From: Sipunculus nudus
Lineage: Eukaryota > Annelida > Sipuncula > Golfingiida > Sipunculidae
Length of the DNA: 64,000 nucleotides
Assembly: GCA_026874595.1 (NCBI GenBank)
Contig: CM049306.1
Coordinates: 24,167,019 to 24,231,018 of the forward strand
Direction: 5' to 3'
Shown here: positions 1 through 64,000 of the stretch, piece by piece
Layout of the letters: each line of letters starts with the position of its first letter
How positions within the stretch are numbered: the first letter of the stretch is position 1
Made by a program: the position numbers and the translations under genes
Notes under the pieces: model-generated
The model's input: the letters and a program-made list of their open reading frames with translations, nothing else
Told to the model about the DNA's origin: nothing
The model's database searches: none

Positions 1-3000
1 ATCCTTATAATTGCAGTTTACTAAGTTTATTACTATTATTTCTCTTTAATGAACTGGTTACTAACATTTATTCTTGGAGGCAAAACAGGTTAAACTACTA
101 AAGGAATCTCTATTATTATTCCGATCAAAATGAATTGTCGTGTCTTACCGTCTTCTTTCGTGATTCTAGTGACCACCGCAGGATCACTCCGGTAACTACT
201 GCTGGAAGTCTTCGCCGTCACTGACATGTCATATTCGGTGTAGGGTCGTAACCCGGTAAAAGTGTAGTAAGTTAACTTTCCAACATCCTGTTTCTTCTGA
301 AAAAAAAACCATAAATTTATTAGAACAAACTGTATATTAGTAGAATACCGATTAAGGTCTGACTAAGGCAGCCTGAAGATTTCTGATCATTCTGCGCTTG
401 GGCAAAAGGGGTATGATGTAGGATATACCGGTCTGGCCTGAAGTTTAGTTAGCGTAGTTAATGTTATGGCTAAATAACCTCAAGTACTTTACGTTTTCAA
501 ACTGGCAGTTATTGAAGATATCTAATGCTTGCGGAGTAAGAACTTTTACGTAAGTTTATTAAGGCACTGTCAGTGAAAATGAGCGTGGGTGCGTAGACTA
601 AGCGCACTAACCGTAATGTCATTTACATGGACTCAAACTGGCGCTCTGTTGCAGATGAAACTAGGGACCCATGGGTCTCGACGCTCAGCTGCATTTGTGT
701 ATAAGGATATTTGTTTATGGGGTTTTCCAAAACATTGGTCCTGTGATCAGTTTGAAGCCCCAAACTGGAGTTATCATCCATAAAATTAATTTGTGAATGG
801 ATGGGCCCTGTGACCTTAACCTCTGACCTAGTGACCCCAAAATCAAAAGCAAACTTCCCCCATTGGCAGGTGCACCACATGTCGATGATGGAAGGATTGA
901 GATGAAAAGGTTGGCTTAAAATGCATCCACAATCTTTCTAATAAAGTGGGTCCTGTGACCTTGACCTTTGATCTCATGACCCCAGAATCAACAGTTCTTA
1001 CTTTAGTGATGGGCCATATATAAGTCAAGTTTGAAACCAATATTTCAAACCAAACTTGGTGTTATCATCTGGAAACTAATATGTGGATAGATGGCCCCCA
1101 TGACCTTGACCTTTGACCTTGTGACCCTAAAATCTATAAGTTACTTCCACTATTGGCAGGTGAGCAACATCTGAAGATGGAAGGTTTGGGACAGAAAGTT
1201 TGGCTAAAAACACATCAACAATCTTTTTAAAGAAGTGGGTTCTGTGACCTTGACCTTTGGCCTTATGACCCCAAAATCAAAACGGTTCTTACATTATTGA
1301 TGGGTCATATATCAGTCAAAATTGAAACCAATATGTCCATCCAAACTGGAGTTATCATCTAGAAACAAATATATGGACAGATGGGCCCCTGTGACCATGA
1401 CCGTTGACCTTGTGACCCCCAAATCAATCAGAATCTTCCCCTATTGGCAGCTCAGCTGTATGTGCAAGATGGAAGGTTTGGGATGAAAAGTCTGGCTTAA
1501 AATGCATCCACAATCTTTCTAAATGAGTGGGTACTGTGACCTTAACCTTTGACCTCATGACCCAAAAATTGAACAGAATCTTCCCCTATTGGCAGGTTAG
1601 CAATATCATGAAGATGGAACGTTTGACATGAAAAGTTTGCCTTCAAATGCATATGCGTTCTTTTTAGAGAAATGAGTCCTGTGACCTTGACCTTTGATCG
1701 TTGGACCCCAAAATCAACACGCTTCTTACTTTAATGGCGAGTTATATACAATTTAAGTTTGAAACCAATATGTCAAACTAAACTGAAGTTATCATCTGGA
1801 AACTAATTTGTGAACAGATGGCCCCTGTGACCTTGACCTTTGACCATGTGACCCCAAATTCATTTATGCTCTCCCCATACTGGCAAGTCAGCTAAATGCG
1901 CTAAATGGAAAGTTAAGGATGAAAAGCTTGGCTTAAAATGCAGCCATAATCTTTTTAAATAAGTGAGTCCTGTAACCTTGACCTTTGGCCTCCTGACCCC
2001 ACAATCATATATGTTAGAACTTGCTTTAATGGTGGGCCATACGTAAGTCAAGTTTGAAATCCATGTGTCAAAACAACCTTGAGTTATCATCTGGAAACAA
2101 ATTTGTGTGGATGGACGGATGGACAGAAAAACAGACAGACAGACACACAGGGTGATTACTATATGGCATCAACTTGTGATCAATACACACACCAGGTTTT
2201 GGGAGACTAGATGTAATTACAGCTGAGAAACTGACATGATTGTTGTCATTTTATAGTTAAAAACGAAGAGAAATATTCGTTAAAATAACAAAAAACACAG
2301 GTGGCGCCACCACTTTTCTGGAACTGACAAAACTAGTCATAGTCACTACTCAAGGCAAGATTCATGATTATTCATGCATTAATTATCAAGATATTGGAGG
2401 TTTTGTATTATATTTTTGATTATTCTGCGGTGTACGTTCAAGCCCCATAGCTCAGCGGATATAGGTCACAGTGACCTAATTTCAGGTTTCCAAGGAGATT
2501 TTTTTATTGACCTCCTTAGATCTTCACTTAGAAGTTTCTAGGACCAGCAATTACGATTTGTGCCCTGCTAATGGACGGCCAGACGCCCCGGACGGACGAC
2601 GGACAAAACGCCATTCCTATACCTCAGTTGACTTACAGTCAGCTGAGCTAAAAAAAACTCGTTATTTATTCATAGAGAAATATGAGTCGGTTAATTCATG
2701 TTTGAATCAGGAACCTACTGGTCAGTAATGGGAATTCACAGCCCCTGTGTCTAACACAGCCTGAACAGTTTGTGAACTGAGTATGGTCACTGGTGATTTA
2801 TAAACACGGAACATGGAAGGGGGAGGGGTGTAGGGAGCGCGTGTCTCCTTTTTCGACCTTAAAAAATATCTGGGAAGTAGAATATTATACACTTAATACG
2901 TAAATGCAGCGCTTGATATTGCGTTCTACACTTATTAAGAATAAATTATCCAGTGCATGGCTGGCTATTACTATAATATTTGCCTCACTTTACGATAAGC

Positions 3001-5942
3001 CAGTTTGTTTCATGAATATGAATTGCCAGTTTTAGACTCATTTTGTTACTAGAAATTTCTGGCATCTGAGATGCCGTAGTATCCCCAGACAAATAAAGCA
3101 TACCCCCTTCTCAAATAGGCATCCTTCTTCTGATGTATATATTGACAGTGGCAGGGCCTAGGTCATATATGTTTGGACTTGCCCGACATCTTAGTGGAGA
3201 TTGTTGTGTCAAATTTGGAGGAAACAGATGCAGTACTTCAAAATTATGGGGTTGACCAGAATCCTATTTCCACAGGTTTGGCCACTGAAGGCTCCTTTGA
3301 CATTGCCCTTTGACATTCCATGCGGATCTTGACACATTGGCAGTTGAACTATATTTGCAGGAGGGAATGCCTGATATGAAAAACTTTGCTTAAAATGCAT
3401 CCACAATCTTTTAACGATGTGGGTCCTGTGACCTTGACCTATGACCTCATTACCCAAAATTAATAGGATTCTTGCTTAAGTTATGGGCCATATATAAGTC
3501 AAGTTTGAAACCAATATATCAATCAAAGCTGGAGTTATCATCAGGAAATGAAATTTTGGTCAAATGGCTCCTGTGACCTTCGATCACCTCTCACCCTGTA
3601 ACCCCATGATTGAGATGGAGCTTCCTCTATTGGCAGGTGAGATATATGTGCAAGGTGAAAGGTCTGGGATGAAAAGTTTGACTTTAAATGGATCTACAAT
3701 CTTTTTAAAGATCTTGGTCCTGTGACCTTGACCTTTGATCTAATGACTCTAAAATCAATAGAGTTCTTGCTTTATTGATGAGCCATATAAAAGTTAAATT
3801 GAAATCCATATATCAATCCAAGCTGGAATTATCATCCAGAAACTAATTTTTGGAGAGATGGCTCCTGTGTCCTCGACCTTTGACCTTGTAACCCCAAAAT
3901 TGATAGGGATCTTCCTGTATTGGCCATATGTGCAAGATGAAAGGTCTGAGATGAATTGTTTGGCTTAAAACGCATCCACAATCTTATTTAAAATGTAGGT
4001 TATGTGACCTTGACCTTTGACCTAATGACCCAAAATCAGTTGGGGTCTTGCTTTTTTAATTGGTCATATAAAAGACAAGTTTAAAATCTGTATATAAATC
4101 CAAGCTGGAATTTCATACGGAAACTACATTTTTTACAGATGGCTCCTGTGGCCTTAACCTCTGACCAAGTCACCTTGTGACCCCAAAATTTATATGGATC
4201 ATCCACTAATGGCAGGTCAGCTCAAGTGCAAGATGGAAGATCTGGCATGTAAAGTTTGTCTTTAAATGCATCCACAATATTTTTAAAGATGTGAGTCCTG
4301 TGACCTTGACCTTTGACCTCATGGAACCAATTAGTTTCTTACTTTAGTGGTGGGCCATACGTAAGTTAAGTTTTAAATCCATATGGCTATCAAAACTGAA
4401 GATATCATAAGAGGTGTGTGATTTTCGACAAATATGGAAATATTCAAGGTCAAGGCCACTCTCACGGTAAAGAACATGACCCAAATTTAAATAGACCTCA
4501 TCCCATAACCCATCTCTCTACATGTTCATATGAATATGAAAGAAATCTGTCCATTTGTTTTTTTTACTAATTATGTTCACAGGACTGTCAAGTGGCAATT
4601 ATATGGGTATTTAAAGGCGCGAGAACAAGAAAAGGAATATAGGTGCCGCCACCAGTTTCCGGTATAACACAACGCTGTCCAAGATGTTCGGTCACCTTGA
4701 TTTTTGGACCAATCCATTCAAGCTCTCTTGAGATATTTAAGAATTTGTGTGATTTTCAGCGAAAATGGACATATTCAAGGTCAAGGTCACTTTCCTAGCA
4801 AAATACATGACACCAATTTACATAGGCTTTGTCCTCTTACCTATATCTATAAACATGTAAAGTTTGATAAAGATCCATAAAATATTTTTGTAGTTATCTC
4901 GCTCACAAGATTTTTCTGCTGCGGTGGCGGGACCGTCAAGAAACTATAGTATCCCGACTTTGTCTGGGGATACAATAATATATTATAAACCACTAAAGGG
5001 GCACTGAAGCGGAGGTAATGTACATATATATAGGCTGTGGTAAGAAAGGGAATTGCTTCAGAAATTTGGTCGTGTGATATATCGAGTAGACAACTGTTGA
5101 ACATCTTTTTGAAACAACCTATATATTAAATAGCACAGTCGCTTGAATCGTTATTTGTGGCTGATATTTGGCCGAAAAGAAGGTCAATTCAGATGTAAAC
5201 AGAGAATCCACGAATTCCGTTCCGAAGGATTCTTCGGAAGGCATTGGTTGGATCAGTATATATTGGTGGTTTTAACATGTTTTAGGCCAACTTATAACGC
5301 ACTGAAAACACGTGAAAAGTTTACTCAACCTGAGTATTTCCCTAAGTTCCCTAAGATATTATTGTTGTTATTGTTATGGTTCTATTTATTTTTCAGAGAG
5401 CGTCCCCTTCAGAGTATTATAAAATTTTAATGGAATTCAATCCTGTTCCTGTGATAATGGTTTATAGTTATTTTTGCGTTAATCCTGCACATAATAAAAA
5501 CGGAAAGTCAACAAATAACCATGCCTGAGTAAAATATAACCTTGCCTAAGGCAAAACAATTGTCAAATACACAATACCATCCATTAGAATAAAATTAAAT
5601 TGCACAACATAAGCAGATCATAGCTTTTTGAAGTCTGAGTTAGAACCCTGTTAAACTACTCATAAACTCCTCAATCCGTGTAGCTTATTTGTTGTAATCT
5701 GCTCACATTGATGACTTTTCAAGTACGAAACTACTCAGGTTGAGTAGATTTCCCTGTAAAACTACTCACTGAGAGCATCATCAGTCCGAGTAGTTTTAAT
5801 TCATGAGGTTGATGAGTTTATGTTTTCAGTGCTGTGACTTTGCATGCATCAGTATTACTTCCTCTTCTTAAATAAATGTTGTTAATAAATGTTGTTGTAA
5901 ATTAACAGATGTAAAAAATATTTTAGCTAATAAACTAACTAT

Positions 5943-5981
<39 letters not shown>

Positions 5982-8900
5982 GAGAGATGTGTGCAACTAA
6001 TTGGTAAGGTTACCTACCGATAGGTTAAAACCACTTGATTTTATTTCAACTTGGTACGTCAGTGAGAACGTCTGACGGTTGTGTAACGTATGCTTCTCCC
6101 ACTTGATGGCAATGCTCTCTTTCGTGACGCTTTGCACCACTAGATTTTTAACGCGAGACGGCTGGACTACAAAAATATCATCATTTCATTACTATATACC
6201 AAACATGAGTTAACATACAGATTGACTACAAAAATACATATTCTTTACATCAACATTAATCAGACATGGGTTAACAGACAGCTGGACTACAAAAACACAT
6301 GATCCTTACAATGACATTAATTACACATGGGTTAACGTGTTAGCGTAAATCTTCGTGTATGAAATTAATAAATTTATTAAACATGAAATACAAGAACGCG
6401 TTGCTATATCTTCCTTTATATTTTTTTATTGTGTCAGAGGCTGTCATGGAATGAACTACTGCCTTAGGAAAACAGCCAGGAACAAAATTTTAAATACATT
6501 CTGATCAGATCGCAGTGATTCCTTTTTTATGAATATATAAAATAATTATAAACATCTGGATGAGGTATCGGCTTCTTTGTTCTCACCTACACGTTCTGGG
6601 TCAATGATAAACGGTGTAATCCTGGAAATCCCATCTCCTGTCTGTGTTACTATGATAGAGTAATTAACCCCTTGATCACACCATTTTCCCCGTTCCTCCT
6701 TACAAATGGTGCAAGTGCATCTGTCTATATAATCTGGACATTCCTTGCTGGAAAAAAAAAGATACATAATCGTTCACACCTTCGGAGAATTTGCGATTCT
6801 ATGGACGATATTTCCATTCAGCTTTAATAAAGATCTCCAACTTCTTCGTTTATCTATAAGTGTATTATAAACCTACTACGAATAAATCGGGACTCAGAGA
6901 AGGGCGATGGTCTGCGATTTTTCAACGATATCGGAATCGCCTTTTTTGTTTCTTTTTTCGGCGCTTTTTTATTCTGTTTTCGAAACCTTAAATGAAGCCG
7001 ACCTAGAATTTTCTAACTTGAAACCTGGGAAGTACAAGGCAAAGGTCCTCGGAAACCTGAAACTAGGTCATGATAACCTATTTTGTGTGAGCAACACAGA
7101 AATCGTCAGCACCAAGAAAGTCAGAAGGGGCACAATTAAATTGTATCCGTTTGGCTTAGAAATTTCTACAGCAACATCCAGGGAGGTTCTTGGCAAATCT
7201 CCTTGGAAACCTGAAATAGGTCAGGATGACCTATATTTTGTGGGCGACTGCATGGCTAAATGTATAATTATGATCACCCAAAATATCAGACAGTGCACGA
7301 ATTGTATCGGCTGCCCTAGGGTCCTCAAATCTAACATCTACTTGGGCAAAGAAAACCAGAAACTGGCTCATGATGAAATATATTCTGCGAGCTACAAGAT
7401 TTTAAGCATCCAGGTAGTCAGGCAAGCACAAACCTTTACTGTTGGACCAAGAACCTTGTGATGTGACACCAAGGGATATCCTAAACAAATCTCCTTTGAA
7501 TCCTGAAATTGGGTTACTGTGGCCTATATTCTGTGAGCTATAAGGGGGGGGGGGGACATGATTTTAACACTGATAAAATCAGATGTGCATTAATTAATAT
7601 GGATGGACCTAGAACCTTCAAACCTAAAATTCGAGGAGGTCCTGGGCAAATCTCCTTCAAGACCCTAGATTAGGTCAAGATGGAAAATCTTGATTTGTGA
7701 TGTTGCGCGGTAGGGCGGCCAGACGTTAATGTTTGTGCCATCGCATCGGGGGCAAACAGTTTTCCACTAGCGTACAGGAGTAAGAAAACAGTTTTATAAC
7801 GAAATATTGACAGATACCATAATATTTTGACATAATTAACACATAGTGTAATCAAGTTTAACTGTTCACGAACCAAGCATAAATTGTTCGTTACAGCTAC
7901 AATTAAGAATTAATAAAAAAAAATCTTTTGTCGAAATTAGTTTCGGGTAGGGGATGGGGTGGAAGTTTGATCACGAGATAATGTTTTCTTTTCTTTTTCA
8001 TTTATCGGCCACAGTACAACCCCATGCACAACGTAAATAAAAGAGGGAGGGTTCTCTACCAGTCAGAGCGTGTATTGAATTATGGGAGTGATCGATAGAT
8101 TATCTATTGTAAACAATGCATATGTACAATTTAAATTTACAGTTTATATCCTGCATGATTGTTAAGTTCATGTTTATATTTGAATTTACATATCATGCAT
8201 GATATTAATGCTTTCAAAATTAATGAACTCAAAGCTTAATTTAAGAAGCCAATGAGAAGAGTAATAGTCTAATTTATATAGCACAAGGGCGCCCTAAGCC
8301 ATGTTTGGTCAGACGACAGGCTGTGTCTTAGAATGCAGGTGGTTTCAGACCGACAAATAAAACAGTTATAACAGGTGGGGGGGTCAAGGGCAACATAAAG
8401 GGCAAGAACAAAGCTGGGGATTTTATGCATGGCTGAAGAAAAGAATACAACTGATCTGAAAGGTGTCGATATGGCAACGGATTTATGTTTAAAGATCTAT
8501 CTGACAATCATCGCCATTTATTGTAATGAAATGTTTTAAGACAAGAGAAACACAAATGACGAGAGTAGCAAATATGCTACAAATGATGCAAATTGATTAA
8601 GGGTCAGTGTTATCTCAACCATAAAAATGAAAAAAAAAATTATAAGTGGCTAAACTTTAGACGAAAAAAAGAAATGCTAACTGCAAATACTTTGTATTCC
8701 ATCATCTGTTATGGGAATAGCTTAATACTGAAAACAAAGTTATTGACACATGACAGTGATATGTCAGCTTTAAAAGTAAATATAGATAGAGAATGACTGG
8801 GAAACGGTACCTTTTGCCAACAGTTTTAAAGCTCAAACTCCAGGTTGTTTTGATGTTCGGTTGCTCAGGGCACCACGTGCACTGAAGCTCCTCCCAGTCT

Positions 8901-11900
8901 TTCGACACACAGGTCATGTTTATTTGAACTGTACAAATAAATGAATATATTTAAAAAATTACTGAATATACACACATACTGGGAGGGAACTGGACAAAGA
9001 AAACATTAATAGAGTAAAGAAGAAATATTAATACTTAAAATACTGATATCAAGGTATAAGACTTGAGAAATTCAAAGTAAATTTGAGAAAAGTACCGATG
9101 TGCTTCTGGAAAATTTAAAAACTCATGATGATATTTTTTTTTATTCTTCAATAACTTTATAATTAAAAAATCAAAATCAAGGTTCTCATTATGGTTCAAG
9201 GTATCACCCGGGTAGACATTTCACAAAATATAGATAACATATCACAACAACATTATGTGGCATTCGAAACTGGTTCGGTTCCAGGAATCCGTTCATTGTA
9301 TAATTGCGAAATCTAAACTGGTTTTGTCGAAACTACGAAACTATCTCCGGAAATGGTTTCGGTTTCGCCAAAGCCACCTACTTGATAATTATACTGATGA
9401 CCCATATATGTAATAAAACCGACGCTTAAGTATTGTAGTGTGAATTAGACATGAATGAAGCTATGATATCAGGGAAACAGTTTTGTAATTGCTCCTGAAG
9501 CATTTGTTGTGCGACTTCGTTGTTCGGACAAGTTAAGAAAGAGCGGACTAGAGTTTCAAGCATCCCACAACAAGGACATCTGTTACTTTCAGACAGACAT
9601 TGTTTGTATGAATGATCCTAGAGACAGCTATGGCCAAGTCTATAAGTCTTGAAATTCAAATATTCTGTTGTCTTTTTCCATAGTTGTAATATATTGGGGG
9701 ATCCGAGGCAAGGCCCTCGTATCTGTATAAAGAGAATGTAAAAGAATTAAAAGACACTGCATGTGTAAATGATGTGTTTAATGAATTCCATAGGACTGTG
9801 CAAGCTGGAAAGAATGATGATTTGTATTTTTCTGTTCTTGCAAGTCACTAGCGTTTCTTGGTTTCCCAGCAGTAACATTTGAGACTGACGGGCACATAAA
9901 ATCTGGACACGGACCATGATATAACTTTTAGAATAAATGTATACATAGCTTTGAATTTGTTCATCTGTTTTCTAAGTTGCAAGCTAAGTTCAAATAAAAG
10001 TTTTTTATTACTGGTTTAAGAAGTGCACCCGTGACTAGCTTAGCAGTCTTGTGTCGGAGATTTTTTTTTTCAAATAGGGACCCAGGATATGACGCTCAGC
10101 TGTATTTGTCTGTAAGGATATTTTTAAAGATTTTTTTTTCGAATGACGGTCCTGTGACTTTAACCAATGACCTTTTGACCAAATTTTCTGAGAACTTATT
10201 ATCCTTGAACTTGCAGCATTTACATTATTGTAACAATCTTCTAAAAAATGTGGGTCCAGTGACGTTGACCGCTGACCAGGTAACCTCAAAATCAACAGAT
10301 ATCTTCCAATTTGGGCAAGTAAGCTATGTATGAAAGATGGAAAGTTTGGGATGAGAAGTTTGATTTACATTGCATCCACAATCAGTTTAAAGCTAATGTT
10401 CCTGTGACCTTCACCTTTCACCTCTGGATCATGAAAATCAAAATAATTCTTACTTAAGTGGGGGTCATTAATAAATCAAGTTTAAAGCCAATCTGTCTAG
10501 CCAAAGCAGAATTATTTTCCATAAATTACTTTGTGAATGGATGGGCCCTGTGACCATGACCTTTGACCCTATGACCCCAAATCGATAAGAATCTTCCGCC
10601 ATAGGCAGGTAAGTAATACCTTTAAGATGGAAGGTTTGTGATGAAAAGTTTGACTTGAAATGCATACACATTCCTTTCAAAGAAATGGGTCCTCTTACCT
10701 TGACCTTTGACTGTTGGACCCTAAAATCGATACTTCTTACTTTAGTGGTGAGCAATATATAAATTAAGTTTGAAACCAATATGTCAGAATAAACTAGAGT
10801 TATCATCTGGAAGCTAATTTGTGAACAGATAACCGCTGTGACCTTGACCTTTTGACCCCAAATTCATTATGATCTCTCTATACTGGCAAGTCAGCTAAAT
10901 GTGCTAGATGGAAAGTTTGGGATGAAAATATTGGCTTAAAATGCAGCCATAATCTTTTTAAATAAGTGAATCTTGTTACCTTGACCTTTGACCTCATGAC
11001 CCCAAAAATCATACATGTTCTTTCTTTAGTGGTGGGCCATGTGTAGGTCATGTAAGAAATACATAAGTCAATCCAACCTGGAGTTATCGTCTGGAAACAA
11101 ATTTGTGTGCATGGACAGACAGACAGTCTAGACGGCTAAACAGACAGACAGACAGGGTGATTACTATAGGGCATCCACTGTGATCAATAAACACACCAGC
11201 TTTTGGGACACTAGATGGAATCATAGCTGAGAAACTGACAAAACTAGTCATGGTCAATATTTAAGGCAAGTTTCATGTCAATCCATACATTCATTATCAA
11301 GATATTGGAGGTTTTGTGTCATTTTTTTTATTATTCTGGGGGTATTTACAAGCCCCGTAGCTCGAAGGATATAGGTCGCAGTGATCTAATTTTAGGTTTC
11401 AAAGGAGAATTTTTATTGACCTCCCTGGATGTTCACTCAAAAGTTTCTAGGACCAGCAAGTACGATTTGTGCCCTGCTGACGAACGACCGGACGGCCAGA
11501 CGACCGGATGGACGACGGACAAAGCGCCATTCCTATACCTCAGTTGATTTACAGTCAGCTGAGCTAAAAACCGATAACAGTAACTTTTGCTAATATTAAG
11601 AATTATTACGTTTCCATACTAGAGGATAACCAAAGAACTTATATTTAACTTTGTATATTTACATGTTATTTTTCATACTATAAAAGCTAAGTGACCAATT
11701 ATTTATATAATTAATTAACTGTTTTCAATAGTATGATGTGTAATGTAATCATTATTATTTATTTTGTCCCGATGGGAAGTGAAGGTCCAACATTGTGGCA
11801 TAATTTCTCTGTATGATTAATTAATTTTTAATGTATAGTTTTTTATGTTTCCCTTTGTTATTGTCAATGTTATGTTACCTATGTTATTATCAAAAGCATA

Positions 11901-12362
11901 GTTTAACTGAACACTTGAAAATGTGTCTAGCAGATGATAATAACAAATAAATTTATAAAATTACAATATATTGAGTCTGCAAACAAACGTGGTTTGACTT
12001 TAAGAGAGACTTTACTAACCAAGCATGTAATGACCAAATGACGTTTAACCAATAATATGATTAAATATTTCATTACAGGTTTACCCATTTTTCCGGTATA
12101 AAATGTATTGCAGTATAAACAGTAAAACTAAAATATATTTTATTCATATGTATGTGTAACTCTTTTATAATGCCTTAGTCTATATCTCATAAGGTCTATT
12201 GAATAGAACACCAACTTACGAACTCCGTCGTCAGGTGAAAATGCTTCGGAAAATCCGATGATCACGTGAATCAGCAGAAGCACGAATATCGTTGCCATGG
12301 TAACAGCTGACACGGACTGTCATTCATCTCACTCATTTAGGGAACGGTGATAGGTCTGTTGT
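1..12362 (-). CDS. Class I cytokine receptor-like gene, 5' part (five exons, partial)
   Basis: The spliced product is expected to be a secreted-entry, cell-surface receptor for a helical cytokine, signalling through JAK/STAT as in the gp130, prolactin-receptor and Domeless groups. Five exons join in frame to give 218 codons plus one base. Residues 1-20 are a hydrophobic signal peptide. Residues 27-120 form the first cytokine-receptor domain, with C33, C43 and W45 in the C-x9-C-x-W signature and a second cysteine cluster at 69-89 that includes ECPDY. Residues 121-218 form a fibronectin III domain with W142 and the LRPYTEY turn at 185-191. Intron phases are 1, 2, 1, 0, 1, the order known for class I receptor modules. 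The usual WSXWS box is not seen; YRSDP lies near its position. The rest of the gene is beyond position 1. Family assignment is strong; the ligand and exact orthologue are unknown. Confidence 0.82.
149..296 (-). CDS. Cytokine receptor-like gene, exon 5: second half of fibronectin III domain
   Basis: The acceptor is TTTTTTTTTCAG. The exon supplies strands E-G: LTYYTFTGLRPYTEYDM holds the tyrosine-corner-like LxPxTxY motif, followed by SVTAKT and YRSDPAVVT. It enters in phase 0 and leaves in phase 1 (GAC G/GTAAGA), so the fibronectin domain is closed by phase-1 introns on both sides, as expected of a shuffled module. The next exon is off the window. Confidence 0.85.
646..2656 (+). repeat. Composite interspersed repeat with TGACCT-rich internal units (copy 1)
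   Basis: This element lies in receptor intron 4. It begins with CTAGGGACCCATGGGTC, carries about ten diverged internal units of roughly 140-150 bp, each with TGACCTTGACCTTTGACC and GGCAGGT/AAGATGGAAGG blocks, then an ACAGACAGACAG run. It ends in a tail with ACCTAATTTCAGGTTTCC and a terminal hairpin (GACTTACAGTCAGCTGAGCT). Copies with the same ends occur near 10.06-11.57 kb and 33.45-35.05 kb. No open reading frame with a recognisable protein is present, so it is likely a non-autonomous element. Confidence 0.75.
3079..4973 (+). mobile_element. Non-autonomous element with inverted GTATCCCCAGACAAA ends and TGACCT units inside
   Basis: The 15-base sequence GTATCCCCAGACAAA at 3079-3093 recurs as its exact reverse complement at 4959-4973. 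Between them lie about seven copies of the same ~145-bp TGACCT-type units found in the other composite repeats, but without their ends. This suggests that two repeat types have exchanged parts or that one captured the other. No coding capacity is seen. Confidence 0.55.
5300..5831. mobile_element. MITE-like element, 0.53 kb, CACTGAAAACA inverted ends
   Basis: CACTGAAAACA at 5300-5310 is perfectly inverted at 5821-5831. Inside, ACTACTC/GAGTAGT motifs recur in both orientations. It lies in receptor intron 4, just downstream of exon 4. No target duplication could be assigned by eye. Confidence 0.5.
5947..5977. repeat. (AG)n microsatellite
   Basis: About 15 uninterrupted AG dinucleotides, about 40 bases downstream of the receptor exon 4 donor. 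Confidence 0.95.
6018..6166 (-). CDS. Cytokine receptor-like gene, exon 4: first half of fibronectin III domain
   Basis: A TTTTTGTAG acceptor opens this exon. It reads VQPSRVKNLVVQSV, then IAIKW and LTYQVEIK, which are the A, B and C strands of a fibronectin III fold with the conserved B-strand tryptophan (W142). It enters in phase 1. The donor TCG/GTAGGT gives phase 0, which the next exon requires; a second GT four bases later (GTAACC) would break the frame. The stretch was not visible as a long open frame and was found by reading the minus strand. Confidence 0.85.
6587..6747 (-). CDS. Cytokine receptor-like gene, exon 3: second half of domain 1
   Basis: The exon follows a T-rich acceptor and encodes residues 67-120. 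It begins KECPDYIDRCTCTIC, resembling the ecPDY...C segment of prolactin-receptor and gp130-type domains. It continues into a strand pair (VNYSIIVTQTG) and ends with the linker FIIDPERV leading into the fibronectin domain. Six cysteines (69, 76, 78, 81, 89 and one split among neighbours) are more than usual for this domain, so extra disulfides are possible. It enters in phase 2 and leaves in phase 1 at G/GTGAGA. Confidence 0.85.
6907..7720 (+). repeat. Degenerate tandem copies of the composite-repeat tail
   Basis: The segment contains four to five diverged copies of a unit reading roughly CTTGGAAACCTGAAATTAGG, then TGACCTATATTCTGTGAGC. This is the reverse complement of the tail found near 2460-2560 and 11370-11460. 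One 184-codon frame is open by chance through the repeats (6907-7461), but its periodic, low-complexity protein has no known domain. It lies in receptor intron 2. Confidence 0.6.
8811..8928 (-). CDS. Cytokine receptor-like gene, exon 2: C-x9-C-x-W half of domain 1
   Basis: The exon opens after a TTTGTACAG acceptor and encodes residues 27 to 66. The core reads MTCVSKDWEELQCTW, in which two cysteines nine residues apart are followed by x-W, the disulfide signature of class I cytokine receptors. A beta-strand-like stretch (TTWSLSFK) follows, where family members have their third strand. The exon enters in phase 1 and leaves in phase 2 at AG/GTACCG, matching the next exon. Confidence 0.85.
9240..9380. 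repeat. Short interspersed repeat rich in GAAAC/GGTTTCG motifs
   Basis: Repeated GAAACTGGTTCGG-like and GGAAATGGTTTCGGTTTCG motifs resemble a stretch near 18112-18205. This points to a small dispersed family whose ends I cannot define. It lies in receptor intron 1. Confidence 0.35.
10060..11570 (+). repeat. Composite interspersed repeat with TGACCT-rich internal units (copy 2)
   Basis: It has the same order as the copy near 0.65-2.66 kb: an AGGGACCCAGG/GACGCTCAGCTG start, about six TGACCT-type units, an ACAGACAGACAG run, and a tail ending TTACAGTCAGCTGAGCTAAAA. It lies in receptor intron 1 in the opposite orientation to the gene. Frames on both strands are short and reflect repeat periodicity. 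Confidence 0.75.
12220..12298 (-). CDS. Cytokine receptor-like gene, coding exon 1: signal peptide
   Basis: The start codon sits in a strong context (ACCATGG on the minus strand). Twenty-six codons follow, beginning MATIFVLLLIHVIIGF, a typical signal peptide with a hydrophobic core and a small-residue cleavage region near SEAF. The exon ends in phase 1 at a GTAAGT donor. The next exon restores the frame through a split leucine codon (C/TT). It is too short to appear as a long open frame, and was found by its start context, donor and phase. Confidence 0.8.
12299..12362 (-). other. Probable 5' UTR segment of the receptor exon, preceded by an intron acceptor
   Basis: On the minus strand a good polypyrimidine tract and acceptor (TTTTTCTTTCAG) end just before 12362, 64 bases upstream of the start codon. 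This suggests that the first coding exon also carries 5' UTR and that at least one non-coding exon and the promoter lie to the right of 12.4 kb. I could not identify that upstream exon. Confidence 0.5.
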
Positions 12363-12365
12363 CTG

Positions 12366-13954
12366 AAAGAAAAATATTCATATTTTACAAATATCAATGT
12401 CATAAAATTTGCTGAATGACTGAATCCGTGGTCTTATTCTCAGGGATGGATCCTGATTCATGTATTTCGAATTTTCACCTGAATATCTGCTTTTTTATAA
12501 ATTCATGCATATTACTTATAGACGTGGTCTGCGTTAAGTTTATGTGGCACAAACATATTATCTGCAGCTACAAGGTATATTTATATATATATGTGTGTGT
12601 GTGTGTTTTTGCTGCGGCTGGTTAGTTTATCTTTTACCAATTTTACATTTAAACATGTGAACATATTTGATGATATTTTATGGAGGATTTGGGTAACACC
12701 CAAAGAACACAGTGTTGGATCTAATTTGATTCACCACAAAATGCTTTTGTATCAAAGGATTAGAAAATATTTTTGTGCCATTTCGAAAGTGGGCAATATC
12801 TAATCTCAATCGACGGCGAAACTTTAGTCATTCATTATTAGATTTAAGGAAACCTTAAGTGTGTATTTAATCATGTATTTTAAAATACAATTGACCTGGA
12901 AAATAAAATGTGTTTAAACGTATCCATTGATAACCAATCGTCCATTTAAAAGTCTCTACCTAGAGCTCCGAGAACCGCCAGTTAAGGTTACAGGCCTATA
13001 TATACACAAATATATGACTGTCGTTATGTTTACCGCATCTCTATAAAAATATAAATGTAAATTTTGGGTGTAGATAACAGTCTAAAATACAGATATACCA
13101 GAGTGAGGGTACCAGAATAAACAATACTGTTTTAAGTAATACTGTTGTTGCTTCAGACTTCATAAAAAGAATTGTGTCGAGGGGGTACTTCACTGGAATC
13201 TGTGAAATTCAAAAAACAACTTTCTAGGTCAGGCCACAGACTTTATTACCAGGCAAAACAAGTGTAACTGAAAACACCCAAAGCAATGCTTGTTATAGAC
13301 ATAAACGAAACCATATGACTTCCACATCAAAGCATTAACATCAAGATTTATTTGGAAACATATTTGTTTATTTAATCATTCATTAATTAATTACACAGAT
13401 GTTTTTAAAGAGGAGAGCAAAATTAATTTATTGATTCATCATTTGTTATTTGTTGCCGGGTACCTTTTTAGGGTGCACTGTAAAAACACTTGCGTTAAAA
13501 AACAACACAAAAACTTGTGTTGAAGCATATGACACAAACTTGAGTTGTTGGAACACAAAACTTGTGTGAATGATGGGCTGTCCAGTGCAGAACACAAGCC
13601 ATGTGCTCTCTGGGTATCACGCTCAGGGGCATAGCAGCGAGGTGATGGTTGTCGGTACAACCGAGGGGGGTCGGCGGGGGTGGATGCGCTTGCTCCTCCA
13701 AAGTTTGACGATATTATGCATGTGCGCCCCCTCCCCTACAGATGTTGCGGAAATAAGAATATATGGTTGTAAAATTATTTTGAGGAGCAGAAAATCCTTA
13801 CATTTTCTATAAAGGTGTCCCATAAGCCTGTTAAAAATATTGTTCATATTATGGGAGGGGTTTGTACTGTATCATATATTTAAAACATTTAGGGCACATT
13901 AAAGTACATTTGGGGCATCCACTCCCCTCCCCAACATTCACACACATATATGTG

Positions 13955-13957
<3 letters not shown>
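12366..13957. other. Stretch with no supported gene
   Basis: This AT-rich sequence lies upstream of the receptor coding start. It may hold the receptor's non-coding first exon and promoter, but nothing is decisive. Around 13480-13570 AACACAA and TTGTGTT motifs alternate in both orientations and could be a decayed foldback element. Confidence 0.4.

Positions 13958-14006
<49 letters not shown>
13958..14006. repeat. (TA)n microsatellite
   Basis: About 24 uninterrupted AT dinucleotides. Confidence 0.95.
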
Positions 14007-14008
<2 letters not shown>

Positions 14009-14076
14009 CCTGACCGTACACGCCATGCCCATGCATGTTCACCCCCTACATGCCCATGCATGTTCACCCATCAAAG

Positions 14077-15748
14077 TTAACTCTGGACCTGCCAATAGGG
14101 CTACTTCACTTAAGCAGCTGGCAGGCTGATGTAGGGGCAAACAGAGGGGCAGGGCTGGGCACTGGGCAGTGTATTAGCATATGGCTCAGTGTGCACATCG
14201 GCTGAACCTGTATCTATTTTGCTAATGTAATTGTAAGTTTGTCATAAAGCTTTAGATAGATAATCACCATGACAAAAAAAGATGGTCTTGGGGCAAATCC
14301 TGAAAATCCTGATACCTCTGGGACTTGATAAAAGTGTTAATAGCCTTTGATTCAAACTTGCACCCGTATCTGACAGCAGAAGGTAATGCAGCCTCATTCA
14401 GACCACTGTCTCTCAGGAGGGCCCTTGCTGTTTTATCACCATCCATTGAATGTGTCAGCCGATACATTTTTATGCTGTCAATAAACCCCTTCTCATAATA
14501 AACCAGTTCTTGTTTTCATTCTGTCCTCTAGTTGCAAACTCTATTTTGTTTAATTAAGCATCTGTGTATTTCATTAAAGGTAAAAACAGTCCTCAAAACA
14601 TGATGAGCCACATCTGCTGTGTGTTGAAAGGTAAATACCTATGTTATCTATAGGTGACAAAGCTGTAAGTAGTGTTACTGTATCATTCATTTGCTTCTGT
14701 GTTTTGTTTGTAAACATTGTATCTAAAATACAGGCTTCTGGGCAACAAATCTGTATGCGCTTAAAAATCTCATCAGCAGAAGGTAAATTCACTCCCTCCG
14801 GTACAGGGTTGTACCTGTCTTCGGTGGCTGAGCTGGCATTCTTAGATTTTCCCTTAATAGATGTCTCCAGCAGGGTCACAGGCACAGACTCTTCCTTTTT
14901 ACTACCTTTTCTAGTCCATGTACATGAGCCCGAGGTGACACTTGTGGTAGAATTATTATCCATCTATCCAACAATGTCAAACTATGTAGCTACAACGTGT
15001 CGGCAACCCCCATCTAGACCCCCATTACAAGAACAGTATCCTGCATGAATGCGACTGGCATCAGAGACATTGCTCAGGATCACCCATACATTATAGTGGT
15101 TTGAATTAGTGACAGGGTCCTTCTCTCATGTTCTTGGTTTCACTTAACTCTTTACTGCAAAGCAAGTATCCCTGTGATACTGATGTACCTCGATGTGTTT
15201 CACATACCCATCCTTTGCCATGGTGTACCCTTCCATGTTATAGTATTCCCTGAGGTTTCACATATTGTACTCATCAAACGATATATAAAATAATTGTAAA
15301 TGTCAAACACTGACAGGACTGGTAAGACACCTAGGTTTTGTGTGCCTCCTTCTTTGAAGTTTCCTGGATTTTCAAGCTGGATTCTGTGAGATGTAATTAA
15401 CTTATCACCCAGTACTTCCTCCCTGTCCTCAATCAAGCCATCTGGGTCCACCTCTAATGCCATTTCATGGCTAGCATTACACAAGTCAATTAGCTCAGCT
15501 TTCTTTGCTTGTGCTGCTACAACCCCTCTTTCTTTCGGACACAACTGTAACTCTTTAACAGATTTTTTGCTGAAATTTGCATCCATATTTAATAATTGAT
15601 CAATGATAGGACTGTAACCCCCGAGTGGTCAGCTAGTGACAAGCCTGCATCTGACCGATGTCCAGATGCTGTGCCCCTAGCTTGTTTGCCCCTACATCAG
15701 CTTGCCCGTGGCTTAAGTGCATACGTCCTATTCCAGATGTTCAGTTAA
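14077..15748 (-). mobile_element. Inverted-repeat DNA transposon remnant carrying a SAP/SWIM/YqaJ gene
   Basis: The sequence at 14077-14143 and the reverse complement of 15683-15748 are similar over about 66 bases and share the exact core GCTGATGTAGGGGCAAACA. Further out both carry CACTTAAGC and AATAGG, and both end in TTAA. The only gene between them, on the minus strand, encodes SAP, SWIM and YqaJ parts. TTAA at the outer edge (or within CACTTAAGC) could be the target duplication, but the exact edges are uncertain. YqaJ-type second proteins are known from ISL2EU-class DNA transposons. The transposase itself is missing here, so this is either a deleted copy or a non-autonomous derivative. 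Confidence 0.6.
14270..15586 (-). pseudogene. Broken SAP-domain / SWIM zinc finger / YqaJ nuclease-like gene
   Basis: Reading the minus strand from 15586, the first 128-codon block starts MDANFSKKSVKELQLC and has a SAP-like helix pair, then EVDPDGLIEDREEV and VFDIYNYFI. A second frame around 15040-15000 gives YCSCNGGLDGGCRHVVA, a SWIM zinc finger of the CxC...CxH type. A third block (14963-14574) is Ser/Thr-rich linker. A fourth (near 14550-14270) reads ATRGQNENKNWFIMRRGLLT, then RYGCKFESKAINTFIK, matching the start of a YqaJ/lambda-exonuclease-like domain (TxGQ...W...R and G..E..A). Frame changes and a stop in the YqaJ block (TAA after LLTA), together with loss of the catalytic C-terminal part, show that it is dead. 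Host-gene origin is unlikely because transposon-like inverted repeats flank it. Confidence 0.6.
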
Positions 15749-15749
15749 T

Positions 15750-16497
15750 GAGCATTTAATGACAGTGTGTGGCTGGCGGCGACCTACATCATATCATCAC
15801 GGACAAGTGCTGGTCACAGCCTGTGCCTGCTTTTGTTGCGGGCTGATTCCCGCCAACACCCGCATATATGATACGGCAAAATTTAATAAGGGCCGGCCCC
15901 CTCGGAATTATTTTACAGGGTCTGATCCAGGTTACATTTTCACGGGGACCTTTGAAAATGTTTTATTTGCTGCGCATTGAAAGATTGGTCATTGATCGCG
16001 TCATCCAGTTTATTCCCATATTGGCGACCCCTTTAGACACCTGCCCAATAACCCCCCCCCCCCCCGGCCCTCCCCTCCCTTTTTAGCTAATCAAATAAGT
16101 ATAATTTTGTCTACATATAGTAACTACATATAGTAAAAAATACAAGTTGTTCTCTATACTATCAATTAAATTCAGTGTTTCAGAACAAAATAGCGAAATG
16201 ATTAATAATAAGATATTATTCACCCGATTCTAGACACTGGGGTAATCAGCCAATAAATGTTCCGACATTGCTTCAATATTGCTTATATGTACAAAGTCCC
16301 ACTCTTCTACTGAGTTTGATGGAAATCCGAAGGCCGCAGTGACAGTAGCAGTGACTGAAACAGACAAATAATTAATCAAACAGCCAAACATAACTGGTGA
16401 AACCAAAACCTCCTCTGCAAGGGTTATAAAAATAAAATCTTTCAGTAGCGGACTGGCCTGAAATTTACCCGAGGGGCCAACGAAGAAAAATAATATC
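15750..16497. other. Stretch with no supported gene
   Basis: Contains a C-rich run (16051-16063) and AT-rich sequence. A 106-codon minus-strand frame at 16230-16550 has no recognisable domain and runs into the adjacent minisatellite. Confidence 0.4.
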
Positions 16498-17300
16498 TTG
16501 ATACCTGTGTGCCGATGGTGTGTAATAAATAGTATTAAATATTGATGCATGTGGGCCGATGGTACGGACTAAATAATATTAAATATTGATGCTTGTGGGC
16601 CGATAGTACATACTTAATAATATTAAATATTGATGCATGTGGGCCGATGGTACAGACTAAATATTAAATATTGATGCCTGTGGGCCGAAGATATGGACTA
16701 AATAATATTAAATATTGATGCCTGTGTGCCGATGGTACGGACTTTATTATAATAAATATTGATGCTTGTGGGCCGAAGATATGGACTAAATAATATTAAA
16801 TATTGATACCTGCTGACCGATGGCATGGACTTAATAATATTAAATATTGATTCCTGTGAGCTGATGCTATGGACTAAATAATATAAGATATTGATGCCTG
16901 TGTGCTGATGCTATGGACTAAATAATATAAAATATTGATGCCTGTGTGCTGATGCAATGAACTAAATAATATAAAATATTGATGCCTGTGTGCTGATGCT
17001 ATGGACTAAATAATATTAAATATTGATTCCTGTGGGCTGAGGGTATGGACTAAATAATATTTAATATTGGTGCCTGTGGGCCGAGGGTATGGACTAAATA
17101 ATATTTAATATTAATGCCTGTGTGCCGAGGGTATGGACTAAATAATATTTAATATTGATGTCTGTGGGCCGAGGGTATGCACTAATTATATTTAATTTTA
17201 ATGCATGTGAGCCTATTGTATGAACTAGATAATATCAAACATTGATGCCTGAGGGCGTATAGTATGCAGTAAATAATTTCAAATCTTGATGCCTGTGGTT
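16498..17300. repeat. 44-bp minisatellite, about 18 copies
   Basis: The unit contains AAATAATATTAAATATTGAT, then GCCTGTGGGCCGATGGTATG. Copies differ mainly in the GGGCCGA/GTGCTGA part, so sub-variants cluster: GTGCTGATGCTATG copies near 16.87-17.0 kb and GGGCCGAGGGTATG copies near 17.04-17.18 kb. This is the pattern of local copy-by-copy expansion. Confidence 0.85.
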
Positions 17301-17928
17301 TGCCCTCACCCCCTTGGCCCCTAGCTCGTTATTCTGTATCATTTAAGGCAGGTGATTAAGGATTTCATGACACCCCAAAAGGTCACAACCCGCCCACTAG
17401 TCATGCAGTTAAAATGGAACTTTGCCCTACAGTTTGTAATATTAACCATATGAACACGATTTGGTCGGAAGTGCGGCTGGAATTAGGAGAGACATGGCGG
17501 GCCGAACAGAAGTGAAATATCCAGTTACCTATACCTAACAGATCAGTGAAAAAAACACAATCTACGCTCACCGGAAGCAAAACCGTAAGCTGTGACGCAG
17601 AACCTCAACTTGTAAACAAGTTAAGGATGATATGACAAATCACGCGTCAAGTGCTGCAGACAGGGTTACAGTCATGGGCACATATGTCTATAGTTATAGC
17701 CTTCTGAGTCATGAGAATGTGTACTAATCTATCCGAAGCCAGTTCAACTGAACAGTGCCTCGCCCACAAATAAATTCTGACTCAGAAGAGCCATATATCA
17801 TGTCGGTATGTCACATCTATAGAACAAAATGAGACGCTGGTTATTATATAATATGAACTCTGTTCATATATAGTAGTATATATAGTAGTTGCGGGTCTAA
17901 TTTTCGGCCACCACAAACCAAATTTGGG

Positions 17929-18038
17929 TCTAGATCCTGCCTCTTTACCAACCTGAGGACCTTTATAAGGTTTTCCGATTAACTCCCATGGATCGGATCC
18001 CCCCCCCCCCCTCTTCCAAAATCCTCCGTCCGCCCCTG
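17929..18038. mobile_element. Diverged MITE fragment related to the one at 26814-27017
   Basis: The right end (CTTCCAAAATCCTCCGTCC then GCCCCTG) matches the end of the complete MITE in the satellite. The interior shares a GATCGGATCC plus C-run block. The left end is unclear. Confidence 0.45.
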
Positions 18039-18712
18039 AACAGATAGCAGGAAGACATCGGCTTTTTCATTGCACTACATCACATTCTACCACCCACCAT
18101 ATAATCAGAAATACGAAACCAGTGTCGTTTTTAGGAAAACCGGTTCTGTGTGGTTTCGCCTTGTTTCCGGAGACGACCGGTTTCGGTTTTGATAGTTTTG
18201 ATAACATCGTTAACTAATTAAAACGATTAAAATGAAATAATTTTGAAGATGTTATCAAAATTTAGAGGTCTATGCATAGGGAATTTGTGACATAGCCAGA
18301 GCATTTTTAAATATGACTGGCCAATTTATATCGCAATTACATATGATAATATTAGACTGCTCTCCTGTGTCCGCAACTCCTACATTACTTATTTAGACAT
18401 ACTTATACATATTAAACACTAAAACCTATGTGTAAAATGCACATTGCATAAACTAAATATATTTCGGGTACTTCCATTTAATACAAAATATGTCTTTGGT
18501 GAACTAGCCATACTTTTAACCCCCCCCCCCCCCTCTCTCTCTCTCTCTATCTGTCCATCTATATAGTATAGATATATATTACAAATTCTATACTCAAACA
18601 TAATTCTCATGGAAAAAAAGTGTATGAGTTAGCTGTCATATGAAGCCAGAGGTGTCAAATAATAAAAGAAGAGCACTTAAAACCCTCACAGCCTACAGCT
18701 GCAATTTATTGA

Positions 18713-19050
18713 ATTACCGTATGGAGTATTACGTGTATCCCTGCTATACATAGCTGTAGAATATTGAAATTTTACCGTATTGTGTATCCCTGATATATAG
18801 CTGAAGAATATTCAAATCTTACCATATTGAGTGTAACGTGTGTCCTTGCTAACATTATAGGGTTGTCAAATCGACACCTTTAGGGTTGTCCAATGGGTGT
18901 ATCTAAAACAACATCCCAGGTTGTCAAAATATCAATTTGATAACCATCTAGGATTGTCAAAAGGGCTATAAAATGACAACATATGGGTTGCCATGAACCG
19001 GGCAAGGTCATCCATACATTCATTCATTTATTCATTCATTCATTCATTTA

Positions 19051-19120
<70 letters not shown>

Positions 19121-20041
19121 TAATAATAATAATAATAATTATTATAATAATAATAACAGATATATTCAAGTTAAACATTGACTCATTAAAATCAAGTGGT
19201 AGTGTGTCTTGTGAAGAATATTGACATTTTACCGTATTATGTGTTACGTGTATCCCAACTCAATAGCTGAGGAATATTGACATCTTACCGTATGGAGTGT
19301 AACGTGTGTCCCTGTTATATAGCTGTAGAATATTAACATCTTACCGTATTGAGTGATACGTATGTCTCTGATATATAGCTGTAGAATATTGGCATCTTAC
19401 CGTATTGAGTGATACGTGTGTCCCTGCTTTATAGCTGATGAATATTGACGTCTTACCGTGTTGAGTGTTACGTGTGTCCCTGTTATATAGTTGTAGAATA
19501 TTAACATCTTACCGTATAGAGTGATACGTGTGTCTCTGATATATAGCTGTAGAATATTGGCATCTTACCGTGTTGAGTGTTACGTGTGTCCCTATTTTAT
19601 AGCTGTAGAATATTAACATCTTACCGTATTGAGTGATACGTGTGTCCCTGATATATAGCTGTAGAATATTGGCATCTTACCGTATTGAGTGATACGTGTG
19701 TCCATGCTTTATAGCTGATGAATTTTGACATCTTACCGTGTTGAGTGTTACGTGTGTCCTTTCAATATAGCCGAAGAATATTGACATCTTACCGAAGTGA
19801 GTGTTACGTGTATCCCTGCTATACAGCTCCAGAAAATCAAAATATTACTGTATTGAGTGTTACATGTATTCCTGCTATACAACTCCAAATTGTCAAAATA
19901 TTACTGTATTGAGTGTTACGTGTATCCCTGCTATACAACTCCAGATTATCAAAAAATTACCGTATGGAGTGTTACGTGTGTCCCTGTTATACAGCTGAAG
20001 AATATTGACATCTTATCGTATTGAGTGTTACGTTATCCCTG
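18713..20041. repeat. 56-bp minisatellite, main part
   Basis: The unit contains TTACCGTATTGAGTGTTACG, then TGTCCCTGCTATATAGCTG and TAGAATATTGACATC. About 2.5 copies lie at 18713-18855 and about 15 at 19200-20041. Between them are short GGGTTGTCAAA repeats, TTCA repeats and (CT)n(TA)n(TAA)n. The array resumes at 21397 after a transposon insertion. Confidence 0.85.
19011..19155. repeat. Compound microsatellite (TTCA)n (CT)n (TA)n (TAA)n
   Basis: Four simple-repeat types follow one another inside the 56-bp array: TTCA to 19056, CT to 19086, TA to 19118, then TAA. Open frames through it are artefacts of periodicity. Confidence 0.9.
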
Positions 20042-20049
20042 CTATACAC

Positions 20050-21388
20050 TAGGGCCCTGCGCGGCCGAAAAAAAATTGAACTCGCATCCACCCCGCAATT
20101 GCCCTGTGAGCCCGCAGTCAAGCCCGAAAAATATTTAAAAAAAAAGTGTTTTGGGATCCAAAGGTTTACATATCAAGAATATTTACAACACACAATTTTG
20201 ATACGCTTATTATAAATATATAAGTTTTAGCAATCATTCAGACTATAATTCATAAAATATTTTAAAGACATGTTTGATTCATTAAATGGATTTAATATAT
20301 ACGTAATAATTTTACACACCTTAGATTTGATTTCGTATTTTACAGGGGAAACAAATAAAGCTTTGGTTTTATTGTTTCTGTTTCTTCTTAAATTTATAAA
20401 ACTAAAAAAGAACTAAAGAAAAAACTAGATTTTTTAAAGTGTGTGTAAAAAATTACCCTTTGGAATAGTATTGGCCAGACACCAGCCATCAAACTATTGA
20501 GATGTGTTGATGGTTAAAATCTTTTCAGTCATAATCTGCTAATTAGCTGAAACAGACTAATCAGACGGTCAAGGGAGTAAAGGGGTAATCTGACCGATGT
20601 GGCTTTTGGTTCAGGATGTTCATTGAGATAGACATGACCAGAGCGGTGTTTCCTATAGCAGTCATCACCACATCATGCAGTACCAAAACAGGGATTTCAC
20701 CTGCCAGTGGTCAATGTCAATTAAAGTTAGACAGCACATGGAGTTACAATTAGATATGGAGTCCACCGTTGTGCAGGCTTTGTGCAGTTCTACGTCAACT
20801 GAGTCACCTACAGAGCCAGCTATTGCCACACAGTCTATTACAAAATCAAAGGTAATCCAGCCCTTGCTTAATTCACTTCCAGCCAAATCATGTAATATAT
20901 GAGACCTGACACAAGTACAGGGTTACAGTCAATATACAACATCAGGCCAGGTAACTTTATACAAAGTTATGACCAGCTCCCATTACAAGGACGATTGTTT
21001 AAAAACTAGATTTCAGATTAATGATTCATCATCTATTTTGAATAAAAAAATTGACGATATACCTATAGAAAAGAAATATTTGCATAGTGTTGTTACAACT
21101 GTCAGTCAGTGTGAGGGGTTAACAGGAATAAATTTAAATTTATGAACATTTATCTTTTCATATAACTATTTTTACAACAGCTGATAACATTTCATGCAAA
21201 ATTCAAATGATAAGTATAATTTTAAAGTATAATTTATATTCATGTTCTACTGAACTGCCAGATCATCAACCCGTAGCCCGCCCCGCCCCGGACTTACTTA
21301 CATATAGCACGCCCTGCATGCCCAGCACAGAAACCTATGCGGGGGCACGCGGGCTGCGCACCCCCCCCCCCCCCCCCCCCCGGCCCTA
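20050..21388. mobile_element. hAT-like non-autonomous insertion, 1.34 kb
   Basis: The 56-bp minisatellite is interrupted here. The insert starts TAGGGCCCTGCGCGG and ends with the inverted GGCCCTA, preceded by a C-run and GCGGGCTGCGCACC. The flanking octamers CTATACAC (20042-20049) and CTTTACAT (21389-21396) match at six of eight positions, as an aged 8-bp target duplication would. The ends and duplication length fit hAT elements. An open frame at 20675-20902 has no recognisable transposase motif. Confidence 0.6.
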
Positions 21389-21396
21389 CTTTACAT

Positions 21397-21515
21397 TTAC
21401 AGCTCCAGATTATTGAAAACTTACCGTATTGAGTGTTAAGTTTATCACTGCTATACAGCTCCAGAATATAGACATCTTTTCGTATTGAGTGTTACATGTA
21501 TCCCTCCGATATAAT
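21397..21515. repeat. 56-bp minisatellite, remainder beyond the insertion
   Basis: About two further copies (TTACCGTATTGAGTGTTA, GCTATACAGCTCCAG) continue the array left of the transposon, showing that the array existed before the insertion. Confidence 0.8.
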
Positions 21516-22140
21516 CCAGACAGCTAGAGCGCCCGTTGACTTCATTTACACGGGCACACTCTCATACACGTTCTTCTGTTCGGCTTGTATGTAGTTACAG
21601 TCCACGTCATATATAAAAATATGTATGTGTACGCTTATACACGGACCACAAAGCCTGTGACTTCTCAGAACACTCGCAACAGGACCTTCGACAGGAACGG
21701 AACACGATATTAGTTTCCCCATGTCCCACTAGGCTACAGTAGCTCTAGGAAGCTAAACCTGACCCCTGTATAAGTACAGAAACGTGACATTGTATAAATT
21801 ATAGCATCAAAAGCAGTTTTCACTAAGCTCAATACCAGTTAAGATGATGTCAGTATCTAATGGATCTGCACACCCACCCCTCCCCCGACCCTCCAGACAC
21901 CCCCTCCCCCTCCCATACACACACTCACAAACACACACTTCAGTAAAGTAATGCCTCCTGAGTACTGAGTGAATTCGCTGCGTTTCTTTTTTACCGCAGT
22001 CTGTAGTACCCAGATCGTCTGTGCCACATGCCTAAAATTCCCTCTTGACTGTCTGAAGCACAGCCAGTTGCAACTATAAAACGGTACAGTATAGATCCCT
22101 ATAATTATGTCAGATTCAGATCTTAAATGTATGATGCATT

Positions 22141-22192
<52 letters not shown>

Positions 22193-22404
22193 GATAGTGC
22201 AAGCAAAATCCTTCGTTGTTCACCCTATATCCAGCTGACTTGTTGCACTCCTCCACAGTACTAGTAATTTACACTTATCACTACTGGTGGCAAAATAAGG
22301 ACCGTTCAACGTCAACAGCTGAGATCTACATTTTCAGGTCATTTTTTTTTTTATTTTTACCTAGGATTCTGACGCAGTCCTTGTCCCTTAATCATCGTGG
22401 GAGA
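21516..22404. other. Stretch with no supported gene; contains (TA)n at 22144-22188
   Basis: Mixed sequence with short CA- and C-rich tracts near 21870-21950 and a (TA)n microsatellite. I see no exon signals or known repeat ends. Confidence 0.4.
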
Positions 22405-24299
22405 CTGGGGGCCTTGCTCTATACCCGCCCTCCTATAATGAAGGTTTTCACAAAGCTTACGTCCGTGATGCTCAACCTTGCCCTATACCCACCCTCCTAT
22501 AATGAAGGCTTCACTAAACTAACGTCCCTCACCTAAATACCTTGTTCTTTATACCCATCCTCCTAAAATCAAAGTTTTCACTAAGCTAACGTCCGTCATG
22601 TTAGACCTTGCTCTATATATCCACCCTCCTATAATCCTGGTTTTCACTAAGCTAACGTCCGTCATGTTAGATCTTGCTCTATATATCTGCCCTCCTATAA
22701 ACATGTCCTTGCTCTATATACCCGCCCTCCTTTAATGAAGGTTTTTAACTTAGCTAACGTCCGTCATGTTAGACCTTCCTCTATATATCCATCCTCTCAT
22801 AATCAAGGTTTTCATTAAGCTTACGCCCGTCATGTTAGACTTTGCACTATTTACCCGCCCTCCTTAAATCAAAGTTTTTACTTAGCTCAAGTCCGTCATG
22901 TTAGACCTTGCTCTATATACCCACCCTCCTATTATTATGGTTTGTTTTCACCACCCTAACGTCCGTCATGTTACATCTTTCTTTATATATCCAACCTCCT
23001 ATAATCATGTCTTTGCTCTATATGTCCGCCATCTTTCATGAATGTTTTCACTAAGCTTACGTCCGTTGTGTTAAACCTTGCTCTATATACCCACACTCCT
23101 ATAAACGTAGTTTTCACTAAGCTAACGCCCGTCATGTTAGACCTTGCTCTGTATACTTGCCCTCCTTTAATGAAGGTTTCACTTAGCTAACGTCCGTCAT
23201 GTTAGGCCTTGCCCTATATCCACCCTGCTATAATCAAGATTTTCATTAAGCTTACGCCCGTCATGTTAGACCTTGCACTTTATACCCGCCCTCCTTAAAT
23301 CAAAGTTTTCACTTAGCTAACACCCGTCATGTTAGACCTTGCTCTGTATACCCGCCCTCTCTTGATTATGGTTTGTTTTCACCAAGCTAACGTCCGTCAT
23401 GTTAGACCTTGCTCTATATATCCACCCTCCTATAATCATGTCTTTTCTCTATATACCCGCTCTCCTTTAATGAAGGTTTTCAATAAGCTAACGTCCGTCA
23501 TGTTAGACCTTGCTCTATATACCCGCCCTCCTATAATCAAGGTTTTCACTAAGCAAAGTCCGTCAAGTTAGACCTTGCTGTATATTTCCACCCTCCTATC
23601 ATCAAGGTTTGCAGTATTCTAACGTCCGTCATGTTAGACGTTACTCTATATATATCCACCCTCCCATAATCAAGGTTGCACTAAGCAAACGTCTGTCATG
23701 CTAGACCTTGCTTTATACCCTCCCTCCAATCAACCAGGTATTCAGAAGGCTATAGTCCATCATGTTAGACCATGCTCTATACCGCCATCCTATAATCAAG
23801 GCTCTCACTAATCTTACGCCCGTCAAATTACACCTTCCTCTATACTCGCCCTCCTAAATTCCTTTAATAAAGATTTTTATTAAGCTAACGAACGTCACGT
23901 TATATGACCTTGCTCTATATACCTGCCCTCCTTTAATCAAGGGTTTCACTAAGCTAACGTCCGTCATGTTAGTCGTTGCTCTATATATCCATCCTCCTAT
24001 AATCATGACCTTGCTCTATATACACGCTAACGTCCGTCATGTAAGACCTTGCTCCATACCGCCATCCTAAAATCAAGGCATCACCAACCTAACGTCCGTC
24101 ATGTTACTTCTTGCTCTTTAATCACCCTCCTTAAATTCCTAGAATAAAGGTTTTCATTAAGCTAACGAACGTCGTGTTAGGCCTTGCTATATACGTTAGA
24201 CCCGCCCTCCTATAATCAAGCTTTCACTAAGCTAACGTATTTCATGTTAGACCTTACTCTATATACCCGCCCTCCTATAATCAAGGTATTAACCCAGCT

Positions 24300-26690
24300 A
24301 ACTTCCATCCCGATAGACCTTGCTCTATATACCCACCCTCCCATAATAAGGGTTTTCACAAAAGTAACGTCCGTCACGTTAGACCTTGCTCTATATATCC
24401 ACCCGCGTATAATCGAGGCTTCACTAAGCTCACGTCCGTTACGTTAGACCTTGCTCTATATACCCGCCCTTCTATAATCAAGGTATTAATCCAGCTAACT
24501 TCCATCACGATAGAACTTGCTCTTTCTACCCGCCCTCCTATAATAAGGGTTTTCACAAAGGTAACGTCCGTCACGTTAGACCTTTCTCTATATATCCACC
24601 CGCGTATAATCGAGGCTTCACTAAGCTCACGTCCGTTACGTTAGACCTTGCTCTATATACCCGCCCTTCTATAATCAAGGTATTAACCCAGCTAACTTCC
24701 ATCACGATAGAACTTGCTCTATATACCCACCCTCCTAAAATAAGGGTTTTCACAAAGGTAACGTTCGTCACGTTAGACCTTGCTCTATATATCCACCCGC
24801 GTATAATCGAGGCTTCACTAAGCTCACGTCCGTTACGTTAGACCTTGCTCTATATACCCGCCCTTCTATAATCAAGGTATTAACCCAGCTAACTTCCATC
24901 ACGATAGAACTTGCTATATATACCCACCCTCCAATAATAAGGGTTTTCACAAAGGTAACGTCCGTCACGTTAGACCTTGCTCTATATATCCACCCGCGTA
25001 TAATCGAGGCTTCACTAAGCTCACGTCCGTTACGTTAGACCTTGCTCTATATACCCGCCCTTCTATAATCAAGGTATTAACCCAGCTAACTTCCATCCCG
25101 ATAGACCTTGCTCTATATACCCACCCTCCTATAAAAAGGGTTTTCACAAAGGTAACGTCCGTCACGTTAGACCTTTCTCTATATATCCACCCGCGTATAA
25201 TCGAGGCTTCACTAAGCTCACGTCCGTTACGTTAGACCTTGCTCTATATACCCGCCCTTCTATAATCAAGGTATTAACCCAGCTAACTTCCATCCCGATA
25301 GACCTTGCTCTATATACCCACCCTCCTATAATAAGGGTTTTCACAAAGGTAACGTCCGTCACGTTAGACCTTTCTCTATATATCCACCCGCGTATAATCG
25401 AGGCTTCACTAAGCTCACGTCCGTTACGTTAGACCTTGCTCTATATACCCGCCCTTCTATAATCAAGGTATTAACCCAGCTAACTTCCATCCCGATAGAC
25501 CTTGCTCTATATACCTACCCTCCTATAATAAGGGTTTTCATAAAGGTAACGTCTGTCACGTTAGACCTTGCTCTATATATCCACCCGCGTATAATCGAGG
25601 CTTCACTAAGCTCACGTCCGTTACGTTAGACCTTGCTCTATATACCCGCCCTTCTATAATCAAGGTATTAACCCAGCTAACTTCCATCACGATAGACCTT
25701 GCTCTATATACCCACCCTCCTATAATAAGGGTTTTCACAAAGGTAACGTCCATCACGTTAGACCTTGCTCTATATACCCGCCCTTCTATAATCAAGGTAT
25801 TAACCCAGCTAACTTCCATCACGATAGACCTTGCTCTATATACCCACCCTCCTATAATAAGGGTTTTCACAAAGGTAACGTCCGTCACGTTAGACCTTGC
25901 TCTATATATCCACCCGCGTATAATCGAGGCTTCACTAAGCTCACGTCCGTTACGTTAGACCTTACTCTATATACCCGCCCTTCTATAATCAAGGTATTAA
26001 CCCAGCTAACTTCCATCACGATAGAACTTGCTCTATCTACCCGCCCTCCTATAATAAGGGTTTTCACAAAGGTAACGTCCGTCACGTTAGACCTTTCTCT
26101 ATATATCCACCCGCGTATAATCGAGGCTTCACTTAGCTCACGTCCGTTACGTTAGACCTTGCTCTATATACCCGCCCTTCTATAATTAAGGTATTAACCC
26201 AGCTAACTTCCATCACGATAGAACTTGCTCTATATACCAACCCTCCTATAATAAGGGTTTTCACAAAGGTAACGTCCGTCACGTTAGACCTTGCTCTATA
26301 TATCCACCCGCGTATAATCGAGGCTTCACTAAGCTCACGTCCGTTACGTTAGACCTTGCTCTATATACCCGCCCTTCTATAATCAAGGTATTAACCCAGC
26401 TAACTTCCATCCCGATAGACCTTGCTCTATATACCCACCCTCCTATAATAAGGGTTTTCACAAAGGTAACGTCCATCACGATAGACCTTGCTCTATATAC
26501 CCGCCCTTCCATAATCAAGGTATTAACCCAGCTAACTTCCATCACGATAGACCTTGCTCTATATACCCACCCTCCTATAATAAGGGTTTTCACAAAGGTA
26601 ACGTCCATCACGTTAGACCTTGCTCTATATACCCGCCCTTCTATAATCAAGGTATTAACCCAGCTAACTTCGATCTCACGATAGACCTTG
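24300..26690. repeat. 197-bp higher-order repeat (three monomers), first block
   Basis: Three monomer types alternate. A has CACCCGCGTATAATCGAGGC; B has AAGGTATTAACCCAGCTAAC; C has AATAAGGGTTTTCACAAAGG. Together they give 197 bp, and landmark positions recur at exactly 197-base steps (24571, 24768, 24965, 25162). In places A is skipped, leaving 132-bp B-C units (near 25.69-25.82 and 26.46-26.64 kb). Confidence 0.9.
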
Positions 26691-29390
26691 CTCTATATAC
26701 CCACCCTCCTATAATCAAGGTTTTCACTAAGCAAAGTCCGTCAAGTTAGACCTTGCTGTATATTTCCACCCTCCTATCATCAAGGTTTGCAGTATTCTAA
26801 CGTCCGTCATGTTCAGAAGCGGATCCAGGGGGGGGGGGGGGGTCCAGGGGGTCCGGACCCCCCCTTTTTCACCTGAAGCAACCTTTTTTAAGGGGTTTTG
26901 GACGTAATTTTGCGGCCTGGACCCCCCCTTTTCCAGACCTGATGACCTTTTTTTAGGAATTTCAGTAGTCCTCCTAGGTTGGACCCCCCCTTTTCCAAAA
27001 TCCTGGATCCGCCCCTGATGTTAGACGTTACTCTATATATATCCACCCTCCCATAATCAAGGTTGCACTAAGCAAACGTCTGTCATGCTAGACCTTGCTT
27101 TATACCCTCCCTCCAATCAACCAGGTATTCAGAAGGCTATAGTCCATCATGTTAGACCATGCTCTATACCGCCATCCTATAATCAAGGCTCTCACTAATC
27201 TTACGCCCGTCAAATTACACCTTCCTCTATACTCGCCCTCCTAAATTCCTTTAATAAAGATTTTTATTAAGCTAACGAACGTCACGTTATATGACCTTGC
27301 TCTATATACCTGCCCTCCTTTAATCAAGGGTTTCACTAAGCTAACGTCCGTCATGTAGTCGTTGCTCTATATATCCATCCTCCTATAATCATGACCTTGC
27401 TCTATATACACGCTAACGTCCGTCATGTAAGACCTTGCTCTATACCGCCATCCTAAAATCAAGGCATCACCAACCTAACGTCCGTCATGTTACTTCTTGC
27501 TCTTTAATCACCCTCCTTAAATTCCTAGAATAAAGGTTTTCATTAAGCTAACGAACGTCGTGTTAGGCCTTGCTATATACGTTAGACCCGCCCTCCTATA
27601 ATCAAGCTTTCACTAAGCTAACGTATTTCATGTTAGACCTTACTCTATATACCCGCCCTCCTATAATCAAGGTATTAACCCAGCTAACTTCCATCCCGAT
27701 AGACCTTGCTCTATATACCCACCCTCCTATAATAAGGGTTTTCACAAAGGTAACGTCCGTCACGTTAGACCCTGCTCTTTATATCCACCCGCGTATAATC
27801 GAGGCTTCACTAAGCTCACGTCCGTTACGTTAGACCTTGCTCTATATACCCGCCCTTCTATAATCAAGGTATTAACCCAGCTAACTTCCATCACGATAGA
27901 ACTTGCTCTATCTACCCGCCCTCCTATAATAAGGGTTTTCACAAAGGTAACGTCCGTCACGTTAGACCTTTCTCTATATATCCACCCGCGTATAATCGAG
28001 GCTTCACTAAGCTCACGTCCGTTACGTTAGACCTTGCTCTATATACCCGCCCTTCTATAATCAAGGTATTAACCCAGCTAACTTCCATCACGATAGAACT
28101 TGCTCTATATACCCGCCCTCCTATAATAAGGGTTTTCACAAAGGTAACGTCCGTCACGTTAGACCTTTCTCTATATATCCACCCGCGTATAATCGAGGCT
28201 TCACTAAGCTCACGTCCGTTACGTTAGACCTTGCTCTATATACCCGCCCTTCTATAATCAAGGTATTAACCCAGCTAACTTCCATCCCGATAGACCTTGC
28301 TCTATATACCCACCCTCCTATAATAAGGGTTTTCACAAAGGTAACGTCCGTCACGTTAGACCTTGCTCTATATATCCACCCGCGTAAAATCGAGGCTTCA
28401 CTAAGCTCACGTCCGTTACGTTAGACCTTGCTCTATATACCCGCCCTTCTATAATCAAGGTATTAACCCAGCTAACTTCCATCACGATAGACCTTGCTCT
28501 ATATACCCACCCTCCTATAATAAGGGTTTTCACAAAGGTAACGTCCATCACGTTAGACCTTGCTCTATATACCCGCCCTTCTATAATCAAGGTATTAACC
28601 CAGCTAACTTCCATCACGATAGAACTTGCTCTATCTACCCACCCTCCTATAATAAGGGTTTTCACAAAGGTAACGTCCGTCACGTTAGACCTTTCTCTAT
28701 ATATCCACCCGCGTATAATCGAGGCTTCACTAAGCTCACGTCGTTACGTTAGACCTTGCTCTATATACCCGCCCTTCTATAATTAAGGTATTAACCCAGC
28801 TAACTTCCATCACGATAGAACTTGCTCTATATACCCACCCTCCTATAATAAGGGTTTTCACAAAGGTAACGTCCATCACGTTAGACCTTGCTCTATATAC
28901 CCGCCCTTCTATAATCAAGGTATTAACCCAGCTAACTTCCATCACGATAGACCTTGCTCTATATACCCACCCTCCTATAATAAGGGTTTTCACAAAGGTA
29001 ACGTCCATCACGTTAGACCTTGCTCTATATACCCGCCCTTCTATAATCAAGGTATTAACCCAGCTAACTTCCATCACGATAGACCTTGCTCTATATACCC
29101 ACCCTCCTATAATAAGGGTTTTCACAAAGGTAACGTCCGTCACGTTAGACCTTGCTCTATATATCCACCCGCGTATAATCGAGGCTTCACTAAGCTCACG
29201 TCCGTTACGTTAGACCTTACTCTATATACCCGCCCTTCTATAATCAAGGTATTAACCCAGCTAACTTCCATCACGATAGAACTTGCTCTATCTACCCGCC
29301 CTCCTATAATAAGGGTTTTCACAAAGGTAACGTCCGTCACGTTAGACCTTTCTCTATATATCCACCCGCGTATAATCGAGGCTTCTGAGC
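26691..29390. repeat. Second block: tandem duplicate of the preceding ~3.18 kb
   Basis: The sequence from about 23.53 kb (diverged monomers leading into the 197-bp block) is repeated from about 26.71 kb in the same order, including rare variants such as AAGCAAAGTCCGTCAAGTTAG and CTATATACGTTAGACCCGCC. The offset is 3178 bp before the MITE and about 3386 bp after it, the difference being the 204-bp insertion plus its 5-bp duplication. Confidence 0.85.
26814..27017. mobile_element. 204-bp MITE with 16-bp inverted ends and 5-bp target duplication
   Basis: The left end is CAGAAGCGGATCCAGG. The right end, inverted, is CAGGGGCGGATCCAGG. ATGTT flanks both sides (26809-26813 and 27018-27022), and the paralogous site at 23631-23635 has a single ATGTT with no insert. 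The interior has G-runs and repeated GGACCCCCCCTTTTCC blocks. Related pieces lie near 17.93-18.04 kb and 36.23-36.30 kb. The superfamily is not certain. Confidence 0.88.
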
Positions 29391-29799
29391 TAACGTCCGT
29401 AATGTTAGACCTTGCTCTATATATCAAACCTCCTATAATCAAGCTTTCACTCAGCAAACGTCCGTCATGTTAGACCTTGCTCTATATATCCACCCTCCTA
29501 TAATCAAGCTTTTCACTCAGCTATCTGTACCCGCCCTCCTACAATAAGGTTTTCACTAAGCTATCGTCCGTGATGCTCGACCTTGCTTTATACCAACCCT
29601 CCTGTAATCAAGGTTTTTAGAAGGTTATGTTCCATCATGTTAGACCGAACTCTATATCCACCCTCCTATAATCAAGGTTTCAGAAGGCTATGGTCCGTCA
29701 CCTTAGACCTTGCTCTATATACACCCTTTTGTAATCAACGGTTTTATGAATCTATTGTCCGTCTACGCTAGATCTAACTCTTTACCAGCTCTTAAAAAG

Positions 29800-30105
29800 C
29801 TCAGTGCGCGAGGGAGATTTTTTTTTTTACCTTTTTTTGTATGTTCCGATTATATGTCATATGTACTGATAAAAGAAGGATAATAACAAAATTGTTTTGA
29901 TTAATAAGTAAAAGTTCTATAGTATACATAACAAAGGAAATCTTATCAAAATTGTGTTATTTTATCTTCTTGAAAGAAAAATCCGTGCGGCTGAGGTCAG
30001 AATTGGTAAGTTTTTTTTTTTAAATAAAAGAAAACATTATTTATGTGGGGTTTAAAACTGACGCGCGCGGTGCCTGAGAACCCTACATTTTTGTGTCCTA
30101 ATATA
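29800..30105 (+). mobile_element. Diverged PIF/Harbinger-like MITE (copy of the family at 40557-40894)
   Basis: The interior (AAGTAAAAGTTCTATAG, ACATAACAAAGGAAAT, TCAGAATTGGTAAGTTT) and right end (GCGGTGCCTGAGAACCCTAC) match the complete copy in the right-hand gene. The left end is eroded. Confidence 0.65.
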
Positions 30106-31890
30106 GATAACGTCCTCCACATGAAACTAGAATAGGAGATTCTGTGGAACATGTTAGATTTGTGTGTGGCGTAAATCAATGAGTTGGTCGCCTACTCGTA
30201 TGCGAAAACGATTACATGTATTAACATTTCGCTCGGCAATCATCATGCGCGATTTGATTCAACCGGTTCCATATGACTTAAGCAAAGTACAGTATGGAGG
30301 CGGCACATTATCAACAGCTTTGGGGTTAAGATCTTGAACTCATTGAATGCAGGTCCACGTGAATAGTTAATGTTTCTGCCATCAATTTAATATATAACGA
30401 TCCCAGTAACAACAACCATGCGTTTACTCTTGATATTCCCAGCTTTGGAACGTTCGAACCATAAACGTCCAGTTTTTCTTAAAAGTGTTGACTTCTGCAT
30501 GGCTCATTTGTCTGACAGCTCCGATCTTGATATGTATAAGTGTTTCGAATAGACATGTGGCCCTATTCGGAATCATGTAAGCCTGGCAAGATATTAGCTA
30601 TGTAAATGCCATATATATTGCGCCCTTTGGTGGTCAATTTTCAACTCATTTATGACATCAGCTATATGGAATGACATTCCACTGAGAAGAAAAATTATTA
30701 AAGGGCCCTTAATTATAGAAGGGAGGGATTACTCGCGATATGGTGGCTACGTTGCATCAGTAGCAAGATGTGCAGTGCTTTTTACTTAAAGGGGAACCAG
30801 CTTTAATTTCTCTTCATTATAAGACTTCATATATTTATTGTTTTATATTTGTAGTCATGTTTTTCTTCTTTATATTTTGCTAATTGCTAGCTTAATTTAA
30901 GTAAGATTTTCTGGTTTTGGTCAGCAGTGAACCTCGTGACCTTTGTTTCCTGACAAAATGAAAAACGAAATTTTTATATAAGCCAATGCAAAACAAGCGG
31001 TAACATGCCGCATAGGTAAGAGTATGAATGCAGATAGCAGTGCTTCTTCCAGAGTTTGCGTAATGAACGGTCATGGCACTATGATGGCAGATTATATTTT
31101 TGAAGTTTTTTTCCCGTGATTCTTGATCAAAATGTTAATTAATTTTCTTTGACTGAATAGTCCGGACATATAAAACAGTTAATAATAATGGGTTTTACGT
31201 GCATCGTCCTTCAGAAAGAAGGCGGGGGGGGGGGCACTTTGCCTTAACCTTTAATACGCTTCCTTGAACTGTATTCTGATTTATAAACATATTGAAAAAT
31301 CCCTGCTTTTCACTGTGCGTATAGTATTAACACTGAACAGTTACCTTTCAGTTTGTCACCTAATTAGCCTCAGTACACCAGAATTCCAGACCAGAGCATA
31401 TCGGACTTCTCATAGAGGCAATTAATTGAGCTATATATACCTTTTATATAATCCAAGGATTTCCCAGTATGGCAGACATATAATAATAGGATGACAGACA
31501 AAAGCCGAAACTATTAACAAACACGGTACATGCATGTGCCCATGTTGACAAACGGAAAAAGCACGTAAGATTAACACCAGGTGGTTGACTGCACATGTGC
31601 GGAAATTGTTGTTGGTATTGAGAATTTACGAAGAATGTTTTATCATATGCAATTCCAAAACACTGATTTCCCCCAAACGTCCGTTACGCGTGTTCATGTA
31701 ACGACAGGCGGCCCAATATGTTATAAATACGTGGAATAAAACTCTGAAACAATTTTTCCCCTGTATCATGTTATACTTTCTAACTTAAAATTGAATTTTA
31801 AATTTTGATTCCGTAAAAAAAATTTAATTTTCATTTTTTAGACATAGTAGAGGAAAAAAAAAAAACAAACAAAAGAAGAGCACCATAAAT
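30106..31890. other. Stretch with no supported gene
   Basis: AT-rich sequence with short homopolymer runs. Frames are under about 60 codons and lack exon signals or domains. Confidence 0.4.
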
Positions 31891-31894
31891 GGTG

Positions 31895-32720
31895 CATGAA
31901 ACGGTCGTTGTTTATTTTGTGACATCTGACCTCATTAAATACATGTACTAGTATTCCTGAATTTGCTGAGAATGTCATTCAGGTGAGAAACTGTATTTGC
32001 TAATACTCAAAATGAAAATCCATCAGATTTTGGTAAGTCAGGGCGGTGCCACCAAAGTGTGGTGACCTCTTATCTCGTAAATATGCATGGAATTTATGTA
32101 AATAGAACTTAGGTGAAATATTATATTGATTAATATTTCTTTTGAGTTATTATAATCCATTATATTCCTTGTACGCTATCGCTGCGACACCACGAAATAG
32201 CCTGTACAAAGCAGCCTGTTCACTCAGACCTCATTAAACATGCGTGAATTTTGCCGAAAATTTAACTGAGGCGAGAAATTCTATTGGTAAAAATGCATAA
32301 TGAGTTTCTTGAAAATCCATAGGATTTTTGGTAAGTCACCACACAACAAGGCCTCAAAGGGCGGTGACCTCTGACCTCATTAAATATGCGTGGATTATGC
32401 TGGAAATCGAACTGAGGCGAGATATTTTATTGATTAACATTTTTGTTGAGTTTTATAGAACAAAATCATATTCCTAGTAAGTTATCTCGGCGACATCACA
32501 AAGTTGCCTAGGCTCATCTGACCTTATTAAATATGCGTTGATTTTTGCCCATAATCGATACCGGGCAAGATAATGTATATTGGTAAATAGTTATTGTGAA
32601 AGTTTCGTGAAAATCCATCAAAGCCCTTATCGCAGGACACTGAAAGTTAACGGACGGACCGGGACGGACGATAGCCGTGAAAACCCGACTCAGTAGGCAA
32701 TAATAATTGGGCTGGTAAGC
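31895..32720 (+). repeat. Interspersed element with about five diverged ~150-bp internal units
   Basis: TCTGACCTCATTAAATATGCG-like starts recur near 31925, 32070, 32229, 32370 and 32520, each followed by AACTGAGGCGAGA and AAAATCCAT blocks. It ends with ACGGACGGACCGGGACGGACG and a tail (CCCGACTCAGTAGGC). Its architecture (internal tandem units plus a GACGGAC tail) parallels the TGACCT composite repeats, but the sequence family is different. Confidence 0.55.
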
Positions 32721-33449
32721 CTACTTGAGGCCAGTAATCAGGTCGTGATGTCAGAAGGCCGATATGGTGCTAGACGGACGGTGGGTATACCATAAAACGT
32801 CCCGTCACAGACGGGCGTATAAAAACGATTTTGAGATATTGTCTTGTAGTTATAAATATTAGCCAATTAAAAATTAGCTTGCTCTCCACGCATTTTGCAG
32901 CCACCAAAAGAGCGGGTATAAATGTGAGGAAGTACATGTGAAGAAGTTCACTTATTTTGTGGTGGTGGAAATATAAAAAGAATATTTTATCATATCAATT
33001 TCAAAACGTTGATTTGCCCAACGTGTTCATATTACGGCCCCATACGTTATAAACACGTGGAAATAAACAAAACGGACAGCATGCGTTTTCGGAAGTGTCA
33101 GGTTTACAAGCTATTTCAACCGTTTCCTTTGAAGCAACCACAGAAGCGGAAAACTGTGAGGGGTGGAACTCGATATATTATTTAATAGAATCGAGGGGAG
33201 CTTAACCTAGTTTCCCGGTAGCCAAATATATTCCCCTGAAGGTTATCTAATTTTAATCAGAAAAACTGTTTTTACCTCATTCAGCTGAGCAAATAATATT
33301 TGTAGAGTAGGTATGGTTGTCAGATCCCATGATATTGATTAAACATATACACTTTGTGTTTATTTATTTTTTTTAAGGAATGTATTTTTACCTTCAAAAG
33401 TTCAACACCTAACAGTCGTTTACATGAATATATACGTTGTATTGCTCCC

Positions 33450-35047
33450 TTGTAAAACTAGGGACCCATGGGTCTCGACGCTCAGCTGTATTTGTCTATA
33501 AGGACATTTTTATAAATTTTTATGAATGACGGTCCTGTGACCTTAACCAATGACCTTGTGACCAAACAATCTGAGAACCTATTATTCTTGATCTTGCAGC
33601 ATTTAGATTATTGTAACAGTCTTCTAAAAAATGTGGGTCCAGTGACCTTGACCTCTGACCAGGTAACCTCAAAATCTACAGATTTTTTCCACTTTGGGCA
33701 AGTAAGCCATGTGTGAAAGATGGAAAGTTTGGGATGAGAAGTTTGATTTACATTGGTTCCACAATCATTTTAAAGATATGGCTCCTGTGACCTTCACCTT
33801 TGACCTCTGGATCCTGAACATCAAAATGTTTTTAATTAAGTGGTGGGTCATTAATAAATCAAGTTTGAAGCCAATCTGTCTAGCCAAAGCAGAATTGTCA
33901 TCCATAAACTAGTTTGTGAATGGATGGGCCCTGTGACCTTGACCTTTGACCCAATGACCCTAAATCGAAGAGAATCTTCCCCTATTGGTAGGTGAGTAAT
34001 ATCTTGAAGATGGAAGGTTTTGATGAATAGTTTAGCTTGAAAAGCATACACATTCCTTTTAAAGAAATAGGTCCTGTGACCTTGACCTTTGGCCTTAGGA
34101 TCCTAAAATTGACAGGGTTTTTACTTTAGTGGTGAGCCACTTATAAGTTAAGTTTGGACCAATAGGTCAGACTAAACTGGAGTTATCATCTGGAAAAAAA
34201 GTTGTGAACAGTTGGCCCCTGTGACCTTGACCTTTGACCTTGTGACCCGAAATTCATTTATGCTCTCCCTATACTGGCAAGTCAGCTAAATATGCAAGTT
34301 TGGGATGAAATGGAAAGTTTGGGATGAAATGCTTGGCTTAAAATGCAGCCATAATCTTTTTAAATAAGTGAGTCTTGTGGCCTTTACCTTTGACCTCATG
34401 ACCCGTGGGCCATGTGTAAGTCATGTCTAAAATCCATATGTCAATCCAACCAGGAGTTATCATCTTGAAACAAATTTGTGTGGATGGACGGATGGACAGA
34501 CAGACGGACAGATGAACAAACAGACAGGGTGATAAAAATAGGGCATCCACTTATGATCAATAAACACACCAGGTTTTTGGACAATAGATGGAATCATAGC
34601 TGAGAAACTGACATGATTGTTGTCATTTTATAGTAAAAAATAGAAATATATTCGTAAAAATAAGAAAAAAATACAGATGGCGCCACCACTATTCGGGAAC
34701 TGACAAAACTAGTCATGGTCAATATTAAAGGCAAGTTTCAGTACAATCCATGCATTAATAATCAAGATATTTGAGGTTTAGTATCAAAATTTTGATTATT
34801 TGAGGTGGGGTGGGGGGGTATTTACAAGCCCAATACCTTGGAGGATATAGATCGCAGTGACCTAATTTCAGGTTTCTACGGAGATTTTTTATTGACCTCA
34901 CTAGATATTCACTTAGAAGCTTCTAGGAAGAGCAGTTACGTTTTGTTCCCCGCTAACGGACGGCCGGATGGCCAGACGACCTGACGGCCGGGCAGATGAC
35001 GAAGCGCCATTCCTATACCTCAGTTGACTTACAGTCAGCTGAGGTAA
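33450..35047 (+). repeat. Composite interspersed repeat with TGACCT-rich internal units (copy 3)
   Basis: Starts ACTAGGGACCCATGGGTCTC, carries about six TGACCT-type units, then a GGACAGACAGACGGAC run and the shared tail. It ends TTGACTTACAGTCAGCTGAG. It is near-complete and in the same orientation as copies 1 and 2. It is intergenic. Confidence 0.75.
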
Positions 35048-36230
35048 AAATAACATATGCGTGGGGCTAAAGTTACGCTCCCGAGGCAGCGGAAATCTTG
35101 TGCTTCTAAAGAAGCAGCTGATTTTCACGCTGCCAGCTTTTATGATGACGCTGACCGTTTATGATATACTTAGACACCAGATGGCGGTTCATTGTCCGCT
35201 AAAAAAACGTGCGTATAATTTTACAAGCAGCCAACCAGATGCCAATAAACAAACACTCGACAGGCATCCTGGCTCCGCCCATAGCTGCGCTCCAAGCGCC
35301 GCTTGATGACAGTTTATTTGCTTCCTCTGCATTCTCGCATCATCGACCGGTTCGATTATGACATTATGACTGTGTTAGCGTAGCCATGTATCTGTTGTCT
35401 GCAGAACTGAAACCAGCCAGCGAGGTGTGCACGCAGCCTTTGTTGTTACGTTTCGTTTGAATCACAGCTCACCGGCCGGGCATCCTATGTGCCCAAGGCC
35501 CTAAGCAAACCACGTCTGGGGCAATTCTCTCTGAGCCTGTGGCCTGTTTAGACGGTTACCGGGGCGATGAGCTGTCATTCAAAACGAAATTAACAAGATT
35601 GGCTAAGTGAATTCCTCGCTTGGATGTGTCTTCCAGCACAAGGTCTTATTTGATTGGACAAAAATACAGTGCTCCCCTCTGGTGTAGCAATTCAGGATAC
35701 TAGGCCATAACAAACAGCGCTTACGATATAGGTAGTAGGCCTATAGTTAAAGCGCTGTTTAAAGAGCGTAGGCTAAAGTGTGTTCGTTTTGCCTTTTGCT
35801 ATTTTATACTAAAAACCTATAAGTCCCCTATATGACTGTTACTCTTCTGCAATTTAGCAAACAAACATTTAAGAGACCTGAGGGACACAGGTACCGGGAA
35901 CATAGTTGAAGAACTCAGATCGAATAAGGAAGAGTCATATGTTGAGGATATCAATGAACTGCTCTGTCATTTCCTCCATTGATTAAAATAGCATTGATTA
36001 AAATAGCACATAAAAATTACTGTACTGAGTTAGGGTGTCTTTTCGTTATTACACTTTGCTGGGTCATAACACCGCAAGGACCCCCTTCCCCGCCCCAGAT
36101 CGCATGCACTCGTTTATGAGTGAGGCACGACCTTCCCATTGGCCTGCAGAGCGCTAAGCCTGGGTTGGGGTCGACCGTGGAACGACCATAAAAATCTCAC
36201 GGCTCCTCGGCTGATACATGTACTCGGAAC
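35048..36230. other. Stretch with no supported gene, slightly richer in GC
   Basis: Base composition is visibly less AT-rich than neighbours, with scattered CG dinucleotides (35.0-35.6 kb). It could include distal promoter sequence of the right-hand gene, but I see no exon or conserved motif. Confidence 0.3.
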
Positions 36231-36233
36231 TAA

Positions 36234-36300
36234 GGGGCGGATACAGGAATTTAGAATTGGGGGGGGGGGGGCTCACATTGCGAGGCGCGAAGCGCCGAGG
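36234..36300. mobile_element. MITE end fragment (GGGGCGGATACAGG)
   Basis: GGGGCGGATACAGG followed by a G-run resembles the terminal repeat of the 26814-27017 MITE. A short palindrome (GGCGCGAAGCGCC) follows. Confidence 0.4.
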
Positions 36301-36679
36301 GGTAGGGATTGGGAGCGTACCCGATATAATTATATAACATCTCAGCAGATTTTCGAACTATAAAATGTATCTCCTATATGTGACCAAAACATATAGTGCC
36401 CCAAATAGATCTATTGTGTTATCTGACTTTGGCTGGATTTTTCAAAGAGAGAACTCACAAGTGCCATTTGCCGATATGGTTATTCCTAGTCACGCCAGAT
36501 GGCGTCAGCCTACACGTTAACCCCGGATCTATTTTTAGAACATTGCAATTGCTATGCCGGCAAACAGGGATTGTGATTCATGTCTGGCGCAGAGCTAAAA
36601 ACGGGCGATACAACACTCATCAGCGTCTTCTGATCGTTTCATACTGTGACTTGTAAAACACAGTACCGTAAGTACCTTT

Positions 36680-37510
36680 TTTGCTGTTATGCACTGTCTG
36701 ACATTTATAGGGTGGTCCAGACGTTTTAGTTCAACGTATGGTCGTTCTGATTAAGAATGTACTGAAGATGCCAGTGATGGAGTGCTGGCCGGTAATTAAT
36801 TAACATAGGGAATTCAGCCTCCTGTATACGTTTTGCAGCAAGCCCTTTATACTTTACACAGATCTTAACTTGTAATAGAAGTATAAAGATATTTATATTA
36901 TTGAAACGGCTTCATATGTTGTGAGTTTTTCGCTTGCATTTAAAACCCCACATACAGTGATTCGAGCGACTGTGCCTACAATAAGTCTTGAAAAGGAATT
37001 TAATTTTTTTTTAGTTCAAGTTTGCTTGTTTTACAAGTTAGGGTAAATGTTCATTAGCTATCAACTAGCTGCTTTTTTGCTATTATGCACTGTCTGACAT
37101 TTATAGGGTGCTCCAGATGTCTTAGTTCAACGTATGGTCGCTCTGATTGAGAAAAGGGATGTACTAAAGATGCCAGTGATGGAGTGCTGGTCCAGTAATC
37201 AATCAACATACAGAATTCAGCCTTCTGTATACATTTTGCAGCATCATTACTTGTGGGGTTATTTTGCAAGAAAATATGAAGCTATTTATACTTTGCCCAG
37301 ATCTTTACATGATGTATTATTAGTAGAAAGATCTTTATATTGTAGAAATGGCTATACATATGTTGTCAGTTTTTAGGTTGCATTTAAAACCCTACATTCA
37401 GCTGATTCGAGCAACTGTCTGTGCCTACAATAAGTCTTGAAAAGGAATCTTGTTTTTTTTTTTTATTTTGCTTGTTTTACAAGTTAGGCTACATATTCAT
37501 TAGCTATCAT
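36680..37510. repeat. Tandem duplication, two ~400-bp copies
   Basis: GCACTGTCTGACATTTATAGG, AGTTCAACGTATGGTCG, GATGCCAGTGATGGAGTGCTG and CCTACAATAAGTCTTGAAAAGG occur once in each half, offset about 396 bp at the left and about 447 bp at the right because of indels in the second copy. Confidence 0.85.
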
Positions 37511-37673
37511 CCAGTCTGCCTTTTTAAAATTTGGAAGTACAAACTTAAATATTAAAACTAGAAATAAAAAAACTATAGAATATATTATGGATTGACCCAG
37601 CTGCAAATATGTGGCTAAGTAATACAGCATAAAAGCTTCATGAAAATAGTAACCCATATGAATGGACTCCTCA

Positions 37674-38602
37674 ACTGCCCACCTGGGCATTTTTTGTAGG
37701 ATGAGTAAAAAGTTGATGTAGGGCAAGTAAAAGCAAGATTTTACTTGCCCACCTGGGTGTGTTTTTGTACGGCAAGTAAAAGCTAGATTTTACTTGCCCA
37801 CCTGGGTGTGTTAATGTAGGGGGGGGGGATAAAAATTAATGTAGGGCAAGTAAAAGCTAAATTATACTTGCCCACCTGGGCGTGTTTATGTAGGGTGAGC
37901 AAAAAATGATGTAGGGCAAGTAAAAGCTAGATCATATTTGCCCACCCGGGCGTGTCTATGTGTGTTGGGGGGGGGGTAAAAATTGATGTAGGGCAAGTAA
38001 AAGCTAGATCATACTTGTCCACCTGGGCTTGTTTATGTAGGGTGAGTAAAAAATGATGTAGGGCAAGTAAAAGCTAAATCATACTTGCCCACCTGGGCGT
38101 GTTTATGTAGGGTGAGTAAAAAATGATGTAGGGCAAGTAAAAGCTAGATCATACTTGTCCACTTGGGCTTGTTTATGTAGGGTGAGTAAAAAATGATGTA
38201 GGGCAAGTAAAAGCTGGATCATACTTGTCCACCTGGGCTTGTTTATGTAGGGTGAGTAAAAAATGATGTAGGGCAAGTAAAAGCTGGATCATACTTGCCC
38301 ACCTGGGCTTGTTTATGTAGGGTGAGTAAAAAATGATGTAGGGCAAGTAAAGCTAGATTATACTTGCCCACCTGGGCGTGTTTATGTAGGGTGAGTAAAA
38401 AATGATGTAGGGCAAGTAAAAGCTAGATCATATTTGCCCACCCGGGCGTGTCTATGTGTGTGTGGGGGGGGGGGTAAAAATTGATGTAGGGCAAGTAAAA
38501 GCTGGATCATACTTGTCCACCTGGGCTTGTTTATGTAGGGGGGTAAAAATTGATGTAGGGCAAGTAAAGCTAGATTATACTTGCCCACCTGGGCATTTTC
38601 AA
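37674..38602. repeat. 70-bp minisatellite, about 13 copies, just upstream of the right-hand gene
   Basis: The unit contains ACTTGCCCACCTGGGCGTG, TTTATGTAGGGTGAGTAAAA and AATGATGTAGGGCAAGTAAA. TTTACTTGCCC and GGGCAAGTAAA are reverse complements, so each unit can fold on itself. Variants carry G-runs in place of GGGTGAG. The array ends only 65 bases before the proposed start codon. Confidence 0.88.
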
Positions 38603-38666
38603 ATTTTGTTTGATATATTTCATAATTTCACTTAGTGTACGCTCTAACACAGATTAACCAGAAATC

Positions 38667-38702
38667 ATGACCAGAAATCCTGTCATGGCCTCTGCTAGGA
38701 AG
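38667..38702 (+). CDS. Right-hand gene, possible exon 1 (12 codons)
   Basis: ATG ACC opens a 12-codon stretch (MTRNPVMASARK) ending at AAG/GTATGC in phase 0. A second ATG at 38685 has the better context (G at -3 and +4) and could be the real start. The link to the next exon is inferred from phase and composition only. Confidence 0.4.
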
Positions 38703-41700
38703 GTATGCATTTTTCTCCATTCATGAGTGTGTTATTGTGTTAGTATTCACAACTTAAACTCACACAATCATGAATGTAATCTCATGAAATTTTCAGGATG
38801 GGCCATTTATGAATGGATTAGATTCTATTATGGATCTGGAACATGAGCTGGATAGTGTAATGTCGTCAAAGAATATTCCCAAATGTTAAATTAGTTATGT
38901 CTGGGAATATGGGCAGAATAAGTGAATGCAAACAATGTTTAGGGAACATCCCACAATTGGGACCTTCCCCACCCGGGCCCCCTCCCCCCCCCCCCCCAAA
39001 CATATGGTAGAGGGTTGCATTTCTTAGAAAAGGGGCCTAGCCAGGAGTGAGGGAGGGGAGGGGGCCAAAATATTTGGCAAAGGCAATTGATATATATATA
39101 TATATACTATGGTTGCCTTTTTGTTTGCAAGGCTAAGAAATTCACATTATTCGCGAAATGAGAATAATCGTGAAAATAAAACCGTCATGAATAACAGGTC
39201 CCATTGTTGAAGGCAAAGTTGAAAGTAAAACGCTGACATTATGAATAATAATAGATTGTGTATGTTCAAAGAATAATTTTTAAAATAACAACAATTTTCC
39301 AATTTTTGGCCATTAACAAACAATATTTTGTAAATAAGATTTTTTGCACAATATTTAATATAATTACTTCACATAATAATGCTTATACTCTGTGTATCAC
39401 CTAGCATGTTAAAATACAATGAGATATATTAGTTGTATAAGAGGATTTAATAAAAAAAGTATCATTATTGGCAGGCTCAAACCTTTGACTGTAGAATAAA
39501 CAATAAACAATACATTAATTACTGCATGTGCAGGTGCAATGCTTCATATTGAGATGAATCCCAAATATGCTGATACCAGTAACAGAAATTTTATGATTTG
39601 TTTTAGGAAATTTAATCACTATTAGATACTGCACTGGATGCGGGGGAGGGGGGGGGCACCCCCTTGGTTACACTCTAGTAGAATGCAGGTTTCTAGATAT
39701 CAATACTGTAAATTCATAATCATCCAGAGAAATTGCAGCAACTGTAGATCAGCGGTTGTCATTAAAATAAACACTTGCAATAAATATATTTGTTTTCACA
39801 CGGAGAAGTAAATGTGGCCTTTTCAGCCTATGGTAAAAGATTTTTTAATGGTCGTTGCTAATTTATATCACAAATTAATGTATCTTACAAAATGAAATTA
39901 TATTTTACCATATGCTTGCTTTGCATGAGCAGAAACAATTGGTTGTAACCAGTTCCATGAAAAGTGCAGCCAGTTTAATTAGTTATGAAGTAAAAAGTTA
40001 AAAACAACTGATTATAATAGCCAATTATGGTACTGATGTTCAATTGTTTATAGGAGAATTCGGGTCATGCCATACTTGTATCCTTTCAGGAACACAACAA
40101 GTTGCAGATATCCTCCTAGAGGTCTTGAGGAAGAAGATGGCTGCTGCCATAGACCCAGCATTAGACAATCACATCTATGGGACTATTTATGGTAACTGCG
40201 TGGGGGATGCTATTGGGCTGCTGACAGAGTTTATGGTTAAAGATGAGGCTAAGAAGGTATGTGCTATCATCAGATAAAAACTCAATACTTTAAAACTTAA
40301 TATTTCAATAAATAACATTTTCTTATTGAAACCATGGAGTTTCCTTCAAATAAACTTAACCAATTTAATATATGTGTAGTGTAAACTTTCCTTTTAAAGA
40401 GAGCTATATATAGATACCAGTATCGGTAAAATTTATGAATGATAATATTTTTAAAGTGTTTTTTCCTTTAGTTAGATTATTGTTCTTGTAGTTATACATA
40501 ACTTTCAGGATCAGTTTTCTTCAGAAATAATAATGATAAAACAGGTTCACAGATAAGGCCAAAATAAAAAAAAAGGTATGGTTCTCAGGCACTTTTTTTC
40601 AGAAATCAATGCGGGCGGGCAGTTTTTTTATTTTTAATTTTTTGGTATGTTTCGATAAAAATGTTAAATGATAAGGGAAAAGCTTGATAATAACATATTT
40701 ATTTTGCTAAACAAGTAAAAGTACTACATAACAAAGGAAATTGTATGGTTTTATCAGTTTGAAAGAAATGTTCGAGCCGCTGCAGCTCAAAATTGGTAAG
40801 TTTCTATTAATAATCAAAATAAAAGTTTTTGATGCGGGGGTTCAAAAATGATGCGGGCGGTGCCTGAGAATCATACCTTTTATTTTTTTTGGCCTAAAAT
40901 GTCTTTCTTTTGGCTGTCTTTCAGAAATTGATTGCTAGGGACATCTACAGGCAAAAAGCAGAACTAAAATTAGAGATACTAATCTATATAATTAATACAG
41001 AGTTGGGTTTTTTCTAGACCACAGTTTACCTGCTTCCTTTCCAATTTGACCCTCCAAATTTGGCACACATATCGGCGGTGTGCTCTTCTAGGACAAGTTT
41101 GTTTTATTTTGCGGGATTATGCCCTATTAAGCTGATTATTTAATAATCTTAATATTTCCCTATTAGGTGCCCCTATTTCTTTTGTGCTGCAAGGTCCACC
41201 ACGCCTGTGATGCTTTTTTAGGAGGAGCCTCAGGGATTTTCACTGGCCTGTTAAGACCGTGGCCAGGAAGTAAAGATTTTAAATTCAAGCACAAAACACA
41301 TGTCCACATGAATCTTTTAAAAGGGAGAATTTTCCGTTGAGTGGACACAAAGAGCCAAGACCCTTTACACGTTCACCGCTTTTTAGGTTTACAGGTGTGT
41401 TGATTTTTATACATTTAGAAGTATCTTTCCATGATAACCATTGTTTTAATTGTTCGGCCGACTTATTGGTTGTTTGGAAAAAATTTGTTTCAAAAGGAAG
41501 CCCTTGGGAGATTGCACACACTTCTAAGGGTCCCCAATCACTTGGGGACTTTGAAACCCCTGCCAGAATCTACTAATCAGTCGTTCTTTCATACGTGCAC
41601 GTTTCATGTAAAACATTGTCATGGTTCAGAAACATGGGTTCACCAGGCGAGTGGCAGAACAACTGCATACAAATGGTCGGCTTTTACTGGGGGACAAAGG

Positions 41701-44700
41701 AATAACCACTTATAATTATTCCTTTGTGGAATTGTGATAATGGCACTTTAGAAAATAATATATTATGGTGATTCCGATTACCTCCAAAAATGAAATGGAT
41801 TACGGATGCAGTTTAACTCTACCCCTCTACAAATTTTCAGCAAAATCTGTATATAACATTTTGCGTTAATTTGCTGAATGACAATGCAACGAACCAAGGT
41901 TGAAGTGGTTTCTTTGCTAAATGCTTTAATCAAAATATATCATACTGCTTTCTGTTTATCTGGGAGAGTTGTCAATTTGCATCAGGCCTGCTTATTCCGT
42001 GACAATTTACAGTTCTTAAACCAAAAATTTAATACTGTTGGAATATATTTTTCTAGGCCTAACTTTTTCACATTGGCAGCTATAGTTTTGCGTACAAGAG
42101 ACTTCAACGACATATGCATGTTTATACAAATAACGCATGTGTCTGTAAACATGCCTTAGACTATACCCTCAACTGACTACATTTAATAAACATCTTCTTT
42201 TAAGATGTCGCCTGAGCTTCAAATAATACAAAGCATCTTTAATTTAATTTCACTGTAGAATGCTTCTTTATACAGTCATTATATCTACGATATTTCCTAA
42301 GCAATGAAGCTGTCAGACCTGTGTTGTTTATCAGGAAAAAAATTATTTTTTTGTGTGATTTCTGGAATAGAATAATTCTTCTTTCTATGTTGATATTTTG
42401 GGGGAGGGTGTTCCTCGAACATTCAAGCAGAAGTAATCTTTATATCATTTATGTGAAACACATGACAAAAGTTCCTGCAAAAACTTTAGGATTAAAATAT
42501 GCGTCATTAAGTTCCTATCAGCTCATTATGAAAATATGCATCAGAGAAAGCCGTGGATTTTCCACAGGAGCAGCTAGTATTATATGAATGATCACACTAT
42601 GTCCAAAACCAATTACTGTCTGACCCAGACTGACATCAGGCTTACAGAGAAAACTGCACACTGACAGGAATATTCCATGTATAATCAGGATCATTATATG
42701 AATTAAAGAACGAAGGAATAAAGTCTGTAGAAAAAAGCTTGAATAAAATATTTAATAAACACACACAAACATACACCATATGGTACATGCTTTCCAAATA
42801 CCAAACAACCCTTATCACAAATTTCTTTATTAAGACTTCTTATATATAGCCAGATGAGATAAATATGACAGATATATATTCTAGGGCTGTAACAATGTAC
42901 GGAATAACTAATGCATTTAATTGACAACCCTTCAGTTAAATTTTAATAGATTCTTAAATTAAACTCCAAATGGATTTGATTTGATTAAATTTTTTTTTTT
43001 TGAGTATGCCACCCTGAAACCCTGTGTGAGCTGTCAAATTTAACAGGGCATGCTGTTATGTCTAGGCTTTTTATCATGTATGTGCTCTAGATCAAGTTTC
43101 AGTGCTCTCTAGTAGATTGTTCTACTGTCATTACAACAATGTTATTGATAAACTGAAGGAGAAATACATAGTGAAGTAATGTACATTACTAATAAAGTGA
43201 AAACAGAATTAGAAATTGAAACAGATGTAGAGAATTGATAATTGAAATGGATACTGAAGCCCCTAAAAAAGGACAGGTCTAAAAAAACATTTACATTACC
43301 ATGTTTTTTTTTAAAATTTATTTGCCAGTAGGGTTAATTTATTACCAGTGATAACCACTTTTATTTGCTTTGCAGAAATTTAGCACCAACAAAGTTTGGA
43401 TAAATTAATGGATAGGTAATTATGATCTGTTCATTGCAATGTATAGTATTAAGTTTTTTGACAGATGAAAAATCCCATTCTGTATGATGTGTGAATTCAA
43501 ATATTTCATTTGTCTTACCAGTGTAGTGGAGAGTAAGTTTTAAATCTCATTGCCATGTGGAAGGTTAACAAAGGTACAAGCATGTGGTATTTTGTACAGC
43601 ATTATGGCAAATTCAAGAAGAAGCTGGAATATGAACACAAAATGGAGGTTGATGATAAGCACAGAGAGAGGTGGGCAGTCGGTGATTGGACAGATGACTC
43701 TGACCAGATGATACTCATCATGGAATCCATTGTTGAAAAAGGCGGCCAAGTGAGTGCTTAATTTAGCTTGTTGATGTTATTTATGTTAACATTCTAAGAG
43801 TGGCTCACATTGAGGCCGAATGACATTTTGGAAACAGTGAAATCTCGCCTGATGACCACCTTGCCATGATGATGAGAAGCAAAACATGGAGGTGAAACCA
43901 TCCACCATTCAAAATTGTCAAACTGTCAATTAACATACCAAAAATTTGAAATTTAGATTTTACAAAATTTCATTTGTCTTTTCTGCATAATAAATCTTGG
44001 CACATTAAGCAATCACATGAGTCAATCAGATTCTTGTAGTAAAACACTTGTCTGGCCCTGCACTGTGCATTTAGTAAATACATGATATTTTATGGCTGTA
44101 AAATTGTCCGCAAACGCCATTGTCAACAGGACATTTTCACCACATATATTAAGTTAATACTAATGGAGCAATGATTCAAATTGATATTCACTGATCATCT
44201 GTTATGAGGTGACGCATCATAACGCATGTATAACGTACAAACTGTAACAGCCATGATCTTCTCTTGGCTTGCTTGACCTTCATGTCTTGCCAATTTTATC
44301 ACCAGCTCAAATGCCGAGGCAAGGTTCCAAACCAAACGGATATGCCAAAGGTATCCAAATGAGTACTTGGCTGACAAGGTCAATTAAATCAAATGACCAA
44401 TAGACGATTCCCTGTGTATAGTGACCTTACCAATTATGCAGTCTAACGTCTCCTGTATTTTGCTGCAAGGTGCTGGCTCAAGAGGTTTTGAGCTGGGTAT
44501 ATTTAACTGCAGAATTTTGGGAATTAAAGCAATAAAAACACCTATGTGATGTTATGATCTACAGAAGTCAACAAAAGAGCATGCAGGAACTAGGGCGTAC
44601 TTTTCCTAAAATTAACATGACAGTCTGCCATTCTGTAAAGCACTGACTAGAAGATTTTCTTCTAATTGAATTTCCTTTATATATATATGTACAGTTATTA

Positions 44701-47700
44701 AGTATAAGGCATCTTTACTTGCGTCCGACGCACAGACATATCATGTACCCATGCATAATTTTGCCAGTTGAGCACCTGCATGGGACCCAAAGAGGTTGGG
44801 CAAAAGGGATTATTTCTTACTGTAGATCTCAAGTGTTTTGTGACAGCTTCTATGTGAGTAAATCTTTAAAATTTTGCAGTCATATGTGAAACTAGAAAGC
44901 AGTCAGAGACCACACACATGCATATACCTCCACCAGTATTATGGATCACCAGATCTTGAATATTATCAGTATCCTAAAACTTTGATGGGTGGCATGCCAG
45001 AGCAGTAATGATATGAATCAGGCAGAGAGAAATGTATGTCAGGGTTCACAAACTTGATGGTTGCATCATAGGTCAGCTGTGCCCGCCAGATCATAGGCGG
45101 CTTCAGTCAGTTGACTCCTGGACATATGCATTCACTGATTTGGATTTCACACTTAAAGTTTCTACTGATACTAGTGAATGATGAATGTTGAGATCTCACA
45201 GTAGGAAAGATTCCTTTAAACAAAAACATGATAGTGATCTAAGTGACATCCAAAATTTAATTCAATTAAATTTCTTTGGGTAATACCAGAACCCTCCACA
45301 AAATTCATCAAAACCAATTCATAACATTCATGACAAGCCAAAAAAACCAGTCGAGAGAAAACAATATGCCCGGTATAGTTATGATAGTAGTGGAGTTACA
45401 GAGAACCCTAGACAGTTGAGAGTTAATACAGGTAAGGTTGAATGGATTCACATTTCACATTCTCTAGATGTTGATTTCTTATCAATCACACCAAAACCTC
45501 TGTTATCTGAATGTTGATTACACAAATTTAATTTGCCCAAATTAAAATATTAAAGAAGGAAATTTTAATTTAGTGCTATTTTGTGTTAGTTTATGTAAAT
45601 TATCAATTATGTCTGAACAGTCAGTGGATATTAGAGATATAAGCATACTAGTTTACCTTAATTAGCAAAGTTCAGTGGATTAGAGGTTATGTATCCACCC
45701 CTGTCGATCTGAGCTTTGACCTGATCAAAGTTTGGGATGATTTAATTGCAGGTTTTAAAGTGACCAAATTCATGTTTAAATATTAATATATAATTATACC
45801 TTCATATATATAGTGTTTCTAGTATCATATACCTTTGTCATCACAGGTAGACCCTATTGATTATGCTGTCAGAATCCTCAAGTGGTCCAAGAAGGGTTTT
45901 GCAGAGCTGAATGATTTTGTCGGGATGGGGATTGGTGACACAACAAGGAAAGTTTTGTTGCATAGAGACTACCTCACAGACCCTCATCAAGTAAGTGTTA
46001 CACTGGATTGTATACAAGTAGTAGTTCATATGGTCCTGCAGGCATTTTATAGTTAACATCTGTTAAAGGTTTTAAGATCAATCTCTTATTAGCAAACCTG
46101 TTTGCTTTTGCAATGGTGTGGCATCATCCATCTATTTCAGAAATGACAGGATTTATGCAAATTTATGCAAACGCATTCACATGACTCACATTATGGGATT
46201 ATGGTTTTGGTGATGCCAACTGGATCCACTTATATATTTTAGGGGAAAACCTAGCAAACCTTTAAAAATCATGCAGCATAATTGTTTAACATTTCACAGA
46301 AAAGGGGTTCTCTCAGGTTTGATCAAATGGTTCAAGTTCATTGATTTTGGGATTCATGAGTAAAGGGAATCCAAAGGCATACAAAGACCACTATGTAAGC
46401 TAGTTAAAGCAGGAGCTAGCATAAACAAACTCGATGCAAAAGTTGGTAACCTGAGATTCATGTTTGAGATTGAGATTTATGTGGCACCACCTGCATCAAT
46501 CTATTTTTTATTGGGGGGGGGGGGGGGGGTTATAGTAATTTTGGCCTCTTGCAGCCATAAATTAATTAATCTTTTTGACAAAACTGTCAAGTGAAATTGT
46601 ATAATATTTCACGGGAATAATCATAGGGTAGTGCTTTCTCAAGTAAATAAGAATGGTTGCAGTTATAGGATTTTTTGTCAAGTTATGGTAAGCATAACTT
46701 GATCATGCGGCCAAGTAAACCTGGATCAGGCAAAGGGATATAATAGTTTTCTTCTGCTTAGTCAGAAACAATTGTTTGGTGGTTCCTGTTCTGTGACTGA
46801 GAGGGTGAAGTTTGTTCAAATGGTTCTATTTCAAAGATTGTTTAGAATGTATTCTTATTTAGAGGTTTCTGAGGCTTATTTAGAGGTTAATGCATTAATA
46901 AATATCTGTATTCTGAGTTTGCATTAAATATGCTTTGTTGGTATAAAAAAAACACAGTATTTTGCTGCAAAAGTTAGAATAGTAAAACCTGTCTGAAAGA
47001 CTACCTGTCTAATAAGACCACCAGTCCAATTAGACCTGTCATGTGTGAAATGAAAGCATTCAGTCACTGGTTATAACTGACCTGTGTAATAAACCCACCT
47101 GTGATTTAAGACCACATTTTGCAGTTGCTTTGATGACCTGCATTTGTTTGGATGAACTGTGGATTGAGAGTGGTTGATGTCTTCACACACCTCACACCAG
47201 TGCACAACAATAAAAAAATTCCTTTTTACCATGTGCCATATCTTTATACAATGAGCTTTTTTACTCGCTAGATTTCTTTTCCTTTTTTTGCTCTAGTTAG
47301 ATCTTAATATGTAGCAGTCTGTATGTTTTTTAGCTCAGCTGACTGAAAATTAACTGAGGTATAGGAATCACACTGTCTGTCGTCTGTCCGGGGTCTGGCT
47401 GTTTGTTATCAGGACATAAATGTTAACAGCTAACCTCAGAAACTTGTTACTAAATGATCATGAAGGTAAATATAAAATCTCCTAATCTGAAAACCTGAAA
47501 TTAGGTTAGTGGGCTCTATATCCTCCTATAGGGCTCTATATCATGGGGCTGGTAAATACCCCTGGAATAATAGAAACCAAATACAAATTAAACCTCCAGT
47601 TTCTTGATAATAATGCTTGGATTGCCATGAATCTTGCCTTAAATATTGATCATTGCTAGTTTTGTCAGTTTCTGAAAACTGGTGGCGCCACCTGTATTAT

Positions 47701-50700
47701 TCCTAATTTTAACAATTTTTTTAGCTCAGCTTTCTGAAAGTCATCTGAGCTCTAGTGATCACTCTTGTCTGTCGTCTGTCTGCCTATCTGTCTGTTAATA
47801 GGGCACAAATCATATAAACACTAGTCCTGGAATCTTTTCACTGGATATCTAGGGAGGTCCATGAAAAGTCTTCTTGGAAACCTGAAATTAGGTCTAAGTT
47901 ACCCATATCCTTCAAGCTATTGGGCTCAGAATTACCCCAAAGAATAATCAAAAATGTGTTACAAAAGCTCCATTATCTGAACAACTGATACGTTGATCAC
48001 CATGAATCTGTGCATGCATATTCATCATGGACTGTTTCATCAGTTCCTGCAGACTGGTGGTGCCACCTGGATATTTTTTAAATGTCTTCCTATTCAGCTG
48101 AGCATCATGACCAATGGGTCACTTGTTATTCATCCACAGGCTGCTGTGGATGTATGGGAAGATAAAAAGAGGAATGTCGCACCAAACGGCGGAGTGATGA
48201 GGACCAGTGTTTTGGGCATCCATCAGTATACTGACATCGATAAAGTCATAGAAAACACACTGAGCATCTGTAAAACCACTCACGCTGATCCAAGGTCAGT
48301 ATACTGACATAGGTAAAGCATAGGAAACACAGTGAGATTTGTAGATTGAACCACTCATGCTGAACCAAGGTCAGTATACTGACATAGATAAAGCATAGAA
48401 AACACACTGAGCATCTGTAGAACCAATCACACTGATCCAAGGTCAGTATACTGACATAGATAAAGCATACAAAACACACTGAGCATCTGTAGAACTACTT
48501 ACACTGATCCAAGGTCAGTATACTGACATAGATAAAGTCATAGATAACACACTGAGCATTTGTAGAACCACTCACACTGATCCAAGGTCAGTATACTGAC
48601 ATAGATAAAGTCATAGATAACACACTGAGCATCTGTAGAACCACTTACGCTGATCCAAGGTCAGTATACTGACATAGATAAAGCATAGAAAACACACTGA
48701 GCATCTGTAGAACCACTCACGCTGATCCAAGGTCAGTATACTGACATAGATAAAGCATAGAAAACACAATGAGCATCTGTAGAACCAGTCACACTGATCC
48801 AAGGTCAGTATACTGACATAGATAAAGTCATATATAACACACTGAGCATCTGTAGAACCACTCACGCTGATCCAAGGTCAGTATACTGACATAGATAAAG
48901 TCATAGATAAAGTCATAGATAAAGTCATAGATAACACACTGAGCATTTGTAGAACCACTCATGCTGATCCAAGGTCAGTATACTGACATAGATAAAGTCA
49001 TAGATAACACACTGAGCATCTGTAGAACCACTCACGCTGATCAAAAGTCAGTATACTGACATAGTTAAAGCATAGAAAACACACTGAGCATCTGTAGAAC
49101 CACTCACACTGATCCAAGGTCAGTATACTGACATAGATAAAGCATAGAAAACACAATGAGCATCTGTAGAACCACTCATGCTGATCAAAGGTCAGTATAC
49201 TGACATAGATAAAGCATAGAAAACACACTGAGATTTGTAGATTGAACCACTCATGCTGATCCAAGGTCAGTATACTGACATAGATAAAGCATAGAAAACA
49301 CACTGAGCATCTGTAGAACCAATCACGCTGATCCAAGGTCAGTATACTGACATAGATAAAGCATAGAAAACACACTGAGCATCTGTAGAACCACTCACGC
49401 TGATCCAAGGTCAGTATACTGACATAGATAAATCATAGAAAACACACTGAGCATCTGTAGAACCACTCATGCTGATCCAAGGTCAGTATACTGACATAGA
49501 TAAAGCATAGAAAACACACTGAGCATCTGTAGAACCACTCATGCTGATCAAAGGTCAGTATACTGACATAGATAAAGCATACAAAACACTGAGCATCTGT
49601 AGAACCACTCACACTGATCCAAGGTCAGTATACTGACATAGATAAAGCATAGAAAACACACTGAGCATCTGTGGAACCACTCATGCTGATCAAAGGTCAG
49701 TATACTGACATAGATAAAGCATAGAAAACACACTGAGCATCTATGGAACCACTCACGCTGATCAAAGGTCAGTATACTGACATAGATAAAGTCATAGATA
49801 AAGTCATAGATAACACACTGAGCATCTGTAGAACCACTCACGCTGATCCAAGGTTAGTATACTGACATAGATAAAGTCATAGATAACACACTGAGCATCT
49901 GTAGAACCACTCACGCTGATCAAAAGTCAGTATACTGACATAGATAAAGCATAGAAAACACACTGAGCATCTGTAGAACCACTCACACTGATCCAAGGTC
50001 AGTATACTGACATAGATAAAGCATAGAAAACACACTCAGCATCTGTAGAACCACTCACGCTGATCCAAGGTCAGTATACTGACATAGATAAAGCATAGAA
50101 AACACACTGGGCATCTGTAGAACCACTCATGCTGATCCAAGGTCAGTATACTGACATAGATAAAGCATAGAAAACACACTGAGCATCTGTAGAACCACTC
50201 ATGCTGATCAAAGGTCAGTATACTGACATAGATAAAGCATAGAAAACACACTGAGCATCTGTAGAACCACTCAAACTGATCCAAGGTCAGTATACTGACA
50301 TAGATAAAGCATAGAAAACACAATGAGCATCTGTAGAACCACTCACCCTGATCCAAGGTCAGTATACTGACATAGATAAAGCATAGAAAACACAATGAGC
50401 ATCTGTAGAACCACTCACACTGATCCAAGGTCAGTATACTGACATAGATAAAGCATAGAAAACACACTCAGCATCTGAAGAACCACTCACGCTGATCCAA
50501 GGTCAGTATACTGACATAGATAAAGCATAGAAAACACACTGAGCATCTGTAGAACCACTCATGCTGATCCAAGGTCAGTATACTGACATAGATAAAGCAT
50601 AGAAAACACACTGAGCATCTGTAGAACCACTCATGCTGATCCAAGGTCAGTATACTGACATGGATAAAGCAAAGAAAACACATTGAGCGTCTGTAGAACC

Positions 50701-53700
50701 ACTCACACTGATCCAAGGTCAGTATACTGACATAGATAAAGTCATAGATAACACACTGAGCATCTGTAGAACCACTCACGCTGATCAAAAGTCAGTATAC
50801 TGACATAGATAAAGCATACAAAACACTGAGCATCTGTAGAACCACTCACGCTGATCCAAGGTCAGTATACTGACATAGATAAAGCATAGAAAACACACTG
50901 AGCATCTGTAGAACCACTCATGCTGATCCAAGGTCAGTATACTGACATAGATAAAGCATAGAAAACACACTGAGCATCTGTAGAACCACTCATGCTGATC
51001 CAAGGTCAGTATACTGACATGGATAAAGCAAAGAAAACACATTGAGCGTCTGTAGAACCACTCACACTGATCCAAGGTCAGTATACTGACATAGATAAAG
51101 TCATAGATAACACACTGAGCATCTGTAGAACCACTCACGCTGATCAAAAGTCAGTATACTGACATAGATAAAGCATAGAAAACACACTGAGCATCTGTAG
51201 AACCACTCATGCTGATCCAAGGTCAGTATACTGACATAAAAAACGCATAGAAAACACACTGAGCATCTGTAGAACCACTCACGCTGATCCAAGGTCAGTA
51301 TACTGACATAGATAAAGCATAGAAAACACACTGAGCATCTGTAGAACCACTCATGCTGATCCAAGGTCAGTATACTGACATAGATAAAGCATGAAAACAC
51401 ACTGAGCATCTGTAGAACCACTCACACTGATCCAAGGTCAGTATACTGACATAGATAAAGCATTGAAAACACACTGAGCATCTGTAGAACCACTCATGCT
51501 GATCCAAGGTCAGTATACTGACATAGATAAAGCATAGAAAACACACTGAGCATCTGTAGAACCACTCACACTGATCCAAGGTCAGTATACTGACATAGAT
51601 AAAGCATAGAAAACACACTGAGCATCTGTAGAACCACTCACACTGATCCAAGGTCAGTATACTGACATAGATAAAGCATAGAAAACACAATGAGCATCTG
51701 TAGAACCACTCACACTGATCCACTGTCAGTATACTGACAGAGATAAAGCATAGAAAACACACTGAGCATCTGTAGAACCACTCACACTGATCCAAAGTCA
51801 ATATACTGACATGGATAAAGCAAAGAAAACACAATGAGCATCTGTAGAACCACTCACCCCGGTCTAGGGTCAGTTCTGACACAGATAAAGTCATAGAAAA
51901 CACACTGAGCATCTATGGAACCACTCACACTGATCAAAGGTCAGTATACTGACATAGTTAAAGCATAGAAAACACACTGAGCATCTGTGGAACAACTCAC
52001 ACTGATCAAAGGTCAGTATACTGACACAGATAAAGTCATTGAAAACACACTGAGCATCTGTGGAACCTCTCACTCTGATCAAAGGTCAGTACACTGCCAT
52101 AGATAAAGTATAGAAAACACACTGAGCATCTGTAGAACCACTCACACTGATCCAAGGTCAGTATACTGACATAGATAAAGCATAGAAAACACACTGAGCA
52201 TCTGTAGAACCACTCACACTGATCAAAGGTCAGTATACTGACATAGATAAAGCATAGAAAACACACTGAGCATCTGTAGAACCACTCACACTGATCCAAG
52301 GTCAGTATACTGACAGAGATAAAGCATAGAAATCACACTGAGCATCTGTAGAACCACTCACACTGATCCAAGGTCAGTATACTGACATGGATAAAGCAAA
52401 GAAAACACAATGAGCATCTGTAGAACCACTCACCCTGGTCTAGGGTCAGTATACTGACATAGATAAAGCATAGAAAACACACTGAGCATCTGTGGAACCA
52501 CTCACGCTGATCAAAGGTCAATATACTGACATAGATAAAGCATAGAAAACACACTGAGCATCTATGGAACCACTCACGTTGATCAAAGGTCAGTATACTG
52601 ACATAGATAAAGCATAGAAAACACACTGAGCATCTGTAGAACCACTCACACTGATCCAAGGTCAGTATACTGACAGAGATAAAGCATAGAAATCACACTG
52701 AGCATCTGTAGAACCACTCACACTGATCCAAGGTCAATATACTGACATGGATAAAGCAAAGAAAACACACTGAGCATCTGTAGAACCACTCACCCTGGTC
52801 TAGGGTCAGTATACTGACATAGATAAAGCATAGAAAACACACTGAGCATCTGTGGAACCACTCACGCTGATCAAAGGTCAATATACTGACATAGATAAAG
52901 CATAGAAAACACACTGAGCATCTATGGAACCACTCACGCTGATCAAAGGTCAGTATACTGACATAGATAAGCATACAAAACACAATGAGCATCTGTAGAA
53001 CCACTCACGCTGATCCAAGGTCAGTATACTGACATAGATAAAGCATAGAAAACACACTGAGCATCTGTAGAACCACTCACACTGATCCAAGGTCAGTATA
53101 CTGACATAGATAAAGCATAGAAAACACACTGAGCATCTGTGGAACCACTCACACTGATCCAAGGTCAGTATACTGACATAGATAAAGCATAGAAAACACA
53201 CTGAGTATCTGTAGAACCACTCAAGCTGATCCAAGGTCAATATACTGACATAGATAAAGCATAGAAAACACACTGAGCATCTGTGGAACCACTCAAACTG
53301 ATCCAAGGTCAGTATACTGACATAGATAAAGTCATAGATAACACACTGATTATCTGTAGAACCACTCACGCTGATCCAAGGTCAGTATACTGACATAGAT
53401 AAAGCATAGAAAACACACTGAGCATCTGTAGAACCACTCACACTGATCCAAGGTCAGTATACTGACATAGATAAAGCATAGAAAACACAATGAGCATCTG
53501 TAGAACCACTCACACTGGTCTAGGGTCAGTATACTGACATAGATAAAGTCATAGAAAACACACTGAGCATCTGTAGAACCACTCACCCTGGTCTAGGGTC
53601 AGTATACTGACATAAATAAAGCATAGAAAACACACTGAGCATCTGTGGAACCATATTTTATATATCCAATAAAATAAAACATGGGCCAATAATTGCCAAT

Positions 53701-56700
53701 CTTGAGCCAAAGTTTCTGTTAATGTGAAACCTATCCAGGCAATTAATTGTCCTCTGCTACTCTGAAGGTACCCTTGAGGGGGGACATAGAAATGGTGAGC
53801 TCAATTTCCAATATGGATGACCTTGCAGGCCTCCCACAGTGGCATAAAATCATAAAATTCATAAAATTTCCCAAATTGGCATAAAATAGCATAAAATAAC
53901 TAACAAAATCATAAAATCATAAAATTTTGGTGTAATTACCAAATAACATTTTTTTTAACTTCAAAGTCTATGGCTATTTTGCATAGTGCCCAAACTTCCA
54001 TGTTTGTATATTTTGCATTGCATTTTACACAAGTGGTGTGTTATCTAGAGTAAAAATAGTTGTTTCTTGTTAAGCTTGAAAATATCATTTGCTATATCCT
54101 TAACAGCTGTTGAGATGTTCATGACCTAAACTGCTGCACATATATTTGATGTATATGTCGCAGTGTAGAGGGGAATCCAGTTGAGTTCTGAACTCAACCA
54201 GTTGAGATCTAAATAGTTGAGATGGGAATAGTCACTGTTATTCCAGTCTCAACTAGTTGACATTGGAATATTCCAATGTACACTGGTTAAGATTGGTATT
54301 GCCAGAAGTGAATCAGTTTACTTTAGGATCTCCTGAAATACACTAGTTCACTTTGAAATATCTAGATAAGTCTACAGTTTTATTGCTTTACATTTTATAA
54401 CAAATGCTTTTAGATTAAGTTCAATTCAATTCATTTATTTTACACAAGAATATATACATTATACATGAAATTGCTCCTTTATATATAGTTATTCCTGTGA
54501 CAAAGAGGACTGACTCATATAGTATATATGTCCTCTCAGTATTATCATTAAATGTAGTAGAATATATGGTGCACTGTGCAAGAAGAAAACTAAAATTTCA
54601 GAGAAAACAAACTAAATAAAAATTTGATTATGAAAATGAAGTAAAATATAATAAATATGCTTCTTAAATGGAGGAAAAGTATTTTCTCAGACAGTGCTTA
54701 AATGTTGATATTGTACTACAAGGATCATTATCTTATAATCTTAATATTGTTCCAAACTCCAGCCCCTTTAAATTGTAAAGTTTTGGAAAAAATGCATTCT
54801 TCTTGTTCTGTTATGATGTACATCTAAGTATTTGCAAATGATTCAAATACAGTTAAAGGTGGCATTTTATAATTAATCTCATACATAAATGAACCGACTC
54901 TATATATTGTAGATATATTCTGGATAAGCTATTGAAAAAAAAATTGTGATAATAATAAATAAATATGTAAAATCATGATATTGTGGCAGTGATATATAAA
55001 TGTTTTATTCTTTTATATTCTAGTCTAGTTTGAAATAAAAGTGCTGCTAGGTTTCATTGTACATTGTTGTTTATAACTGCATGTGATCTCCATTCTCCAG
55101 ATGATGTTCTTTACACCAGGTTTACATTAGATGAAGGCTCCACAGAAGAAAACTTTATGACCCTTCATGTCAAATGTCTATATTTAAACAATTCATTCCT
55201 AGGAATATAGTCTGTAGCTGTAGCAGAAGTTGTTGGAATTAATGCCATATTTAAAAAAAAATTGTTATAATATCATTATTTCTTTATAACAGTACTTGAT
55301 GTTGTTTCACAAAGTGATGCGGGGGTTTAAAATTGATGCGGGCGGTGCCTGAGAACCATACCTTTAATTTTTTTTGGCCTAAAACATTTTTTTTCAACAT
55401 TTGATGTGCTTATCAGTGTTAAATTGATCCTTGAGTTTTTAAATTATTTATTGTAAATGCTGCATACTGCATAGTTTAAATTGTGAATACAATTAGGTTA
55501 TTGAATTGCTACACATGAATATCTTGTCTGTTTCATTCTCTCAATTTTGTATATATTAATTTTAATATCTATGCTTTTATTCAGCTGGTCAGTGATCTAA
55601 GGTGGGCCCTGTATTGTCACCCAAGCAAAAATTAACAGATAATCAGATATTCTTGTGTACACTTAACAGAAATTGAAACTTAAAATAAATCTTAACAACA
55701 AGGGTAAGATATTCTACTGTAGATTATTGTATTTCAGGATATTCCAAAATAGACTGTTTCACCTAGTTACATATAAGCTATAATAATCAGAAATTCTAAA
55801 GAAAACTAGTGTATTTCAGAATATCCCAAAGTAAATTGGCATGTGTGGATATCTTAATGTGAACCAATGTACATTGGAGTACATTGGAATGGTGTCAACT
55901 AGTTGAGATCAGATTAAAAAACTATTTCCATCTCAACCGTATAGATGGGAATTCCCATCTCAGCTGAAAGATGGCCAGTTGAGATGGGAATCCCGATCTC
56001 AACTAGTTGCAATGGGATTCCCTTCTCAACTTATAGCTGAGTTCCGAACTCAACTGGATTCCCTTCTGCACTGTGACATTTACAGGTATGCATAATGCAT
56101 CAGCAGCATGGTTTATATATAGGCTGCAAATGATTAATATAGCCATTAAGAGATTTCTTTCTAGATTAGTGCTTGAATTTAAAGTGTTGGAATGTAAAAT
56201 TGAATTCTTTTTTAATGTAGGGGTAGATAGAATATAGAAAATAAGGCCAGTTTGAGGAAAAGTATAAACTTCTTATGCTGTAGTCCTGGAAAGAATCATA
56301 ATAAACATTCATAGCTAACTTGTTGGGGATCTTCTTGGCTCATTTGTTTAGGGACTCCTACATGTGTGTCCCAGTAGAAGGAGTTACAAACTTTAGAATC
56401 AGGTTTCTGTTTTTTCAACTGTATTACCTATGTTATAATCATGTGCAAATGCTATGAAAATTATAGGGAACTAGTCTGAACAACATAAACTAACATATAA
56501 AAGGAGCCTGTAGAGAGCATAAAAAAGTCATTAAGTTTTACAAAAAATGTCACAAAATAAAAAAAATTTTCTCAAAAGTGAGTGGGAGGCCTGACCTTGA
56601 CACATTTTTCAATGTCACAGCATCGATAACACTAAAATGATGTTAATGCAATAACTCAAAAAGAATTTGAGGCAAAGTCACCAAACTTGCAGTATTGACT

Positions 56701-59700
56701 TACCTAATGAAGGCCTAGGTCAAGTTGAATATGGATGAATTTCATGCAGTTTTCAAGGTTACATAGGTAATCTTGGTGTGTGACATTGACCCATCTCAAA
56801 TTTCATACATGTATTCACAACACTAGCTATTTCCACATCAGGCGGGGACAATACTAGATCTGTACCACAGATCAACTTTTCCCTTAAATTGTTACATTTT
56901 ACTTTACTCAATTATACAGTATTAAATATAATTACTTGTGTAATTCTACTAATGGCAAGTCTACTATGACTCATTCAGTAGCATACATGATAGAAATATT
57001 AGTTCTAATTTATGGGTTCTGAAACAGAGTTTTATAACTTGAAGGTGTCTAGCATCTTGTGTTGCTGTGACAACAGCCATAGCTTTTATGCTCAGAAGAG
57101 ACAAGCGTCATTTGGACAAAAAAGGGAAATACAATGAAGCAACCATCATGGAGGACAGTTTCCAGTTGGCAAAGAATTGTTTGCAGGATGAAAGCATGGT
57201 AAGGGTGCCAGTTCCTTTATTTTTAACCTCTCGATCCTTATGGAAACTTCTCTATTATAGACACCCTTCTATTATGGACACATGAGGCAGTCTGATGAAA
57301 TGTCGGTTCTGGAGTCCTTAATCTCTCAGATACAGAAACCTCTCTGTTAGAGCTAAACACCACAACTCAGTAAGGCAGACAACTCACTAATGCGGACACT
57401 AAATCTCAGTCCCTTCAATTTTGCCTCTATATTTTGTTAAAACTCAGACAACCAAATTTCCCAGACAACAGACAAACTTTCTGGTCCCACCAGCATATCC
57501 AGTACATATTATGACCCTCTAAAGTGGACAGACATACATCGCGAGTCCTATTTTGTTCATGTATCTGCCAGGAGATGGTGCTCCTAGGTTATGACCTGTA
57601 TTGGTCAAAAACTTTGGAATTTAATTTGTAAAGATACATCACAAAATTGTTGTTTATTTCTATAAATGTGTTAATAACACAATCATTATTAAATTAAGAT
57701 TGGCAGGTCAATTAGGAAAAAATAACTGAAACAGCTTTTAATTCGACAAGACCACCATAAAAGATTGCAGTCTGTGCTTTGTGATTGGCGTCTGGCCCGG
57801 AGAGCTTTAATTATGGTTTGCGACAGTTTGCCACTTTATTATGGTGAATGCGAGATGAAGACTGTCCTTAAACAAATAATCATGCTGTCCTGATGCTGTC
57901 TGTAATCAATCTTCAATATATCTAGTGCAACCATCCATGAAATATGCTTACTTAGAAGATAAAGCATGGTAAGTTGAAATGAAACTGCCAAGATTAGTTT
58001 GTGAGGCCTAGATGATGTTTGTCTTTCTTTAAAATAATTATATTTTATAAATTGCAAGTGCATATTTAAGCTATTTAGAAAATGATTTTAATCAAATTTA
58101 TTAAGCCTATTTCAAATTAGGCGTACATTTAATGAAAACGTAGGATATCAGAAACATTCAATGATGAAACTGGCGCAGTATACAGAACTCCTCTAAACAG
58201 GACAATTCACTTATAAGGACTAAATCCTCCAGTCCCTTGAGTGTCTGGCTTAGGGGAGTTTCACTGTATATATTTATATATAATATTTACAGTTTGTTTA
58301 TTTACATAATTCACTAGTTAGCTCAGCTGACTATAAGTCATCTGAGCTATAGTCGTGGTCCTTTGTCCGTCGTCCGTCCATCCGGCCGTTAACAGGGCAC
58401 GTTTTAAAACCGTTGGACCTACGAATCCAAAATTCTGCATACCAATAGATGTCCCCAAAATCTCCTACCATACCAAAAATTGGGTCATTAGGACTTTGTT
58501 CCTTTGAGATATTAAGGAAAAACCTCTGTTTTCCATAAAAAAAAGCCATTGTTACACTTCAAAGCTGCCTTATATCAAAACCACTGATCTGTTTTTGATC
58601 ATATTTAGTATTCATATTTTTCCATACATTTTCTGTGCACATACCAAAAATTAGGTTAGTATTTGGTATTATTTTGAAGTTATGGGCCCAAATATAATGC
58701 AGTTTCTTAAAAATCAGGAAATATATTTGCTCACTTAACATGAGAATTGCTGAAGCTGGAGACTTTTTTTTCAGGAATATAACTTTATTTAATCAAGATT
58801 CAATTGTTTACCCAAAATTAGATCTGAATTTCGCAAATTTTTCAATTTATTAGCATAAATAAAAAATCAGTACCTTAAATTTTGTCCAACTTTGGCAATG
58901 GCACATTTTTTCCCTGTAAGCACTGTTGATTTAATTTTTCACAGCATATATACATAAGGATTTAATCTTTTAAAATCTGAAATTTCAAAGGAATTGTTTG
59001 AAAAGAGTAGCTTTTATTCAAGTTTTCATACACCATGTCAAGTGTTGTTTACATCTGGCCCACCTAGTAATACAGTCTTCACTTGCATTATGTAACCCAC
59101 CCCAGGCAGCTTGCCTTGGCTTAGCTTGGCCACTACTAGCAGGCTTCTCCTCTGCCCTGCACTCCCACCCCTCAGCTGGTGAATAAACTAGATGAATGTT
59201 ATAATTTTCTGTATTTTATTTTATTTTTGGCTATGCTACATTTTAGATTTTGTATTGTACCACCAGGGTTACAATGATTAGAGTGCACATTTAATTGTGT
59301 CCACAAAGTGATGTATTGCTATGAAAGTGTGGATGTTCATCAGAGTGCTCATTAAAGATTTTAATTTGTTTGACTTATAACTCATGGTTGTATCAGTTGT
59401 TACATGATACTGGCTAAATAATCAAAATTTATATTGCTGATCCTTTATTTCAGTTCATAAAATTAAACATTCCCGACTCCAGTTTGCTCCTGGTATAATA
59501 TATTGGATGTTTTGATCCTTGGATTAATTTTAACACATGTATTAGTTTCATAGTTGAGAATACTTTTCTTTTTTCCTGACACCATTTAAAAAAATAATAA
59601 TATTTAAATTTTTCCTGTTAATGCTGTGGATTTAATTTTCACAGCATGTACACATTAGCATTTCATCTGTAAAAATCTGAAATTTGAAAATTATTTTATC

Positions 59701-59796
59701 TTTTGATGTGCATACATAATCATTTGTGATCGACTTTGCATCTGATTTGATCGGTTATGAAAGAAAACCAATCACCTATATAATCAAATAGTTGGC

Positions 59797-59869
<73 letters not shown>

Positions 59870-62800
59870 TTGTATATAGTCATAACTTGTTGCGAAAAAC
59901 TGATGGCAGAGTGCTGGATAAGTGACCAGAGCATTTCTATTTTGTATAGAAAGAACTAGGTTTTCTGCAGGCATTTCATGACTAATTAGTTTTTGTACCA
60001 CACGCTCAGAGCGTGTGGCACTCTTCAGATATTGTAGCCTTATAGCTCTGAGCGTGTGGTACAAAGCCAGTTAGTTACAAAAATTAGTACAAATTAGGCA
60101 GTTGACTGTAATAGAGATATATACCCAGATCAGAGAGGTTCTAATAACCTCAAGATTTACCTCTGACAGGACCACTTCAGGTGTCCTCACTAGAGAGAGA
60201 GGTTCTATAGCCTCTAGATTAACCTCTGATATGCCACTTTATGTTTCCTCACTAGAGAGGTTCTATAACCTCCAGATTTACCTCTGACAGGACAAATTCA
60301 GGTGTCCTCACTAGAGAGGTTCTATAACCTCCAGATGTACCTCTGACAGGACCACTTCAGGTGTCCACACTAGAGAGGTTCTATAGCCTCTAGATTAACC
60401 TCTGATATGCCACTTTAGGTGTCCTCACTAGAGAGGTTCTATAACCTCCAGATTTATCTCTGACAGGACCACTTAAGGTGTCCTCACTAGAGAGGTTCTA
60501 TAACCTCCAGATTTACCTCTGACAGGACAAATTCAGTTGTCCTCACTAGAGAGATTCTATAACCTCCAGATGTACCTCTGACAGGACCACTTCAGGTGTC
60601 CACACTAGAGAGGTTCTATAGCCTCTAGATTAACCTCTGACAGGACCACTTCAGGTGTCCTCACTAGAGAGGTTCTATAGCCTCTTGATTTGCCTCTGAC
60701 AGGACCACTTTAGGTGTATTTACAAGAGAGGTTCTGTAACCTCCAAATCTACCTCTGACAGGACAAATTCAGGTGTCCTCACTAGAGAGGTTCTATAACC
60801 TCCAGATTAACTTCTGACAGGACCACTTTAAGTATCCACACTAGAGAGGTTTTATAACCTCTGTTTATATACTAGAGAGGTTCTGTAGCCTCCAGATTAA
60901 CCTCTGACAGGACCACTTCAAGTATCCACACAATAGTACTAGATAGGTTCTATAACCTCCAGGTGTACCTCTGACAGGACCACTTCAAGTGTCCATACTA
61001 GAGAGGTGCCTTTCATATAGAGATGTCCCTGTGTGAACGGGTCCACTGTATGCACATATATACACTAGACCTTTGTTTATCTGAACAATGATTAGATTAT
61101 GTATAGTCTAATGCCTACATGGTTTTCTGTGAAAGATATATCCACCAGTTATACATATTTGGTATGGTATTCCGTGAACCATTTAAATTACTGAGGCTTT
61201 ACTAGTCTGTTAGCGCATTCTATAGGGCTTTTAAGATGAAACAGCACAGAAAAGAACTGCATTGAACATTATCTGATTGGCTTATTGCTACATAGTTTAG
61301 CCAATAGAAGAGACTGTTTTAGATACAATATTTAATATTCATGATAAATATGAAAGTATGCAGACATTGACATGGAGTAGATTTTATTTTTGGTCAGAAA
61401 ATAAATTTTATGAGAAAAAGTCTGGTTTTAATGAACATGAAAGAACATAAGCTAAAACTGGGCTCTTAAAAGTCATGAAAAAAATACATTATTCTGCAAG
61501 CATTTAATCATGTTTGTCTTATGCAGCATTATAGGTTGACAGTCATGTTGATACCTTATGATAAAGAGATCTGAAAATTCTTTGATGTTCTCAGTTACAT
61601 ATCTCTAAATGATTGTATATATAAGGCTGGTGTAGTTTAATACATACTTTATTTTTTTTTTATTTTGGATGACCTGTATGAGATTGTGAAGAAAGACAAT
61701 GTACAGGCCCTGACAAACCACCTCAATAATGTAGACTTAACTGGAAGCATCCAGCTCACATATGAGGTAGAGACAGAGGGTCAGCTTCCATTTCATTTAT
61801 ATGCTGGTCATCACACACCCTGACAGTTCAGTAAAGATGGTATACTACAAGAAGACCTAACCAACCACTACATCACAAGCTAGGAGTTGTCAAAACCCTA
61901 CCTGATCTCTGTGATGCCACTTTCAGTGAAATGGAGGACAGACGACAGGAAGTAAAGCAGTAGAGCACAGGCACAGCTGACTCATGGGTACCTGATGTGC
62001 CAGCTAGGTGAACAGTCATTTGAGGCCAACAGGAGAGAGTCCATAAAAGTATTACGAAGGTAACAAGAAAGCTAAACCAAGTCTCGCTCCAGAGGCCAAG
62101 TCTGTATCCCACACATGTTGCAGGACAGTTAAAAGTCCATGTAGCCTTCCTCTACAAAAAGTATGCTATCATGAAGCAAGGGTGTACTCTCCATCAAACT
62201 CTGGTTAAACAGAAGGACAAACGACCCCCTGGAGGACACTTTACACAGTGTGTACCAGATATCATGCAAATCCTGTCATAAGGCTTCATTTGGTGATGCA
62301 AACAAAAGAAAGTTATCAAAGACACAAAGAATGTGGCCTGTATGAGATCACAGCACACAGCATCCCCTCATATCCTGCACAGATCAGACTATTCAAGAAA
62401 ACCATGAAATCGACTTGGACAGTATTACCTTAATGGCTAGAGAAACGGCCGGGGAAACCAGATGGAAATGTGAGGCAATTCACATTCAGATAGAGATGTG
62501 CTAAAACCTTGATGGGGGATAAAACAACTTACCCAAACTCTACAAACCAATTATAGCTCTATCGGTGATCAGCAGCAGCCTGCTGTCAGATGAAGTCTGC
62601 TGATATGATTGGACAAAACTGTTGATCACAATAACTAAATAGGTAGCTATGCATAAGAAATCGATGAAATGTTTTTAAATAAGTTTTGAAATGGTGACCC
62701 TTCTGTTTCAGGTTTCAGAATTTAAGCAGCACATGTTTGCCAAGTCTTTGGACTCCCTGAAGCTAGATGAGGACAAGAAAATAGGGTACACCTACAAATG

Positions 62801-64000
62801 CCTTGGAGCTGGTTTCTGGGCTTTCAGACAGGATGACTTTAGAAAGGCCATAGAGAAAGTTGTGTTTGCTGTAAGTAATGTTCAGCATTATACGTCAAAT
62901 GGAACAGTTTATCATGCTTTTCTTTGAATTATCTATGAAATCATGACTTAGCAAGCATTCCAATTGTACTGATAGGACCAGCTTTGAGTTATGTCAAGTT
63001 AAAACCTGCAATGCAAAGGCTGTCCATACTATAACAACAGTAATACTGTAAACATCAAGTAATCATAACACTGAGTTTTGTTTGTGGAATTAAGACAAAA
63101 GAAAACAAGTGAATGCGCAAACCAGTATGTAATTCCCATCTCTGTAGTGATTGATGCTATTTCCTGTGCCTTGCCTGACTTAGTTGTCAATCACAAAACT
63201 GATGGGACACATGCTTGTATACATGCAGTCAGAAATTTTACTATAATGCAGAGAGATTTACCAGTTTGCTGGGTTAAATTATAATGGAATCTGGTTATGG
63301 TTAGAAAGTAACCAAACTTGTCCTCTTTCAGTGCAGAAAACAGCAGAGATATGTGATCAATACCATTAAGTGATGCATGATCACTGGAATGAATGAATAA
63401 AACATTTGTTTTTTTTTTTGTTTATAAACCTCCAATTAGTAGAGCCATTACTACCTATAGGGACTTATGTTTCAAATAGAAACAAACACCTGTATATATT
63501 CTACATATGTTAAAACACTAAATTGATGTATATGCACTGATGCAACTTTTTTCAGATGTCAGTTATATAAATGTTAATATGAGGTTTTCAGAAATTTTCT
63601 TATCTAAGGTAGGCCCAGCCAAGTTTGGGACATGAGTGGTAACATCAGTAGTGTACTGTGGGTGACAGGCTGTGTGATAAGCAGAGCCACTGTCTCCAGA
63701 ATGAATCAGTTGTGTTTAAACCAGGGTGTGCTGGCCCAGGGTGACATGTGGGATACATTGAAAGATATGGAACCAGCCCACCCTGGAAAGGGGCCCATAC
63801 CAAAACAAAAACTCCATACAAAAAACACACCCATGTATATAGTTAAGATTTCACATCTAACAGGTGGAGTCTGTTACATCCATAAAAATTTATGTTTAAT
63901 TTTCCTCAGAGCTGTCATACAAATCTTGGCAAGTGCTAATTATATTCTATGGCATCTAGTAAACAATGGTGAGACTGTACAACCAGTAATTTGGCATAAT
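38667..64000 (+). CDS. ADP-ribosylglycohydrolase (DraG/ARH) family gene, partial
   Basis: Enzymes of this family remove ADP-ribose from protein side chains or related ADP-ribosyl substrates, using two metal ions held by acidic residues. Eight exons join in frame to about 341 residues. GDAIGLLTEF (about residues 70-79) is the N-terminal signature. GDWTDDSDQM (about 115-124) holds the T-D-D metal-binding triad. APNGGVMR (about 199-206) is the conserved NGxxMR loop. YKCLGAGFWAFR lies near the current end. The second Asp cluster expected downstream, needed for the other metal ligands, would be on the next exon off the right edge. The WTDDSDQ form differs from the WTDDTxM of ARH1/ARH3, so this looks like the divergent invertebrate/fungal-type branch, substrate unknown. 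The catalytic residues visible are intact, and no frame break is seen. Confidence 0.85.
38797..38854 (+). CDS. Right-hand gene, possible exon 2 (19 codons)
   Basis: After TGAAATTTTCAG the frame reads DGPFMNGLDSIMDLEHELD, an acidic helical stretch plausible as an N-terminal extension. To join the next exon it must use the weak donor A/GTGTAA; the nearby GTAATG would break the frame. The exon itself is plausible, but the splice is not secure. Confidence 0.4.
38855..40089 (+). other. Intron sequence with simple repeats
   Basis: AT-rich, with C- and G-runs near 38.98 and 39.64 kb and a short (TA)n near 39.09 kb. No other exon or element is recognised. Confidence 0.5.
40090..40256 (+). CDS. Right-hand gene exon 3: IYGNCVGDAIGLLTEF motif
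   Basis: The acceptor TCCTTTCAG opens this exon in phase 1 and the donor AAG/GTATGT closes it in phase 0. It encodes a helix (QQVADILLEVLRKKM), then DNHIYGTIYGNCVGDAIG and LLTEFMVKDEAKK. The G-x-x-x-GDAIG-x-x-TEF core is the N-terminal hallmark of the ADP-ribosylglycohydrolase fold. Confidence 0.9.
40557..40894. mobile_element. PIF/Harbinger-like MITE, 338 bp, TAA target duplication
   Basis: The ends are inverted: GGCCAAAATAAAAAAAAAGG plus TATGGTTCTCAGGCAC at the left, and the reverse complement of GTGCCTGAGAATCATACC...GGCC at the right. TAA flanks both sides (40554-40556 and 40895-40897), as expected of the TWA duplications of PIF/Harbinger elements. Other members lie at 29800-30105 and 55312-55382. 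It is in intron 3. Confidence 0.75.
40898..43599 (+). other. Intron 3 remainder, no supported exon
   Basis: Several frames of 60-95 codons occur on both strands around 41.2-42.2 kb (for example 41285-41521 minus, 41878-42159 plus). None shows a domain, good splice signals, or fit to the gene. A decayed transposon is possible there but I cannot name one. Confidence 0.4.
43600..43749 (+). CDS. Right-hand gene exon 4: GDWTDDSDQM metal-binding motif
   Basis: The acceptor TTTTGTACAG and donor CAA/GTGAGT give a 150-bp phase 0-0 exon. It starts HYGKFKKKLEYEHKM and ends with RWAVGDWTDDSDQMILIM. T-D-D aligns with the Mg-binding triad of ARH enzymes. The open frame runs upstream of the acceptor, but only this part belongs to the protein. 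Confidence 0.9.
43750..45846 (+). other. Intron 4, no feature recognised
   Basis: AT-rich sequence, without tandem repeats or clear transposon ends visible to me. Confidence 0.4.
45847..45990 (+). CDS. Right-hand gene exon 5
   Basis: A 144-bp phase 0-0 exon (acceptor CATCACAG, donor CAA/GTAAGT). It encodes VDPIDYAVRILKWSKKGF, then DFVGMGIGDTTRKVLLH, the mid-region of the family with the conserved G-M-G-x-G-x-T. Confidence 0.9.
45991..47335 (+). other. Intron 5, left part, no feature recognised
   Basis: Ordinary AT-rich intron with a G-run near 46514-46528. Confidence 0.4.
47336..48107 (-). repeat. Two adjacent composite-repeat tails in intron 5
   Basis: TTAGCTCAGCTGACTGAAAA at 47336 and TTAGCTCAGCTTTCTGAAAG near 47723 each begin a reverse-orientation copy of the TGACCT-repeat tail (AACCTGAAATTAGG, GGTGGCGCCACC). 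The second ends about 30 bases before the exon 6 acceptor. The TGACCT units themselves are absent, so the tail can exist as a separate element. Confidence 0.65.
48140..48294 (+). CDS. Right-hand gene exon 6: APNGGVMR loop, parent of the downstream tandem array
   Basis: The acceptor TTCATCCACAG opens the exon and AAG/GTCAGT closes it in phase 2. It encodes AAVDVWEDKKRNVAPNGG and VMRTSVLG, then HQYTDIDKVIENTLSIC and THADPR. Its last 73 bases are the template of about 74 tandem copies that follow immediately. Reading past the donor meets TGA within four codons, so the first donor, or one equivalent to it, must be used. Confidence 0.9.
48295..53655 (+). repeat. 72-73-bp tandem array derived from the exon 6 3' end and splice donor, about 74 copies
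   Basis: Each unit reads GTCAGTATACTGACAT, AGATAAAGCATAGAAAACAC, ACTGAGCATCTGTAGAACC and ACTCACGCTGATCCAAG. This is the exon 6 coding sequence for QYTDIDKVIENTLSICKTTH-ADPR with minor changes, and AAG/GTCAGT donor-like junctions recur at nearly every unit boundary. Most units have lost one T (GTCATAG to GCATAG) and are 72 bp; some keep 73 bp. Secondary ~360-bp, five-unit blocks are repeated (50.43-50.79 with 50.79-51.15 kb; 52.3-52.66 with 52.66-53.0 kb). The array fills the start of intron 6. Long minus-strand frames are due to the multiple-of-three unit. Confidence 0.93.
54155..56080. mobile_element. 1.9-kb inverted-repeat DNA element in intron 6
   Basis: The left end (ATGTCGCAGTGTAGAGGGGA then ATCCAGTTGAGTTCTGAACT) and the inverted right end (ATGTCACAGTGCAGAAGGGA then ATCCAGTTGAGTTCGGAACT) agree at most positions. 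CAACTAGTTGA and AGTTGAGATGGGAAT motifs recur in both orientations within about 200 bp of each end. CAGTG ends would fit hAT elements, but no 8-bp target duplication could be matched. No transposase frame is present. Confidence 0.6.
55312..55382 (+). mobile_element. Right-end fragment of the PIF/Harbinger-like MITE, nested
   Basis: GATGCGGGGGTTTAAAATTG, GCGGTGCCTGAGAACCATAC and the terminal GGCC then TAA match the right part of the 40557-40894 copy. It lies inside the 1.9-kb element. Its left end is not detectable. Confidence 0.65.
57045..57198 (+). CDS. Right-hand gene exon 7
   Basis: The acceptor is AACTTGAAG, chosen because the phase-2 codon AG/G then gives Arg and the frame runs CLASCVAVTTAIAFMLRR. 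An alternative AG seven bases on would shift the frame. The remainder is charged (KKGKYNEATIMEDSFQLAK) and ends at AGC ATG/GTAAGG in phase 0. Confidence 0.88.
57199..58312 (+). other. Intron 7, left part, no feature recognised
   Basis: AT-rich intron sequence with no clear repeat or exon. Confidence 0.4.
58313..58760 (-). repeat. Composite-repeat tail relative in intron 7
   Basis: Begins TTAGCTCAGCTGACTATAAG, with a second arm GTCATCTGAGCTATAG, then GTCCGTCGTCCGTCC. This is the terminal hairpin and GACGGAC block of the tail family. The body differs (ACCAAAAATTGGGTCATTAGG, TTATGGGCCC), so it is a related but separate subfamily. Confidence 0.55.
59801..59866. repeat. (TA)n microsatellite
   Basis: About 33 uninterrupted TA dinucleotides. 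The minus-strand open frame across it is an artefact. Confidence 0.95.
59993..60064. repeat. Perfect 20-bp inverted repeat with 32-base loop
   Basis: TTGTACCACACGCTCAGAGC at 59993-60012 is exactly inverted at 60045-60064. The left arm continues into GTGTGG, so CCACACGCTC and GAGCGTGTGG also pair locally, giving two alternative hairpins. It sits between the (TA)n run and the 59-bp minisatellite. Confidence 0.9.
60118..61010. repeat. 59-bp minisatellite, about 15 copies
   Basis: The unit contains GACAGGACCACTTCAGGTGT, CCTCACTAGAGAGGTTCTAT and AACCTCCAGATTTACCTCT. Two main variants (AACCTCCAGA and AGCCTCTAGATTAACC) alternate. The right end is more decayed, with truncated units near 60.84-60.95 kb. 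Confidence 0.9.
61660..62640 (+). mobile_element. Decayed Penelope-like retroelement fragment
   Basis: Several frames each carry a recognisable piece. DLYEIVKKDNVQALTNHL and LTYEVETEGQLPF (61664-61790) resemble the end of a Penelope-type reverse transcriptase. HKLGVVKTLPDLCD follows near 61.87 kb. LKVHVAFLYKKYAIM and TLHQTLVKQKDKRPPGG (about 62.12-62.24 kb) resemble the linker before the GIY-YIG nuclease. Stops and frame changes are frequent, and the nuclease CxxC/YxGETGR region is not intact. It lies in intron 7, just before exon 8, in the gene's orientation. Confidence 0.6.
62712..62870 (+). CDS. Right-hand gene exon 8 (last in window)
   Basis: A 159-bp phase 0-0 exon with acceptor TGTTTCAG and donor GCT/GTAAGT. 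It encodes VSEFKQHMFAKSLDSLKL, then KIGYTYKCLGAGFWAFRQDD and FRKAIEKVVFA, the region just before the second Asp cluster in this family. No GDxDT-type exon is seen in the last 1.1 kb, so the gene continues to the right. Confidence 0.9.
62871..64000 (+). other. Intron 8, no further exon recognised
   Basis: AT-rich sequence with a T-run near 63410. No stretch encodes the Gly-Asp-x-Asp-Thr cluster expected for the next exon. Confidence 0.5.

Follow-up and report, generated by a model that had tools for sequence, protein, structure and literature searches.

The window, that is, the whole 64-kb stretch of Sipunculus nudus DNA analyzed here, carries part of an ADP-ribosylglycohydrolase gene on its forward strand. 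Six coding exons were placed, and the partial protein that they encode matched the Pfam family PF03747 with 155.8 bits (E = 2.6e-45), compared to the gathering score of 26.2 bits above which a gene is counted as a member of the family. The match covered positions 1–259 of the 287-position profile, and the domain is incomplete within the window. Exon A (40137..40256), placed from sequence and coordinates, contains 40 codons from a possible start ATG and ends at the donor AAG/GTATGT. Exon B (43600..43749; 50 codons, donor CAA/GTGAGT) was recognized through a PF03747 match in the translated stretch and its splice sites, and exon C (45847..45990; 48 codons, donor CAA/GTAAGT) through its splice sites. 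Exon D (48140..48294), a 155-nt exon supported by splice sites and the Pfam match, ends in phase 2. Exon E (57045..57198; 154 nt) follows the acceptor TTGAAG/GTG in phase 2 and ends at the donor ATG/GTAAGG, and exon F (62712..62870) adds 53 codons and the donor GCT/GTAAGT. Exon D had been designated exon 6 in the initial annotation, a number that was not reproduced; in a numbering that counts placed exons only, it is the fourth of six.

The end of exon D is repeated many times in the intron that follows. TRF reported a head-to-tail array at 48223..53653 with a period of 72, 74.8 copies, and a score of 7581, and wrap-around alignment to a 73-bp consensus resolved 48223..53655 into 75 units, of which one is exonic, 73 are complete and intronic, and one is truncated. 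These results agree with the initial description of an exon end and its donor amplified about 74 times in the next intron. The exonic share, given there as the last 73 bases, is 72 bases, as the exon ends at 48294. The founder (unit 0, 48223..48295) thus consists of the final 72 nt of exon D and the first G of the intron. Units 1–73 (48296..53598), which are 70 to 97 bp long, adjoin unit 0 without a gap, and unit 74 (53599..53653, where the TRF array also ends) is cut off before its donor. Most complete intronic units are 72 bp (54 of 73), 73 bp (10), or 71 bp (3) in length, and rarer lengths are 75 and 70 bp (two each) and 85 and 97 bp (one each). With a period of 72 and 75 head-to-tail units, within the 10–100 bp range of unit lengths, the array is a minisatellite, and its TRF score together with the full-length similarity of its units excludes an origin by chance.

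Distinct sequences were found in 55 of the 73 complete intronic units, and the mean pairwise difference among intronic units, with insertions ignored, was 7.0%. Two states of the exon, C at column 15 and A at column 50, occur in none of the 73. In view of this divergence, the earlier description of the array as young was only partly right. Blocks of several units also recur: units 31–34 are identical letter for letter to units 36–39, and identical unit pairs peak at lag 5 among lags 1–15 (9 of 68).

The repeated segment encodes part of the enzyme. Masking its 24 residues as X lowered the PF03747 score from 155.8 to 120.0 bits, a cost of 35.8 bits. A variant of the masking run, one X short, gave 119.1 bits. 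The query shares the TH of the segment with each of the two PDB alignments displayed, and in the pattern TH..P..AS, it shares the P, as well as the AS contributed by exon E, with one of them (6dre). Elsewhere in the window, no further unit was detected, the best match outside the array being 16 bases long (E = 0.2). Because the repeated stretch is coding sequence of the family, as the masking cost indicates, it was the exon that founded the array. Coding sequence and its donor were amplified beside exon D, in agreement with what had first been proposed.

All 74 unit junctions contain GT, and 58 of them read AAG/GTCAGT, so that the 9-mer of the donor at the first junction is found unchanged 57 further times in the array. 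The intron does, as previously noted, hold dozens of donor-like junctions. The donor at the first junction (GTCAGT, 48295..48300) was predicted by its phase match with exon E, and its positions +2 to +6 duplicate exonic bases 48223–48227. Through the GT at 48295–48296, exon D (phase 2) joins exon E (phase 2) in phase, and no other junction of the array gives an in-phase join to 57045. If it is skipped, an in-frame TGA is met at 48305..48307, and every later donor of the array retains this stop. The later donors (computed for donors 2–6) would yield exons of 230, 302, 374 nt and up, with the stop at least 62 nt before the junction. The earlier proposal that any equivalent unit could provide the real donor is therefore not supported as stated. 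Nor does the stop need a unit length divisible by three: it is independent of unit length because the first intronic TGA terminates all read-through whatever follows, and 19 of the 73 units are not 72 bp long.

In donor scores calculated from human base frequencies, which allow only a rough ranking, the donor of exon D (8.42) was fifth of six, compared to 9.74 for exon A, 9.69 for C, 9.55 for E, 8.94 for B, and 6.05 for F. It is also the only one of the six placed donors with C at +3, which is expected if that base derives from a CAG codon. A weaker GTAAAG site (score 6.61) lies 3′ of the TGA in the first intronic unit.

A perfect 14-bp palindrome, GTCAGTATACTGAC, lies over the first donor (48295..48308) and is present at 66 of 75 unit starts, and the exon holds its 12-bp core at 48223–48234. 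The least variable block of the unit is GTCAGTATACTGACA, whose 15 columns show 6 distinct variants compared to 13.2 expected (random-column P = 0.009, the lowest of 73 circular positions), and the columns of the 14-bp palindrome rank second of 73 (P = 0.017). The conservation of the palindrome is marginal after correction, since seven column sets, including these two, were tried. In the column test for selection on the donors, neither the GT (P = 0.15, distinct variants) nor the nine donor columns (P = 0.29) reached significance. A hairpin, GUCAG-UAUA-CUGAC, was predicted in both folded stretches that span the first junction; an RNA hairpin over the donor was rejected, as the folding energies were ordinary in four of four stretches (z = -1.13, -0.58, 0.97, and 1.17).

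The best reading of the locus, and one that we consider highly probable, is tandem duplication of the exon/intron boundary in situ followed by unequal exchange. The 73-bp segment, comprising the terminal 72 bases of exon D plus the first intron base, would have been duplicated in place, perhaps with the aid of the 12-bp palindrome found at its left boundary, and growth by unequal exchange and duplication of several units at once would have led to the 73 complete copies and the truncated one. Each junction regenerates a donor, usually AAG/GTCAGT, because ...CCAAGG meets TCAGT... there. The present donor of exon D would then be a product of the array, namely a G followed by copied codons. We infer that the native donor was lost; the distal end of the array, with its truncated last unit, shows none. 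Because no other junction of the array preserves the reading frame, continued use of the first one should be favored by selection at the protein level. The remaining junctions would be decoys, which the splicing machinery either passes over or uses to produce truncated transcripts prone to decay.

Some observations weigh against this reading. The array is not freshest beside the exon, because the first intronic unit, with 9 differences from the consensus, ties for the most diverged. Moving along the array, units become only weakly more distant from the exon unit (Spearman 0.24, a value reached by 7 of 73 circular shifts; 0.18 without column 23, reached by 15 of 73), and the eight units nearest to the exon unit all lie within units 5–21. 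A strong gradient of similarity from the exon was not borne out by the full test. The nonsignificant conservation of the GT, the ordinary folding energies, and the low rank of the donor score count against the reading as well. Microhomology of ATCCA at both breakpoints was also considered by eye and was rejected, as it would fail to leave an AGG where one unit ends and the next begins.

Alternatively, the array could be a functional cluster of decoys in which dozens of equal donors are sampled and array length determines how much of the mRNA is productive, either through competition for U1 or through stepwise (recursive) splicing at the AAG/GT junctions. The unchanged recurrence of the predicted donor's 9-mer and the low variability of GTCAGTATACTGACA and of the palindrome are consistent with such a cluster. 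Furthermore, most junctions also read AG/G, and the 16 positions upstream hold a mean of 10.0 pyrimidines across the 74 junctions, compared to 9 of 16 at the acceptor of exon E. In human IFI6, repeat units reportedly serve as donors (accessible text of PMC4526556). However, the palindrome signal is marginal for the reason given above, conservation of the nine donor columns is not significant, and the later donors would lengthen the exon and place the stop well before the junction. A functional cluster is unlikely on balance. In its fullest form, this proposal would make satellite DNA the sole productive 5′ splice site at exon D, with copied codons replacing the native donor, and the number of equal donors would tune productive splicing via U1 competition or stepwise AG/GT splicing, a heritable and length-variable control of enzyme dose; we regard it as speculative and rather doubtful.

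In the Rogers model of intron gain, which the accessible portions of PMC4974935 and PMC3443670 illustrate with ATP2A1, fission yeast, and the potato RdRp gene, duplicated segments carrying AGGT give rise to an intron. In potato RdRp, the duplicate spans the junction of an intron and an exon, and what had been exonic sequence supplies the new donor (PMC4974935, PMC3443670), and in fission yeast, introns extend across repeated 24-bp AGGT copies (PMC4974935). The array studied here resembles these cases in that duplicated exonic AGGT sequence supplies splice sites. Exons D and E could formerly have been one, as their joined coding sequence, CCAAG/GTGTC, contains AGGT, as do most unit junctions. 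Unlike the Rogers model, in which donor and acceptor both lie in duplicate copies, the intron has its acceptor (57045) outside the array, beyond the truncated last unit and the 3,391 bases of non-array sequence that follow it (53654–57044), and the TTATAACTTGAAG upstream of exon E is, by eye, unlike the unit end CACTGATCCAAG. The birth of the intron in this way is very improbable, and instead of creating an intron, duplication seems to have extended an existing one and given it a different donor.

Expansion of a few real units by the assembler also appears unlikely, and we give it even less weight: the array contains one 340-bp exact repeat (lag 359), but this is the only exact repeat of at least 200 bp, and most of the complete intronic units are distinct. 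The least credible account, in which a pre-existing satellite or a repeat-bearing mobile element landed beside the exon and the exon took its end from it, draws on the tandem arrays (10 after merging, hand-picked from TRF rows) that occupy about 28.6% of the window and on the satellite-like arrays carried by Helentrons in the oyster Crassostrea gigas (accessible text of PMC7492417). It was rejected in view of the Pfam masking and the PDB alignments, which identify the segment as conserved coding sequence of the family, and of the lack of other copies in the window.

Tandem duplication at the exon/intron boundary would make this array a large version of a known phenomenon, with human IFI6 as the precedent. 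The IFI6 minisatellite consists of about 26 copies of a 12-bp unit at an exon boundary. Two of its downstream repeat units act as donors and give rise to three mRNA species, according to the accessible text of PMC4526556, and the title of the IFI6 paper, as cited in PMC2572611 and PMC4526556, states that the minisatellite provides multiple donors. The array at exon D likewise runs across an exon/intron boundary and carries donor sequences in its units, and IFI6 offers a precedent for a minisatellite that supplies several of them. Compared to the short IFI6 units, however, each unit here holds 72 coding bases, the array extends over 5.4 kb, and its extra donors would lead to a stop. Internal tandem repeats (minisatellites) located where exons and introns meet in human duplicated genes change the splicing pattern or give rise to new introns (accessible text of PMC2812944); these average 30-bp units, 4 copies, and 160 bp, compared to about 74 copies and 5.4 kb here. 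No second exon end with dozens of copies in the following intron came up among the 18 or fewer matches (of up to 2,235) listed per literature search, in a collection lacking most subscription papers. The initial statement that such arrays are rarely documented is a fair one, although related cases have been published, namely IFI6 and the human exon-intron boundary repeats.

At this locus, an exon/intron boundary has been turned into an array in which the same 9-base donor stands at 58 of 74 junctions, in steps of about 72 nt, with one choice predicted to be productive. The locus offers a natural experiment on the choice that the splicing machinery makes among equal donors, whether by exon-length limits, first-come selection, or U1 occupancy. 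Furthermore, it suggests a route by which coding sequence may become a splice site and then a satellite.

Six coding exons of an ADP-ribosylglycohydrolase gene were placed on the + strand in the right half of the window: exon A (40137-40256), exon B (43600-43749), exon C (45847-45990), exon D (48140-48294), exon E (57045-57198) and exon F (62712-62870). GT donors follow 6/6 placed exons, AG acceptors precede exons B-F (5/5), and the phases are consistent. Joined, the exons encode 294 residues that align with positions 1-259 of the 287-position PF03747 profile (E 2.6e-45, 155.8 bits); because the end of the profile is not reached, the gene probably extends past the window. Two NCBIfam models matched the joined protein, both far under cut-off (Tri1, 51.1 bits with a cut-off of 490; DraG, 36.7 with a cut-off of 337), and a PDB search returned three distinct sequences, 1t5j MJ1187, 6dre and 2cwc, which we take to be prokaryotic. 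The exon E acceptor (57015-57050) looks weak, reading AAG|G and having 9 pyrimidines in the 16 bases before it, compared to the other four placed acceptors, which end in CAG with 9 to 12.

The 3′ end of exon D heads a tandem array at 48223-53653 (period 72, 74.8 copies by TRF), and wrap-around alignment resolved 75 units in 48223-53655. Unit 0 consists of the final 72 bp of exon D plus intron base 1, units 1-73 are complete, and unit 74 is cut short and followed by non-array sequence. The 73 complete intronic units are mostly 72 bp long (54 units), the others measuring 73 (10), 71 (3), 75 (2), 70 (2), 85 (1) and 97 bp (1). The 97-bp and 85-bp units contain extra copies of a 12-bp piece, nested expansions (CATAGATAAAGT) lying at 48890-48934 and 49781-49813. 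Since units 31-34 are identical to units 36-39 and identical pairs are commonest at lag 5 (9/68; lags 1-15 compared), array growth was in blocks. On the - strand (48246-53800), long stop-free frames of up to 181 codons read a repeat of 24 residues rich in Cys and Phe (CFLCFIYVSILTLDQCEWFYRCSV). These open frames are probably a consequence of 72 being 3 × 24 together with one stop-less frame; no sign of a gene was apparent from the frames themselves.

Judged from the sequence, exon D is the source of the array, because the repeated stretch is family coding sequence and the rest of the window yielded no second copy of the unit (best match 16 bases, E 0.2). With the segment's 24 residues replaced by X, the Pfam match fell to 120.0 bits, against 155.8 for the unmasked protein; TH of the segment is aligned in both displayed PDB alignments, and its P, with the AS encoded by exon E, in one of the two (6dre). 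With gaps counted and insertions ignored, intronic units differ pairwise by a mean of 7.0% from one another and by 7.5% from the exon unit, the nearest to the exon unit being unit 21 (2.7% different, plus a 12-bp insertion). At three alignment columns the exon unit lacks the majority intronic base: its C at column 15 and A at column 50 occur in 0/73 intronic units, and its T at column 23 in 15/73. Thus, the array and the present-day exon have diverged slightly, and columns 15 and 50 give no sign that the exon was recently overwritten.

The junction forms a perfect 14-bp palindrome, GTCAGTATACTGAC, present at 66/75 unit starts, and the exon holds a 12-bp core of it that starts exactly at the left breakpoint, 48223. 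As a hairpin, it could have aided the first duplication. Variability within the unit is lowest in the block GTCAGTATACTGACA (P 0.009), and the 14-bp palindrome alone ranks 2 of 73 (P 0.017), but these are two of the seven column sets tried. Once transcribed, the palindrome could also fold across the donor; the computed energies are ordinary.

GT occurs at 74/74 unit junctions, where the unit end is joined to TCAGT, usually giving AAG|GTCAGT (58/74). The matching exon base, 48222, is A, so that the start of unit 0 is not itself a donor. The intron opens with 70-odd bases copied from the exon, so that positions +2 to +6 of the first donor derive from copied codons; among the six placed donors only that of exon D has C at +3, the other five having A or G. 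The far end of the array stops short before any donor, and the native donor has presumably been lost.

Phase 2 at the end of exon D is matched at the start of exon E (AG|G), and splicing from 48295 would carry the reading frame unbroken from one into the other. Stepwise splicing through the array is conceivable, since most junctions are also AG|G and their upstream pyrimidines (mean 10.0 of 16) are on a par with the 9 of 16 before exon E. The proposal in the initial annotation that the real donor could be any of the units is not supported as stated: whichever later array donor is used, AGG TCA GTA TAC TGA is retained, with the TGA at 48305-48307, and among the array donors only 48295 stays in frame. 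The predicted product of later donors covers profile positions 1-162 of 287 only. With donors 2 to 6, translation would stop 62, 134, 206, 279 and 352 nt upstream of the junction, beyond the 50-55 nt that usually marks the limit for nonsense-mediated decay. Exon D would also grow from 155 nt to 230, 302, 374 nt and up, so that limits on exon length would be expected to favour the first donor or the first two.

About 28.6% of the window is tandem-array sequence (ten merged arrays, hand-picked from TRF rows), so that this region forms minisatellites freely. Among the ten only this one overlaps any of the six placed exons. An array starting at an exon end is therefore not mechanically astonishing. 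A 7-kb minisatellite region at 22412-29763 has 66-bp units, a 197-bp period across much of its length and long frames on both strands. The arrays at 37717-38594, upstream of exon A, and 60132-61007, between exons E and F, overlap no placed exon.

PMC2812944 describes novel introns made by repeats at exon-intron boundaries, and PMC4974935 and PMC3443670 describe AGGT tandem duplication as an intron source, including fission-yeast introns over repeated 24-bp copies. The present intron is not classed as a gained intron of the Rogers type, because the acceptor lies beyond the array. In C. elegans, CeRep25B is described in PMC4039745 as a palindromic intronic minisatellite enriched near alternative splicing regions; the term "donor" is absent from that text. 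The nearest precedent is the human IFI6 minisatellite, which by the title of its paper supplies multiple splice donor sites, use of its units being reported in PMC4526556. The two arrays share a principle, and that of Sipunculus nudus is set apart by its unit of 72 coding bases, by its total length and by the stop that extra donors would bring. We rate it as a probable variant of the donor-multiplying minisatellite principle already known from IFI6; what is unusual is that the array carried the donor along and has been tolerated at a 5.4-kb scale.
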